Source of the DNA: Eutreptiella sp. 'Long Island Sound 2002'
Taxonomy: Eukaryota > Euglenozoa > Euglenophyceae > Eutreptiales > Eutreptiaceae
Direction: 5' to 3'
NCBI GenBank assembly: GCA_964036045.1
Contig: OZ038401.1
Location: 33,904,397 to 33,968,396 of the forward strand
DNA length: 64,000 nt
The position numbers and the translations under genes were made by a program. Below the pieces are notes generated by a model. It was not told the origin of the DNA. It was given only the letters and a program-made list of their open reading frames with translations, and ran no database searches. The stretch's first letter is position 1, and every line of letters begins with the position of its first letter. This document shows, piece by piece, positions 1 through 64,000 of this stretch.

Positions 1-1131
1 CACACCAACCACAGACCACCAACCACAGACCACCAACCACAAACCACCAACCACAGACCACCAACCACAGACCACAAACTAGAGACTAAAGACCACAGAC
101 CACAGACCACAAACCACCAACCACACACCACAGACAATAGACCACGCACCACAGACCAACCACAGACCACCAACCGCAGACCACCAACCACAGACCACCA
201 ACCACAAACCACCAACCAAAGACCACCAACCATAGACCACAAACTAGAGACTAAAGACCACAGACCACAGACCACAAACCACCAACCACACACCACAGAC
301 AACAGACCACGCACCACAGACCAACCACAGACCACCAACCGCAGACCACCAACCACAGACCGCAGACCACATACCACAGACCAACCACAGACCACCAACC
401 ACAGACCACCAACCGCAGACCCTCAACCACAGACCACAGCCCAAAGACCACACCAAAGACCACAAACTAGAGACTAAAGACCACAGACCTCAGACCACAC
501 ATCACCAACCACACACCACAGACAACAGACCACAGGCCACAGACCACACACCACACACCACAGACCACTCACCACGGGCCACCGACCACACACCACAGAC
601 CACGGACCACAAACCACAGACCGCAGAGCAAAGACCACAAACCACAGCCTAAAGACAACAGACCACAGACCACAGACCACCAACCACACACCACAGACCA
701 CACACCACAGACCAACCACAGACCACCAACCGCAGACCACCAACCACAGACCGCAGACCACATACCACAGACCAAACACAGACCACCAACCATAGACCAC
801 CAACCACAGACCACCAACCATAGACCACAAACTAGAGACTAAAGACCACAGACCACAGACCATCAACCACAGACCAAAGACCAAAGACCACAAACCAAAG
901 ACCACAAACCACAGACTAAAGACCACAGACCTCAAACCACAGATCACCAACCACACACCACAGACAACAGACCACAGACCACAAACCACACACCACACAC
1001 CACAGACCACTCACCACAGGCCACCGACCACACACCACAGACCACAGACCATAGACCACAGACCATAGACCACAGACCACCAACCACGTACGATAGACCG
1101 CAGACCATAGACCACATACCAGAGACCAGTT
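1..1131. repeat. GACCACA heptamer minisatellite, left block
   Basis: The block is made almost entirely of a degenerate heptamer, ACCACAG/ACCACAA, broken by a longer recurring phrase (CAAACTAGAGACTAAAG at about 77, 242, 464 and 831), so a higher-order unit of a few hundred bases is superimposed on the heptamer. All three minus-strand frames stay open for long stretches and would give Trp/Val/Cys/Gly-rich peptides. That is a consequence of the repeat and is not evidence of a gene. Seen directly; no function can be assigned. Confidence 0.95.
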
Positions 1132-1320
1132 TTCTCCATGTCATACGGGCCACTCGGGCTAGAAAAACTTTCCCCCAGGAAGGTGTTCCGGCGACGTTCG
1201 AATAAATGGTTCTGGCGGTGTTCAAATCTTGAACACCTAAAAACACCCGAACGTCGCCGGAACGTCGCCGGAACAACTTGCTGGAACGTCGCCTGAACAA
1301 CTTTTATTGCCCCCTCCTTT
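1132..1320. repeat. Non-heptamer segment with 16-bp perfect inverted repeat
   Basis: A complex segment interrupts the heptamer array. GTTCCGGCGACGTTCG at 1185-1200 and its exact reverse complement at 1248-1263 can form a hairpin with a 47-base loop. The core CGACGTTC/GAACGTCG recurs several times between 1188 and 1300 and again near 2698-2712, which suggests a small dispersed element (a MITE or foldback) inserted in the array. No terminal duplication could be fixed because the array itself is repetitive. Confidence 0.7.
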
Positions 1321-1712
1321 GCAAGCACAGACCACAGACCACAGACCACAGACCATAGACCACAGAGCACCAACCACAGACCACAGACCACAGACCACGC
1401 ACCACACACCACACACCACAGACCGCAGACCACTGAGCACCAACCACAGCCCACAGACCATAGACCGCACACCACACACCACAGACCACAGACCACAGAC
1501 CACAGACCGCAGAGCACCAACCACAGCCCATAGACCACAGACCGCAGACCACAGACCACAGACCATAGACCATGGACAACCAACCATAGACCGCACACCA
1601 CACACCACAGACCACAGATCCACAGACCACAGAGCACCAACCAGAGACCACACACCACAGACCACAGACCACCAACCACAGACCACAGACCACACACCAT
1701 GGACCACACACC
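1321..1712. repeat. GACCACA heptamer minisatellite, right block
   Basis: This continues the heptamer array after the interrupting segment, with the same ACCACAG unit and CACACCACACACCACAG variants. It ends at about 1712, where complex sequence resumes. Open frames across it on both strands are repeat artefacts. Confidence 0.95.
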
Positions 1713-2260
1713 AGATCATCTACTGTGGGGTTCTCGGGTTCGCCCCAGCCCTTCAATCCAACGTGACAATATAAACTCCTACCCCCTTTATTGGCGCGGG
1801 GCATGCACACATGCTATGACATTGCATGCAAACATACCGTACAAAAATATCTTTCATGATACCTGCACAGTGAAGCAAGCACGGGGGGAAGCAGGAGAGA
1901 AGGGGGACAGACTCAACAGACTCAACTGACCCACAACCCCCACAAGGGCCTACCCTCCCCCCGGGGGGGGGGTTGAAGACTGACAACACCCGAGACTCCG
2001 CTAGACCCCCCCCCCCCCTAGGGTAGGACGGAACCTAAGCAAAGGCCTGGGCTAGGCCCTAGGTCGGGAGCCTGGGTTTTGGAAGGGAGAGTGAAAGAAA
2101 ACCAAAAACCATTGCTAATCACCCGCCATCATCAATTAGAAAAATGTGCCCAAGCGCCTGCAGCAGTGCGCCCCGCCACCGCCCACGCCCGATGGGAGGC
2201 TGCCACCCCACCCGTTGCTTGCCTTTGCCCGAGCCGCCGCTCCGCTTGATCCGCTTCTGG
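1713..2260. other. No gene recognised
   Basis: Complex sequence with poly-G (about 1962-1971) and poly-C (about 2007-2019) runs. Short open frames do not resemble a known family. I see no RNA gene or clear promoter here. Confidence 0.5.
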
Positions 2261-2263
2261 CAG

Positions 2264-2338
2264 CCCGGGCAGCGGGATTCGAACCTGGGACCAGCGAAGC
2301 TGGAGTCCAGGGTGCTTCCACTGAAGCACGGGGCACCT
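2264..2338 (-). other. tRNA-like A box and B box (tRNA pseudogene or SINE head)
   Basis: Read on the minus strand there is a near-consensus RNA polymerase III B box, GGTTCGAATCCC (plus-strand 2274-2285), and 33 bases upstream an A box, TGCTTCAGTGG (2318-2328), inside a good D-arm-like hairpin (GTGC...GCAC). The 5' GGTGCCCC start (2330-2337) has no matching acceptor strand, and the T stem has mismatches, so it is not an intact tRNA. A tRNA-derived SINE promoter or a decayed tRNA gene is most likely. Confidence 0.5.
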
Positions 2339-2344
2339 CACCTG

Positions 2345-3003
2345 CGATGGGATACCCCATACACACAGCCACATGGCACACATGCGTTTGCTACGCCCCT
2401 TGATTTTTCTGGTAATGTACATAGATAGTGGAGCACCCCAACCAAGAAGGGGACACATGGAGCCTGTGTGATTGAACTGCACATGCATGCACTGACGTGA
2501 AGACCTTATGGTTGTACGACAGGCGGTGGTGGACGTCTGTACGTTTCAGCAAACCACCTTTATGGCCTTTATGGCCCGCCACCCGAAAAGGGGTTCACAA
2601 AGAGACTACCCCGATGCGCCCTCACGGGCACCTTGCACAACAATGTATGTTACCATTTTACCCTTCCTCGTGCTTTGCTCTTAATGTAGGTTGATTGTTC
2701 CGGCGACGTTCAAATAACTTGTTCCAGCGGTGTTCCAATGGTGTTCTAACAAAAACTGTTTTGGAAAACAAGTTGTTTTCACGTGGCAACGCGGCCGACA
2801 ACAAATATAAGCATACGAGTGGGGGTCCCCAAGGCTAGCAAACAACATATTTTGCTATCATGTACGGGTAGGCTTGGTTGGGGGGTAAACAAATTTCGAA
2901 CTTTTTTTGTTCCGGCCATATAGCCTAGAACACTGGAACAATTTGGCTGCAACAACCTTGGGGTTCAAACGCGCACCAAGGGCATGGGACCCGGCTATCC
3001 TGG
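2345..3003. other. Intergenic; CGACGTTC motif, no gene recognised
   Basis: The sequence holds one more copy of the GTTCCGGCGACGTTC motif (2698-2712), followed by diverged GTTCCAGCGGTGTTC-type versions, i.e. the dispersed repeat also seen inside the heptamer array. An A/T-richer stretch (2760-2830) lies upstream of the GC-rich broken gene. No convincing coding frame. Confidence 0.45.
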
Positions 3004-3269
3004 GTGGCCCCCACCCCCCAAACCTGGACACCCCCCTCCTTGTGCCCGGAGAGTCCGGTATGGACTTTCCGGTTTTTGTTGGTCCGGGTGCACCACCGGC
3101 TGTTGGGGGCGGGGCAGTGGGTATGGGTGGACGAGGGGGGGGTTGTCCACCTGGACAAGCCCCTGCGCCTAGGGGTGGTCAACGGGTCGTGGGGGTGGCA
3201 ACGTGAGTTGCCGGGGCCGGGGAAGCGATGGGGGGGGGGGTGCTCCCCCCCCCCCCCTCCCCCCGAAAT

Positions 3270-3315
3270 GGGGGTGAAGATGTTTGAGTTGGCGCAAACC
3301 AACATCTTCACCCCC
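3270..3315. repeat. 15-bp perfect inverted repeat
   Basis: GGGGGTGAAGATGTT (3270-3284) and its exact reverse complement (3301-3315) flank a 16-base loop. It lies inside the coding-like first segment of the broken gene, so it is either a fortuitous hairpin or a small foldback insertion. Confidence 0.8.
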
Positions 3316-3645
3316 GAGCAGAAAAAGGGGGGGGCCACCCACTGGTGATTCGTCGCCCACTGCTGGCAGGGGCTGGGCTTGGGGGGGGTTGATTGGGTGG
3401 GGAAGGCCTGGGTCTGGACGCCGACCTGGTCGGCGCTGCTGGACTTCGGGGGTTTCGACCCCGAGGCGGCGAACCGGGGGGCGTATGCCGGGTTGGTGCA
3501 CGGCATCGCCTCCCGGCCCAAGTCCAAGTCCAAGCCCGCCGCAACCCCCGCTGGGGGCCCCCCGCAGCCGCACCCCCCCAACGCCCAGGATGCCTTCGCC
3601 AAGGCCTTGGGGGCCATCTCCCCCGCCCTGGACCGCCAAGGCACC

Positions 3646-3800
3646 GTATGTTGATTGCGTTCTAGTGTTGATCCAGCGAACCGTTCTAGCGTTGATCCAG
3701 CCACCGCCGTGCCACCGCCGCTAGAACGTCGCTAGAACTCCGCTAGAACAGTTGCCTAGAACGCCGCTAGAACGCACCTGCATTTTGTTTGTGTCTTCAG
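3646..3800 (+). other. Predicted spliceosomal intron (155 nt)
   Basis: The donor GTATGT follows codon ACC at 3645, and the acceptor TTTGTGTCTTCAG ends at 3800 after a pyrimidine-rich run. Splicing is phase 0 and joins LDRQGT to VVNVQTC. Inside are repeated GTTCTAG(C/T)GTTGATCCAG phrases and inverted GCTAGAAC phrases, so the intron itself carries small repeats. Confidence 0.6.
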
Positions 3801-4037
3801 GTTGTCAATGTGCAGACGTGTGGAGCCGACCCCTGCGGGGTGCGCGTGGTGTGGCGCGATGGCGGAGGGCGGACGCGCCTCGTGGGGTCACCGAGTTGAG
3901 CCGGATGATGGGGACGAACCCCAATTTGGCCCTCTCGGCGCCGGAGGGTTTGGGTAGGTGGGAAGTGGGCAGGAGTGCGGGGGGCATGGACCCGCAGCGC
4001 AAGGGTTGGGGGAGGTTGCAGGACCGGGCGGGGGATG

Positions 4038-4038
<1 letters not shown>

Positions 4039-4072
<34 letters not shown>

Positions 4073-4090
4073 TGCAGCTGCAGCAGCAGC
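4039..4090. repeat. CAG trinucleotide repeat
   Basis: Impure (CAG)n tract with CAA and CTG interruptions. In the frame used here it encodes poly-Ser. Confidence 0.95.
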
Positions 4091-4819
4091 GGGGGGAAGA
4101 CACCCCCCCCAAGGCCCCCCAACCCCCCCCCCCCCCCCAAGGCCCCCAAGAAAAGACCCCGCCACTTCGAGAGTAGCGACGCCCCCCCCCCCCTCCAAGG
4201 GCAGCAGGGCAAGCCCAAGGCCAAGGCCAAGCACCAGGCCAAGGGCAAGGGCAAAGCCCCTCCAAACCCCAAGCCCCCCACTTGCAAGAAAGGGGCCGGG
4301 ACCCCTATGGGAATGTGCTGGGTGTGGGGGACACCCGGTATGTCCCTTGGAGGGAGGGGGGCAATGGGGGGACCGTCAGCCAAGTCACGCTGTTGGGGGA
4401 TTGGGATGAGGAGTTGGACCCCGGGGAGTGGTGGGTGGTGTCGCAGGGGTCCAATGGGGAGGGGGAGGGGGGGAAGACGGGGAAGAAGGGGAAGAAGAGG
4501 AAGCGGGATAAAGAGGGGGGCACCTTCCGGGTGCCGGGAGAGCTTCTCTTCCGCACCCGGGAGGAAGCGGCGGCCCACCTCCGGGAGGCCTTGGGGGCCG
4601 GGAACGACGGGGACGACGGGGATGACGAGGGGGACAAGGGTGGTGACAAGGGGGAGGGGGGTGGCAAGGGGGGTGAGGTGGGGGGTGACAAGGGGGGTGA
4701 GAAGGAAGGGGACACGGGGGGTGAGAAGGGGGGTGCCGGGAGCAAGGATGAGCCCCGGCAACCCCCCACCACGGAGGACGGGTGACCTCCGTGTCGCGAC
4801 CCGCGAATGGGGGCCTGGG

Positions 4820-4985
4820 GGGGGCACGGGGGCTAATCAGGCTAACCGGGCTAATCGGGCTAACCCACCACCAAGTGACCCGGCGCCGGCCCGCCAAGTG
4901 ACCTTGCAAGTGACCTATGGGGTGCGGTGGGGGGCTAACCGGGCTAACCGAGGGGTAGGGGGGGGGGAAGCCGGCGCTCCGTGAG
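4820..4985. repeat. GGCTAAYCG short tandem repeat and end of the GC-rich block
   Basis: A nonamer-like repeat, GGGCTAACC/GGGCTAATC, occurs at 4829-4866 and again near 4934-4950, separated by unique GC-rich sequence. No function seen. Confidence 0.7.
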
Positions 4986-5136
4986 TCGGGTCCAACATCG
5001 GGACCTTTTGATTGGCCACGGCTGGCCATGGTAGCCGGGGCAGCTTCTCTGGGGGTATCCCCCTCTTTTTTTCGTTCTAGCCGCTCTAGCCGGTTCCAGG
5101 CTAGAACGAGATTGGTTATTCTAGCGTGTACCAAGG

Positions 5137-5840
5137 GTGGTGGCCATGACCATACACCTGTGTCACGAGGGTGTATGTGATTCGAGTAACCGTTGCTCAT
5201 GGCCCGTGCCCCAATGTGAAAAACACGTAAATGCGGCCCAAAACATGTATTACATACCTTGGCGGGTCATTTTATGTTATCGCAATGTCAAAAAAGTATA
5301 TTTCGAGATCTTCGGTTTGGAGCTATTCAAGGTGAAAAGCTGCATAAGCAGGTTGTGCACCCGCCCATTCCGTCATGTAAGCCATTATTGGTGGAAACAG
5401 TCATTCCGCGTCTTTGGTGGTGTGGACCTGCCGTCGGCAAGGCTACAGACTGCAAAAAATGTCCTTTGGTATCCTAGTTGGCATATATTGTCATAACATC
5501 CCTAGGCGCACGCCTCAAAGTGGGTACCACGGGGTTAGCGAGGTTGCCCAGATAGCCAACATAGTAAAACTGCCTGAAAAGTGCATAAACTTCATACGCG
5601 CTCGTCCCACTCTGCCCCATACAAACCTATAAACCCACAAAGTGGGTTTCAAGTGGGGGGGGTCGGGGGGGGTCCGGACCAAAAACTCATTGGGGGTTGC
5701 ATTCATTGGACACAATATTTATTTTACAAGGGGTGAAACTAACCCCTTGGGGTTGGTTACGCGAATAGGCCCAAAGTGGCCCAAAAGCGGGGGTATATGG
5801 CGTTTTGCTCTATATACGGGCTTGCGTGGCTTTGGTCCAA
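5137..5840 (+). repeat. Dispersed repeat family R1, longest copy
   Basis: This is the longest of several copies of an interspersed repeat. It shares with 7738-8236 the phrases TGGTGGAAACAGTCATT, TATCCTAGT(T/A)GGCATATATTGTC and GGTCCGGACCAAAAACTCAT, and with 6178-6400 the 5' part (GTGAAAAACA(C/T)GTAAATGCGGCC). No coding potential is evident, so it is probably a non-autonomous mobile element; ends were not resolved. Confidence 0.75.
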
Positions 5841-5944
5841 CAACTTGCGAGGTGATTCTATCGCCTTCGGCAAATCCGACTCACACAATATTTACCCCAA
5901 GCAACACACACCCAAAATAGGGTAAAACTACACAAATAGGGCTC

Positions 5945-6108
5945 AAAATGTGCCTTACATACTTTCGATGGTCATATTAGGTGATCACAATGTCAAAGAA
6001 CTACGTTTTGGAAACTTCCCTTTTGAGCTGCCCAGGGTCAAGAATAGCATGAGCAGGCTGTGTACCAATCTCTTGGGAGCCCCCCCCCCCCCCCGCGCCC
6101 AAGCGTCA
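5945..6108 (+). repeat. R1 family, diverged partial copy
   Basis: It shares GGTCAT(A/T)TTAG(G/A)TGATCAC, a CCCAGGGT-type phrase and the ending GGGAGC followed by poly-C with the copy at 60285-60460, and more weakly with the other R1 copies. Confidence 0.65.
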
Positions 6109-6177
6109 AGGAAACATTCGGAGCTGATCTCGTTCGCGCTGTAGTGCGGCAAGGCGAAGCAATGTGCCGTGCTTGCT

Positions 6178-6400
6178 GGCCATCACCATACGCGTGTGTC
6201 ACGGTGCTGTATGCGAGTCCAATATTCGTTGCTCATGGCCGTGCCCCAATGTGAAAAACATGTAAATGCGGCCTAAAACATGCTTTACATGCGTTGGACG
6301 GTCATTTTAGGTAATCGCAGTGTCAAAATAAATGTTTCGAGATCTTCCATTTGGAGCTATAAGGTGAAAAGCTGCACAAGCAGGTTGTGCACCGGCATGT
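6178..6400 (+). repeat. R1 family, partial copy
   Basis: It begins with the CATCACCATACGCGTGTGTC block, also seen diverged at 5143 and 40412, and runs through CTGCACAAGCAGGTTGTGCACC, where it stops. Confidence 0.7.
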
Positions 6401-6468
6401 AAGCCTCCAATCCGGGCCCCCACCGACCCCCCGTGACTCATCCGGGTCTCTTGGAGGAGGTTTTCCTC

Positions 6469-7377
6469 ATGAGGTCTGTGGCTCAGTTACACACCATGTG
6501 GAGAGACATGCGCCGTGACCTACAGGCACACCACAGATCCTATACACTTTCCCTTCACATGGCCTCCAAGACCACCGTCTGGTTGCGCGCGATGGTCTTG
6601 GCATGGAGGGCCCCGCTACTATCAGCCCGGTACCTGTTCCGCACGTCTTGCTTTCAGAGTGCCATGCATGCCAAGGTGAATGTGGCTCGTGCCCTGCTCA
6701 CATACCATATTTACACCCTCTCCTACCTTCCTACGCTCACGCTGATTACCACCCTCCTGGGGGTGTACCAGCGCCAGACGCGCACCATCGGAGGTGCCAC
6801 TTTGCACCATGCATCCATGTCCCATCAGAAATACATGACATGGGCCTCCATGATGATCTACCGCATTCGGGCCCACGAGCAGTGGCTCCACACTTGCATG
6901 ACGGAGGCTGAGCGCTTGTACAGGGCAACCTTATCCGGCACGTGCCGGTCTATCCGAGCTTCGTATGTAGAACTGATTCACTCCCGCCATAGGGCGGTGT
7001 ACAAATCGGCAGGTGCTCTGAAGCGACAGATACACTCCCAGTACGTCGGCCTCAGTGCTGGGCGTCTTTTGGCGCATCAGTGGGCCCACTGGGTCACAGT
7101 CACTAAACACTAGCAGGAGGTAGCTTGGCGCGAGAAGGGTCAGCATTTGGAGAGCGAGTTAGCGGCCCTGCGCGTTCTACAGCGCCCGCTATCCCCCGAT
7201 ACCCGTGTTGGCAAGCGGCAGTGCCTACAACCCCCAAGCCCGACTGCTGTCCAACTTACAGGGTCGCCCAACAGAGAAGGCGCCGACCTCCCTTTCACCC
7301 AACTCACAGGTCCCCCTTCGGGAGATAATCTTCTGAGGCTGCCCCAATACCCGACTCTGCAGAATCGACCCGCCTGA
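6469..7377 (+). CDS. Unknown protein with one in-frame TAG
   Basis: The reading frame is open from before 6433; the first ATG is at 6469. It runs to TAG (7111-7113) and then, in the same frame, to TGA at 7375. The first ~214 residues are rich in His, Arg, Leu and aromatic residues (e.g. SLHMASKTTVWLRAMVLAWR) with possible helical segments, and end WVTVTKH. After TAG the frame reads QEVAWREKGQHLESELAALR, a charged helix that looks like a direct continuation, then a Pro-rich tail. I do not recognise the family. TAG may be sense, read through, or a single inactivating change. Flanked on both sides by R1 repeats. Confidence 0.45.
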
Positions 7378-7737
7378 GTGATTCAGCCTGCTTCACTTTC
7401 CACCCCGGAGTATGAGTCTTTCGATTCTGCACTAGGGGCCCCTTGTATGTCCTGATTGTTAGTTCCTGATGGTTAGTTGCTCTTGGGTTTTGATGCAGTC
7501 GTAACTTCGCAGTTTTTCTAGGTGTTGACCCTCTGTGGTCGTGGCAAGCCCCACCACCTGCATGGAGTGTACAGTACATATAGGTCCTGCACCCCCATTG
7601 GGCTCTCCCTCTTTGGAGAGCTGCCTCACCCGCATCCAACCCAGTGGCTAAGCTGACTTTGCTGTACATACCTCTAGGCCACTGCTGCTTGAGCACGCCG
7701 TCCGCCTTGATGGCTGAACTCACCAGTGTTGGAACAA

Positions 7738-8236
7738 AAAAAAAATAAGCAGGTTGTGCACCGACATGTAAGCCATTATTGGTGGAAACAGTCATTTCGC
7801 GTCTTTGGCGGTGTGGACCGGAGTTTAGCATGGCTGCAGACTACAAAAAATGTCCCGTCGTATCCTAGTAGGCATATATTGTCACAACGTCCCCACGCAC
7901 ACCCCTCAGAGTGGGTACCACGGGGTTACCTAGGTTGCCAAAATTGCCAACATAGCAAAAAGGGCTGAAAAGTGCATAAGCTGCATAAGCGCTCGTCCCA
8001 CTCCGCCCCATATAAACGCAAAATTCTCAAAGTGGGTCTCAAGTGGGGGGTCTTGGGGGGTCCGGACCAAAAACTCATTGGGGGATCCCTTTATTAGACA
8101 GAATATTGAGTTTACAAGGGGTTAAACTGCCAATTAAAACCCTTGGGGACGGGTACGCGAATAGGCCCAAAAAGGCTCAAAAGCGGGGATATATGGCGTT
8201 TTCCCGTGTATACGGGCTTGCGAGGCTCTAAAGCCC
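7738..8236 (+). repeat. R1 family, second long copy
   Basis: It aligns by eye with 5339-5838 over nearly its whole length with many substitutions (for example AGTGGGTACCACGGGGTTA shared exactly). With the longest copy it brackets the ORF at 6469-7377. Confidence 0.8.
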
Positions 8237-8511
8237 ACAAAGCCCGCAAAGCCGGCAAAAGGTGGTTGATACCCTCCACACTTTCCACTACATTGCCCCA
8301 CACCGGTGCCACGAAGACCCCTCGGCAGGCACGGTGCCCGCAGAATACCACCTCGTCGCCATCCCGGGCATACCATGCTACTCAAACTAGCAACCGCCTG
8401 CCGGAACGTCCCTAAACTCCGACAGCAGCTCAAACAGTTGAGATTGCGGGCTTGGAACACTAGGCGGCGGGCGCCGCACTGAGAAAAGGGCCTCTTCGCA
8501 TCCTCGCCCGG
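8237..8511. other. Spacer, nothing recognised
   Basis: A short AAAGCCCACAAAGCCCGCAAAGCC triplet-like tract (about 8230-8260), then unique sequence leading into the LINE tail. Confidence 0.4.
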
Positions 8512-9479
8512 GTGGCGGGCCCACAGGAGTCCTGCAGGGCTGAAATGTACGGCGCAGCCATTAGCGTAGCCATTGCATCTGACATTGACACCAAATATAT
8601 CAACAATATGGCCGTCACAAAATGCGCTCACCCCCGACCCACGCACGAATGTTCCGACGCTGACATCCGACACAAAGTGTACGACCAAATGCAGGACAAA
8701 CCAGTCGCCGCAGAGTGGATCGCCAGCCACCGCCTTGAGATAGAGGCCCGTCACGCACATGAACGCGAACAAATTCGGCGCAATGGGGAACTAGACCTGC
8801 TCGCCAAGATAGCTACACGCCTACCATTACTAGACTACGATCCCGAGCATCCCGAAGACATTGCTATACCACCCGCACTCCGGCGCAAAAATGGATCCTC
8901 CAACAGAAGAGTGTTGCCACTTTCGATGGTGTGCACTGGTTATCCGAGCCCCCGATGCTCAGGGACCGACGCATGCTCTGGGTTTCAATGGGTCTCGGGC
9001 TAGGTACGATGGGACGGTACGGGCGCGCCGTGGGACTACACCACCCCCAAATGTCTCCCTTTTCCCCTCCACCACGGCACCACTGTCCACAAAGGCCTCT
9101 TACGCTGCATGCGCTGGAAAGTCGCATTTCACAACATGTGGCTGAGCACCTTGGGACCGTGGCAAGATACAGAAACCGAATTCTGGTAGAGGGCCTCGGC
9201 TGCGGACCTGATACGGTAACTGAATGGTGGCAGAGGGCCTCGGCGCCGGACCTACACCACGTGCCCCGCCTTCCCATTCCACGGTCCCTATGGGACCACA
9301 TCGCTCCAGCACTGCGGGTAGACCTCAGGGAGCGTGTGGCCTAGCACTAGTACCATGCCGTACATGGCCTATGCGAAATGCGCGGCCGCGAACCAATTCG
9401 GTGCAATGGGGAAGTAGTCTTGCTCGCCAAGATAGCCGCACGCCTACCATTGCTAGACTACCATCCCAAGCATCCTGAA
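8512..9479 (+). pseudogene. LINE 3' end: RNase H tail and C-terminal region
   Basis: The frame from 8512 reads like the end of a LINE RNase H domain: an Asp in AIASDIDTKYINN, then AAEWIASHRLEIEAR and REQIRRNGELDLLAKIATRL, the usual 'pSHr...rN...D.lA' ending. A downstream frame ends LPIPRSLWDHIAPALRV just before 9342. Beyond it a duplicated segment (9351-9479) repeats the REPIRCNGEVVLLAKIA block and leads to element A. Homologous tails lie at 15960-16520 (minus) and 16530-16690 (plus). It is frame-broken and truncated, hence pseudogene. Confidence 0.65.
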
Positions 9480-9484
9480 GACAT
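9480..9484. repeat. Target site duplication GACAT (left)
   Basis: GACAT directly precedes the left inverted repeat of element A and is repeated at 15955-15959 right after the other end. The uninterrupted LINE-tail paralogues have a single GACAT at the aligned place (8857-8861 plus; 16307-16311 minus). Confidence 0.85.
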
Positions 9485-9509
9485 CTTAGGCGTCACAAGT
9501 TGCCCACCC
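9485..9509. repeat. Element A left terminal inverted repeat (25 bp)
   Basis: It starts CTTAGGCGTCACAAG and ends GCCCACCC, identical over 25 bases to the reverse complement of 15930-15954. Confidence 0.9.
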
Positions 9510-9689
9510 TCTAGGACCCCGTATACGCGCGATTTGACAATATTCTACATTTCTACTTTGAGTATGTTATTTGACGTATGTGACCAAAGTTGTTGGCAGA
9601 GCTGTGTGACACCCGTTGAAATACGTGTTGATGTGTTAGCCTTGTGTATACCCGTCTTCTAGTGTGTTGTATTTGACGTTTTTCTGAAG

Positions 9690-9990
9690 CTGGCCGAAAT
9701 TTCGGCCAGGTTTTGGGTAACATTGCAAACAACTATGTGTATATGCAGTTTTTGACCCTTCTGGCCGAAATTTCGGCCAGCTTTTTGGTTTCCTGGTGAA
9801 TAGGCATGATTATTTTCATTTTTCTTAGGGCTGGCCGAAATTTCGGCCAGCTTTTTGGTCTGTTCACTATTCAAGCACTTATATTCTGGTTTTTGGGTGG
9901 GCAGGCCGAAATTTTGGCCAGCTTTTCCTATTGTTGAACATGTAAGCAATTATTTCCCCTTTGAACACACCTGGCCGAAAATTCGGCCAG
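9690..9990. repeat. Five 20-bp palindromes at ~70-bp spacing (element A leader)
   Basis: CTGGCCGAAATTTCGGCCAG, a perfect 20-bp palindrome, occurs at 9690-9709, 9761-9780 and 9831-9850, with one-base variants at 9902-9921 and 9971-9990. Start-to-start distances are 71, 70, 71 and 69 bases, while the ~50-base spacers are unrelated A/T-rich sequences. A candidate 3' splice site (CTTGTCTCAG, ending 10056) lies just before the gene 1 ATG, so the array may sit in a 5'-leader intron or be a promoter/binding array. Confidence 0.9.
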
Positions 9991-10061
9991 CTTGCAATTG
10001 TCGTTGTTCATGAGTATTACACCATACACTCCTACATAACTATTTTCTTGTCTCAGCATTA

Positions 10062-12146
10062 ATGTCTTCTGCTATTACTGTCAATGTTGTACATGCTGCA
10101 GTTACTGGTGCTTTTGCTACTACAGCCAAAGGGCTGTTGCGAAATGCATTACGTGGTGGGACTCTGCAAAAGCTTTTGCAATTCTGCCTCTTCTTGCGGA
10201 AGAATCGCAGGAGCCGGCACTCCCTGACACAGTTGAAGGCCGCCGCCACTGAGAAGAAGCCCCCACGATGGTACTCGACATTTTTGTCACAGTTCCATGC
10301 CCTATACTGCCTGCTGCGCCGTATGGCCCTCCCATACTCTAACTGTGGGTCTGGTTACAACTGGGGTATTATGTCCTGCCGCCAACGCCGTAAGGTAGGA
10401 GTCCTTGGTCAGTGTAACACTAAGCAGGAGTCCATTCACCATCGTGCTGGACTAGCAGCACACAACTTGTGGAACACCATGCAACGTAGGCAAGTTTGTA
10501 TATGGTTTGATAACCTGAGGCGTTACAGGTCGGGAGCTGATCCCCATTCACCCGACTTAACCCTAAATTGTACAGCTGTTGCTGTTTTGCACACTACTGC
10601 CCTACCTGCATACCGGGGTGTGCCGGAGCTGGCCGAAATTGAGGCCAGGGTACCAAAGGTTGCTGATGACATCTTTCGCTCACATAGAGCATTGTTTGAT
10701 CGTATTGATGTTGCCAACCAAGGTATTCAGAGAGTTTGGGTTCGTGCTCCTTTGGATGTTGCCAGAAAAAATGTTCGTTCCCTCAACTAGAGACCCTTTT
10801 TCTTGTCTAAGCTCCGCTCCGGCACACACAAAGAGCTTTTGCAACTCGTGGTTGATTTGTCATGTGTGGAACACCGCACCAGACACTGTGTTCCGCTGCT
10901 TGTGGACATGAAAATACACTTTGCCCTACTTAAGCTGTGTTATGGTGCTGCTTATGTTCCCTGGAATGTACCACAATTACTGTTGGGTTTTCCTTTGGTG
11001 TACGGAGTATGGCATAGCTATAAGTATTGCGTTGAATTGATCTACAGGGCGTTCCTGCCGTTCATTAAGTTTTTGGAGCAGGGGAACAGCCTTCAGGTTG
11101 GGTCTATCCTCCCTCGCAAGGTCAAGGTCATCCATATGGAGAAGACGTTGCTTGGACTCATGCTAGCCACATCGTTCAATAGAGGCAGACTAGATGAGCG
11201 CGTCACTTCCCTGCTCAATAGCCAGCGGGACCTGACACCCATTCAGCGCAAGGGTTTGCGTATGTTATTAGCCCTTAAGGCTTTGCTGTACACATACTGT
11301 CCAGCTGCTTTCAGCATTGGGACTTTGGTTCGTGAGTGCAACTGGGAGGGACGGGGGGCAGGTTCCGGTATTGTAGCTAAGCAGGCACTTGCGATGTCCC
11401 TACTGCTCATGCTGAACATCCTAAAGCCCGAGGAACAGTTAACCACGGAGTATGTGAAAACCACCGCTGTTGCTCTTTTGTTTTGGAGTCAGTGGCATTC
11501 CGCCACCCTAGGGTGTATCCACTCTGAGGAGCTGGGTGAGGCACTTCTGAGTCGGTTCTCAGCCCACTGTCGCCGCAACACTGCCTGTACTAGTGTCCAA
11601 CAGTCGTCTGATTTATTTCTGACACTTCCCCCTGTCCAACCGGGAGAGAAAGTTTTGCGTGGTGTGCTGACTGAGAGATCCGTGGCAATGTTCTCTGCCA
11701 ATCTTAAACAATTCATCTTGACAGCCCATACACAGAGCCTGCCCATTTGTGTTCCCGTTCCGGACTATAAAGTTGAGGTGAGAAGACTGGATGCAGTTGA
11801 GGATTTGACGTTTCCCGGTACCATGTCTAGGACACGAATCACCACAGACCGTTTAAAAGTGGTTCTGTTGCATGCAATGCAAAATCTGGTTGCGCGTACC
11901 AGGGTTCCTGAGGGTGTTGAGGATTTTTTACAGACAAATGCACCTGCCCGCACTGCTGCCGAGCAAGGGGTGTTGCGTACTGCACATGCTTCTATTCGCG
12001 CTGCCAACCGTGCAACGCCTGCTGCTGCTGCTGCTGCTCCTGGTGGAATTGCCTTGCCCCCAAAGCCACCCCCGAAGCCCCGAGCCAGAGGCCCCCCAGT
12101 ACCCCCCCCCGGGCCCCCCCCGCCCAGTACCCGCCCCCGCCCTTGA
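10062..12146 (+). CDS. Element A gene 1: unknown ~694-residue protein with in-frame TAG
   Basis: ATG at 10062; an in-frame TAG at 10788-10790 is followed without frame change by RPFFLSKLRSGTHKELLQ and 447 more codons, whose first possible start is only TTG. In the second copy (49052-49775) the same position is CGG, giving an uninterrupted SLNRRPFFLPELR, so both parts belong to one protein. The N-terminal third is basic (FLRKNRRSRHS); the middle is Leu-rich and helical (MLLALKALLYTYCPAAFSIG). After about residue 650 an Ala run and a Pro-rich segment end at TGA. An alternative frame past the C run (about 12100-12125) reads DDSIAVDSCDSDQDIDCDAD, an acidic tail, so the true C terminus may extend to about 12290. 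No known domain recognised. Residues ELAEIEAR (10626-10649) are encoded by a diverged copy of the palindrome. Confidence 0.7.
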
Positions 12147-12307
12147 TGATTCCATTGCTGTCGACTCTTGTGATAGTGACCAGGATATTGATTGTGATGC
12201 AGACAGCGTTGCCTCCTTTGAAGCCCTAGATGAGGCGGAACACATCGGTGGGTTCTGCCACGCATTGCCAGTGATTTTGGTGTGTCTATTTGCTTTTTCA
12301 TGTTTTT

Positions 12308-12466
12308 CTGGCCGAAATTTCGGCCAGGCTTGTTGTTTTGTCATATGGCTACCCCCAGAACACGAATGACTTCAGGTTCTGGCCGAAATTTCGGCCAGCC
12401 TCTCAGAATGGTATTTGTACACAGTGGTTTGACATGCAGAGCAGTGCTGGCCGAAATTTCGGCCCG
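12308..12466. repeat. Three palindromes between genes 1 and 2
   Basis: CTGGCCGAAATTTCGGCCAG at 12308-12327 and 12379-12398, and a one-mismatch copy at 12447-12466. Spacings are 71 and 68 bases, matching the leader array. They lie after the likely end of gene 1 and before the ATG of gene 2 at 12586. Confidence 0.9.
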
Positions 12467-12585
12467 GTTTTCCGAATTTCCTGTCAGGCAGTCCGTTTTG
12501 GTCCTTTTTTGGTTGATCTGTGCTTGTTATTTGCTATCTGGGAACTCTCCCCTTCAAGAAATGTTGCCCTGTAGCCCTTTATTTT

Positions 12586-15173
12586 ATGACTGAGCCTGGA
12601 GCGGTATCGCAGGACATGGCTGTTTCGCCAGATGGTGAGCCTGCAGCAGACAATGGGCAATCTCAAGTGCAATCCCAGTCTCAAGAGGACCAGGCGAGCA
12701 CAGAGGGACTTCAAAAGAAGCCTAAGGCCGCACCAAAGAAAAATTCATCATCCTCCATCAAGTTATCATACTGGGTTACGTCAACGACGAAAATAAAGGT
12801 TCGGTGGGCTCAGATTATTATCGACCACGACCGAAAATTTGGGCAGGTCCGTAGGATTTCGGATGATCGCGTGCAACGCCGCTACGACGATCTGAAGGCA
12901 GCCCCGCCTGTGGATTACATCCAGGATCTTCTTTTTTATAAAGTCACTCGTATGTGTGTTGTGGTATTCTTCTCGATAGTACCGTTTTCGCGTCTGAATT
13001 TTCGACCGTGCTGTTACGAATATCCCTGTTGCACAGCCACTCGCTGGGTTCTGTTGGGGGGTCAGCATGTTTACACTGCTGCCCAAAAACACAAGACCGA
13101 ATTTGAGATGAAAAATATGGAGACTCCGGATTGGACCTTGGTATTTGGTGGTCATGAAGTCAAACAGGACTGCCCCCTGCGGACTAGGCGCCGGCTTGCA
13201 GGCTTACATCAAATCCAGACCACTGCTGGCTCAGCATCCACCACATCGGAGCGAATGTCCCTACTCTTGGATAGGCATGAGGATGAGGATGCCAATGAGT
13301 ACACCCTGTACCATCACATTACTGTTATGCTTGAAGAGTGTGGTGTTACTGCCGAGGAAGGCACTGTGGTGTGTTTCATTTATTAATTCGGTTTTGTCGA
13401 TCGACCTGGCCGAAATTTCGGCCAGCTTCTGTCTTCCACATGTTCTCCTGTGCAGAGTGCTGTTGCCAAACGGTGGGGTGGCGTTGGGCGTTTGGTGAAA
13501 TTTGTGGGTCTTCCTTCAGTAGACGCCATGGCAGCCATGGAAAAGCGTGGACTGCATCCCGCACTGGGTACGTTCAAGGAACTGGAAGGCATCACGCCTG
13601 ACCGACTTCGCGAGATGGTAGGTTACATGGATCGGACAAAAAGTACCCTACCTGGTCTCAAAAAAATTATAAAAGATGTTAAAAAGGCCCAGATGTGGTC
13701 CTGGCACATTTTGCATCCCGAGGCGGCTACCAATGGGCTTGTGAACAACACCAGAGGTATGTTTTGGTCAAACAGGGGTTTGTATTCGAATAAATCGACC
13801 GACCTGGCCGAAATTTCGGCCAGCTTGTGTGTCGTTCAATTAATGCACAATAGGGGCCCACCCTGTGCTACCACCTGTCTGCAGCTACACTTGGTACTAT
13901 CGAGATGGCCAAAAGGCAGTGCGCTATTGCATCACACCTGAAGGTAGCCTATGGCAGTTGGACCTGGACTGAAGAAAACCCCTGGCCCCCGTGGTCAGCA
14001 GTAATTAAGGCCCCTCTTTGGAAGGAACCCAAATATGAGGGGTTGCGGGGATTGTTGCAGAAGCCTGTTGCTAAGCCTGTTTGTGAAAGATCTGATACTG
14101 GTCTGGTCAGTATCCAGTGTGCTAGGGAGTCCCTCGTTGAGACAAGCACAGGCAAACTCATTGCAGAGTCAGGCCGTGTGGAACTGATGGCAATGCGTTG
14201 TGGAGTCCCTGTTCCCAGTATCATTAGTTCACTGCCCTTTGCTGCTTGTATCATTGAGGTGCCCCGCCTCTATACAGCTGGTTTGCATAACCTGGTTGCG
14301 CAGCTGCTTTTGTCCGGTGTGCCTGTGTTCATTGCGGGTGAGTCTGCTGATGTGAAAGCCACTGTTGCTGCTTTGAAGGCCACTGTGGCTGAGGATATGT
14401 ATCAGTGTGATGTTGCACTTTACAATTTGTCAAGCAAGACCCCGCTGTACACTTCTACGTCCCATCTGGTTTCCATTTGTTCTGCCACTGCCTTTGATAA
14501 CAGGCTTCCCCGTTACGTGGCTTTTACTGAAGGACCCATGTCGTCTGTGATGCCTGTTGAAATATTCTCATTTCTTTTGAGCCTGGTTCCGGTCCCAGAA
14601 CGGGCAGGCAACTGGTTTTTGCTGGGGACTCTGTCTGTGTATTTTGCAAGCATGATGTCTACCACATTTTCCAAGGACTGTAATGTTGTGTGTGCCCTTT
14701 TGGGTGAGGAGACTGTTGTGCCCGATGACTTTGTTCAGCTCATCAGAGCAGGTATCACCAACGCCGACACGTGCCCCCCCAAGTCATGGGAGGATGTGTA
14801 CCACGACTTGGGGGCAGGTTTTCCTGTGGATTGTTCTGGGGTTAGGTATGTAGATGAGGGTCCTGAGGAGCAAGATGGGGAGGCAGAGTCGCAACCAGAG
14901 ACACAGACTCCAAAGAAGAAACCCAAAACTGCCCCTGCCCCCTCACCCAGTGGCACGCACTGCGCTCAGGCCACCCCAGCTTCCTCCTCAGGCACTGTGG
15001 CCCCTACTGGCAAAGGTATGAATACTTTTGTGAATCATTTTTCACCATCCCAGGGTGGAAACACACAGTCACAGAACTCTGCCACTGCCAAGCCTGGTGC
15101 TGCAGCCCCTGCCAAGCCTCCTGCTAACACAGGTGCTAAGAAGCCCCGTGCATCTGGTCTGCGCAAGCGCTAA
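12586..15173 (+). CDS. Element A gene 2: 761-aa protein with GGQH (ParB/DGQHR-like) motif, four exons
   Basis: I join exons 12586-12949, 13037-13368, 13456-13756 and 13885-15173. The sum is 2286 nt, an open frame of 761 codons plus TAA. Phases fit at every junction: splice 1 gives FYKVTPTRWVLLGGQHVY, splice 2 gives EEGTVSAVAKRW, splice 3 gives NTRATLGTIEMAKRQ. Near residues 112-136, VDYIQDLL...RWVLLGGQHVYTAA resembles the DGQHR/GEHR motif of ParB-N/DndB-like folds. The N terminus is Gln/Ser/Lys-rich and the C terminus is a Pro/Lys tail ending SGLRKR, suggesting nucleic-acid contact. The central region (about 370-640) is unrecognised. The ParB-like reading is an inference from a short motif. 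Copy 2 preserves parts of the last exon. Confidence 0.75.
12950..13036 (+). other. Gene 2 intron 1 (87 nt, possibly optional)
   Basis: Donor C|GTATGTGTG, acceptor CCTGTTGCACAG. The intron is in frame and has no stop, so retention would insert 29 residues between KVT and TRWVLL. Removal brings the GGQH motif closer to VDYIQDLLF. It has no exact palindrome. Confidence 0.6.
13369..13455 (+). other. Gene 2 intron 2 (87 nt) containing the palindrome
   Basis: Donor GTG|GTGTGTTTC, acceptor TTCTCCTGTGCAG. It contains a stop (TAA at 13384) and one perfect CTGGCCGAAATTTCGGCCAG at 13406-13425, 30 bases before the acceptor. Confidence 0.75.
13757..13884 (+). other. Gene 2 intron 3 (128 nt) containing the palindrome
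   Basis: Donor AGAG|GTATGTTTTG, acceptor CCACCTGTCTGCAG. One perfect palindrome lies at 13804-13823. Splicing is phase 1 and restores the frame exactly into ATLGTIEMAKRQ. Confidence 0.8.
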
Positions 15174-15212
15174 TGCCAGTCCTGCTGCTCCTATTGCCTG
15201 TCAGCATGAAGT

Positions 15213-15536
15213 CTGGCCGAAATTTCGGCCAGCATGCAGTCTTCAGCCTCTTCAGCCTTTGATTATTGTGTTTCCCCATAGGCACTGCAAAAGTCTGCTT
15301 TGATTCGTCAGGTGGCAAGTATTTGCTTGTAATTGAGTATATTATGTTGCACACCCTGTTCAAATGTCACTGCTCCTGTGTTCCTTGCTCATGTGTACTG
15401 TCTTAGGTACCCATTTCAGTGATCATATTCGGAGTTTCGATGGACCTGGCCGAAATTTCGGCCAGCTTAGGCCTGTCTGTCAAATAGGACCATGTGTTTG
15501 GACATTTTTCGAAGAGCTGGCCGAAATTTCGGCCAG
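15213..15536. repeat. Three palindromes downstream of gene 2
   Basis: Perfect CTGGCCGAAATTTCGGCCAG at 15213-15232, 15446-15465 and 15517-15536. The last two are again 71 bases apart. No further gene is evident before the right end, so these sit in the 3' region of the element. Confidence 0.9.
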
Positions 15537-15929
15537 GTTGGTTAAAATAGGAAATACAAGTACATGCTTTGGGATAGTTTTTTGTGTGCTTTAATGAAAG
15601 ATATGTTTGGGGTTCCCACATGTGTGGTGTATAGGGGGGTTCTGTGATCAACTCGAACAAAGGGGAGAGAAAAATAGGCACCCCCCCCCCCCACACTGGA
15701 ATGCAGTGGTCTAAATGTAAAACAACACTATATTTTGGTGATTGAATGTCTTTATTTTGAAAATCTGTGTGTTTCCAGAAATGCAAATAATGGCATATAT
15801 TTGAAATACACACCTTGCTTTTGCATGTTGCCACCAGGGGGGTTTGGGTACCCAAAAAATAACACCCCTTTTCACATACTTTCCCCCTCATTACAACATG
15901 GACTTCCGTGGGCCATAGCGCCAGGTGGG
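15537..15929. other. Element A right non-coding region
   Basis: A/T-rich sequence with a short C run near 15681, a possible 3' UTR, and no coding frame. It ends at the right inverted repeat. Confidence 0.5.
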
Positions 15930-15954
15930 GGGTGGGCAACTTGTGACGCCTAAG
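15930..15954. repeat. Element A right terminal inverted repeat (25 bp)
   Basis: It starts GGGTGGGCAACTTGTG and ends CGCCTAAG; exact reverse complement of 9485-9509. Confidence 0.9.
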
Positions 15955-15959
15955 GACAT
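15955..15959. repeat. Target site duplication GACAT (right)
   Basis: GACAT follows the right TIR and is in turn followed by CGCGATGTGTGGCGGGCC, the continuation seen in the empty-site paralogue on the minus strand near 16300. Confidence 0.85.
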
Positions 15960-16520
15960 CGCGATGTGTGGCGGGCCTACCACCACTCCAACGGGAAAAT
16001 GGATCCTCCAACGGAAGCATGTTCGTGCCACGGTCCCCAGGTGCTCAGCAACATGTTGTGAAATGCGACTTTCCAGCGCATGCATCGTAACATGCGTTTG
16101 TGGACAGTGGTGCGCCAAGTGGGACTGCGGCGCGCCAATACCGTCCCATTGTACCTGGCCCGAGACCCATTGAAACCCAGAGCATGCGTCGGTCGCTGAG
16201 CATCGGCAGCCAGGATATCCCGTGCGCACCGTCGAAAGTGGCAACATGCTTCCGTTGGAGGATCCATTTTCCCGCTAGAGTGGTGGTAGGCCCGCCACAC
16301 ATCGCAATGTCTTCGGGATGCTTGGGATCGTAGTCTAGCAATGGTAGGCGTGTAGCTATCTTGGCAAGCAAGACTACTTCCCCATTGCGCCGAATTTGTT
16401 CGCGGCCGCGCATTTGGAATAGGCCATGTAGGGCATGGTACTAGTGCTAGGCCATACGCTCCCTGAGGTTTACCCGCAGTCCTGGAGGGATGTGGTCCCA
16501 TAGGGACTGTGGAATGGGAA
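15960..16520 (-). pseudogene. LINE 3' tail, minus-strand copy with internal inverted duplication
   Basis: Read on the minus strand, 16410-16050 encodes REQIRRNGEVVLLAKIATRL, a homologue of the tail at 8770-9100; before it lies LPIPQSLWDHIPPGLRV (about 16447-16500). The segments 15957-16025 and 16247-16313 are inverted copies of each other (about 66 bp, few mismatches, containing AAAATGGATCCTCCAACGGAA), so the locus was rearranged around the element A insertion. Frames are broken. Confidence 0.65.
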
Positions 16521-16529
16521 GGCAGGACA

Positions 16530-16700
16530 CATGGTGTATGCCACTTTCGACCGTGCGCACTGCGTATCCTGGCTGCCGATGCTCGGCGACCAACGCATGC
16601 TCAGGGTTTTGGGTAGACCTCAGGGAGCTTGTAGCCTGCCACCAGTACCATGCCCTACATGGCCTATGCCAACTGCGTGGGAAACTCACCATGCCCCCTC
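16530..16700 (+). pseudogene. LINE 3' tail, short plus-strand copy
   Basis: A third copy of the tail. It reads VDLRELVACHQYHALHGLC (16612-16670). Where the copies at 9342-9353 and (minus) 16432-16446 have TAG-CAC-TAG-TAC-CAT, this one has TGC-CAC-CAG-TAC-CAT, so the second TAG corresponds to CAG (16643-16645). Confidence 0.6.
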
Positions 16701-17142
16701 GCGACCCACAGGTGCCGCCCACACTGTCCATAGTGGTGCCGGCCTGGTACACGAAGCTGCGCCCACGAGCCGTACGGCCCAGCCCCATGGACTCTGTCCT
16801 CCTCAATCAATTCGGGTATACAGCGCGCCGGGGAGAACATCGCGGCGGGATGGCCACGCCTCTAAAGAGGTATCCCGCCGCCGAGCGGTGCGCACATGGG
16901 ACCGACCGCAGTCCTACCACACCACGTCATGGGCGGTGAAATGTCTGGACCATTGTTTGTGTTCCACCGCCGCACACCTGGAGGCACAACAGGTGGCTTT
17001 AGCGATGCGGTGTCTGGCCCAGCCTTGGTTTCTGGCAGGATTGTGTATAGCGACCTAGTCGGCTATCAGACATCAGACATCAGACTTTTATGGACCATCA
17101 TTACCAGACCATGAACCCCCCTCCCCCAGCCCCTTGATTATG
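16701..17142. other. Flank of element B; TCAGACATC short repeat
   Basis: Short open frames only. TATCAGACATCAGACATCAG followed by ACTTTTA at 17064-17090 recurs almost exactly at 35806-35832, on the other side of element B. It is either pre-existing flanking sequence or part of an outer duplication. Confidence 0.5.
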
Positions 17143-17335
17143 CACTACATCAACCCCCCCCCCCCCCGCCCTTGTCCACACCAAACTCTTCACAGGAAAC
17201 CCCCCCCGTGACCCCCCACCCCCCCCCCCCCCCACTATCGGGTGCTTTCAACCCCCCCCCCCCCCAAGGAAAAAAGGTGCCACGGAAAAAACAAACCCCC
17301 CCGTTTGGAAACCAATTGCACACCTGTTGTTGACA
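17143..17335. repeat. Element B left terminal inverted repeat (~193 bp)
   Basis: It matches the reverse complement of 35504-35702: TTGTCCACACCAAA, TCACAGGAA, CACTATC(G/A)GGTGC(T/C)TTC, CCAAGGAAAAAAGG and CACACCTGTTGTTGACA occur in the same order. C runs differ in length. Confidence 0.85.
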
Positions 17336-17983
17336 ATGTATGTGACAACTTCAATTTGATTCTGATTTTGGTTGTTTGAGCAGACAATTTGTTTGTGTAC
17401 AACGCCCTTGAGGTGTTTTTGATTGTTTGTGGTCTAGGCCTTTGCGCCTTGGACCAGAGACTCCTTCAATGATGAACGCGTTGATCACAACTGAGAAGGG
17501 GTTCTGGCACGTTTGCTCCTGCAACCAATTACAATTTGCTGACTGTGAGCCCCTTCAATGACGATGCATGACAATTTACATGTGCTGCTCCGTCACGCGT
17601 GGGTCTTCAGTGTCGACCCCCGCAGGGACCTGTTTCTTAGGACCTGTTTTGTGCGGACGGAGCTTTGCGGATTTGCGGCCGAGGAATGGGACTGCCCCCA
17701 GCAGCCAGTGTACCATGTCCACCACAGAGTGCTTCAAGGGTAGGGGACATGAGTACGCATGCCCAGAGCATGCCTAATGAGATGTGGGAAAGAGTACACA
17801 CATGTGATCACCACTAGGTTTGCTGCACTGTGCGTTCACTATGTTTGTCCGCAATGGTACGAATGTGCCCATGCCTGACTGCCCAAGATTGAAGGCGGTC
17901 TCCAAGGTCTTCAGGGTGGGGATGCCCAAAAAAGAGGTTGAAGACACGCCAACGATAATTGCCGTTCAACAACGATACAGTAC
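17336..17983. other. Element B left non-coding region with transposase-gene scrap
   Basis: It holds 57 bases (17730-17786, starting TGCTTCAAGGGTAGGGGACA) identical to 31719-31775 inside the transposase ORF. The rest is unique, with short open frames only. The scrap suggests internal duplication or gene conversion within the element. Confidence 0.7.
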
Positions 17984-20900
17984 AGGGGTTCCGTCAAATA
18001 TTTGGTGGGTGTACAGCCCCCAAATATTTGACGGAACCCCTTCCGTCAATTATTTGGTGGGTCTACACCCCCCAAATATTTGACGGAACCCCTTCCGTCA
18101 AATATTTGGTGGGTCTACACCCCCCAAATATTTGACGGAAGGGGTTCCGTCAAATATTTGGTGGGTGTACAGCCCCCAAATATTTGACGGAACCCCTTCC
18201 GTCAAACATTTGGTGGGTGTACAGCCCCCAAATATTTGACGGAACCCCTTCCGTCAAATATTTGGTGGGTGTACAGCCCCCAAATATTTGACGGAACCCC
18301 TTCCGTCAAATATTTGGAGGGTCTACAGCCCCCAAATATTTGACGGAACCCCTTCCGTCAAATATTTGGTGGGTCTACACCCCCCAAATATTTGACGGAA
18401 GGGGTTCCGTCAAATATTTGGTGGGTCTACAGCCCCCAAATATTTGACGGAACCCCTTCCGTCAAATATTTGGTGGGTCTACACCCCCCAAGTATTTGAC
18501 GGAAGGGGTTCCGTCAAATATTTGGGGGGTCTACAGCCCCCAAATATTTGACGGAAGGGGTTCCGTCAAATATTTGGGGGGTCTACAGCCCCCAAATATT
18601 TGACGGAAGGGGTTCCGTCAAATATTTGGAGGGTCTACAGCCCCCAAATATTTGACGGAAGGGGTTCCGTCAAATATTTGGAGCGTCTACAGCCCCCAAA
18701 TATTTGACGGAAGGGGTTCCGTCAAATATTTGGTGGGTCTACAGCCCCCAAATATTTGACGGAAGGGGTTCCGTCAAATATTTGGTGGGTGTACAGCCCC
18801 CAAATATTTGACGGAACCCCTTCCGTCAAATATTTGGTGGGTCTACACCCCACAAATATTTGACGGAACCCCTTCCGTCAAATATTTGGTGGGTCTACAC
18901 ACCCCAAATATTTGACGGAAGGGGTTCCGTCAAATATTTGTAGGGTCTACAGCCCCCAAATATTTGACGGAAGGGGTTCCGTCAAATATTTGGTGGGTCT
19001 ACAGCCCCCAAATATTTGACGGAAGGGGTTCCGTCAAATATGTGGTGGGTCTACAGCCCCCAAATATTTGACGGAAGGGGTTCCGTCAAATATTTGGTGG
19101 TTGTACAGCCCCCAAATATTTGACGGAACCCCTTCCGTCAAATATTTGGTGGGTCTACACCCCCCAAATATTTGACGGAAGGGGTTCCGTCAAATATTCG
19201 GTGGGTGTACAGCCCCCAAATATTTGACGGAACCCCTTCCGTCAAATATTTGGTGGGTCTACACCCCCCAAATATTTGACGGAACCCCTTCCGTCAAATA
19301 TTTGGAGGGTCTACAGCCCCCAAATATTTGACGGAAGGGGTTCCGTCAAATATTTGGGGGGTCTATAGCCCCCAAATATTTGATGGAAGGGGTTCCGTCA
19401 AATATTTGGAGGGTCTACAGCCCCCAAATATTTGACGGAATGGGTTCCGTCAAATATTTGGAGCGTCTACAGCCCCCAAATATTTGACGGAACCCCTTCC
19501 GTCAAATATTTGGTGGGTCTACAGCCCCCAAATATTTGACAGAAGGGGTTCCGTCAAATATTTGGTGGGTGTACAGCCCCCAAATAATTGACGGAACCCC
19601 TTCCGTCAAATATTTGGTGGGTGTACAGCCCCCAAATATTTGACGGAACCCCTTCCGTCAAATATTTGGTGGGTCTACACCCCCCAAATATTTGACGGAA
19701 CCCCTTCCGTCAAATATTTGGAGGGTCTACACCCCCCAAATATTTGACGGAAAGGGTTCCGTCAAATATTTGGGGGGTCTACAGCCCCCAAATATTTGAC
19801 GGAAGGGGTTCCGTCAAATATTTGGTGGGTCTACAGCCCCCAAATATTTGACGGAAGGGGTTCCATCAAATAATTGGTGGGTATACAGCCCCCAAATATT
19901 TGACGGAAGGGGTTCCGTCAAATATTTGGTGGGTCTACAGCCCCCAAATATTTGACGGAAGGGGTTCCGTCAAATATTTGGAGGGTCTACAGCCCCCAAA
20001 TATTTGACGGAAGGGGTTCCGTCAAATATTTGGTGGGTCTACACCCCCCAAATATTTGACGGAAGGGGTTCCGTCAAATATTTGGTGGGTGTACAGCCCC
20101 CAAATATTTCACGGTACCCCTTCCGTCAAATATTTGGTGGGTCTACACCCCCCAAATATTTGACGGAACCCCTTCCGTCAAATATTTGGTGGGTCTACAG
20201 CCCCCAAATATTTGACGGAAGGGGTTCCGTCAAATATTTGGGGGGTCTACAGCCCCCAAATATTTGACGGAAGGGGTTCCGTCAAATATTTGGAGGGTCT
20301 ACAGCCCCCAAATATTTGACGGAAGCGGTTCCGTCAAATATTTGGAGCGTCTACAGCCCCCAAATATTTGACGGAAGGGGTTCCGTCAAATATTTGGTGG
20401 GTGTACAGCCCCCAAATATTTGACGGAACCCCTTCCGTCAAATATTTGGTGGGTGTACAGCCCCCAAATATTTGACGGAACCCCTTCCGTCAAATATTTG
20501 GTGGGTCTACACCCCCCAAATATTTGACGGAACCCCTTCCCTCAAATATTTGGAGGGTCTACAGCCCCCAAATATTTGACGGAAGGGGTTCCGTCAAATA
20601 TTTGGGGGGTCTACAGCCCCCAAATATTTGACGGAAGGGGTTCTGTCAAATATTTGGGGGGTCTACAGCCCCCAAATATTTGACGGAAGGGGTTCCGTCA
20701 AATATTTGGAGGGTCTACAGCCCCCAAATATTTGACGGAAGGGGTTCCGTCAAATATTTGGAGCGTCTACAGCCCCCAAATATTTGACGGAAGGGGTTCC
20801 GTCAAATATTTGGTGGGTCTACAGCCCCCAAATATTTGACGGAAGGGGTTCCGTCAAACATTTGGTGGGTTTACAGCCCCCAAATATTTGACGGAAGGGG

Positions 20901-23900
20901 TTCCGTCAAATATTTGGTGGGTGTACAGCCCCCAAATATTTGACGGAACCCCTTCCGTCAAATATTTGGTGGGTCTACACCCCACAAATATTTGACGGAA
21001 CCCCTTCCGTCAAATATTTGGTGGGTCTACACCCCCCAAATATTTGACGGAAGGGGTTCCGTCAAATATTTGGTGAGTCTACAGCCCGCAAATATTTGAC
21101 GGAAGGGGTTCCGTCAAATATTTGGTGGGTCTACACCCCCCAAATATTTGACGGAAGGGGTTCCGTCAAATATTTGGTGGGTCTACAGCCCCCAAATATT
21201 TGACGGAAGGGGTTCCGTCAAATATTTGGAGGGTCTACAGCCCCCAAATATTTGACGGAAGGGGTTCGGTCAAATATTTGGTGGGTCTACACCCACCAAA
21301 TATTTGACGGAACCCCTTCTGTCAAATATTTGGGGGGTCTACAGCCCCCAAATATTTGACGGAAGGGGTTCCGTCAAATATTTGGTGGGTCTACACCCCC
21401 CAAATATTTGACGGAACCCCTTCCGTCAAATATTTGGTGGGTCTACACCCCCCAAATATTTGACGGAACCCCCTCCGTCAAATATTTGGGGGCTGTAGAC
21501 CCTCCAAATATTTGACGGAAGGGGTTCCGTCAAATATTTGGGGGGTGTAGAACCACCAAATATTTGACGGAAGGGGTTCCGTCAAATATTTGGGGGCTGT
21601 AGACCCTCCAAATATTTGACGGAAGGGGTTCCGTCAAATATTTGGGGGGTGTAGACCCACCAAATATTTGACGGAAGGGGTTGCGTCAAATATTTGGGGG
21701 CTGTACACCCACCAAATATTTGACGGAAGGGGTTCCATCAAATATTTGGGGGCTGTACACCCACCAAATATTTGACGGAACCCCTTCCGTCAAATATTTG
21801 GGGGCTGTAGACCCACCAAATATTTGACGGAACCCCTTCCGTCAAATATTTGGGGGCTGTAGACGCTCCAAATATTTGACGGAACCCCTTCCGTCAAATA
21901 TTTGGGGGCTGTAGACCCTCCAAATATTTGACGGAACCCCTTCCGTCAAATATTTGGGGGCTGTAGCCCCCAAATATTTGACGGAACCCCTTCCGTCAAA
22001 TACTTGGGGGCTGTAGACCCCCCAAATATTTGACGGAAGGGGTTCCGTCAAATATTTGGAGGGTCTACACCCCCCAAATATTTGACGGAAGGGGTTCCGT
22101 CAAATATTTGGAGCGTCTACAGCCCCCAAATATTTGACGGAAGGGGTTCCGTCAAATATTTGGTGGGTCTACAGCCCCCAAATATTTGACGGAAGGGGTT
22201 CCGTCAAATATTTGGTAGGTGTACAGCCCCCAAATATTTGACGGAAGGGGTTCCGTCAAATATTTGGTGGGTCTACAGCCCCCAAATATTTGACGGAAGG
22301 GGTTCCGTCAAATATTTGGAGGGTCTACAGCCCCCAAATATTTGACGGCAGGGGTTCCGTCAAATATTTGGGGGGTCTACAGCCCCCAAATATTTGACGG
22401 AAGGGGTTCCGTCAAATATTTGGGGGGTCTACAGCCCCCAAATATTTGACGGAAGGGGTTCCGTCAAATATTTGGAGGGTCTACAGCCCCCAAATATTTG
22501 ACGGAAGGGGTTCCGTCAAATATTTGGAGCGTCTACAGCCCCCAAATATTTGACGGAAGGGGTTCCGTCAAATATTTGGTGGGTCTACAGCCCCCAAATA
22601 TTTGACGGAAGGGGTTCCGTCAAATATTTGGTGGGTTTACAGCCCCCAAATATTTGACGGAAGGGGTTCCGTCAAATATTTGGTGGGTGTACAGCCCCCA
22701 AATATTTGACGGAACCCCTTCCGTCAAATATTTGGTGGGTCTACACCCCACAAATATTTGACGGAACCCCTTCCGTCAAATATTTGGTGGGTCTACACCC
22801 CCCAAATATTTGACGGAAGGGGTTCCGTCAAATATTTGGTGAGTCTACAGCCCCCAAATATTTGACGGAAGGGGTTCCGTCAAATATTTGGTGGGTCTAC
22901 ACCCCCCAAATATTTGACGGAAGGGGTTCCGTCAAATATTTGGTGGGTCTACAGCCCCCAAATATTTGACGGAAGGGGTTCCGTCAAATATTTGGAGGGT
23001 CTACAGCCCCCAAATATTTGACGGAAGGGGTTCTGTCAAATATTTGGTGGGTCTACACCCACCAAATATTTGACGGAACCCCTTCTGTCAAATATTTGGG
23101 GGGTCTACAGCCCCCAAATATTTGACGGAAGGGGTTCCGTCAAATATTTGGTGGGTCTACACCCCCCAAATATTTGACGGAACCCCTTCCGTCAAATATT
23201 TGGTGGGTCTACACCCCCCAAATATTTGACGGAACCCCCTCCGTCAAATATTTGGGGGCTGTAGACCCTCCAAATATTTGACGGAAGGGGTTCCGTCAAA
23301 TATTTGGGGGGTGTAGAACCACCAAATATTTGACGGAAGGGGTTCCGTCAAATATTTGGGGGCTGTAGACCCTCCAAATATTTGACGGAAGGGGTTCCGT
23401 CAAATATTTGGGGGGTGTAGACCCACCAAATATTTGACGGAAGGGGTTGCGTCAAATATTTGGGGGCTGTACACCCACCAAATATTTGACGGAAGGGGTT
23501 CCGTCAAATATTTGGGGGCTGTACAGCCCCCAAATATTTGACGGAACCCCTTCCGTCAAATATTTGGTGGGTCTACACCCCACAAATATTTGACGGAACC
23601 CCTTCCGTCAAATATTTGGTTGGTCTACACCCCCCAAATATTTGACGGAAGGGGTTCCGTCAAATATTTGGTGGGTCTACAGCCCCCAAATGTTTGACGG
23701 AAGGGGTTCCGTCAAATATTTGGTGGGTCTACAGCCCCCAAATATTTGACGGAAGGGGTTCCGTCAAATATTTGGGGGGTCTACAGCCCCCAAATATTTG
23801 ACGGAAGGGGTTCCGTCAAATATTTGGAGGGTCTACAGCCCCCAAATATTTGACGGAAGGGGTTCCGTCAAATATTTGGAGCGTCTACAGCCCCCAAATA

Positions 23901-26780
23901 TTTGACGGAAGGGGTTCCGTCAAATATTTGGTGGGTCTACAGCCCCCAAATATTTGACGGAAGGGGTTCCGTCAAATATTTGGAGGGTCTACAGCCCCCA
24001 AATATTTGACGGAAGGGGTTCCGTCAAATATTTGGAGCGTCTACAGCCCCCAAATATTTGACGGAAGGGGTTCCGTCAAATATTTGGTGGGTCTACAGCC
24101 CCCAAATATTTGACGGAAGGGGTTCCGTCAAATATTTGGTGGGTCTACAGCCCCGAAATATTTGACGGAAGGGGTTCCGTCAAATATTTGGTGGGTGTAC
24201 AGCCCCCAAATATTTGACGGAACCCCTTCCGTCAAATATTTGGTGGGTCTACACCCCACAAATATTTGATGGAACCCCTTCCGTCAAATATTTGGTGGGT
24301 CTACACCCCCCAAATATTTGACGGAAGGGGTTCCGTCAAATATTTGGAGGGTCTACAGCCCCCAAATATTTGACGGAAGGGGTTCCGTCAAATATTTGGT
24401 GGGTCTACAGCCCCCAAATATTTGACGGAAGGGGTTCCGTCAAATATTTGGGGGGTCTACAGCCCCCAAATATTTGACGGAAGGGGTTCCGTCAAATATT
24501 TGGAGGGTCTACAGCCCCCAAATATTTGACGGAAGGGGTTCCGTCAAATATTTGGAGCGTCTACAGCCCCCAAATATTTGACGGAAGGGGTTCCGTCAAA
24601 TATTTGGTGGGTCTACAGCCCCCAAATATTTGACGGAAGGGGTTCCGTCAAATATTTGGTGGGTCTACAGCCCCGAAATATTTGACGGAAGGGGTTCCGT
24701 CAAATATTTGGTGGGTGTACAGCCCCCAAATATTTGACGGAACCCCTTCCGTCAAATATTTGGTGGGTCTACACCCCACAAATATTTGATGGAACCCCTT
24801 CCGTCAAATATTTGGTGGGTCTACACCCCCCAAATATTTGACGGAAGGGGTTCCGTCAAATATTTGGTGGGTCTACAGCCCCCAAATATTTGACGGAAGG
24901 GGTTCCGTCAAATATTTGGTGGGTCTACACCCCCCAAATATTTGACGGAAGGGGTTCCGTCAAATTTTCGGTGGGTCTACAGCCCCCAAACATTTGACGG
25001 AAGGGGTTCCGTCAAATATTTGGTGGGTCTACAGCCCCCAAATATTTGACGGAAGGGGTTCCGTCAAATATTTGGAGGGTCTACAGCCCCCAAATATTTG
25101 ACGGAAGGGGTTCCGTCAAATATTTGGTGGGTCTACAGCCCCCAAATATTTGACGGAAGGGGTTCCGTCAAATATTTGGTGGGTCTACAGCCCCCAAATA
25201 TTTGACGGAAGGGGTTCCGTCAAATATTTGGTGGGTCTACAGCCCCGAAATATTTGACGGAAGGGGTTCCGTCAAATATTTGGTGGGTGTACAGCCCCCA
25301 AATATTTGACGGAACCCCTTCCGTCAAATATTTGGTGGGTCTACACCCCACAAATATTTGATGGAACCCCTTCCGTCAAATATTTGGAGCGTCTACACCC
25401 CCCAAATATTTGACGGAAGGGGTTCCGTCAAATATTTGGTGGGTCTACACCCCCCAAATATTTGACGGAAGGGGTTCCGTCAAATTTTCGGTGGGTCTAC
25501 AGCCCCCAAACATTTGACGGAAGGGGTTCCGTCAAATATTTGGTGGGTCTACAGCCCCCAAATATTTGACGGAAGGGGTTCCGTCAAATATTTGGAGGGT
25601 CTACAGCCCCCAAATATTTGACGGAAGGGGTTCCGTCAAATATTTGGTGGGTCTACAGCCCCCAAATATTTGACGGAAGGGGTTCCGTCAAATGTTTGGT
25701 GGGTCTACACCCCCCAAATATTTGACGGAAGGGGTTCCGTCAAATATTTGGTGGGTCTACAGCCCCCAAATATTTGACGGAACCCCTTCCGTCAAATATT
25801 TGGAGGGTCTACAGCCCCCAAATATTTGACGGAAGGGGTTCCGTCAAATATTTGGGGGGTCTACAGCCCCCAAATATTTGACGGAAGGGGTTCCGTCAAA
25901 TATTTGGTGGGTGTACAGCCCCCAAACATTTGACGGAAGGGGTTCCGTCAAATATTTGGTGGGACTACAGCCCCCAAATATTTGACGGAAGGGGTTCCGT
26001 CAAATATTTGGAGGGTCTACAGCCCTCAAATATTTGACGGAAGGGGTTCCGTCAAATATTTGGTGGGTCTACAGCCCCCAAATATTTGACGGAAGGGGTT
26101 CCGTCAAATATTTGGTGGGTCTACATCCCCCAAATATTTGACGGAAGGGGTTCCGTCAAATATTTGGTGGGTGTACAGCCCCCAAATATTTGACGGAACC
26201 CCTTCCGTCAAATATTTGGAGGGTCTACACCCCCCAAATATTTGACGGAACCCCTTCCGTCAAATATTTGGAGGGTCTACAGCCCCCAAATATTTGACGG
26301 AAGGGGTTCCGTCAAATATTTGGGGGGTCTACAGCCCCCAAATATTTGACGGAACCCCTTCCGTCAAATATTTGGAGGGTCTACACCCCCCAAATATTTG
26401 ACGGAACCCCTTCCGTCAAATATTTGGAGGGTCTACAGCCCCCAAATATTTGACGGAAGGGGTTCCGTCAAATATTTGGGGGGTCTACAGCCCCCAAATA
26501 TTTGACGGAACCCCTTCCGTCAAATATTTGGAGGGTCTACACCCCCCAAATATTTGACGGATCCCCTTCCGTCAAATATTTGGAGGGTCTACAGCCCCCA
26601 AATATTTGACGGAAGGGGTTCCGTCAAATATTTGGTGGGTCTACAGCCCCCAAATATTTGACGGAACCCCTTCCGTCAAATATTTGGGGGGTGTACACCC
26701 ACGAAATATTTGACGGAACCCCTAGTGATGGGGTTCCGTCAAATATTTGGAGGGTCTACACCGCCAAATATTTGACGGAA
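17984..26780. repeat. 8.8-kb satellite of 52-bp palindromic monomers (~169 copies)
   Basis: The monomer is TTCCGTCAAATATTTGG, a 13-16-base centre around GTCTACA, CCAAATATTTGACGGAA, and a GGGG or CCCC linker. Each 52-bp monomer is an imperfect inverted repeat, and the linker flips between GGGG and CCCC. Centre variants (TGGGTCTACAG, AGGGTCTACAG, GAGCGTCTACAG and inverted forms) define higher-order repeats: a block of about 1766 bp is duplicated (rare variants GTGGGTTTACAG at 20865 and 22631, GAACCACC at 21550 and 23316), and the GATGGAACC variant recurs at 24268, 24788 and 25360 (520 = 10 x 52; 572 = 11 x 52). Short open frames here are artefacts. Confidence 0.97.
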
Positions 26781-26917
26781 GGTGTCCAATATTTCACCTC
26801 CAAAACATTTCGGGGGTACGCCGCGTCCTGGTTCTGTGGTCTGATCTGTACTTTTTCTCCTTGTAGTTTGTTTTTGCCTCATTACACCTTTCCCTGTGCG
26901 AGTTCGCGTTCTGCCAG

Positions 26918-27130
26918 TTCGCCTACTGTGCGCTTTTGAGCCACAGCTACCTGGCTCGGTCCGAGCCATTGCGCTTCGCGACTGAACCTTGATCGCCTAC
27001 TGTGCGCCTTTGAGCCTCAGCTTTCGGTTTCAGTCCAAGCCATTGCGCTTCGCGACTAAGCCTGGACGTAGCCACTGCGTGCCTCTGAGCAGCAGCACTT
27101 CGTTTGTTGTCATAGCCCTAGCGCTCTCGA
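26918..27130. repeat. Three imperfect ~75-bp tandem units
   Basis: Units share CGCCTACTGTGCGC, TTTGAGCC and CCATTGCGCTTCGCGACT. The third unit is diverged. They lie between the satellite and the first gene. Confidence 0.7.
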
Positions 27131-28874
27131 CAACAAACCCACCAGCAACGGCGTCTCCTGGACCAGCCGGTGAGCCTGAGGACCAGCCCGGCTGGCACTT
27201 TGAGTACCAAGGACCTGCCCTTGATTGCCCCCCCGAGTTGTGGGAGCCCCATAGTGGTCACGGTTGTGGACCCTGCAAGCCTCGAAGGTCACCCAAACCA
27301 CTGACAGTCGTGGTGCACGAGCCAAGCAACGGACCAGCCTGCTGAATGGCCACCGGAGCACTTGCTGGAGCCAGCAAGAATGAAGTATGGCCTAATGCTG
27401 GCCACAGGACAATTGGGGTGGGAGGCCCGACCGGAGGTGGCCGGGCGCCTATGGCGACGGTTGAGGGACCGCATGGCCTCGTGTGACCTTGATGTGGTGA
27501 ATCTGCATGGTTGGAGGGCATTGTGCCGGTTCATGTACACCGAGCATGGGTTTGCCAAGCCCACCATGCATGATGGGGGGAGCCTCGTGCACTACCGGGA
27601 TGTTGCCACAGACCTGTGGGAACGACTTGCGAAACGGAACACTGGCCGGCCAGGCAGTCAGTCGTAAGGCCGGTGCTATTGCCGGGTGGCCGTCAAGTGT
27701 GAAGACAGCAGAGCAAAGGGACGTTTGGTGTGAACTGGTGCGTGCCCTACCTCTGGTCGACGAGTGGCCGTTCTGGACTAGGGACGTGGCGTATCCCACC
27801 CCTACCATGGGTTACTTCTATGACAAGGCTATTCGCCATGTGACGCCTGGCCCATATCTGTGGCCCCAAGCGACAAGTGGGCCCAAACCACTGGTGAGCG
27901 ACCTGTTGCCAAGCCCCAAGGCGCGCGCTAGCGGTCGGCGCAACTCGTTGCTGCCTGAGGCTGCGGTCCCACGTGCGTGTGTCACTGTCACCCAGACACG
28001 GCAAGAGCGCTTTGACCAGGCGTTGCTGCAAGCCGCCCATGGGGCAGCCCGCTGCCTCACGATTGCATGCCAAGGGCTGCAAGAGCAGCGCCGAGAACCA
28101 TTGACTGAGGACAGCCTGGTGGCAGCATACACGCTGGGCCGCCACTTCGCGAACAGCATGCGGGTGCCTATGCAAGACTGCAACGAGCTCTTGCTGCGTT
28201 GCAGCCCCTTTAGCCCAGTGGTGCCAGACCGTCATCCCGGTCGTCTGCATGCAGCCGTACGGGTTATGGACAACGCATGGAGGGATGATGCAGGGCTTGA
28301 GATGCTGCAGGTACTAGTGGAGGAGATGGAGGCGGCCGGTGTACAGCCAGCATACACCCAACGATTAAGTCCAGGAGGGCACCCCCGAGGTGACCCAAGT
28401 GACTCCACGTCCTCTGCCGTAGCGCAGGGGGTTGGAGCGGCGGTGCGCATGGAGGAGATGGAGGCGGCCGGTGTACAGCGACCATGCACCCAACCTTTAA
28501 GTCAAGAAGGGCACCCCCGAGGTGACCCAAGTGACTCCACGTCCTCTGCCGTAGCGCAGGAGGTTGGAGCGGCGGTGCGCATGGAGGAGATGGAGGCGGC
28601 CGGTGTACAGCGACCATGCACCCAACCTTTAAGTCAAGAAGGGCACCCCCGAGGTGACCCAAGTGACTCCACGTCCTCTGCCGTAGCGCAGGAGGGTGGA
28701 GCGGCGGTGCGCATGGCAAGAGACCCCTCAGGCGATGAGTCTGTGACTCCCACTTCGTCCTCCCTGGCACAAGGGCGTGGTCCCCCGGTAGGTGCACCTA
28801 GGGTGGAGACTGGTGAGGTGTTAAGTCCACCTGCCCCCCCCCCCCCCAGGTGGTGCGAACGCGGCATGTGTTGA
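27130..28874 (+). CDS. Element B first protein: unknown, with 44-aa tandem repeats
   Basis: Coding-like sequence shifts frame upstream: one frame ends PLTVVVHEPSNGPAC (27345), a second reads ATDQPAEWPPEHLLEPARMK to TAA at 27667, and the third (first ATG 27507, coding character from about 27640) runs to 28874. The last contains three tandem 132-bp units (28321-28716), each encoding EEMEAAGVQ...QPLSQEGHPRGDPSDS. At a 14-base C run (28834-28847) the frame must change to continue into the OTU gene; downstream sequence is open from the run onward. It may therefore be the N-terminal half of the OTU protein. No family recognised; start uncertain. Confidence 0.5.
28321..28716 (+). repeat. Three tandem 132-bp coding repeats
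   Basis: GAGGAGATGGAGGCGGCC starts each unit at 28320, 28452 and 28584; 132 bp = 44 codons keeps the frame. Units 2 and 3 are nearly identical, so the expansion is recent. Confidence 0.9.
28834..28847. repeat. C14 run at a frame change
   Basis: Fourteen C bases where the frame of the first protein (ending 28874) hands over to the frame of the OTU ORF. Both frames are open through the run. Confidence 0.85.
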
Positions 28875-28944
28875 ACGTGGAACACCGGACCCCTGGTCCC
28901 AGGTCTGCCCCGCCGGTGAGTCACACTCCCCGGCCCCCCACCCT

Positions 28945-30534
28945 GTGTGTCTGACACCGGCGGCTAGTGATGGAGGGGTGGCGAGTTCCTTGGAGGAGTC
29001 TCCTGTACCACTTGCACAGAAACCCAAGGAGCCAGCTGCTGTGGACTGCAGTCCTTCTAGCACAGGCACTGTGGCGACAGTGAAGGCCTGCAGTCAGTCT
29101 AGTGCGGATTCAGGGTACACCCCGGTTGAACACCCTAGTTCATTGGCGACAGTGAGGGCTTGCAGTCAGTCCAGTGCAGAGTCAGCGACCACCCCGGTTG
29201 CACACCCCAGTTCTGTGGGACAGAGCCCACGGAGCAAGAAGCGCCCAGGGGTTCCCCCAGCAAGTAATGGGGCTGCCGTGAAACGTGGCAAGAAAGAGCC
29301 AGGCACAAAGACAGCGCCGATAGATCCAGATGCTATGGCATTGGACCACGTGGACAAAAAGCCCAGCAAGGCCGAGGTTGGCAGAGTCCTACCAAAGGCA
29401 AGGTCCTTGAAGCTTCGCATTCTTCCCGACCAATACGTTGCCGGGGCATGTTTCTACTATGCCGTGGCCCAAAGCCTGCATGCTATCACCAGCAACACCC
29501 CGTTGGACGGCGCATCGCTGCGGGCAAGGGCCATCGCCGTGTTTCGCGACATGTGTGGGCTTTCAATTCAAGAGTCTTCACTATCTGTGAACCGGGATCT
29601 TGAGAAGGACACATGGCGTGGCCGGCCCCAAGGGGGAATGGCTGACCACTTTGCTGCCTTGGCGAAGCACGTGGACGGTAGTGTGGTGTTGCTGCGATCA
29701 GACAGGTACAGCATTGTGACGTCAAGGTTTGGGATTGACAGCGCGTTGACATCCGCTACTGTTTGGGTGCCTGGACGGGAGCATCCGCTGCACTACCATG
29801 ACTGTGGGGATATGGAGGAGCAGTGCCACCGGGCGACGGTGGTGGTTATTGCCGAGGCGGAACGAGATGGTGTCAAAGGAGGTGGTCATTTCCGGGGTGC
29901 AGTCTTTGACCATTCGCTGCAGGTAGCCCCCTTTTGCATGTTGCACGGGATGATGGGCATCTTGGCATACAAGCGTGGGCCGGTTGGGGGGGTTAGAGCG
30001 TGGCATTTGCAACTAGGGGTTGGTGGTATGAAGGGCCACACCAATGCAACAGACTGCCGCCGCACTCGTCTAGTGCAACAGACACGCAACTACAAGCCAC
30101 TAGTGACCCTGGTGAACAAGATGGCAAGGCAGATGTTGCCTGATTGGTTCACATGGACCACCATGCAATTGTCTTGCAATGTGCTCACAAAACCGCATCA
30201 GCATGTGCATGACGCGTCCCCTTGGTCGGCAGTGTTTTCCACCGGCCAGCACACACGGGGACACATATGGGTGGAGGTAGGTGGTGTATGTAATGGTCGG
30301 GGTGGACGGAGATGTAGTATGGAATGCTTGGATGGTGTTACACGGGTTGGCGCCACGTACGATGTATGCCAGCAACCGGTTCTCGTGCGTACGGGTGCAT
30401 GGCATGGCACTTGTTCTTGGCACGGGGAGAGGAGGTTGGTGGTGTTGTATTCCCGTGGTGACTGGTGGACACTCCCGCCGCGGGACCGTGCATTCCTCGA
30501 TGAGACCGCTTTCCGCTTACATGCAGGTGCATAG
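28945..30534 (+). CDS. OTU-like cysteine peptidase
   Basis: The OTU (C85-type) fold removes ubiquitin or related modifiers. Here LPDQYVAGACFYYAVAQSLH (29425-29484) carries the presumptive catalytic Cys (residue 169 from the ATG at 28945), followed by LRARAIAVFRD and a GGMADHFAALAKHV segment typical of the OTU middle. GGGHFRGAV supplies the presumptive catalytic His (residue 315). The first ~150 residues are low complexity and basic, with a duplicated 24-residue unit (ACSQSSA...HPSS). About 210 residues after the OTU core are unrecognised. The frame is open upstream to the C14 run, so the protein is probably longer. It ends at TAG (30532-30534), overlapping the start of the next frame. Confidence 0.7.
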   Translation: MCLTPAASDGGVASSLEESPVPLAQKPKEPAAVDCSPSSTGTVATVKACSQSSADSGYTPVEHPSSLATVRACSQSSAESATTPVAHPSSVGQSPRSKKRPGVPPASNGAAVKRGKKEPGTKTAPIDPDAMALDHVDKKPSKAEVGRVLPKARSLKLRILPDQYVAGACFYYAVAQSLHAITSNTPLDGASLRARAIAVFRDMCGLSIQESSLSVNRDLEKDTWRGRPQGGMADHFAALAKHVDGSVVLLRSDRYSIVTSRFGIDSALTSATVWVPGREHPLHYHDCGDMEEQCHRATVVVIAEAERDGVKGGGHFRGAVFDHSLQVAPFCMLHGMMGILAYKRGPVGGVRAWHLQLGVGGMKGHTNATDCRRTRLVQQTRNYKPLVTLVNKMARQMLPDWFTWTTMQLSCNVLTKPHQHVHDASPWSAVFSTGQHTRGHIWVEVGGVCNGRGGRRCSMECLDGVTRVGATYDVCQQPVLVRTGAWHGTCSWHGERRLVVLYSRGDWWTLPPRDRAFLDETAFRLHAGA

Positions 30535-31147
30535 TGGGCCACTTGGTGGAGCACCGCAGCGACCATGGGGAATGGAGAATCCACATGGGTACAACTGGTG
30601 TTGGTTGGGTACCACGCTGCAGTGTCTGTTGGTGGCGTCGGGTGGACATGCAGGACACGCAGGACACGCAGGATGCCTGGACGAGGAGGGTGTCTGGGGA
30701 CCATTGTGGCAGGGTGTTGTGGCACATGGAGGAGGTGGTGCATACAATCCACAGGACATTGCTGAGAGGCTGGCAATGGAGGATGCCATGTGTGAGACGG
30801 TGTGCCGATGCAGCGGGCGATGCAAGTGCAAAGCCCCTGCACCAAAATTCCAATGGATGCGGCAGGCGGAGATGCCCGAGTGTTGGAAGTACATGGTGCC
30901 CAAGCTCACGGCCGCTGGGGTGGTTGCTCTGTCATGTTGTTTGTCGTACGAGCAGTTCTGGCAATACTGTGGTGCCTGTGGGGTGAAGGTTCTGCGGGAG
31001 GGGGGGGAGACAGCCATGCCAGCGCAGATATTGCATGTGACGAACCAGGGACAGAGTGTGCGCCAGCGTGTGAAGGAGGGAATGAAGGGGAGACCGGTTG
31101 GGTTACCTGACAACCCCCCCCCCCGTGTCCGTGTGGGGGTGACCTGA
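30521..31147 (+). CDS. USP-type (C19) deubiquitinase, N-terminal half
   Basis: ATG 30521 overlaps the previous stop by 14 bases (ATGCAGGTGCATAG); the frame is open further upstream. Residues 17-37, PHGYNWCWLGTTLQCLL, match the USP Cys box (GLxNxGNTCYxNsxLQ), with Cys27 as nucleophile. Two CxC/CxxC elements (CRCSGRCKCK; YCGACGVK) could be the finger. The frame stops at 31145, twenty bases after an 11-C run; the His box lies in the next ORF in another frame. The complete peptidase therefore needs a one-base shift at the C run or a splice. Confidence 0.65.
   Translation: MQVHSGPLGGAPQRPWGMENPHGYNWCWLGTTLQCLLVASGGHAGHAGHAGCLDEEGVWGPLWQGVVAHGGGGAYNPQDIAERLAMEDAMCETVCRCSGRCKCKAPAPKFQWMRQAEMPECWKYMVPKLTAAGVVALSCCLSYEQFWQYCGACGVKVLREGGETAMPAQILHVTNQGQSVRQRVKEGMKGRPVGLPDNPPPRVRVGVT
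31114..31124. repeat. C11 run at the USP frame change
   Basis: Frame 2 (USP Cys box) and frame 1 (USP His box) are both open through this run. Frame 1 downstream reads PCPCGGDLREAPMYTSVV, so one indel within the run makes a continuous USP-transposase protein. Confidence 0.85.
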
Positions 31148-31158
31148 GGGAGGCACCA

Positions 31159-34100
31159 ATGTATACATCGGTGGTATACAACGAGGTCGTGGGGTTACAT
31201 GCCCACAACCAGCAGGAGTACAAGTTGGTTGTCGACCATGAGTTTCTCGATTGCCTGGGGTGGCAATGGTCCTTGCCTGCCATGGTGTTGCACATTGGAG
31301 CGACGAGGGAGGAGGGTCACTTTGTGGTGCATGTCGTTTTCAACGACAGGTGGTGGTTGTGTAACGACACCACGGTGAAGGCCATGAATCCCCCCCCCGA
31401 CCCGCGAAAGGCGACGTTTCTGCTATACAAGCGGAAACAGACAGATTTGGTTGTACCAGACATGTCGCAGCGTGCCTCCCAACGGACAGGACCGCCGGCC
31501 CCTGGTCAGACCCGGGATGCCCGGAGCGTACCTACTGACACCTCGGTGCCAGCCATGGCGCTGGCACCAGGTGCGTCCCCCCCCACCCCTCCTTCAACAC
31601 AGGGTGCATCAAGGGTGGAGTACATCAGGAACAGGCCTATGCATGCCCAGAGCGTGCCTATGGACGCCTCTGTGCCAGCCATGGCGCTGGCACAAGGCGC
31701 ACCCCCCCCTTCCCCAACTGCTTCAAGGGTAGGGGACATGAGTACGCATGCCCAGAGCATGCCTAATGAGATGTGTGTGGCTGCCTCGGCGCCGCTACAG
31801 ACGTCCTCAGAATTTGTTGAGGCAGTGGCACAGTTGCTGCAGAAGCGCAAGGTGCGAGTGGCAAGGCATCTGAGAGTGCGTGTTGAAGCACACCAGATGC
31901 AACTGAGAGCACGGCATGCAAAAGAGTGGGATGCGCGGCATGCAGAGCATGGCATGTCACAATCCTCCGTGGCACAATCAGTCGAGCAAGACAGGTTGAG
32001 GTCTGTTGCATTGGCCGCATCGGGGAAGGACGCATTGTGCGTGTTGATGCAGGCCACTCCCATGCAACTGGACAGTGGTCCAAAGACACTACAAATGTTT
32101 GTAGCCGCCCATTGGCAGTATCAGTTCACGACAAGTGGGGGTGTTGAGTGTGTGTGTTGTGCGTGGGCAAATGTGTGTGGCATTCCTGGGGTGGCGCGTC
32201 CCCCTAAGAAAAGTGAAGCCCTGGTGTTGGGAACATATGCTGTAGGGATGCGCATGAAGACCTCCGGCCCAAAAACGTGGCGGAAGGAGGTGTTGGAAAG
32301 CCACTTGGGGTTATCACGTGGCACAACATCAAACCGAAAGAATCTGCATAGGCCAGGGCACCACCACCGATTGGCTGAGGACAGTTTCAAGCTGCATTGT
32401 GCAGAGCGGTATTGCGCATTGTGCCCCACTGCTGCTGCCACAGCTGTGGTGGTGGGAGCGACCGTTGTGTTCGTCAGGGCGGAAGCCATGGACATTGGTG
32501 TGGCTATGTCGGATGCTGAGGCAGCCATTCTGTCACGGTTGGTTGAGGTGTATATTGGGTTACGCATGTGCACTTCCGTCCGTGCTATAAGTGAGCGCAT
32601 TCTTCTGCACTGTTCTCTGACATCTGCCCCTGGGCACCATGCATCACGGCGGTGGATAGTTGAGAAGGCTATTGCAGCAATGCATGATGCCATGCAGGAT
32701 GAGGTGACGCACACCTTATTCCTGGCAACGTTCATTGCAGTGTTGCTTGACGGCTCGGATAGGCAGAGGCATCGCGTCAATGAGTACGCCATTCTGCTTA
32801 TTTTCCCGGGCACTGGCCCTGGGGGCATGTGTGAGGTGTTCCTTGGGGTGGTGGATGTGGCCTGTGGTGATGCGCAGGAGATTGCAACACAGTTGGAATG
32901 CGTTCTATTGTCCTGGATTCCTGACCGCGATTGGTGGGCAAAGAGGGTAGTGACCTTTGCAGTGGACGGGGCTTCCAACCTTGGTGTGCGGGGTGCCAGT
33001 GCGCGGCAGGTTGTTGATGTCTCTGTCATTGAGAGCAATGTGTTTGCCTTGATTGGGAAGTGGTTGGTGTTGATGACACCCTTGGGTGAGCCGTGCCATG
33101 TGTTGCAGCGCAAGTTGGGTCTTGCGCTGGAGGCTGCCGGCGCGACCCATGTTGATTACATGGCGGCCGTCGATCGGCAGCGAGGCTTGTACAGTGGGGC
33201 ACGGCAGTGGAAGGAGTTGCAAAAGTGTGTGCAGAAGCATGTGCAGGATAACCGTAGTGGCTTGCAACTGATCCCCACAAGTCATCGCATCAGGTGGTCA
33301 CAGGCAAATGCACGGCGCAACACTGCTTTTTTGGCCAATGTCCCCTGGGTGGCACGACACTTGGATTCCAAGGTGCAGCACTCTACCAAAGAGGAGGATG
33401 TGTGGGAGGACTGCCATGATGCCAGTTTGCTTGCATGGGGGGTGGTTTATGGGGACATCTTGCATGGCATGCGGTGTTTTAACAGTGTGGCACAACTGTG
33501 CGCGCCCACAGGTGCACACTTAGCCACTGCCACAGGTATGCTACAAGCCCGGTTGCAGAAGGTGGCTTGCGAGGAGGGTCGAGGGTGGTTGCAGTTCAAG
33601 GAGCAAACTGCGACCGGTGCATGGCATGGTGTGCAGTTGGTGCAGTTTGATTCAGGTGGGCAGAAGTGTGGAACAACCCCTCCTTTTCCTGGCGTTCAGG
33701 CGCGTGCAGTAACTGATGCGTTGCTTGCAGGCATCAAGGAGGGGCAGGCAACCATTGACCCCAGGGGGGTGTTGGAGTGCGCAGTATTGTTGGACCATGG
33801 CCGTTTCCTTGGCCTCCCGGTCAATGAGCGTGCTGCATATGGGGTAGAGCAGTTGCGTCAATTTATGGCTGCACACCAAGAAGAGTTGTGCGCGGCACAT
33901 GTGAACTATGACCGTGCCTTGGTAGAGTGGGCAGACCTTAAGGAGCACATGGTGCAGCACTTTGCAACTGTGCAAATGTCCAAGATGTGGGAGGCATTGG
34001 CACCCGAAAGGGCACATGCACAGTGGGTCAATGTGTGGCGCGTTCTCGCATTATTGCGAACGTATTGCCCCGCTGAAGCTGCAGTAGAGCGTGCCATCTC

Positions 34101-35019
34101 TTTGCGTGGGAGGTTCTGCAGCAATATGCATGACATTGTGGAGACACATGTCCTCAGCATGTGCATGGCATTGCATTCCAACTTGCCCCCTTTACAGCAA
34201 TGGGCAAAGGGACAAGGTGTTGCAGTGGCACGCCACTTGGCTGCCCGTGCACGCTTCGATCTGCACCCAAGACAGAGGGTTTCAAGGAAGGTAAGTGAAA
34301 GAGAATCTCTGGAAGCTGCGATGCTGCAGTGTCTACAAGGTAATGAAGCGGTGGCTGATGATGGTGACAACCCGCCCTTCTTTGGAGGGCCGGGTACACC
34401 ACTAGCATCCACGGCCCCCTCAGGAAAGGGTACAGAACGGCACCAGGCTGATGTGGTACGCACTGTGGCACCAGATGGGACCCCTGACTCGCATGCTGGC
34501 AACCACAACTTCATCGCTTTTCGCAGAGGTATGGAGTGTGCCACATGCAAGAAGGAGGTTCGCATGTGGTGCAATACATGTCTAGTGTGTCATGCATGCT
34601 TTTGCGCAAGCCCGCGTCCTTGTGGGGACGTGGTGGTGAATGTTGTAGGTGATGTCTGTGATGAGGGGGAGAACAATAGTGCAGACGAATTGGCCACAAC
34701 GCGCAAGCCAAATAAGGGGCGCAGTGTGGCTAGGATGCAGGCGAAGTTGGCAATGGCAGTGCAGAATGGCAGGGTGCGTGATTGGACGAGGGTGGCGTTG
34801 GTGCATTGTCTTGATGTGCTTGGTGTGAAGGTGGCAAGTAACAACACTCGGCGGGAACTGCGGGACCTTGCTACGCAGCACGCATTGCCATTGTTGGAAG
34901 AATGGGATGCGTTTGTGCCAGACACGGACCGTGTCACGCGTTCTGCGGCACCACCAAGCAGCTCCCAGCCCAGTTGCTCGCAGCCAGTGGATGACATGGA
35001 TGGACTCATCGATGAATGA
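31159..35019 (+). CDS. USP His-box region fused to hAT-like transposase (1286 aa)
   Basis: Residues 1-75 carry a USP His box: LPAMVLHIGATREEGHFVVH (His54) and WWLCNDTTV (Asp70). Residues ~100-220 are Pro/Ala-rich with repeated SVPxDxSVPAMALA. Residues ~310-400 form a BED/TTF-like zinc finger (CVCCAW...TWRKEVLESH). A hAT-type RNase H-like core follows: LLDGSDRQ (Asp531), VDGASN (Asp603), CHVLQRKLGLAL, SHRIRWSQAN and the C-terminal dimerisation motif YCPAEAAVERAISLRGRF (Glu977). The C terminus adds a Cys-rich ribbon (CATCKKEVRMWCNTCLVC) and a SAP-like helix pair before TGA. hAT transposases cut and paste DNA; fusion to a USP half is unusual. It is intact over 1286 codons. Confidence 0.8.
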   Translation: MYTSVVYNEVVGLHAHNQQEYKLVVDHEFLDCLGWQWSLPAMVLHIGATREEGHFVVHVVFNDRWWLCNDTTVKAMNPPPDPRKATFLLYKRKQTDLVVPDMSQRASQRTGPPAPGQTRDARSVPTDTSVPAMALAPGASPPTPPSTQGASRVEYIRNRPMHAQSVPMDASVPAMALAQGAPPPSPTASRVGDMSTHAQSMPNEMCVAASAPLQTSSEFVEAVAQLLQKRKVRVARHLRVRVEAHQMQLRARHAKEWDARHAEHGMSQSSVAQSVEQDRLRSVALAASGKDALCVLMQATPMQLDSGPKTLQMFVAAHWQYQFTTSGGVECVCCAWANVCGIPGVARPPKKSEALVLGTYAVGMRMKTSGPKTWRKEVLESHLGLSRGTTSNRKNLHRPGHHHRLAEDSFKLHCAERYCALCPTAAATAVVVGATVVFVRAEAMDIGVAMSDAEAAILSRLVEVYIGLRMCTSVRAISERILLHCSLTSAPGHHASRRWIVEKAIAAMHDAMQDEVTHTLFLATFIAVLLDGSDRQRHRVNEYAILLIFPGTGPGGMCEVFLGVVDVACGDAQEIATQLECVLLSWIPDRDWWAKRVVTFAVDGASNLGVRGASARQVVDVSVIESNVFALIGKWLVLMTPLGEPCHVLQRKLGLALEAAGATHVDYMAAVDRQRGLYSGARQWKELQKCVQKHVQDNRSGLQLIPTSHRIRWSQANARRNTAFLANVPWVARHLDSKVQHSTKEEDVWEDCHDASLLAWGVVYGDILHGMRCFNSVAQLCAPTGAHLATATGMLQARLQKVACEEGRGWLQFKEQTATGAWHGVQLVQFDSGGQKCGTTPPFPGVQARAVTDALLAGIKEGQATIDPRGVLECAVLLDHGRFLGLPVNERAAYGVEQLRQFMAAHQEELCAAHVNYDRALVEWADLKEHMVQHFATVQMSKMWEALAPERAHAQWVNVWRVLALLRTYCPAEAAVERAISLRGRFCSNMHDIVETHVLSMCMALHSNLPPLQQWAKGQGVAVARHLAARARFDLHPRQRVSRKVSERESLEAAMLQCLQGNEAVADDGDNPPFFGGPGTPLASTAPSGKGTERHQADVVRTVAPDGTPDSHAGNHNFIAFRRGMECATCKKEVRMWCNTCLVCHACFCASPRPCGDVVVNVVGDVCDEGENNSADELATTRKPNKGRSVARMQAKLAMAVQNGRVRDWTRVALVHCLDVLGVKVASNNTRRELRDLATQHALPLLEEWDAFVPDTDRVTRSAAPPSSSQPSCSQPVDDMDGLIDE

Positions 35020-35503
35020 GAGGATGCCCACGTATTCGCATGTGCCTTTTTGTTGTTGTGCGCTCTCTTTGAAGATTTTGCCCATTTTCCGCGTTGCAAC
35101 ATTTGGTGTTCTATGGTGTACCATGACCATTTTATGTGTGGATCCGAATTTAACTGATGCCAATTGCCATGGTCAGGATGCTATCCGTTGAGATTTCTGC
35201 CCCTTTCCCTGTTTGGCACATTTCCCCCACGTTACCCATTTGGTTTTCAGTGCTATGTATGGCCGTTTTGTGTGGTGGTCGTTCAATTTTCCCATTTATC
35301 CTGCTCCCACATTTTCCCCTTTCCCCTTTCCCCTTTCCCCTTTCCCCTTTCCCCTTTCCCCTTTCCCCTTTCCCTTTCCCAAAGTGTATTTTTCCTTGGC
35401 CACTTTTGCTGCTCACCCATTTTCCCCATTGCCCCGTTGTGGTGCTCAAAGTGGTTTTTATTTTTGTGTTGCCATGTTTCTGATTGTCACAGATGCTGTC
35501 TGC
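35020..35503. other. Element B right non-coding region
   Basis: 3' region of the transposase gene. It contains a CCCTTTC array (35311-35380) and otherwise unique T-rich sequence up to the right TIR. Confidence 0.6.
35311..35380. repeat. CCCCTTT heptamer tract
   Basis: About nine tandem CCCCTTT units. The C strand could form an i-motif and the G strand (AAAGGGG) a G-quadruplex. Confidence 0.95.
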
Positions 35504-35702
35504 TGTCAACAACAGGTGTGCAATTGTTTTCCAAACGGGGGGGGTTTGTGTGTTCTGTTTTTTGTGGCGCCTTTTTTCCTTGGGGGGGGGGGGGGGATGG
35601 AAGGCACCTGATAGTGGGGGGGGGGGGATGGGTGGGTCAAGGGGGGGGGGTTCCTGTGACGAATTTGGTGTGGACAACGGCAAGGGGGGGGGTGATTTAG
35701 GG
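35504..35702. repeat. Element B right terminal inverted repeat (~199 bp)
   Basis: Reverse complement of the left TIR (see the left TIR for shared blocks). Its length differs by homopolymer variation. Confidence 0.85.
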
Positions 35703-36310
35703 ATAGTTTCTCCCAATTTCCTCTAGACATTAGACCCCTAGACCCACTTCCAATAGACAAGAATATCAGACATCTTCTTGGACAGACCGCACACACAACA
35801 CCCCTTATCAGACATCAGACATCAGACTTTATACACAATCCTGGTTTCTGCATCAACGTGCTCTTCTCCCCGCCTCACTGCTGGATTCATACCGCGACAC
35901 CCTAGATGATCTCGTGAGGCAATCACGGCACTATCACTCGCTCCCGCGACGTGCCAGAGTGTGGACAACGTCCGCAGAATGGCACCGTAGGGGGGGTAGG
36001 GGTCCTTGTATGCGACACCGTGCAGCCGCTCTCCCCCCCTCCGGGCTGTGAGAGACAGTGGGTTGGGGGCATGGCGCCAACACCGCCCAACTTTGTTAGT
36101 GTTTGCTTGCTTTTCATCAAACCATCATTCGCTAGATATCGCCACACAGGGCGCTATACAAATATCGCTTGTTGCGAGGAGCTTTCCACCGGAAGATTAG
36201 CAAGACCGGCCGGTATACAAATGTCGTTTGTTGCGAAGTGATGATCCTACATTCGGAGCAAAAATCCGGCCCAAGTGCAGCGCCAATTCTTTCTGGGGCG
36301 AACACCTTGT
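35703..36310. other. Right flank of element B; short direct repeat, no clear gene
   Basis: TATCAGACATCAGACATCAG followed by ACTTTA at 35806-35832 duplicates 17064-17090. Short frames (e.g. YRDTLDDLVRQSRHYH around 35895) may be remnants of a disrupted gene. Related CAAATATCGCTTGTTGCGAGGA/CAAATGTCGTTTGTTGCGAAG phrases occur near 36160 and 36220. Confidence 0.45.
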
Positions 36311-36316
36311 GTTCTT

Positions 36317-36336
36317 TCTTTCTTTCTTTCTTTCTT
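36317..36336. repeat. CTTT microsatellite
   Basis: Five tandem TTTC units. Confidence 0.95.
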
Positions 36337-36353
36337 GTTTCTCTTTCGCATGC

Positions 36354-36645
36354 TTTGTTGCGTGGCCCCTTGAGTTGGGGTTAGGGACTCTTAATCCACG
36401 CTTTGTTGCGTGGCCCCTTAAGTTGGGGTTAGGGACTTTCAATCCACACTTTGTTGCGTGGCCCCTTTAGTAGGGGTTAGGGACTCGCAATCCATGCTTT
36501 GTTGCGTGGCCCCTTGAGTTGGGGTTAGGGACTCTCAATCCACGCTTTGTTGCGTGACCCCTTGAGTTGAGGTTAGGGACTCTCAATCCATTCTTTGTTA
36601 CGTGGCCCCTTGAGTTGGGCTTATGGACTCGCAATCCATGCGACG
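36354..36645. repeat. 48-bp tandem repeat, six units, with GGGGTTAGGG core
   Basis: Unit begins TTTGTTGCGTGGCCCCTTGA and contains GTTGGGGTTAGGGACTC. Successive units start 48 bases apart (36354, 36402, ...). Each unit holds one telomere-like GGGGTTAGGG, but not in tandem. Confidence 0.9.
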
Positions 36646-36649
36646 TTTT

Positions 36650-36932
36650 TCCACCCTTTTATTCGGCAATTGCTCCAAGGGGCGGTTCCCTTTGTAAAAT
36701 CTTTCAAAGGCCATCATGGTGCCCAAACCCAAACCTTTGTGTGCCGAAACCTAAACCACAACACATGCAATCGCCGCAGAGCGATGGTAGTAGGCACCAT
36801 GTTGGTCCGCGCAAAGCTGAATAGGGTATTGAGGGTATGTTGTGTTTCATCGTTGCTGTGTTCCGTTTGAAGGGGTGTGTGCCATTTATTTGGCCCTTGC
36901 GTTGCTCCCTTTGTACAGCCCGGCGACACACC
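36650..36932. other. No gene recognised
   Basis: Unique sequence between the 48-bp repeats and the small zinc-finger ORF. It could contain the upstream region of that ORF. Confidence 0.4.
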
Positions 36933-37445
36933 ATGGCGACACTCGACATGGAGGAGCCGTTCAAGCGAGGGAGTTGTGTGGTGTGCAAGTAGAAGGGCCG
37001 CCACAAAGCATGTCTTACATGCCTCGTAGCCTACCACAACCAAAGTGGACACACCTTCCCATTTGCAGCCCCCTCTTCACAACAACCACCAGCAGCTTCT
37101 CCAGACCCGCCAGCAGCCCCTACTCAACCGCAGAAGCCCCTGTTCCGCCTGTGGACAATGACCCATCTCTTGCCTCAGAATTTGTTACCCATGCTGCCTG
37201 TTGTGGAAAATGTGGCTACATGGATGCCTCGTCTGGTCAATGCCGATGCACAGAGGATATTTGTGGCTATGGGTAACGTTTCAAGGGTCGGCTTCTTAGT
37301 GGGTGAGAGATTGCAGCATTTCACTTCGGTGAAGCACGAGGCATGGGTGCATACTCCTCCACCTGAACCGCCGACTTTTGGTAGCATTGAATGGTTTGTG
37401 GTAAAAGGGGCCGCAGCCGACACGACACTATGCAGATGTGCATGA
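36933..37445 (+). CDS. Small Cys-rich protein with in-frame TAG
   Basis: From ATG 36933 the frame reads MATLDMEEPFKRGSCVVCK, TAG (36990-36992), KGRHKACLTCLVAYH, a possible CxxC...CxxC zinc site that spans the TAG, then a Gln/Pro-rich linker. It continues to PRLVNADAQRIFVAMGNVSR and ends TTLCRCA with TGA at 37443. With TAG as sense it is a 170-residue protein. Family not recognised. The coherence on both sides of TAG is the main evidence for a real gene. Confidence 0.5.
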
Positions 37446-38218
37446 CACTGCACTGCACCCTCCCCTTGTTTCCCCGCGCCCCCCGGTTTGTTTGTGAGAA
37501 AAAGTCCCAAGGCTTGGTTAGAGTTGGGGGTTAAAAGAAAAAAAGGATGGACTTCTGCTTAGAGGTCTCTGAAAAGCTCCCCCTCTGAGGAGGAGGAGGA
37601 GGAATCTCGGCGGGTGCGCTTCGACTTAAGCTCCCGTTGGGCGTCGTCCCGCCTCTCTTGTTGCGCTTCCCGATGCTTTTAAGCGGACGAGATCGCTCAG
37701 CCCCGGAGGTCGTTGCCTCGGACTCACTTGGGAGCGGGGGGGGGGGGGGGGGGTGGCAGGAGGCTTTGCCTGGGTAGAGGCAGGGGAGGGAAGCTTGACG
37801 ACGATGAAGCAACGTGGCCTGGTGCACAGGAGGCCGCTGCATCGGACTGGGCATCATCAGCCTATGCAAGTGCATGCCCTGATTTTTTTCTTTCTCTTAT
37901 GAGGCACCCAATTCAGCACCGCCTCGTGCTCGCATCATGTCGAAGGGGGAAGGGGGGGGGAGACGGGGAAAGGGGCAGGGGCCCAGCACGGCCACCCTCA
38001 AGACTTTCTTCTCGGTAATGACGAGAAAGCACTATTATCGCATACATACCTTTGTACCCCCCCCCCCCACCCCACACACATCCCCCTTGGTGGTATGCAT
38101 GTGGTAGTAGCTGGTCGCGTGCAAGCCCCCCCACCTTGGGACCCCCCCCCCGCGGCCAAATTCCCCCTCCTACACCCCCAAGCCCAGCCCCCAGCCCCCA
38201 CAACTACCATGGCAGCCT
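37446..38218. other. Low-complexity region, possible minus-strand exon
   Basis: G/C runs near 37740 and 38060. On the minus strand 37681-37559 reads HREAQQERRDDAQRELKSKR, RTRRDSSSSSSEGELFRDL and a stop, which resembles a gene 3' end preceded by a possible acceptor, but the upstream exon was not found. Confidence 0.3.
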
Positions 38219-38905
38219 ATGGGGACCTTTGCGGACATATGGGACCTATGGGGGCCTTTGGGGACCTATAGGGGCCTATGGGGACCCATGGGGACCTATG
38301 GGGCCTATGGGGACCTATGGGGGCCCGTGGGGACTTATGGGGACGTACGGCGACTTATAGGGACCTATGGGAACCTATGGGGGCCTGTGGGGACCTATAG
38401 GGACCTTTGGGGAACTCCGGGGGCCTATAGACACCTATGGAGGCCTATGGGGACCTATGGGGGCCTGTTGGGACCTATGGGGACCTATGGGTGCTTGTGG
38501 GGACCTATGGGGACCCGTTGGGACCTATGGGGACCCATGGGGGCTTGTGGGGACCTATGGGGACCTAGGGGGCCTGTGGCGACTTATGGGAACCGATGGG
38601 GACCTATGGGGCCCTATGTGCACCTATGGGGGCCTGTTTGGACCTATCGGGGCTTTTGGGGGCCTATGGGGACCTATGGGGACCTGTGGGCGCCCGTGGG
38701 GACCTATGGGCACGTATGGGGGCCTGTGGGGACCTATGGGGACCTATCGGGGACCTATGGGGACCTATGGAGGCCTGTGGGGGCCTATGGGGGCCTTTGG
38801 GGACCTATGGGGGCCTGTGGGGACCCATTGGCACCTATGGGGGCCTATGGGGACCTATGGGGCCCTGTGGGGACCTGTGGGGATCAATGGGGACCTAGAG
38901 GATAG
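38219..38905. repeat. GGGGACCTAT decamer array (~68 units)
   Basis: Degenerate tandem decamer GGGGACCTAT/GGGGGCCTGT. Because 10 is not divisible by 3 the array is read in all three plus frames, and each stays open for hundreds of bases (Gly/Tyr/Trp-rich GTYGDLWGPM-type peptide). Treat as minisatellite, not as a gene. Confidence 0.95.
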
Positions 38906-39839
38906 TATGCACGAAGTCGCCCCCACCCCCCCTACCTACCTCCCCCCTTACCCCCCCTAACCCCCCCCCCCCCTACCTCCCCTTGGTGACCTGGCACCAG
39001 TATGAAAAGCCTCGGGATGGTAGCTCTGGGACGGATTGCCCACACGCTACCAGCCCCCAAGTCAGCCGTAGTGCATCGTGTTTGTCGTGCCACCCCGTGA
39101 CTCCTTTCCGGCCATTGTGGCCCTTGTTCCAGGTCTACTCCACCCGTGCGGTGCACTCTCTCTCCTCGTTGCCGTGTATCCAAGGGCTGAGTGCCGCACC
39201 CGAGGTGCGTCCCTCCCCCTTGCATAGCCCCCCTCCTCTTCACAATGGGCGCGTACTACCTACTTTGGCCAGACGTCGACGTCGCTGTGGCATTCTTCCA
39301 GGCCAATACACGGAGATTTGCGACGGGGAGTGCATTTGACGTATCTGCCACTCTGTGTGACACCTTGTGCAGGGGTATCTCGAAGTGTTTCCGGTGACGC
39401 TCCACTGGTGGGCCCCGCTCGCCTGAGCGCCATGTGGGTCGCAACGCCGCGCACCGGCGCGGCGCTCCCGTTGCCCCCCCGTCCTTGTGAGTCCTGGGAC
39501 CCCAACCCGGTAACGCGCTCGGTCAGGCGGCCCCGCGTTGATCTGCGCTCTCGCGCGATGGATTTTGTTTCTTTGCAACATGGCAACACTTGTGGCACGC
39601 TATGCTTTTCTTTGGCACCTAGACCGCTGGCTGCCACCCCTGCCGTCCTGCGTTGCTCTCGCAACCCCTCTACAACGCCCCCTCCTCTGTGTCTCGCGGC
39701 CACATGCCACCCGCTCCCTTCTCGCTACAACGTACCATGTCTACACACTCCTCGCGGTCCCAGGACCCCCCCCCCCCCCAAAGCTCCTTAAGCTAATGGA
39801 GGCGGAGCCCTCCGCCGGGGGCCATTCCCCATGTTTTTG
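38906..39839. other. Upstream region of LINE1; poly-C tracts and broken short frames
   Basis: C-rich tract at 38925-38985, then GC-rich sequence with short frames on both strands and no recognisable domain. It may be the 5' UTR or a decayed first ORF of LINE1. Confidence 0.4.
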
Positions 39840-42356
39840 ATGGATATCGCCCAGCTTGAGGACGCCGACCGCTTGCTACGAAACCTGGACAAGTTGAAGG
39901 ATGACACGCTAGAAGTAGCGGACGCGGCCGTACGGGCCCCCGACCCCGCCCTATCCGACTTGTGCGATGCCCTGCGCTAGACAGCGGTGGATGGTACCAT
40001 CCAAGCTATCACCGCCGTGACGGGAGCATGGACACCCATGGGGATCCTTCTTACGGCCACCGTCAGGGCTGCCAAGGGTCTATCACAGGTGAAGATTATC
40101 GAGCATGTCCCCCGCAAGGCCTACTCAATTATGTCTCCAAGCACCCGCACACCCTCACCGTTGCCTTCATTACGAGGTGGCGCCCCGGACACTCCCTTAT
40201 TTCAGCCTCCGGCACATCGTTTGCCGTAACCTCTACTCCGCCCGGGAGAAGGCCCCGCCCATTGACACCCTCACCCCCCCCCCCGCCCAGCCATGCGAGC
40301 TGACCTCAATGTACAGATGGCCAAGGCCAAAGCACAGTCAGCAGCCACCTGGAGTGGTTCAGAACTGGTCTGCGCTGCTGCGCAGCAAGGAAAAACACTG
40401 AACTACGTGGTGATGACCATGCGCCTGTGATACGGGGGCGTATGCGAGCCCAGTATCCGTTGCCTCATGGCCCTAGCCATGCGCCCTACCTCGCAAAGGG
40501 GCAACAAGCCTCGAGTCCAGTGGGATCCTTGTTGGCGACCACCTCTTTCACCCCGGCGTCGGCACCGTACCGCGCGGACGACAGAACCCCCTGACGGCTG
40601 GCAGCTTTTCCCCCTCATTGTTGCTACCCAAACCCCCCAAGTTGTCTTTCACTGTCTCCGAGCCAGCTTCCGAGGCCAAGCCGGTTGCCACGGACCCTAC
40701 AACACCTGAGTCCCCGATCCCAGCCACCGCGTCCGCCCCCCCTGCCCCTCGCAACCAGGAGAGCCTTTTGTCCCGGACTTGGACGTCTCAGCCTGCTCCA
40801 CCGACTATGCCCAGCTGCGCGACAGATATGAAGCCCAGCAGCAGGAGGTGCGCACCTTGCAAGATGACCTGACGTCCCTCCCACGTGACCTTAACCTTTC
40901 CGCGATCAACGTGACAACGCCCCAATGCAGGCACAACGTGCAGCTGCTGCGCAGCAGCAGGCCGAAACCTTCACGGTAGGCGGCTTCATCCGGTCCCTGC
41001 CTCCCCTCCTATCTATTGCCACCAGACTCCGAGGTCTCTCGGCCACTCCGGCTGGATTTGCCAATGCCGTGCGTAGTGCGGTACCGGCCTCGTTCGAGCT
41101 GCCGCCGCCGAGCTCCCCGCAGTTTCTAGCCCTTGTGCCGGTTGTCCTCGCTACCGCCGTCCTCACCTCACCTCACGATGTGTGAAAACGCCCCCCGGCT
41201 GTCGCGGCCTCGGTTCCCAAACACCCACGGGCAGCTGCCCCGGCCCGGGTCCCGGAAGCTCCTCGCCAGCCACGGTTGCCAACCCCCTCCCCCACCGACG
41301 CCGTGCTTGCGTCTCTTCTGGAATGGAGCCCCACGATTCCACAGGGGTGCGAAGACAAGGTCGCCCACGCACTCCACGTTGGGTTGTTCCAGCACTATTG
41401 GGCGGTTGCCAGCTCCCTCCCACACTGCCATTGTCGCCGATTTGAGAGCTATGCAAGTCGGTCCACAACCATGCGCCGAGGCTGCCCGGTATCGCTGAGG
41501 TTTTGCGTGCCTTCCTTGGCAGCCGGCCCCCAATCTAGCAGATCACGAAAAACCCCTCCGCCTCGCCTGCCGATGCGGAAGCCGGCAATCAAGCGGCGGG
41601 GGCGGCCAAGAAGAAAGGGTACACCCCCTAGAAAGTGGACCCCCAGGCGTTTTCCAAGGCACCCTGGGTGGGGTGGCAGGAACTGGACGACCTCCCGGCG
41701 GAGGAGGTGGATGTGGGGCTGCTGGGAGGCATCCTCCGCGACAAGTTCTGAGCGGGGCTCTCTTCCATCTCGGATGCGCAGCTTAATCACACGGCGAAAT
41801 TCACCATTGTGGGCGTCAAGCCCGTCGATTACGACAAGGGCATGAAGCTGACCCGGCATCACATTGCCCGGGGTTGGAAGATATCGTGGGCGGAGTCCAA
41901 GAAGCAGCCCTACACCCCATGGGCCCCTAACCCCGATAGGGAGTACCCTGCTCCCAAAGCCCACCGTGGAGGACCATGACACAAGCACGGGGGCAAGCAT
42001 GACCCGGAAGAAGAAGTGGACCTCATCAGAGTCTCCGATTAGGACGGGGAGCCGGAAGCCAAGCACTAGCGTCGTTCGAGTCCGCGTTGCCCTGACACAT
42101 CCCCTGCTCGCCAGCACAACCCTCGGTACCACCACGAGACCTCGCCGGTAAGGCGTTGCAATGCCTACCGGGACGAGCGGCCCGACTCCGGTGACCGCCA
42201 CCCCCCGGCCCCTCTCCTGCCCTATCCCTACCCGGGGGACCAACACTACGCCCGGGTCGCCATGGCCCACAATCCCTACGCCCCCCCGCCCTGGAGCCCC
42301 CAAGGCGACCCACACCGGTACCAGCCGTACTTCGGACACCATTTGAGGGACCGTTA
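39840..42356 (+). pseudogene. LINE1 ORF1 (gag-like), decayed
   Basis: From ATG 39840 the frame reads MDIAQLEDADRLLRNLDKLK, then SDLCDALR, TAG (39978), TAVDGTIQAITAV. Later frames give a coiled-coil-like DYAQLRDRYEAQQQEVRTLQ (about 40803), a hydrophobic FIRSLPPLLSIATRLRGL segment, and PWVGWQELDDLPAEEVDVGL (about 41665). The last frame continues to 42356 through TAG (41629, 42040, 42067) and TGA (41749, 41977), ending in a Tyr/Pro/His-rich tail. The position upstream of an APE-RT ORF fits ORF1 of a non-LTR element; no zinc knuckle was found. Several frameshifts. Confidence 0.45.
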
Positions 42357-42499
42357 GGTCAAGAGACAAAACCCACAACGAGGACGTCCCCGGTGCGATC
42401 TCGTTGCTCCGCCACTCCCACCTTGATGGAGTGGCCGCGTACCAGCCCCGACACTTACGGGAATCGGTCTGAGGCCTGCCCCGCGCCCTTCGTGAACCC

Positions 42500-45400
42500 G
42501 TGGCTCGCAAGGCGCGTCAACAACCTACTATTTGCCACCCGGGTACAGGCGATACCCCGCTCCCTGACCACTCTCAGTCCCGCCCTGACATCGTTACCCT
42601 GGATGTACAAATGTCCCTAAGGCCGAAACTTCGGGCCCTGGACATACTCGTACGCGTGTATCACTACCCCTTGAATCTACATGTCCAAGAGTCCAGGCCT
42701 CGGATCCTCCAGACGGTGCACCCCCTCTACCACACCATCCAAGCCCCGGCAAAGCTTTCCGGCGGGTGTGCCACCCTGCTGTATCGAGCCCCAAACCTGT
42801 ACGTCACCAGCCACTGTGCGCACCCTACAGGACGTGCGGTAGGACCGTAGCAGGTGTGACCCACTGCCACGCCAACATGTACCTCCCCGCCGACGGCGAC
42901 ATGGAAGTCCTCCAAGAAGTTCTTGACGGGATGTACCCCTACCTCCTCCTCACGCCCGTGCGGGTCGTGGTCCTGACAGGTGATTTGAACGCCCCCTACC
43001 TCGCGTTGGCGCCCGCCCCCCTCTGTGACCTCAGCCTGTCCACATTGTCGCGCCTTGGGTTATGCCGCCGGGGTCCCCTTGCAGAGGCCCCCACGTGGCT
43101 GAGCCCACAAGGCTTCTTGGGCGCCCTAGACCACATCTTCCTCCGGTCCCCCTCGGAAGGTGCCCACTCCACCGAGGTGCGCTCCGATTCCAGCTTCCCC
43201 TCTGACCACCCGCCGGTGGTAACTACCCTCCATGGCTTGCCCCCCGCGCCTCAGCCCATATGCCCATCTAAGAGAGGCCGTTTCCCCATCCCCCGGAAGC
43301 CCCTCGACAACCAACTCCGCACCCTGAATGACACATTCCGGGCCGCGGTGCTGCAGCCACCTCCTGACGCTGGTGATATCCCGCCACGCTACGCTACGGT
43401 GACGGCAGCGCTGTATGCCGCGGCCACGGCAGCTTCTGGGCACCCTACCCCCAGCCAACCTGTGGCGGCGGCTGTCCGTGTCCGCGTCCTCGACCTGCAA
43501 ATATACACCACACAGCACCCTGACTGGGCATCCTACTCACTCCACCTGATGCAAGTTGCCCGCCTTAAAGGACATATCCGGGCGGCATGGGATCCATCCT
43601 TCTCGAAAAGGATGTGGGGTTGGCGCCACTGCCCCGTGCCCCTGGACAGCCCACCAAAGTTGACTACCGCTGAACGCTAGGAGCGCGTTACGTTCCCCCG
43701 GCGGACCCCGTCTACGCCGTTGGCGTTCCGGTCAACCTCCAGCAACAGGCAGCGGTTGCGCTTGACCGGCTCCGTCAGCGGCACCTGGCCCCTCTGGAAT
43801 CAGTTTCCCCCGCCCGTGTTAGTGCCATCACAGGGTGGACCGGCGCCCCACTGGGTCCGCCGCCCTTGGCCACTGTTGCCAACCTGCGCGCCGTCATCCA
43901 CCGGGCCGCTGCCACTGTGCCCTTCCACGATGTGCTGGAATACCGGTTGTTCGGACAACTGGAGGAGGCCTAGCTTTCAGTCGCCGCGGACTTGATCAAC
44001 GACATCCTCCGCAGGTCGCCAATGCCCCAAGCCCATTCCGCCGATTTCATCAACCTCCCCAATAAAGCAGCCCCATGGCCCGACCGCCGAAGGCAGACTG
44101 CTTACAAACCTTGCCACGGTATGGAAGCTCACCGCCGCCCTGCTCAAAAACCACTACCAGCCTCGCTTGGTGGTGAGCGGCATCCTACCGCCCCGTCGGT
44201 TCGGGATGTCCCCCCCCTGCTCCTGTGTGGAGGTCCTCCGCGTTGTCCACGACGTGTGGTGGGACCGTTGGAGGCGGCGCCTCGAGACGTGGGTCCTGTG
44301 GGATGATGTCCGCCATGCGTACGGGTCCCTCATCCATGACACCGAGTAGGCCGTTCTAACCGCCGCTGGAATCTTCAAAGCCGACGCCCGGACCCTGCAG
44401 TGCCACGACCGCACCCTCGCAGTCCACATGGGGGGCTGACAGCCGGGCCTTGTCCTCCATCTGCCTGGGTGCTGGTACGGGGCAAGGGTGCCCTGTCGGG
44501 CATGAAGTATTGCATCTATGGACAATTTAGGCGGCACGAAGCCTGCCGTGACATCCCGCCCATCATTACCCCTGCAGGAAAGCTGAGCCGGATGCTCCTA
44601 ATGGATGATACCCAGTGGCTGCTAGGCGACTGCGTCCACCTTCACACCCCGGCCCACGGGATTGAGCGTGCCGGACGTCTCACCAACCTCCATTTGGATC
44701 CTACCAAGACCATCCTTATCGGCACGGAGACGCGAGATGGGAAGATCCACTTCCTCAGGGACACAATGTACATGAACGGTCACCCCGTGCGGTGTGCCAC
44801 GAGGGTGGACTACGTCCGCGTCCTCGGCTGCCACGCCCTGCCCCACCTGTTCCATCCCGTGGACCCCGCAGGCTATTCTCTCGCACCAGATCGGCATGTC
44901 GAGCACTCTTCGCCTCCAGGCTGCCGGCCAACTACCCCCTTGCCATGTTCGTTGCCCAGTGCCACGGCACGGTGAACTGGTTCACCAGTGTGCGGCTCCC
45001 CTCCTTACGGGCCATGCCCGTGCCGGATGCCATGGCCCCCTCGGCCATGCGGGCCACCGCAAGCTGAACCCTTTCAGCCTCCGCCCTTTTCCTCCGGGAC
45101 GTCCCGGAAGGGGAATTGGCATCCCCCCAGCTCCCGTTACATGATAAGCAAACTTCCTCGGTGTCTACATCCGGCACCTCAATCACCAGAACCCCTTGGT
45201 CCGCCGTTCTACGCGTCATGGGCTCCTCACCGCCCTTTGGCGTTTCCATCCCCGGCAACCGTGCCTCACCGCGGACCTTGCTTCGCTGTGCCGTCCACCC
45301 CACTCACCATGACCTGTTCGTCGCCCGCCCTATGCCAGCAATGTGACAACTCCATCCACTTCCCCCCCGCAGAGGTCCTACCCGAACACCCCCCTCGCGT

Positions 45401-45800
45401 GATGGCCCTATCCTCCTTCTTGCTCGAAGTCCAGAACACTCATGCGTGGATGATTGCAGGCCACCGCGACGCGGGCGACGCGCACAGGGCAGGGTGGCGC
45501 GAGTGTCTTCTCGCCCCACCCCCTACTGGCAGAGCCCCCCCCATTGCCCGTTGCCACGCGATTTGTGCCACCATCCCCACGTTTTCATGGATCCAGGAGA
45601 ACTATGGCATCCTCCATGATGCTTCATGGTGCCAAAAGTCCCGACGTTGTCGTGGACTTGTGGCGGTGTTCTGCCCCAATACGCTGCGGTCGCAGATATA
45701 CCCCGTCAACATCCGCATAAGAGTGGACAACGCCTACAAGGCGGAGTTGTACACGGCATGGGTTGCCCTCTCCACCCGAGGTCCGTCTAATCACCTTCCG
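42500..45800 (+). pseudogene. LINE1 ORF2: APE endonuclease, reverse transcriptase, start of RNase H
   Basis: APE domain: PDIVTLDVQMSLRP (about 42585), GGCATLLYR, VVLTGDLNAP (about 42970), LDHIFLRSP (about 43128) and SDHPPVVTTL (about 43202), the standard endonuclease boxes. RT follows with shifts: WVLWDDVRHAYGSLIHDTE, TAG (44347), AVLTAAGIFKA; GTGQGCPV in another frame; and catalytic LLMDDTQW (about 44602) with LHLDPTKTILIG. RNase H starts near 45600 (ILHDASWC; NAYKAELYTAW) and is cut off at about 45800 by LINE2. It is multiply frameshifted, hence inactive. Confidence 0.75.
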
Positions 45801-45804
45801 ATCC

Positions 45805-48624
45805 AAATGGTGGCACCAACGCAACAGGCCAGTTTCATGAAGGGGCGATACATGTACCAAAACCTCCATCATTGCAGGAGCTTTTGGGAGGCCATGCCAG
45901 AAGGCTTTGTTTTGGCAGCTGATTTTGAAAAAGGCATACAACACCATCACGTTTGAATATGCACATGTGATGTTCCAGTTGATGGGGTTACCAACAGGCA
46001 TGATTACCCTGATGATGCAACTGTTATAGGCTCCACTGTCCTTTTGTATTCAAGGTATTGTAATACCGGATGTCACCTGGATCCCCCGAGCAGGAATTAG
46101 GCAGGGGGACCCTTTTTCCCTAGCACTCTTTGTGCTCTTGGCTTCAATGAGTATTCCCGTTTTGCAGACAATAAATCGAGATTTATGCGTGCACATGCAG
46201 ATGATCTTGTTGGAGATCTTGCTTGTACAGACGATGAGGCAGAACCACGTTTAGAGGACATTGTCCATGCGTTACGCACTTTTGGGCTCCATACTGGGTT
46301 GCGCATGAATGTTTCTAAGTCTAAAGTTTTGCTGAAGGGACTGAGCGTACAATATTTTGTTTTGTCACTGGGGCTGAAGGTGGGAGACAAAATTAAATAT
46401 CTGGGGGTCAGGATCGGACATGTCACAGAGAAGGACATTTTTGCGTCGGCCTTCTCAAATTCTTTTCTTCGTGCCCAAACCATCTTTGACATGGATATGA
46501 CACGAGCAGAAAAGGTACAATTTTTGCAAGCATGGGTGTACCCGCTTTGGATAGTCCCGGCACGGGTATGCTATCCCAGCAAGCAGATTTTTTTGCCAGA
46601 TGTGCACAATGGTGCAGACGGCCTTGGGGCTTGACTCATGGGGTTTGACACTATCAGAGTTTGGGCATTCGTGCGATAAAGGTGGTTTCGATCTTGTTTT
46701 GCCACGAAACTTCCTTCTCCTCCATCATGCTTCTTTGTTTCTGCATTTTCTGGGGAAACCTCACCTCTTCGCCCCACGATGTGTGGAGTCGTTTGAGCGA
46801 TGGGCAGACTCTGTGGGGTTGTGTCGGGACCTGCAACATTTACATTTACAGTTGGGTTTCGTACCTTGGGATTCCCTTAACATGATTGGATTGTCTTGTA
46901 AAGCATATTCGCAGCTCAGACGCCACTTGCCTTTGTCGTTGAACGAACACGTGACACTGGGAGAGATCCCACTACACCACAGTGCCCTGTTCGGCAATGA
47001 ACACCGGTACTCATATTATTCTAACCGTTTGGTCAAGGGGGGATTGATCACTATTTCCGATCTTTTGCATAGTCCATGGAAATTGGGTTTGGTACCCCCG
47101 TCTTTTCATTCCGGTTACTGATCATGCACAGACAATTTCCAGAGCACAGTCCAATGACTCACCTATTCAGTGGGCATCTATTATTCTGCAAGGCTCCCCA
47201 AAAACGTTTTTCCCCATCATCTTGGCGTCTCAGGAGACTGCGGGACGACAACCAGTGGAGGTATGGCGTGCTTTTAGTAAGCTGATTTTACCACACTCCA
47301 GTAAAGAATTCATCAGAGAGAGTTTGTGGGCCAAGCTGAAGGTGGGGGACAGACTGAAGTCCTGGCTCCCAGGACAACGCCATTGTTGTGTGTGTGGTGA
47401 GGTAGAGACGGTAGCACATGCACGATTTAATTGCAAATTTGTCTTGCTCGCTGGTGACACTATTTCCAAGTGCTTAAACACATCTGTACATCAGATCTCG
47501 CACAACCATCTCCACACACTGTCCACTCCACAAGGATTGCTTTTGTGGGCAGCCAAACAGGTCAACTGGAGCGTATGGAGTTCTGTGCGTTTTTCCAACC
47601 GGCCAGTCAATACTTCCCATTTCGTCAAAGGCTGGTCCCATATATTGCAAACCTGGTCGGAGCTTTCTGGACTGAGTGTGAACAGGGGTGAAGTGCGAAA
47701 ATTTCTTACTGTGTTGCAGGATTTCTTGCAAGCAGGATAGTGGATTTACACTGTAGTGTTCCGGACACAGCCCTCCTCCCCTACACCAAAGCAAGAGAAG
47801 TCACACCGCACAACCCTACGAAAGCTCGAAAAAGCGGAACAAGTCCGATCCGTATTGGAGTCATTACAGCAGGAGCGCAGGGAAATGATATGGACAGATG
47901 GATCCTCTGACGGACCACAGGTGGATGGACCATGGGTGGGGGGGGTTCGGGGTATATTTTCCCTCACAACCGGAAATGAATGTGAGTGAATTTCTACCCG
48001 TAGGGGAATTGCAAACAATAGGACGAGCAGAACTCAGGGCGGTATTGAGAGCACTCAATGAAGTTACGATGTTGCGACCCGCGTCCATCATGTGCGACTC
48101 CAAATATATCGTGGATGGCTGCAATGGACGGGCCATGAAATGGCGGCGAATTGAGTGGCGAACGACCTCGGGCCCAGTCGAACATACAGATTTGTGGAAA
48201 CAAATCTTGATCCTCTTGGAGGTGTATGCCACACATGTCACAGTGCATCATGTACCCTCACACGCAGGGCTGGCAGAAAAACGAGGTAGTGGATACATTG
48301 GCAGGGGAGGGTCGCATGAGGAGCCCACTATGGACTGTGAACACAATATTGTTGAATTTTGCTTCAACAACACCATAGGGAGAGTCGGACGTGCAGCTGT
48401 TGAGTGCACGGGCAGTTACACGACCGCCACGATCTCGTGGGCACAATGATTTTGTGCCTTGGAGTCCAGAGTCCGCCGTTATACTTATGTATGAAGAGGG
48501 TCCACCATAGGGCACACCAGAGTCAGCAACCACGACGCTAGTGAGGCAGATCATCCCACCAGTGTACCAAGTGGACACACCGTCCCCACGAGTGTCGCTG
48601 GATTTTACGGATTTTGATGTTTGA
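45805..48624 (+). pseudogene. LINE2: 5'-truncated RT, zinc finger, RNase H
   Basis: It begins inside the RT: TQQASFMKGRYMYQNL, then FVLAADFEK, a one-base shift in an A5 run, AYNTITFEYAHVMFQLMG, TAG (46027), GIRQGDPFSLALF, HADDLVGDL (catalytic ADD) and IKYLGVRIG. A C-terminal finger reads CCVCGEVETVAHARFNC (about 47383). TAG (47738) is followed in frame by MIWTDGSSDG, the first RNase H Asp; then GRAELRAVLRAL, CDSKYIVDG, VPSHAG, a one-base shift in AAAAA, and NEVVDTLAGEG. The frame passes two more TAG (48376, 48508) into coherent sequence ending VSLDFTDFDV and TGA (48622). Four TAG and no in-frame TAA or TGA were seen. Confidence 0.75.
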
Positions 48625-49051
48625 ATTTGATTTTTCGCTAGGGGCGGATTATGTAGGTAACCATCGTAATAGCACAACCGTAGTGCGCTACACCCATGGG
48701 CTGGGGGGCGCTGGTTCGAGACCCGGAGCGGCCTGTTGGAAGGCGGCTCGGCATATGTTGTGCCCTGACTTGAGGCGGCTCGACATGTGTTGTATAGGTG
48801 TTGTGATCGTAGAATACTTGGGTATCTTCCGGTAAGGTATATTTTGCTGCAGTTTACGCTGTTTGATTGTTGTACAGTAGGGTACTTCAGCCCTCGTGGC
48901 TAGAGCCCATCCATGAAGCCAACAAATGACCACAAGGCATTGAGGTGCATTGTACTTATTGGACACGGAAGCACTCTGCCACTAAGAACTGAATTGAAAA
49001 GGAGGACCACATTGGTGGGTGTGGTACTTGATTGGAAGAAAACCACCGGAT
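48625..49051. other. Spacer between LINE2 and element A copy 2
   Basis: Contains CTGGTTCGAGACCCGG (48711-48726), resembling a Pol III B box without a clear A box, and otherwise unique sequence. No gene. Confidence 0.4.
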
Positions 49052-49775
49052 ACCTACAGCCAAAGGGCTGGCTGGAAATGCTTTATGTGGTGGAAATCTT
49101 TAGAAGCTTTTGCACTTGTACCTCGTGTTTAGGAAGAATCGCAAGTCCCGTCATTCAATTGCCGATATGAAGGCGGCGTCTTTGCAGAAGAAGCCTCCAC
49201 GATGGTACCCAACTTTTTTGCAACAGTTCCATGCCCTGTACATTCTTCTACGTCATATGGCCCTCCCTTTGTGGGTTGCGGTAAAATTGGGGAATTATGC
49301 CTTACCGACAGCGACGCAAAGTAGGAGTCCTTGGGCAGTGCAACACCAAGCTAGATTCCATTCACTGGCGTGCTGGACTTGCAACTCACACCTTTTGGAA
49401 CTCCATGCTTCGTCTCCAACTTTTTACATGGTTTGATGATTTTAGGTGTTATAGGTAGAACGTTGATCCCCATGTGCCTGATTTAACTTTGAATTGTACT
49501 GCAGTTGCAGTGTTGCACACGAGTGCGTTACCCGCCTACTCGGGTCTTCCAAAGCTGGCCGAAATTGACGCCAGGGTACCAAGGGTTGCATATGACATCT
49601 TCCCCTCAAAATTTTCACTATTTGGTCGTATTGATGTCGCCAACCGAGGTGTTCGGAGAGTATGGGCTCGTGCCCCTTGGGATGTTGCAAGACAAAATGT
49701 ACGTTCTCTAAACCGGAGACCCTTTTTTCTTCCCGAGTTGCGGTGTGGCACACGAAAGGAGCTGTTGCAGCCAAT
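49052..49775 (+). pseudogene. Element A copy 2: gene 1 fragment (5' part)
   Basis: Aligns with 10120-10835 (e.g. AAGAAGCC(C/T)CCACGATGGTAC; HTxALPAYxGxPxLAEI). The position of the copy 1 TAG is CGG here (SLNRRPFFLPELR). It contains frameshifts around 49280-49450. The embedded half-palindrome CTGGCCGAAATTGACGCCAG is at 49555-49574. Confidence 0.8.
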
Positions 49776-50140
49776 GCGGTCCTTAAGGAACCAGATTTTT
49801 TTTTTGCTAAGGACCGCCCTTCAGGACCGCTCCAAGGGACGACCAGCTGCCAACCGCCACCAACCGCCAACCACCACCCGCCACCAACCACCAACCACCA
49901 ACCGCCGCCAACTGCCAGCAGCGACCAACCGCCAAGTGCCAACCACGGCCAACCGCCACCAACCACCAATCACCAACCACCCACCGACGCCAACCGCCAC
50001 CAACCACCAGTTGCCAACAGCCGACCGCCAACCGCCAACCGCCACCAACCATGGTTGAGCACATGGAGTGCCCGCGGGCTTTTTTGGGAAACCATACCGG
50101 AACACTTTTTTTTTCCCGTTCAAGACCGCCCTAGTTGCAG
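49776..50140. repeat. Insertion with CCAACCGCCA minisatellite
   Basis: It interrupts gene 1 of copy 2 exactly where copy 1 is continuous (GAGCT(T/G)TTGCA on the left, GATxTGxCATGTGT on the right). The core (49840-50055) is a degenerate CCAACCGCCA/CCAACCACCA array, similar in style to the heptamer array at 1-1712. Confidence 0.75.
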
Positions 50141-51190
50141 CTTGTGTGTGATCTGACATGTGTTGAAACCGCACTAGACACTATGTACCACTGCTTGTAG
50201 ACATGAAAATACACTTTGCACTATTGAAGCTCTGTTACGGTGCAGCCTATGTGCAGTGTAATGTACCGCAACTACTTTTGGGGTTTCCCTTAACATATGG
50301 GATCTGGCACAATTAGAAGTTTTGTGTTGACCTTATTTATAGGGCCTTCCTGCCGTTCATAAGGAATAGGGGAATAGCCTACTGGTTGGTTCTATCCTGC
50401 CTCACATCCCCCATTCCCAGTATCATTAGCTCACTGCCCGTTGCTGCCTGCATCATTGAAGTGCCAAGGCTCGATAAAGTAGGCCTGCACAATCTCGTCG
50501 CTCAACTGGTGTTGTCGCATGTACCTGTGTTCATTGCCATTGGGCCTGCTGATGTAAGAGCCACTGTGGCTGCCGTGAAGACCACTGCTGCTGAGGATAT
50601 GTATCTGTGTGATGTTTTGATATACAATTTGTCTTCCGAGACCCCAACACAACATTGCAGTCACGGGAAAATCTAGAAGACAGCGCGCTAGCAAAATGCA
50701 CACACAGAGTCCCAAGCACAAACTAGTTCCCTGCAGTTCCAGGGACAGGCACCAAGCTCAATAGATACGAGAAGATTTCGATAGGTAGCACGGAGGACAT
50801 GGGTCCCTCACGATAAACCACATACCGTGAAAGCTTCTTTTCAAAGGTTGCACGGTAGCAAATTGAAAGCACATGGGAACTGGAATATGGATATGGATAT
50901 GTTGGCCCTTTCGGGTCAAGAGACTACTGTGCTTGATGAGTTTGCTCAGTCCTTGAGAGCCTCTATCACCAACACGGACACTTGTCCCCCCAAGGCCTGG
51001 AATGATGCGTATGATGACTTGAGCCGTGGGTTGCCTGTTGATTGTACGGGTGCTAAGTATGTTGATGAGGATACAGAGGAGGATGAAGACCATGCAGAAC
51101 CACAAGCAGAGGGCAAAACCACACGCACAGGAAAAAACCAAGACCTGCCCCTGCCAAGGCTGCTGACCCCACTGGCGCCATGCAATGCAC
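50141..51190 (+). pseudogene. Element A copy 2: gene 1 piece joined to gene 2 pieces, one inverted
   Basis: 50160-50400 matches 10870-11110 (GACATGAAAATACACTTTGC shared). At about 50405 it jumps to the gene 2 last exon (CCCAGTATCATTAG, as at 14212). 50655-50735 is the reverse complement of about 14620-14690 (GGGACTCTGTxTGTGxATTTTGC). 50915-51190 resumes forward and matches 14700-14960. Deletion plus local inversion is the simplest reading. Confidence 0.75.
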
Positions 51191-51570
51191 ATAGGACAGC
51201 CCCTTGCATTCTCAGGGATCCCCAACATAGGGGAACAAAATCAGAAGTGGCTGCCTCACCCCTGCCTTCTCGGGGGCCCAAAAGAGGGCGGAAGTGCTAC
51301 GGCACTCTTGCGTTCTCGGGGGTCCCCTACGGAAGGGGACAAAAACGAAAGTGGCCCACAAAAGGGCGGAAGTGCTACGTCACCCCTGCGTTCTGAGGGG
51401 TCCCCAAACAAGGGGACAAAGTCAAAGGTGGCCCACAAGTGGGCGGAAGTGCTCCGTAACCCCTAGGTTCCCGGGGGTTCCCAAAAAGGGGGTCAAAAAT
51501 GGCCCGCGCCGGGTGCGTGGAAAAAATCCCATAGTGGGGGACCTTAAGGGAGGGGTCTGTAGTGAAACCT

Positions 51571-52135
51571 AGTAAAAAAAAATTTTTTTTAAAAGTTTTT
51601 TTTTTACTAGGTAACTGTTTACTAGGTAACACGTTTTTTTACTAGGTATTGGGAACCTAGTAAAAAAAAAGTTTTTTTTTTTACTAGGTTTCAAAACCTA
51701 GTAAAAAAAAAATTTTTTTTACTAGGTTTTCAAACCTAGTAAAAAAAAATTTTTTTTTTTTACTAGGTTTCAGAACCTAGTAAAAACAAAATTTTTTTTA
51801 TTACTAGGTTACTGGGTAGCCACCTTGCCCACTTGTGGGCCACTTCTGATTTTGCCCCCCGATCTGCAGCGGTGGGGATCCCCGATACGGCAGGGGTGAG
51901 GTAGCCACTTTGCCCACTTGTGGGCCACTTCTGATTCTGCCCCCCGCTCTGCAGCGGTGGGGCTCCCCGATATGGCAGGGGTGAGGTAGCCACTTTGCCC
52001 ACTTGTGGGCCACTTCTGATTTTGCTCCCCGCTCTGCAGCGGTGGGGGTTTCGGAACCTAGTAAAAAAAAAGTTTTTGTTTTTACTAGGTTTTAGAACCT
52101 AGTGAAAACAAAAGTTTTTTTTTTTACTAGGTTAC
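51571..52135. repeat. CCTAGTA-A/T-TACTAGG palindrome cluster with inverted ~75-bp tandem units
   Basis: Seven near-perfect palindromes of about 38 bases (arms AACCTAGTAAAA / TTTTTACTAGGTT). Between the fifth and sixth lie three tandem units containing GCCCACTTGTGGGCCACTTC. Confidence 0.9.
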
Positions 52136-52168
52136 TGGGCCTCCCCTTTTTCCTTTTGCCCTTCGTGT

Positions 52169-53221
52169 TTGCAACAATGTCCTCCAAGCAAAGCTCTGCG
52201 GAAGGCACTGAGGCAGGCACGTACTTTGAACGCGGCGTCCATTGATATGATCTATGCGCCCCCCTTGCTCGTGGCGCAGATTTATAATAAGCGCAATGCA
52301 CATTGGGTGCTGCGCTTGTTGTTGGTTTCCCCAACACGTACTTTCTTGTGCCTCGTGTTCGATCCGCTGTGTTACAAGCCGTACATAGCGGGTGCAAACA
52401 CCGAGGAGTTGGCAATAGTGAACCTCATTGCCGAACAAGAAGGCATTAAGGCAAGGGCGCTGAAGAGGTGGGACAAGTTTTTGGGTGAGTTCGGCAGTGT
52501 AGCTTTTGCTATAGCCCCCCTCTACTCCACCTTCCTACATCAGGACGACGGTGTGAGCTGCCATCCTGCCTGCCTTATGATGCTACATTGCCTTTTGTCT
52601 AGGCGTGTTGTCAACGGTAGCATCCAACTTCCACAAGACAGATTGTGGTTGTTGCGTGAGATTGCACAGGCAGCTTTGCACTATCGCAGTTCTCCGCCTG
52701 CCCCCCCTATTGAGACCACACCCAGTTGGGCCTTGGCACGGATGTATGCTACGCCCTATTGTCTACCCAGCCGTTCGTCGTGCTTTTTTTGCGACGACAC
52801 AGCCCACATCACGTGCCCTGAATGTGGAGTTTATCAGTGTGCCCTGCATGCTTCCGGTTTCTGTTCCACGGAGATATGTGTGGCATTGCGCAAATGGAAT
52901 GTGCAATTTACTGCCACACTGGCATGCATTGTGTTGGCATTCGCCTTGGGTGACCGGCTTGTGGTTGACAAGCCGCCTTCTGTAGATGAGGTCCGTCCAA
53001 AGGTGGTGATCCGTGGTGAAGAATTTTTTGTTCCAGAGCATTACCCCAAAGATGCCTCTGGGAGATTGGAGTATGACAAAAATCTAATCAAAGAGTTGGA
53101 AGAAAAGACCACGGGCGTGATTCGCAACATGTGCAAACACAACCCTCCCTCTGCACAACCCACCTACAAAGACAAGAAGTCGGACCTCATCTACAAGCGC
53201 GTGTTTTGCGACTTCATATAA
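52169..53221 (+). CDS. Element C protein, Cys-rich, unknown family (~350 aa)
   Basis: The open frame starts before any in-frame ATG (first Met at SIDMIYAPPLL, about residue 27), so the start may lie in an upstream exon. Intact to TAA at 53219. The centre holds a treble-clef or B-box-like Cys/His cluster: CFFCDDTAHITCPEC, YQCALHASGFC, STEIC (about 52779-52880), which probably binds zinc. The C-terminal ~90 residues are charged (EEFFVPEHYPKDASGRLEYD). Coding quality is good with no broken codons, in contrast to the decayed host copy, so element C is younger. Function unknown. Confidence 0.65.
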   Translation: MQQCPPSKALRKALRQARTLNAASIDMIYAPPLLVAQIYNKRNAHWVLRLLLVSPTRTFLCLVFDPLCYKPYIAGANTEELAIVNLIAEQEGIKARALKRWDKFLGEFGSVAFAIAPLYSTFLHQDDGVSCHPACLMMLHCLLSRRVVNGSIQLPQDRLWLLREIAQAALHYRSSPPAPPIETTPSWALARMYATPYCLPSRSSCFFCDDTAHITCPECGVYQCALHASGFCSTEICVALRKWNVQFTATLACIVLAFALGDRLVVDKPPSVDEVRPKVVIRGEEFFVPEHYPKDASGRLEYDKNLIKELEEKTTGVIRNMCKHNPPSAQPTYKDKKSDLIYKRVFCDFI

Positions 53222-53700
53222 AGCACGCGTGTGTGCACCTCATATATGTATATATATATTTATCATGTAAATGCTCCTTCTTTTCTTGAGCCTCATTTTA
53301 TTTTTGCTGACCTTGCAATACACGGTTTGGCCCGGGTGGGGCGCCACTTACACAAGTGGCCTGGAATAGACCAGGGGGCACCATGCCCTTAAACATAAAT
53401 ACCACCTACCGTTGACCCCCCCCCCCCCCCCCATAAACTTGGTTTTTTTTGTTCAAATTCAAGTCCAAATTTGTCACTACCTAGTAACCTAGTAAGGCAA
53501 AAATTTTTTCAATTTTTTGCTTTTTTTACCTAGTAAAAAAATTTTTTTTTAAAAAAAAATTTTTTTTACTAGGTTTTGCTACATTTTACTAGGTTTTGCT
53601 ACATTTTACTAGGTTTTGCTACGTGCATACTAGGTTTCACCAAATGCCCCTTAAGGGAGGTCCTGAATAAAAAAAAATCCTTTTTGGTCCTAAAGGACCA
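53222..53700. repeat. Right part of element C: poly-C and ACTAGG blocks
   Basis: Poly-C (about 53417-53432), CCTAGTAACCTAGTAAGG (53480-53497), palindromic A/T blocks, and three tandem TTTTACTAGGTTTTGCTACA units (53566-53625). Confidence 0.8.
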
Positions 53701-53925
53701 CCATTCTCCCTACTGGCTGCCCGGCGAGTGGATGTGCTGTAGGAATTTAGGATGCCCGCTTCCGCGAGCCCCTTTGGGGCTTCGGCGCAGGCGGGGAACC
53801 TGGCGGCTGTTGAAGCGCGTCAACCCCTATCCGCGCCAGCGCTGCGTCACGGGCGCCCCCGAGACGGCCCCGCTGGCCCGCCTCCAGGCAGCCCTGGGAG
53901 CCGTGCGGCCCTACATCCTCCCATC

Positions 53926-54136
53926 TGGAAAGGGTTTGAATACTTTTTTGAACCATTTTTCACAATCACAGGGTGGCAACACAAAGTCACAGCGTGGTGC
54001 CACTACCAATGCACAACCCAAGCCGGCTGTTGCCGCGTCTCCCAAGAAGGCTCGTCCTCAAGTTTGCGGAAGCGCCAATATTATTACATTTCGGTTGTAT
54101 TCAGTTGTCAATATGAAGGCTAGCCGAAATTTCGGC
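53926..54136 (+). pseudogene. Element A copy 2: gene 2 C-terminus and mutated palindrome
   Basis: Reads GKGLNTFLNHFSQSQGGN, matching GKGMNTFVNHFSPSQGGN of copy 1 (15013), then a diverged Lys/Pro tail. CTAGCCGAAATTTCGGCCAA (54117-54136) is the trailing palindrome with one change in each arm. Confidence 0.85.
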
Positions 54137-54140
54137 CAAC

Positions 54141-56211
54141 ATTTGCATCTCCAGTGCATATTGCTGTTGTTCGGGTGGACGAGGTACAAGTTTGCCTTGC
54201 AGCTACATGGGCACGTGGCCTAGTGGCAAGGGGGCAAGCGGGTATCTGGGTCCCACTTCTTGGATAGAAGCCTAGAGAGGGTGACGTTGGTCATGGCGGC
54301 CACGGTACCCCGTCAACCCCGTGCTGCCGTCCCAAACTCACCTCCGCCAAGGCCAGCCCTGCCGTCGGGGCAGACAATACTGTTAGGGCTGGTGGCACAC
54401 ACACAATCCTCTCTACTGCCGCTTCGTCCCCCCACCGCCAACACACGTTGCTGCTGCTAGGGCACCCACGTCCACCACCACCACCCCCACCTGTCCATCC
54501 ACCTGTGAGGCGGTGCCTTCGTCTGAGCCTGAACACGGAGGTGTTTGGCCCACTAGCTATCCAAAGGCAGCACATGAGAGAAAATCTTTCGGCTCGACAG
54601 AGGTGGAGGTCGACACACAAGGTTGTTTCCATGCGGCATTGCCCTCGGTCCGGGATGGGGGGGACCACAACAATTACGGGTGATGCCGTGTGTTGGTTGC
54701 AAGGGCGGGCTTGGGTTTCGGATTGGGTTGTGGGTCACCACGGGCCATCTGAGTCAGGGTGTGCATGCCAACATTGTCCCAGCACCAAGAAAGCATGATT
54801 GCCATCACCTAGGTCTATTTGGGAAGCGACCCCGCATCGACACATATGAGTGCGCCAAGCTGCACCAAAGTGATGCCATGGCCATGCACTTCCTTTGGGA
54901 AAGCGCCAGTCAACAATGAAGAGTCCAAGCACCCACATCTGATTACCATCGTACCTCCAGAAAGGCTTTTGCCATTAAGGCATGGCGGTTGCCTACCGCA
55001 ATAGAGAGCACCTCCTCTTTCCTTGTATATGAGCTATGGGTCTGCGCCTTGTGCCGTGTCTAACAGGGATCCAATGTATCATATACATGGGTCGCCCACT
55101 TTCCAAGAACTATCTTGAGTACTCGTGAACATTTCGAGTCAGTCCCCCCCCCCCCCCCAAAAGGAAACAGCCTCGTGTGTAGGATCCAATGGCCATTTCC
55201 AACACCCCCACCCACCACTAGGCACCAAGGGGGAGCAAGTGGAAAAATAAAGGATAAAGAGGTCCAAAACATTTTGTGATGGTCACCAAATAAGAAGTTT
55301 CTGATTGAGAAACTTGCTTTTTTTGCCCTGAGGGCTGAAATCACTGAGGCCTTTCTGGGCCAGTGTTCTCCCAAGAAACCCCTGCCCTTGGTGTCCCAAT
55401 GGACAACTAGATGAAACAGACGTCCAAACATGATCATGTTGGGTTTTAACAATTACCGTCAAGAATTCATTTGAGATTCTGCCTGAATGGCCAATCTTGC
55501 TGTGTGGGTGACTGTCCACCCAAGCCCCCCCCCCACCCCCACCCCCACACTCAGCCCCCCCCCCCCAAATTCCATATGCTCAGAAACATCCCAGAAGGAT
55601 TGTTTCGTCATCAGTTCGTAGCCACAACAGCAACAACATGAGTTTTCAATTTTCCCGCCTTTCAATACCAGGTGCTCACAACTGTGTAGTGAGCTCGGGC
55701 CTTGATTTCTTCAGAGATGCTGCAACAGCTGTTTAGGGGCTGTTAACCATGCCACCACCGTCCAAGGGCAGTTCCAGGGGCTGTTTGTACATAATGTGTG
55801 TACCATGCTGTCCTGGGTAAAATCCACCAAATCTGAGAAGTCTTTGAATTTTCTAAGCATTCTTGTGTATCCATGAGCCAGTGCCCCCCAAAATGGTCGG
55901 GAACCCAATGTGGCACCTAGCACCTTTTGCCCCATTGCCACCTGCTTGGGCACCCTTCTGGCCACGGTTCGGGTGCTTTCACATAGTACCATCACGATAC
56001 GTATGTGCTCCCTAAGGCACTATCACCCGCCTCTCCTACCAAGCACAGATGACATGCATGCCCAAAATCTGAACCTAGTCCATGCCCCATGAATGAGGAC
56101 TTCCTAAATGGGTGGTGATGTCAAACAACAACAATGCCCCCAATACCACAAAGTATACTATGGAAGGCAATTTTTGGCCTTGTGCAGCACTGTGAGTGAC
56201 ACTCTGGATCA
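54141..56211. other. No firm gene; coding-like patches
   Basis: A possible coding patch reads EPEHGGVWPTSYPKAAHERK (about 54527-54586) and, in the same region, GFRIGLWVTTGHLSQGVHAN (about 54713), but frames are short and broken. 55130-55600 holds C runs; 55600-56200 is unique non-coding sequence. Confidence 0.35.
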
Positions 56212-56847
56212 ATGCTGACTGGCAGACATGCGCCACTGTTGCGCCAGGTCACAACAGCAGTGTCCCTGCTTTATATTTCAGATCTCTTTTCCAACCTCCT
56301 ACCAATGTGCCCCCATGCTGATATGACTGGATGCATTGCCCTGGAACAGACAGCGACGCCATTTATGCAATGGAGCACCACAAACGCTCACACATGGGCC
56401 TCTGAATGGAATGCCGCTGGCGTCGAGGTGCTCCAGGGTGTGATGTGCCACCAGCCATACACACTGCCCACCAATTCAAACCGGACTTGGGAAGAGGTGT
56501 GGCAATCAGTGCAGGGGCACTGGAGGAGCGTTGAGACGGAAAGCTGTGTGTCGAGCTCCATCGAAAGCTGTCCCAGTCACAGTGATTCAGAGACACTGAC
56601 TGACGAGGCTTTGACGGAATGCGAATCGACAGCAGCTGACCTGGCCAGCAGGTACCCCATGGCCGAGCGTGGCAGGTGTGGGCATCGGCAACATTGGGAA
56701 CGCATGCGTGGCAAACGTGGCTTTTCCTACTTTGTATGCCGGGCCTGCGGCAACGGATGGCGACAGCCGATTAAAACTTTGAAGAACAACCAGCAGACCA
56801 CGCCTTCCAAGGCCTCGCACCAGCACAAGCAGCACGTGGAACACTGA
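56212..56847 (+). CDS. Unknown 211-aa protein with C-terminal zinc ribbon-like motif
   Basis: ATG 56212 to TGA 56845. The C-terminal third reads GRCGHRQHWERMRGKRGFSY followed by FVCRACGNGWRQP, a CxH...CxxC arrangement that could bind zinc, and ends in a Gln/His/Lys-rich tail. A Ser/Glu/Asp-rich linker (SCVSSSIESCPSHSDSETLT) precedes it. No signal peptide or membrane segment is obvious. Gag-like or host regulatory protein are both possible. Confidence 0.45.
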   Translation: MLTGRHAPLLRQVTTAVSLLYISDLFSNLLPMCPHADMTGCIALEQTATPFMQWSTTNAHTWASEWNAAGVEVLQGVMCHQPYTLPTNSNRTWEEVWQSVQGHWRSVETESCVSSSIESCPSHSDSETLTDEALTECESTAADLASRYPMAERGRCGHRQHWERMRGKRGFSYFVCRACGNGWRQPIKTLKNNQQTTPSKASHQHKQHVEH

Positions 56848-59754
56848 CATGCTGCAGGATTTGCATGCTGCATCCAAAGCTTGTATGTGTATGTGTACAA
56901 CATACACTATCCGGCAGTGTTGTGCCTTTCACTCAGCACACCTCATGGGGTGTGGAATCCATGCGGGTGTCTGCATGCAAGTCCTGTTTCAGGGTTTGTG
57001 GGTCATTTATCCCATACCTATTTGTGTGAGATTTGTCCCATGCAGAGGCTGCATGCTTGGCACACCACTACGTATTGCTTTCTATGAAATACCACCAGTG
57101 GCTATATATCAATGCTGCCTACCTCCTCCTCCCCTTGCGGCAGCACCTATTCTCACAGTCAACAGCGGCCCCTTGCTTCGTTGTACACTGCAGGCATTGT
57201 ATCATCCCATTGCAGCGAAGACCCGCTGATTTTGTTGACATAAGAAACATGTGGTTTATTATGGTCTGATGTTTATTTTGAAGCAATTGCACAGCATTAT
57301 TCGTGAGGGGAAACAGCCATGCGCATACATGCTTCTGTATGAGACGCAGGCTGCTCTCGATCGGGGCACGAGCAGGCCGAGGAGCGCCAACCACAGGGCT
57401 GCATGCAGCATACAGCAGTCAGTGAGCCTGGTACTTGGGTGTTTGGGGCTAGCTGACATGCTGTGTGTCACTTCATTGCTGCAGGATTCAGTCATTAAGC
57501 GCTGGATCATCACGAACGTTTGATACCAATTTGATTGATACAATTCATCATCGCTGTGCCCTCCTCCGTGCTGTGAGCATGGCAGCATATGCTATTTTGG
57601 GGAGTATTTTGAGGGTGTCCAGATGCAGGTTGCTGCTTGCAGCCTGTGAGCTGCATGACACCTGTGTGCTGGTGACAGCCATGTCCCCACAGTCATACAC
57701 ATGCCGCACTAATGTGATTCCGTGGTGTGAGGACCATTCCTTGGGAACGTCTCCACACACATCGGTTGTCAGTATTTCTACCTCCCCCTCTTTGTGCGCA
57801 TCTTGTGCAGATCTCCACACTACTGATTCCGGCCGAATGAGCAAACTGTCAAGCGGATCACAGGAACCTCGCTCTCATTTGAGAGGCCTGTCTATCTATC
57901 CATCCGCAACGGTATGCTCACAGTGTATGTGAGAAACCAATGCATGTCTAGCCCTTCCAGCAAGCTGAGTCAGGAGAAAATGTGGCGATGCCACAGCGTT
58001 GAACATTTTGGCACACAAGTGCATGTCAATGTTTATGTGTGTATATGTGAGCCCCACCGAAGCAGTGCACCCTCATGTGCCTACACAGGTGCATGGCTAC
58101 CCTGCTGACCAATTGGACATAGAACGCCGACCCAGAATGTGCGAGTGCTGTTTGAGTGATTAGGCATACTCGAAATGCAGGTCGCTTTGGCTTTCAAAGG
58201 AGCGCCATATCTGGCATGCTCTGGGTTTCTGCCGGTTTTCATATGCTCATTTCGCACCCACCGCCTTATATCGCTCAGCTGATGTTGTCAGATGGTGTGA
58301 GAGTCAGGACGGAAGGGATGCATGGAATCTGGAAATTATGTTCTAAACACTTTTGATCATCGGAAGTGGTGGGAGCAAGATGTTTTGCATGGTCTGTTTG
58401 CCATGTTGAGCCATGTCGCAGACAAATATCGAGACATACTCTCAAAGCACCACATTCCTTCCGCACATGCACATTGAGGCCAATATGTTACAGTGCACCC
58501 CATTTTGGCAATAGAGGGAGTAATATACGCCGTGTGCACGTGTCTTGGGGTGATTTGGTAGACCTACCCACCTGTTCCATAGTGATGTGAATGTGTTTCC
58601 AAGCTGTAAAAGGGATTGCCATTGCACATATTGCACTGCGTCTTTTTACAGTTTCACCCATGTCTCTCTCATGGCTTCCTGTGGGCATCACTGTCACCTA
58701 CATCCGATCAAATGGTGATAGGGAGCCTGCCACCATCATCTCTGCCTCCAAGTGTGGGCAGTGCCTGAGCATTGAGTAACCAAGGAAGCAAGGAATGACC
58801 TTTTCCCCATAGCTTTTTCAAACACGTTACACTGTGCTCGCCTGGTGTGCACACGGTGCAAGTAATGCCCCATACGTTCATTCAGCACATGCACTCAAAT
58901 TTTTTTCCATGTACAATGCTTTTTAGCATTGTCTTCTTTCTTTTTGCTGCGGGGCTGGGGGGGGGGAGGGTTGGGGCAATGTAGACAGGGCACTCTGTTG
59001 GGTGATTTTCTCTGAACCACTGGGATTTTCTCCACCAGGTTTTTTGGGATGAAGCAGGGAACACCTCTGACCAATCCACCCCTCACCCCAGGCTGAAGAC
59101 TGGGAGGCTTCCAGCCACAGTGTTGTGGTATCTGCAACCTCTTCGGACACATGTGCCGCTCTTTTCCTGTGCCGTATCTTCCCCCGGTTTTGTCCTGTTT
59201 TTCAGAATGGTCATTGTTTGTTGATTGTGCTACACATATTGATGAGGAAGTCTCACACATGACACACAACCTCCGTTGGATGGTCATGCTCAGTTGTGAG
59301 ATAGTGACCCATTACAGATTATTACGCGGTGGTGCATTTTGTTGCTTTTGGACAAAGATCCTTGGGCTGTGCATTTGCGTGCCTCGTATGCATACAATGG
59401 GTGGCATGCAGCATGCGAATAATACGTAGGGATGTACTTCGGCAATGGTTGTTGTTTGGTTCCACCAATGTTGAGTGTTTGTTTCTCATTAGAGATATTC
59501 CAGATTTCGAGTGTCACCTACTTTTCCTGTTCTTTGTAGTTGGAGAGCCGCATGCAAACGGTCACGGATCCTCCTGCTATGAGAACACTGATGCGACAAG
59601 CGTGATGCAGCCATGTCTCCTTGCGACCTCACCCCCAAATGGAACAGTGCAATGAGCGGCCCAAAGCCTCAATAGCATTCCATACATTATTCCAGCCCTT
59701 CACTGGGGTTTCACTACTCCAAAGGCACAAGAATGTTGACAGAAATCCCAAAAT
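56848..59754. other. Long stretch with no supported gene
   Basis: A moderately A/T-rich region with many TG/CA-rich words and only short frames (under about 155 codons) with no recognisable domain. G and C runs near 58962 and 59860. It may be intergenic or intronic. Confidence 0.45.
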
Positions 59755-60165
59755 TTGCTCCATTGTGGAAAGGCCCAGGTGGTCATTGACAGGATATTGT
59801 ACCTGTGCTGGCTGTACCTGGGAAAACGCGGCAGGGCTTGGAGGCAGGGCACAAGCCACCCCCCCCCCGCCCCCCCCCCCCCCAGTCTGTGCTACTGCTG
59901 TATGGGGTGTGTCCCTGGAGCTGCATGTTTCTACGTCTGTTCCCTAAGGGCAGTACAGGTTGCAAGCCGAAAAGGTTGCAAAGGTGGCAAGGGCCGCTAC
60001 CCATCCGATTCTGCGATTTCATATGTCAAGAACTATGCAGTGGCTAAGGTTTGGGGCCTACAGCAAGCGTGCATGGAGGAGCATGGAGCTCCGCCATCAG
60101 TTGGGAAGTGTGTTAGCCTGCTTATCCGCCTTAGAGACAACACTTGTCCCACTCTTGGGTCATGA
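59755..60165 (+). CDS. Possible small coding region
   Basis: The last ~75 codons read RKGCKGGKGRYPSDSAISYV, KNYAVAKVWGLQQACMEEHG and end at TGA; amino-acid use is plausible, but the 5' half runs through a poly-C tract (59862-59883). No family recognised. Low confidence. Confidence 0.25.
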   Translation: MLHCGKAQVVIDRILYLCWLYLGKRGRAWRQGTSHPPPAPPPPSLCYCCMGCVPGAACFYVCSLRAVQVASRKGCKGGKGRYPSDSAISYVKNYAVAKVWGLQQACMEEHGAPPSVGKCVSLLIRLRDNTCPTLGS

Positions 60166-60284
60166 GCTGGAGTGGGACACCCCCCAAAGGGCTTAGTGTT
60201 GGCCACGAAGGCGCCGTTCCCAGATGTGCGGACATTTAATGGCAAACAACACAACTGAATATGCAGAACGTCCTTGTCTGTTGT

Positions 60285-60460
60285 ATTGGCGGCCTAAAAC
60301 GGCCTAAAACATGCTTTACGTACCTGGGATGGTCATTTTAGATGATCACGGTATCAAAAAAATAATTTCCGAAAACTTCGATTTTTGAGCTGTCCAGGGT
60401 GAAAAACTGCATCAGCAGATTGTGTACCAATCCCTCGGGAGCCCCCCCCCCCCCCCCCCC
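60285..60460 (+). repeat. R1 family, distant copy
   Basis: Shares ACGGCCTAAAACATGCTTTAC, GGTCATTTTAG and the ending GGGAGC plus poly-C with copies at 5945-6400, more than 50 kb away, so R1 is truly dispersed. Confidence 0.7.
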
Positions 60461-60615
60461 GCCCCGCAGGCCCAATACCCCAATAGGGTGAAAAACGAAT
60501 AAATACTGTAGTTTCCGTTGAAATTGAATTTTAATGCATTCCCTGGATCTGCCAATGTCTTTGCATATATGCAGCAATTTCCACTTTACGCTTAGTGGGT
60601 TTTCATAATTGAGGA

Positions 60616-61119
60616 ATGGATGGTGCGCCGCATGGGCTGGGCGCACTGATTAAATTTTCGACCCAACACTGCGAAAAGTGGTCAGACCATGTTGGCAAGA
60701 AGCAGGTGCTGGACCTTGCCAATGCGGAGTGGAACAGGATAAATCAAAACCACGATTGGGTGGCTCGGATGCAGCATGCGATCCAACAGGTAGTGCCTGC
60801 GGTGCATTGCATCCTGGAGCAGTGCAACGTGCTGGCGGCGTACGAGCTCTACACAGGGACACTGTTGAAGGTGCCAGACCTGGTGTTCATGCGTGGAGAG
60901 CTGGAGAGGGACAAGCCTGAGATCTGGGTCAAGCGGCTGGACCAATACAGGGTGGCCTACATGAAATTGCTGTCAGGCAAGCGCCAAAAGGTGCAGAAGT
61001 CGGAAGGAGGAGGTGGCAGTCCAGGAGCCCAGGGTGGCAAGCAGGCGGGGAGCGCCGAGATCGTGGACTGCAGCGGCGGGACGCCCGAGAAGCAGGTCAT
61101 GGGAGCTGGCGGAAATTAA
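60616..61119 (+). CDS. Unknown 167-aa protein
   Basis: ATG 60616 to TAA 61117. Residues 10-110 are helical and well-mixed (KWSDHVGKKQVLDLANAEWN; ELYTGTLLKVPDLVFMRGEL), and the C-terminal ~40 residues are Gly/Ser/Lys-rich. It is the first of a run of same-strand ORFs (60616, 61147, 61591, 62024), which could be one multi-exon gene or the gag region of an element. Confidence 0.5.
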   Translation: MDGAPHGLGALIKFSTQHCEKWSDHVGKKQVLDLANAEWNRINQNHDWVARMQHAIQQVVPAVHCILEQCNVLAAYELYTGTLLKVPDLVFMRGELERDKPEIWVKRLDQYRVAYMKLLSGKRQKVQKSEGGGGSPGAQGGKQAGSAEIVDCSGGTPEKQVMGAGGN

Positions 61120-61146
61120 GGAGCAGGAGCAATCCCGCCCCACGAC

Positions 61147-61440
61147 ATGGCTGGCAGGACGGATGCACCGATGGACGAAGATGCAGTGACGGCCGGTATG
61201 GAACTACTGTCCGTGCAGGAGGTACCATTGGGCCTGAACAAGGGCAATTTGCGACGGGCCAGGAAACGAAAGGGGGCCCGAAGTGGGTGCGCAAGCTGTC
61301 AAAGGGGGCGCCTTAAGCGTGTGTGCAGTGCGCGCGCAGTGCAACTATTTGGGCGCCTGGCCGTAGTAGGAACCCATACTTTGTGGTACTTTGGGCGTCA
61401 TTGTTGTTTGGCACTAGGTTTTGATGCATTGGGGATCTAG
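61147..61440 (+). CDS. Small basic protein or exon
   Basis: ATG 61147. An acidic start (DAPMDEDAV) is followed by RRARKRKGARSGCASCQRGR, a basic patch with CxxC. The end is uncertain (TAG at 61438). Probably an exon of the gene running to 62582. Confidence 0.35.
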   Translation: MAGRTDAPMDEDAVTAGMELLSVQEVPLGLNKGNLRRARKRKGARSGCASCQRGRLKRVCSARAVQLFGRLAVVGTHTLWYFGRHCCLALGFDALGI

Positions 61441-61590
61441 CATTTTTGAATGTTTCACCCATTTCTACTTTTTTGCACACATTTTTTGCCCATTTCCACC
61501 ACATCTACTCTTTTTCTCAATTGAGTGATATGGTGATACACTTTGAGGGTGCCTGCTACAGGACATCATACTTCCCCTCTCATTTCTCAG

Positions 61591-61984
61591 GCCCACTTTC
61601 TCCTTGGATCTCAAAATTGGGGATAGGGCGTTCTGCACCCGCTCCAATGGCCTGCGACCTCCTACCACGGTGGTTGGGACGGCTGAAGACGGACTCCTCC
61701 ACTTGGAATACTACCAAGATGGGTTGAGAGTAGTGAATCGGCAATGCAAGAAGGGGTCCATCTCCTTTGCCATCCCAAGTTCAGACTTCCCACCTGACCG
61801 CCCTCCATCTCCGCTGCCCAACACACAGTCAAGTTCCCCCCCAAAGGCCCCTAGTCCTTCACCACTGCGACAAGAACTAGGAAGGCCCCCCTCAAGGGCC
61901 CCTCCAGTCCAGTTTGGTTCGCCTAATTCTAAGGGTGTTTCCAAGGGGCGTGCCCTGGGGCTCTTTGGGGGGACCATAGTCTAA
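61591..61984 (+). CDS. Exon with SH3/Tudor-like segment and Pro-rich tail
   Basis: There is no ATG, but a good 3' splice site (CTCTCATTTCTCAG, ending 61590) precedes an open phase-1 frame: PTFSLDLKIGDRAFCTRSNG, then TVVGTAEDGLLHLEYYQDGL, a pattern typical of small beta-barrel (Tudor/SH3-like) domains. A Pro/Ser-rich tail follows, ending at TAA 61982. The domain call is inference only. Confidence 0.45.
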
Positions 61985-62023
61985 AAGTAGCGCAGTGCGC
62001 GCAGTGCAAGGATTCCCCCTAAG

Positions 62024-62582
62024 ATGGTGGAAACCATGGCAAAAAACACTGCAGAAGAGGTGCCAGTGGGTGTGATCGCACAGGAGATGTGGGAGGTCAT
62101 CATGGACCTGGACAAGGATGGCCGGCGACTCGTGAAGGACGAAGCCAAAAACAAGAGGCAGCGGGAGCGGGAGAAGAAGAAAAAAGCGACGGCCAAGGCA
62201 AAAAAGAGGGCCAAGAGGGAACAAAAGCGCCGGAAACAAGAAAGCCGCAAAAAGTCCAGACGGGAGGAGACGGACTCTTCGGATGAGTCCAGCTCGACTC
62301 CTGCGGCACCACAAGTTCCAAATCGTCGAGCGACTCCTCACACCAACCCTTCGTCCGACAAGGGCTGGAAGAGCAAGTCACGGGATGGCGGGGGCCGCAA
62401 TGGAACGCTGAAACCCAGACGGGGATGCCGGGAGGATTTTGAGTTCAGGTGGATCAACTGCCGGAAGGATTTTCACACCAACAAAGGCACGTCGTAGGGC
62501 TGCACCAATCCACCCTCTCAACCATGCAAGTTTTGTGGCAACCGCCACTGGGCTTTCTGGAGTGCCGAGTTCGAATGCCGTT
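62024..62582 (+). CDS. Basic gag-like protein with zinc knuckle beyond an in-frame TAG
   Basis: ATG 62024. After ~40 residues comes a Lys/Arg/Glu-rich helix (KRQREREKKKKATAKAKKRA) and Ser-rich basic sequence; then WINCRKDFHTNKGTS, TAG (62495-62497), and in the same frame GCTNPPSQPCKFCGNRHWAF and WSAEFECR to TGA (62580). The CxxC...H...C cluster after TAG resembles a gag-type zinc knuckle and a natural C terminus. With TAG as sense the product is 185 residues. Confidence 0.5.
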
Positions 62583-62689
62583 GAGGCGGCCCAGCGGATC
62601 CCCATGTCCGGGGGGGGGGGGGGGGTTGGCAAGCCAAAGGAGAGGCGAGCGTGACAAGCAGGCGGTACGGGCCAGAAATGCGCTAGGGG

Positions 62690-62990
62690 CCATTCGCGGA
62701 GGAGGCGGAGAATGAGATCAGCAGCTCATACGAGGCTACAGTGTGGCGAAAACTGGAGGATGGCACCAGAAAGGCGTATGCTTGGGCACTGTACAGGTTC
62801 TTGCGGTACAGCAGGGTCCACGGCTTCCTGTCGCCGCGTGAAGCATTCAAGGGGCGTATGCTACAAGTGGCCAGAGATACATGCTGCTAGATGCAAGCGA
62901 AGCCATTGCAAAGAAGCAGGCCGAGGCCACACAGCGTTACCCCCAAACTTTGGACACTGTGGAGTTTCATGCACCAGCTCAGGTGGCCCA
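62690..62990 (+). pseudogene. Possible recombinase-like N-terminal fragment, frame-broken
   Basis: NEISSSYEATVWRKLEDGTR KAYAWALYRFLRYSRVHGF (62710-62826) resembles the helical core-binding domain of tyrosine recombinases (T...Y...L..F..y....G). A shift then leads to MLLDASEAIAKKQAEATQRY (62881-62940). No catalytic R-H-R-Y region was found downstream, so this is a weak suggestion. Confidence 0.25.
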
Positions 62991-63455
62991 CCTAGTCCAT
63001 CTGCTCAGCTTTTTGTTAGCCCCGTGTGTAACACACAATACACTCATTTGTTTAAGGCAGTGGAGCACGACAGGTTTGACTATGGTAATTCTTTGCTTGT
63101 AATGAGACATATTACCACTCCGTTGGCCTCTCACCATGGCCCACAATGTCACACATTATGCAAGGCCGATACTACATGTCCCTTATCTGCATACCCACTG
63201 CACCCTCATGAATGTGCGCAAACACAAGACCACCAGAACCATGATCACCCTGATATTCAAGTATATCGGCCTTGTCATGCGGCGCCCCCTGGATTGGGAC
63301 CATGTCACTCTAACTGGCCCAGCCAGGCCTTTCCATGGAGGTGCCAAGAGGGCCAAAAACTCATCATAAAAGCAAGATGGAGTTGGACGGCCCGCTGGAT
63401 GCGATGTGGCTTTGCGGAGGAGGTCCTCTTGGATTGGTGAAGGGAGCGCAACTCT
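62991..63455. other. No firm gene
   Basis: Short frames only, such as VRKHKTTRTMITLIFKYIGL (about 63210). This may be intronic sequence between coding patches. Confidence 0.35.
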
Positions 63456-63911
63456 ATGTTGTTGTCCATCAACATTGTCTTTACTCTACAACTGGTTGAC
63501 ACCACACGGTGCACGCCTCTGGCGCAGGTTCGCCACATCCGTAGTTTGCTATATTGGAGGACTCCGAACACTGTGTTTGATTTGAAAAAAAAGTTACCAT
63601 TCCGTTGGCTTGTCGTTAGATTAAGTTGGGTTGTTGCTACAGCCAAAGTTTTGTGTGGGCAACAGCCGTGCAACGTTTCCGTGGGAAGGCTGCGCTGCAA
63701 AGGACCTTACATTGACTACTCCCATCTTCCCATGAAACGACAATGGCACCCCCCCCCCCCCAGCCGGCCTAGAGTACACAAGCGATGGATATTGGGAAGC
63801 CACCTGAGTGCTCCTCAAAAACGCAACCCGCGCAAGAGTGACTGGCTCGTGGACCAAATGGTTGACTTCAATTTTGATTTTTAGGTTTTAGTAATTGATT
63901 TCACCCAATGA
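63456..63911 (+). CDS. Unknown basic protein, possible C-terminal exon
   Basis: From ATG 63456: LAQVRHIRSLLYWRTPNTVF, PFRWLVVRLSWVVATAKVLC, a Pro run and a Lys/Arg-rich end (HLSAPQKRNPRKSDWLVDQM). TAG at 63882-63884 is followed in frame by VLVIDFTQ and TGA (63909). Not recognised. The last 89 bases of the window hold nothing identifiable. Confidence 0.35.
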
Positions 63912-64000
63912 TCTAGATGAAACATTCCATGTTTACCCGCTGATGTTGTTGGTCTCTTCCTACCTCATCCCCATTTGTTGTATCAATTTTCTTTAGCTTG

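What the first reader, a model, noticed from the sequence alone, without database searches (positions are those of the whole stretch)
9690..15536. A perfect 20-bp palindrome repeated 12 times with ~70-bp phasing
CTGGCCGAAATTTCGGCCAG lies upstream of gene 1 (5x), between genes (3x), in two introns and downstream (3x), minus one site counted in each intron: 13 sites including near-perfect variants. Within clusters the spacing is 68-71 bases although the spacers are unrelated. Conserved site plus fixed spacing suggests phased binding sites, replication iterons or processed RNA hairpins.
Basis: seen in the sequence. Interest (0 to 1): 0.88.

Follow-up and report, generated by a model that had tools for sequence, protein, structure and literature searches.

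The report
Phased palindromes in a eukaryotic transposon
A jumping gene in a large eukaryotic genome carries fourteen copies of one 20-letter mirror-image DNA signal, about 70 letters apart wherever they are grouped, and a distant cousin element carries a matching but altered signal at the same spacing, so the signal looks like a docking site that evolves together with whatever binds it.

Summary
Window 9485-15954 is a 6,470-bp DNA transposon (perfect 25-bp terminal inverted repeats, 5-bp target duplication) with two genes. It holds 14 copies (10 exact, 4 with 1-2 mismatches) of CTGGCCGAAATTTCGGCCAG: five upstream of gene 1, three between the genes, one in each of two of gene 2's three introns, three downstream, one degenerate copy in gene-1 coding sequence. 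All seven within-cluster gaps are 68-71 bp. The own genome (2.28 Gb) holds 12,533 sites at up to 2 mismatches, against 1 for the reversed pattern. In a diverged non-autonomous copy the palindromes differ by 7% where other non-coding DNA differs by 23%. A subfamily about 46% identical in gene 1 has its own palindrome, CTGGGCGAAATTTCGCCCAG, changed symmetrically in both arms, mostly at 69-70 bp, with spacers no more like ours than shuffles. Best explanation: family-specific sites for a dimeric, element-encoded protein that coats the element's non-coding DNA, working like VANC/VANDAL anti-silencing or Spm TnpA. The binder is inferred; no DNA-binding domain was recognised. Site-by-site compensation, expected of RNA hairpins, is nearly absent (1 of 74 changed arm pairs).

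The parts
9480..9484 (.). target-site duplication GACAT, left
   Evidence: left and right flanks both align to a paralogous empty site (window 16243-16538, reverse strand) and overlap by GACAT; 5-bp duplications in 6 of 6 copies checked, 5 exact and 1 with one mismatch
9485..9509 (+). left terminal inverted repeat, 25 bp
   Evidence: perfect inverted copy at 15930-15954
9690..9990 (+). 5' array: five palindromes at 9690, 9761, 9831, 9902, 9971 (spacing 71, 70, 71, 69)
10062..12247 (+). gene 1, the likely transposase (722 aa in relative P0040); this copy has an in-frame TAG at 10788-10790, a frame change in the C-rich tract and, against L025 and L030, a deletion of about 56 bp at 12249/12250
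10629..10648 (+). degenerate palindrome (2 mismatches) inside gene-1 coding sequence
   Evidence: counterpart with 3 mismatches at 49555 in the second copy
12308..12466 (+). intergenic array: palindromes at 12308, 12379, 12447 (spacing 71, 68)
12586..15173 (+). gene 2, four exons (12586-12949, 13037-13368, 13456-13756, 13885-15173), 762 aa; candidate accessory or DNA-binding protein; exon model is inferred from sequence, no transcript seen
   Evidence: GT..AG introns of 87, 87 and 128 nt joining one open frame; homologues
13406..13425 (+). palindrome in the gene-2 intron 13369-13455
13804..13823 (+). palindrome in the gene-2 intron 13757-13884
15213..15536 (+). 3' palindromes at 15213, 15446, 15517 (spacing 233, 71)
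15930..15954 (-). right terminal inverted repeat, 25 bp
15955..15959 (.). target-site duplication GACAT, right
49054..54142 (+). second, degraded and interrupted copy of the same kind of element, with palindrome-like sites at 49555 (coding, 3 mismatches) and 54120 (2 mismatches)

Best explanation
The palindromes are family-specific cis-acting DNA sites of a two-gene cut-and-paste-type DNA transposon. A symmetric dimer, most likely encoded by gene 2, binds each palindrome. Clusters at about 70-bp spacing at the 5' end, between the genes and near the 3' end, plus single sites in introns, let the protein load all along the element's non-coding DNA. This most likely keeps the element from being silenced and/or assembles it for transposition, while gene 1, the presumed transposase, acts at the separate 25-bp terminal repeats. 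Shown here: the transposon, its ends and target duplication, the sites, their phasing, their constraint between subfamilies, and the symmetric half-site change with spacing kept. Inferred: that a protein binds, that gene 2 encodes it, that gene 1 is the transposase, and what binding achieves.
For: TIRs and 5-bp duplication with an empty-site paralogue; duplications in 6 of 6 copies, one with a mismatch. 13 of 14 sites non-coding; 7 gaps of 68-71 bp against at most 4 in 20,000 random draws. Genome-wide 12,533 sites at up to 2 mismatches against 1 for the reversed control. Copies L025, L030 and L031 keep the gaps 71/70/71/69, 398 and 233/71; L025, L029 and L030 keep 71/68. In the diverged non-autonomous copy L026, palindromes differ at 16 of 219 positions against 329 of 1,436 other non-coding positions (P about 1e-8); L026 has no detected match to gene 1 or to the later gene-2 exons, keeps the TIRs and carries 31 sites at up to 4 mismatches, many in duplicated blocks in both orientations. 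In 20 loci found with P0076 (46% identical to P0040) the commonest perfect 16-bp palindrome is GGGCGAAATTTCGCCC, in 13 of 20 loci; 97 sites lie within 4 mismatches of CTGGGCGAAATTTCGCCCAG, 58 of them with the new G/C pair at positions 5/16 and none matching the A palindrome exactly; 41 of the 44 gaps between 55 and 85 bp are 69-70 bp, while its 5' spacers resemble ours no more than shuffles do (z 1.4). A published analogue has the same anatomy: VANC21 motifs in introns, intergenic and terminal non-coding DNA, in one orientation at high density, as tandem repeats that diversify between subgroups (PMC5735166, 12 passages and section 9 seen).
Against: No DNA-binding domain was recognised in gene 2: for the spliced N-terminal part Pfam, NCBIfam, PHROGs, PDB sequences and plasmid tblastn gave no match; scanning 17 relatives gave eight families, each weakly in one member (best E 0.063; a winged-helix family at E 0.19); the last exon has only a chance-level hit and its AlphaFold model is unusable (pLDDT 33). 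Among recent copies the palindromes have changed as much as other non-coding DNA (36 of 1,080 against 241 of 7,428; the window's own four altered bases are counted again in each comparison that covers them), so resident copies show no constraint; it is seen only between subfamilies. In subfamily B only 7 of 97 sites are perfect, against 61 of 104 in A-type loci, and position 15 is variable (G in 54 of 97). Sites were collected by likeness to the consensus. The flanks are asymmetric (T at +22 in 14 of 14 sites, its mirror A at -3 in 3 of 14; 13 window sites plus 54120, coding site left out), which a purely symmetric contact does not explain. Spacing in L026 is looser (62-78). One site is coding. 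Independent units are few: one diverged copy, and 20 B loci that share ancestry. There are no expression, binding or methylation data.
Confidence: 0.55

Rival explanations
1. RNA hairpins: each palindrome folds in the transcript (8-bp stem, 4-nt loop), or neighbouring palindromes pair, and acts in RNA processing, splicing or small-RNA production.
For: Stable folds (z -4.3 to -5.2 for three single perfect sites, -2.1 to -2.5 for an altered site, the coding site and two whole introns, -9.6 and -8.3 for two 91-nt two-site units). The C-G to G-C change between subfamilies keeps pairing. In our copy the T-rich flanks lie on one strand.
Against: A perfect palindrome folds by construction, so the folding scores do not test function. 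Of 74 changed arm pairs over 104 sites, 60 break the pair, 13 are one-sided changes that still pair and 1 is changed on both sides and paired. The sites of a family share one sequence, which pairing alone would not require. L026 carries array blocks in both orientations.
Confidence: 0.17
2. Passive leftovers: one 70-bp unit was tandemly duplicated and palindrome segments spread inside the element by duplication or conversion, without present function.
For: Spacers within the element retain weak similarity. Sites 13406, 13804 and 15446 share longer flanks. Recent copies show no extra constraint. L026 shows that array blocks duplicate easily.
Against: Palindromes diverge three times less than neighbouring DNA between subfamilies; both arms change together between subfamilies with spacing kept while spacers reach background.
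Confidence: 0.13
3. Binding sites of a host factor (activator, insulator or silencing factor) that the transposon exploits or suffers.
For: Nothing here shows that the binder is element-encoded.
Against: Within the window the site occurs only in this element and its degraded relative; subfamilies change both half-sites in step, which suits a co-evolving element protein better than one host factor. Genome-wide, only the first listed places were looked at, so sites outside such elements are not excluded.
Confidence: 0.1
4. Transposase-binding array: gene 1 itself binds the palindromes and the roughly 70-bp spacing assembles a large transpososome.
For: Subterminal repeats acting in transposition are known, for instance those bound by TNPA in Spm/En (PMC2613891, passages).
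Against: By eye the TIR does not resemble the palindrome; sites are spread through introns and the element's middle rather than only near the ends; the first site is 205 bp from the left end and the last 418 bp from the right.
Confidence: 0.05

Closest known systems
VANC/VANDAL21 anti-silencing system of Arabidopsis Mutator-like elements (PMC5735166)
   Same: Short family-specific motif concentrated in non-coding DNA (introns, intergenic, terminal), arrayed in one orientation, built as tandem repeats, changing between subgroups; the element encodes the binder as well as a transposase.
   Different: The VANC21 motif is 9 bp (YAGTATTAY), and the words 'palindrom' and 'spacing' do not occur in that paper's main text; here the site is a 20-bp perfect palindrome at about 70 bp. 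Our proteins match no Pfam family, so homology is not shown.
CACTA elements: Spm/En TNPA and its subterminal repeats; soybean Tgmt* (PMC2613891, passages)
   Same: Transposase plus a poorly conserved DNA-binding protein that recognises repeated motifs differing between subfamilies; in Tgmt* the subterminal repeats can form 14 palindromes.
   Different: Those sites are subterminal; here they also lie mid-element and in introns. The TIR does not begin CACTA and the duplication is 5 bp rather than 3.
ParB/KorB with parS/OB palindromes (site arrangement recalled; KorB sequence from plasmid R751)
   Same: Several palindromic sites spread over one mobile replicon with an encoded binder; a loose motif resemblance, by eye, in the gene-2 N-terminal part.
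   Different: Profile comparison of gene 2 with eight ParB/KorB proteins scored 0.27% probability, inside the range of 13 other R751 proteins used as controls (0.09-0.93%). Homology not supported.
Introners (mobile introns; recalled)
   Same: A repeated sequence is present inside more than one intron.
   Different: Sites also occur upstream, intergenic, downstream and once in an exon, and in this window are confined to one kind of transposon.

Membership tests
TIR-type (cut-and-paste) DNA transposon | terminal inverted repeats and fixed-length target-site duplication | tested here: met
   25-bp perfect TIRs, 5-bp duplication, empty-site paralogue; 6 of 6 copies checked, 5 exact and 1 with a mismatch
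TIR-type (cut-and-paste) DNA transposon | DDE/D-type transposase | tested here: inconclusive
   Gene 1 has near-invariant D282 (20 of 21), H318 (29 of 30) and E493 (32 of 32), but no significant Pfam match and no PDB fold match at E<=0.001; model mean pLDDT 65
VANC/VANDAL anti-silencing system | motif concentrated in introns, intergenic and terminal non-coding DNA | tested here: met
   13 of 14 sites, P 1.8e-6
VANC/VANDAL anti-silencing system | motif type differs between subfamilies | tested here: met
   CTGGCC.. against CTGGGC.., both arms
VANC/VANDAL anti-silencing system | encoded protein binds the motif and removes DNA methylation | not testable with these tools
   needs binding and methylation assays
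VANC/VANDAL anti-silencing system | VANC protein homology (DUF1985/DUF287, named in the paper) | tested here: not met
   no Pfam match to the spliced gene-2 N-terminal part at E<=10, nor to the gene-2 last exon beyond a hit at E 0.22 to another family
CACTA/Spm | TIR beginning CACTA and 3-bp duplication | tested here: not met
   TIR CTTAGGCGTC..., duplication 5 bp
ParB/parS | ParB fold in the encoded protein | tested here: inconclusive
   not detected: hhalign at control level with a shallow profile (Neff 1.5); hmmscan against Pfam, NCBIfam and PHROGs without match; no structure model of this part was made
RNA hairpin element | compensatory change at individual sites | tested here: not met
   1 both-sides paired change among 74 changed arm pairs in 104 sites; the consensus change between subfamilies is itself compensatory
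Replication iterons | array at an origin with an initiator protein | not testable with these tools
   no family recognised among the element's proteins; origin activity cannot be tested here

The most novel reading that the evidence does not exclude
A previously undescribed DNA transposon lineage in which a ~70-bp-phased palindrome array spread over the whole element is a loading platform for an element-encoded dimer that spreads along or wraps the element as one nucleoprotein body, keeping it unsilenced; binder and half-site co-evolve as a lock and key that makes each subfamily act only on its own copies, and non-autonomous derivatives multiply the array to compete for the binder.
Probability: 0.2. 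Interest if true: 0.85.

Novelty: new variant of a known kind. Interest (0 to 1): 0.72.

Why it matters
Sequence-specific anti-silencing by a transposon is documented for the Arabidopsis VANDAL elements. This element shows the same anatomy in a high-copy family whose proteins match no Pfam family, with a longer, perfectly symmetric site and a spacing that survives when the spacers do not. Because two subfamilies in one genome carry symmetric variants of the site, site-protein co-evolution becomes directly testable by swapping palindromes and binders between them.

Tried and rejected
Rejected or unsupported: (1) ParB/KorB homology of gene 2, suggested by motif reading; hhalign at control level. 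(2) A viral or phage element: no exact palindrome match and no confirmed relative of gene 2's last exon or gene 1 (in one search, 81 stretches matched a pattern and none was confirmed) in viral contigs, and no DNA match in phages. (3) The 11 exact matches in bacterial genomes: one site per fetched stretch in varied species, taken as chance. (4) PDB fold match for gene 1: none at E<=0.001; PDB sequence hits of its profile are noise (E 2.9 and above). (5) An idea that gene 1 is spliced across the intergenic array: copies L025 and L030 end gene 1 with a stop before the array. (6) A degenerate palindrome in the remaining (first) gene-2 intron of our copy (12990, 8 mismatches): 5.6% of shuffles do as well, not claimed, although translations of a diverged cluster group (P0127, P0130-P0133) and L026 show a near-perfect site there. 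(7) A coding near-match at 12827 (6 mismatches): not claimed.

Limits: the genome search answered twice; no genome count of the B palindrome was obtained. L032-L051 are the 20 loci asked for out of 77 listed matches; the 7 loci with the A palindrome were taken from the start of a capped listing of perfect sites on one contig. Sites in them were counted at up to 4 mismatches. One search counted 7 sites in L027 because of truncated comparisons at the locus end; one search gives 3.

Full report
Observation. The palindrome CTGGCCGAAATTTCGGCCAG occurs 14 times at up to 2 mismatches between 9690 and 15536, ten of them exact, with none found in 100 shuffles even at 3 mismatches. Clusters have start-to-start gaps of 71, 70, 71, 69; 71, 68; and 71. 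Placing 13 sites at random in the non-coding DNA never gave 7 gaps of 68-71 in 20,000 trials.

What carries it. Window 9485-15954 is a DNA transposon: a perfect 25-bp inverted repeat (CTTAGGCGTCACAAGTTGCCCACCC) at both ends, flanked by GACAT on both sides; both flanks align to an uninterrupted copy of the same host repeat at 16243-16538, overlapping by those five bases. Six of six copies examined show 5-bp duplications, five exact and one with a mismatch. It carries two genes on the + strand. Gene 1 (10062 to about 12247) is 722 aa in relative P0040 (267 member sequences). It has distant relatives (31-38% identity, P0091-P0098) on contigs of 1.3-4.7 kb, and near-invariant residues D282, H318, E493, but no significant Pfam match and no fold match; I infer a transposase. 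In this window's copy it is interrupted by a stop and altered near its 3' end; copies without that stop exist among the relatives. Gene 2 joins four exons through GT..AG introns of 87, 87 and 128 nt into 762 aa; the model rests on sequence only. Its homologues (39 and 38 clusters) are all labelled ENA; that they belong to this same genome is my inference from their identity and cluster sizes.

Where the sites are. Five lie upstream of gene 1, three between the genes, one in each of two gene-2 introns, three downstream, one in gene-1 coding sequence: 13 of 14 non-coding (P 1.8e-6). The own genome (2.28 Gb, 2,205 contigs) has 12,533 matches at up to 2 mismatches against 1 for the reversed control pattern. 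Seven loci were fetched from the head of that listing (six elements, one apparently split over two loci); L025 and L030 repeat the whole gap series almost base for base, and L031 repeats it apart from an internal deletion.

Constraint. Among recent copies (six loci, about 94-98% identical in their main blocks) palindromes have diverged as much as other non-coding DNA (36 of 1,080 against 241 of 7,428; P 0.85; the window's own altered bases recur in these counts). That is expected of resident copies and argues against selection on each copy. Against the diverged copy L026, palindromes differ at 16 of 219 positions and other non-coding DNA at 329 of 1,436 (P about 1e-8; aligned blocks above a score cut only). 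L026 is a 3.9-kb non-autonomous derivative with TIRs (one mismatch each) and a TACTA duplication, a first gene-2 exon (67% identity) and no detected match to gene 1 or later gene-2 exons. It holds 31 sites at up to 4 mismatches, largely in duplicated blocks in both orientations; 23 of its 30 gaps are 60-80 bp, though duplicates are not independent.

The decisive comparison. A second subfamily, represented by P0076 (46% identical to P0040), was located in the genome (77 matches listed, 20 loci read, 80-100% identical to P0076). A count of all perfect palindromes in those loci, made without the consensus in hand, put GGGCGAAATTTCGCCC first (13 of 20 loci). Its extended form, CTGGGCGAAATTTCGCCCAG, differs from ours at positions 5 and 16 only, one in each arm, so the dyad is kept. 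Ninety-seven sites lie within 4 mismatches of it (7 perfect, none matching ours exactly; 58 of 97 carry the new G/C pair), mostly just before the gene-1 match and beyond its end, and 41 of the 44 gaps between 55 and 85 bp are 69 or 70 bp; 17 of 20 loci have such a gap. Most B sites are decayed, position 15 is variable, and the B copies share ancestry, so these are few independent events; the point is that A and B agree. Spacers of A and B are no more alike than shuffles (z 1.4). A symmetric half-site change with conserved spacing and background-level spacers is what a dimeric, phased binding array predicts.

Mechanism. I favour sites for an element-encoded dimer, probably gene 2. The anatomy matches VANC21 on VANDAL21: motifs in introns, intergenic and terminal non-coding DNA, in one orientation at high density, evolving by tandem repeats and differing between subgroups (PMC5735166: 12 passages and section 9; PMC10398659: abstract and outline only). 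It also matches in part TNPA of Spm, required for transposition and recognising subterminal repeats, and the soybean CACTA element whose subterminal repeats can form palindromes (PMC2613891, passages). Whether the effect is anti-silencing, transposition or both cannot be settled here. Binding itself is inferred.

Alternatives. RNA hairpins fold well, but any palindrome would; of 74 changed arm pairs in 104 sites 60 are broken, 13 are one-sided changes that still pair and 1 is a both-sides paired change. Passive tandem duplication explains the weak spacer similarity but not the constraint or the symmetric change. The flank asymmetry (T at +22 in 14 of 14 sites) is unexplained; in B copies that position is T in 41 of 97.

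Novelty. The kind of system, a transposon with dispersed sites for its own protein, is known. A perfect 20-bp palindrome with a roughly 70-bp phase and a symmetric switch between subfamilies, in an element without recognised protein families, did not show in four literature searches (listings only, apart from passages of PMC2613891). That is a limited search of an open-access library.

Noticed in passing
window 49054-54142: Second copy of the same kind of element, broken by other insertions; gene-1 pieces within 49054-50406, gene-2 pieces within 50414-51155 and 53925-54142, palindrome-like sites at 49555 and 54120.
   Followed up: partly
L026:2193-6115: Non-autonomous derivative without detected gene-1 sequence but with 31 palindromes (up to 4 mismatches) in duplicated direct and inverted blocks, TIRs and a 5-bp duplication.
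   Followed up: partly
window 10629-10648 and 49555-49574: A degenerate palindrome within gene-1 coding sequence, unchanged from the window in recent copies L025, L029, L030 and L031 (2 differences in L028) but not reflected in the subfamily-B protein P0076.
   Followed up: partly
window 31111-35019: 1,302-aa open frame with a weak UCH (ubiquitin hydrolase) match just above the Pfam cut-off; possibly part of another large mobile element.
   Followed up: no
window 8764-9484 and 15955-16680: Host repeat with open frames, in direct and inverted copies around the insertion; one copy served as the empty-site reference.
   Followed up: partly
window 1-1720: Long satellite-like stretch rich in CCACAGACC-type units, strongly strand-skewed.
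   Followed up: no
gene-1 relatives P0092-P0098: Distant gene-1 relatives (31-36% identity) on 1.3-4.7-kb contigs from JGI and ENA data, so the gene-1 family is probably not confined to this genome.
   Followed up: no
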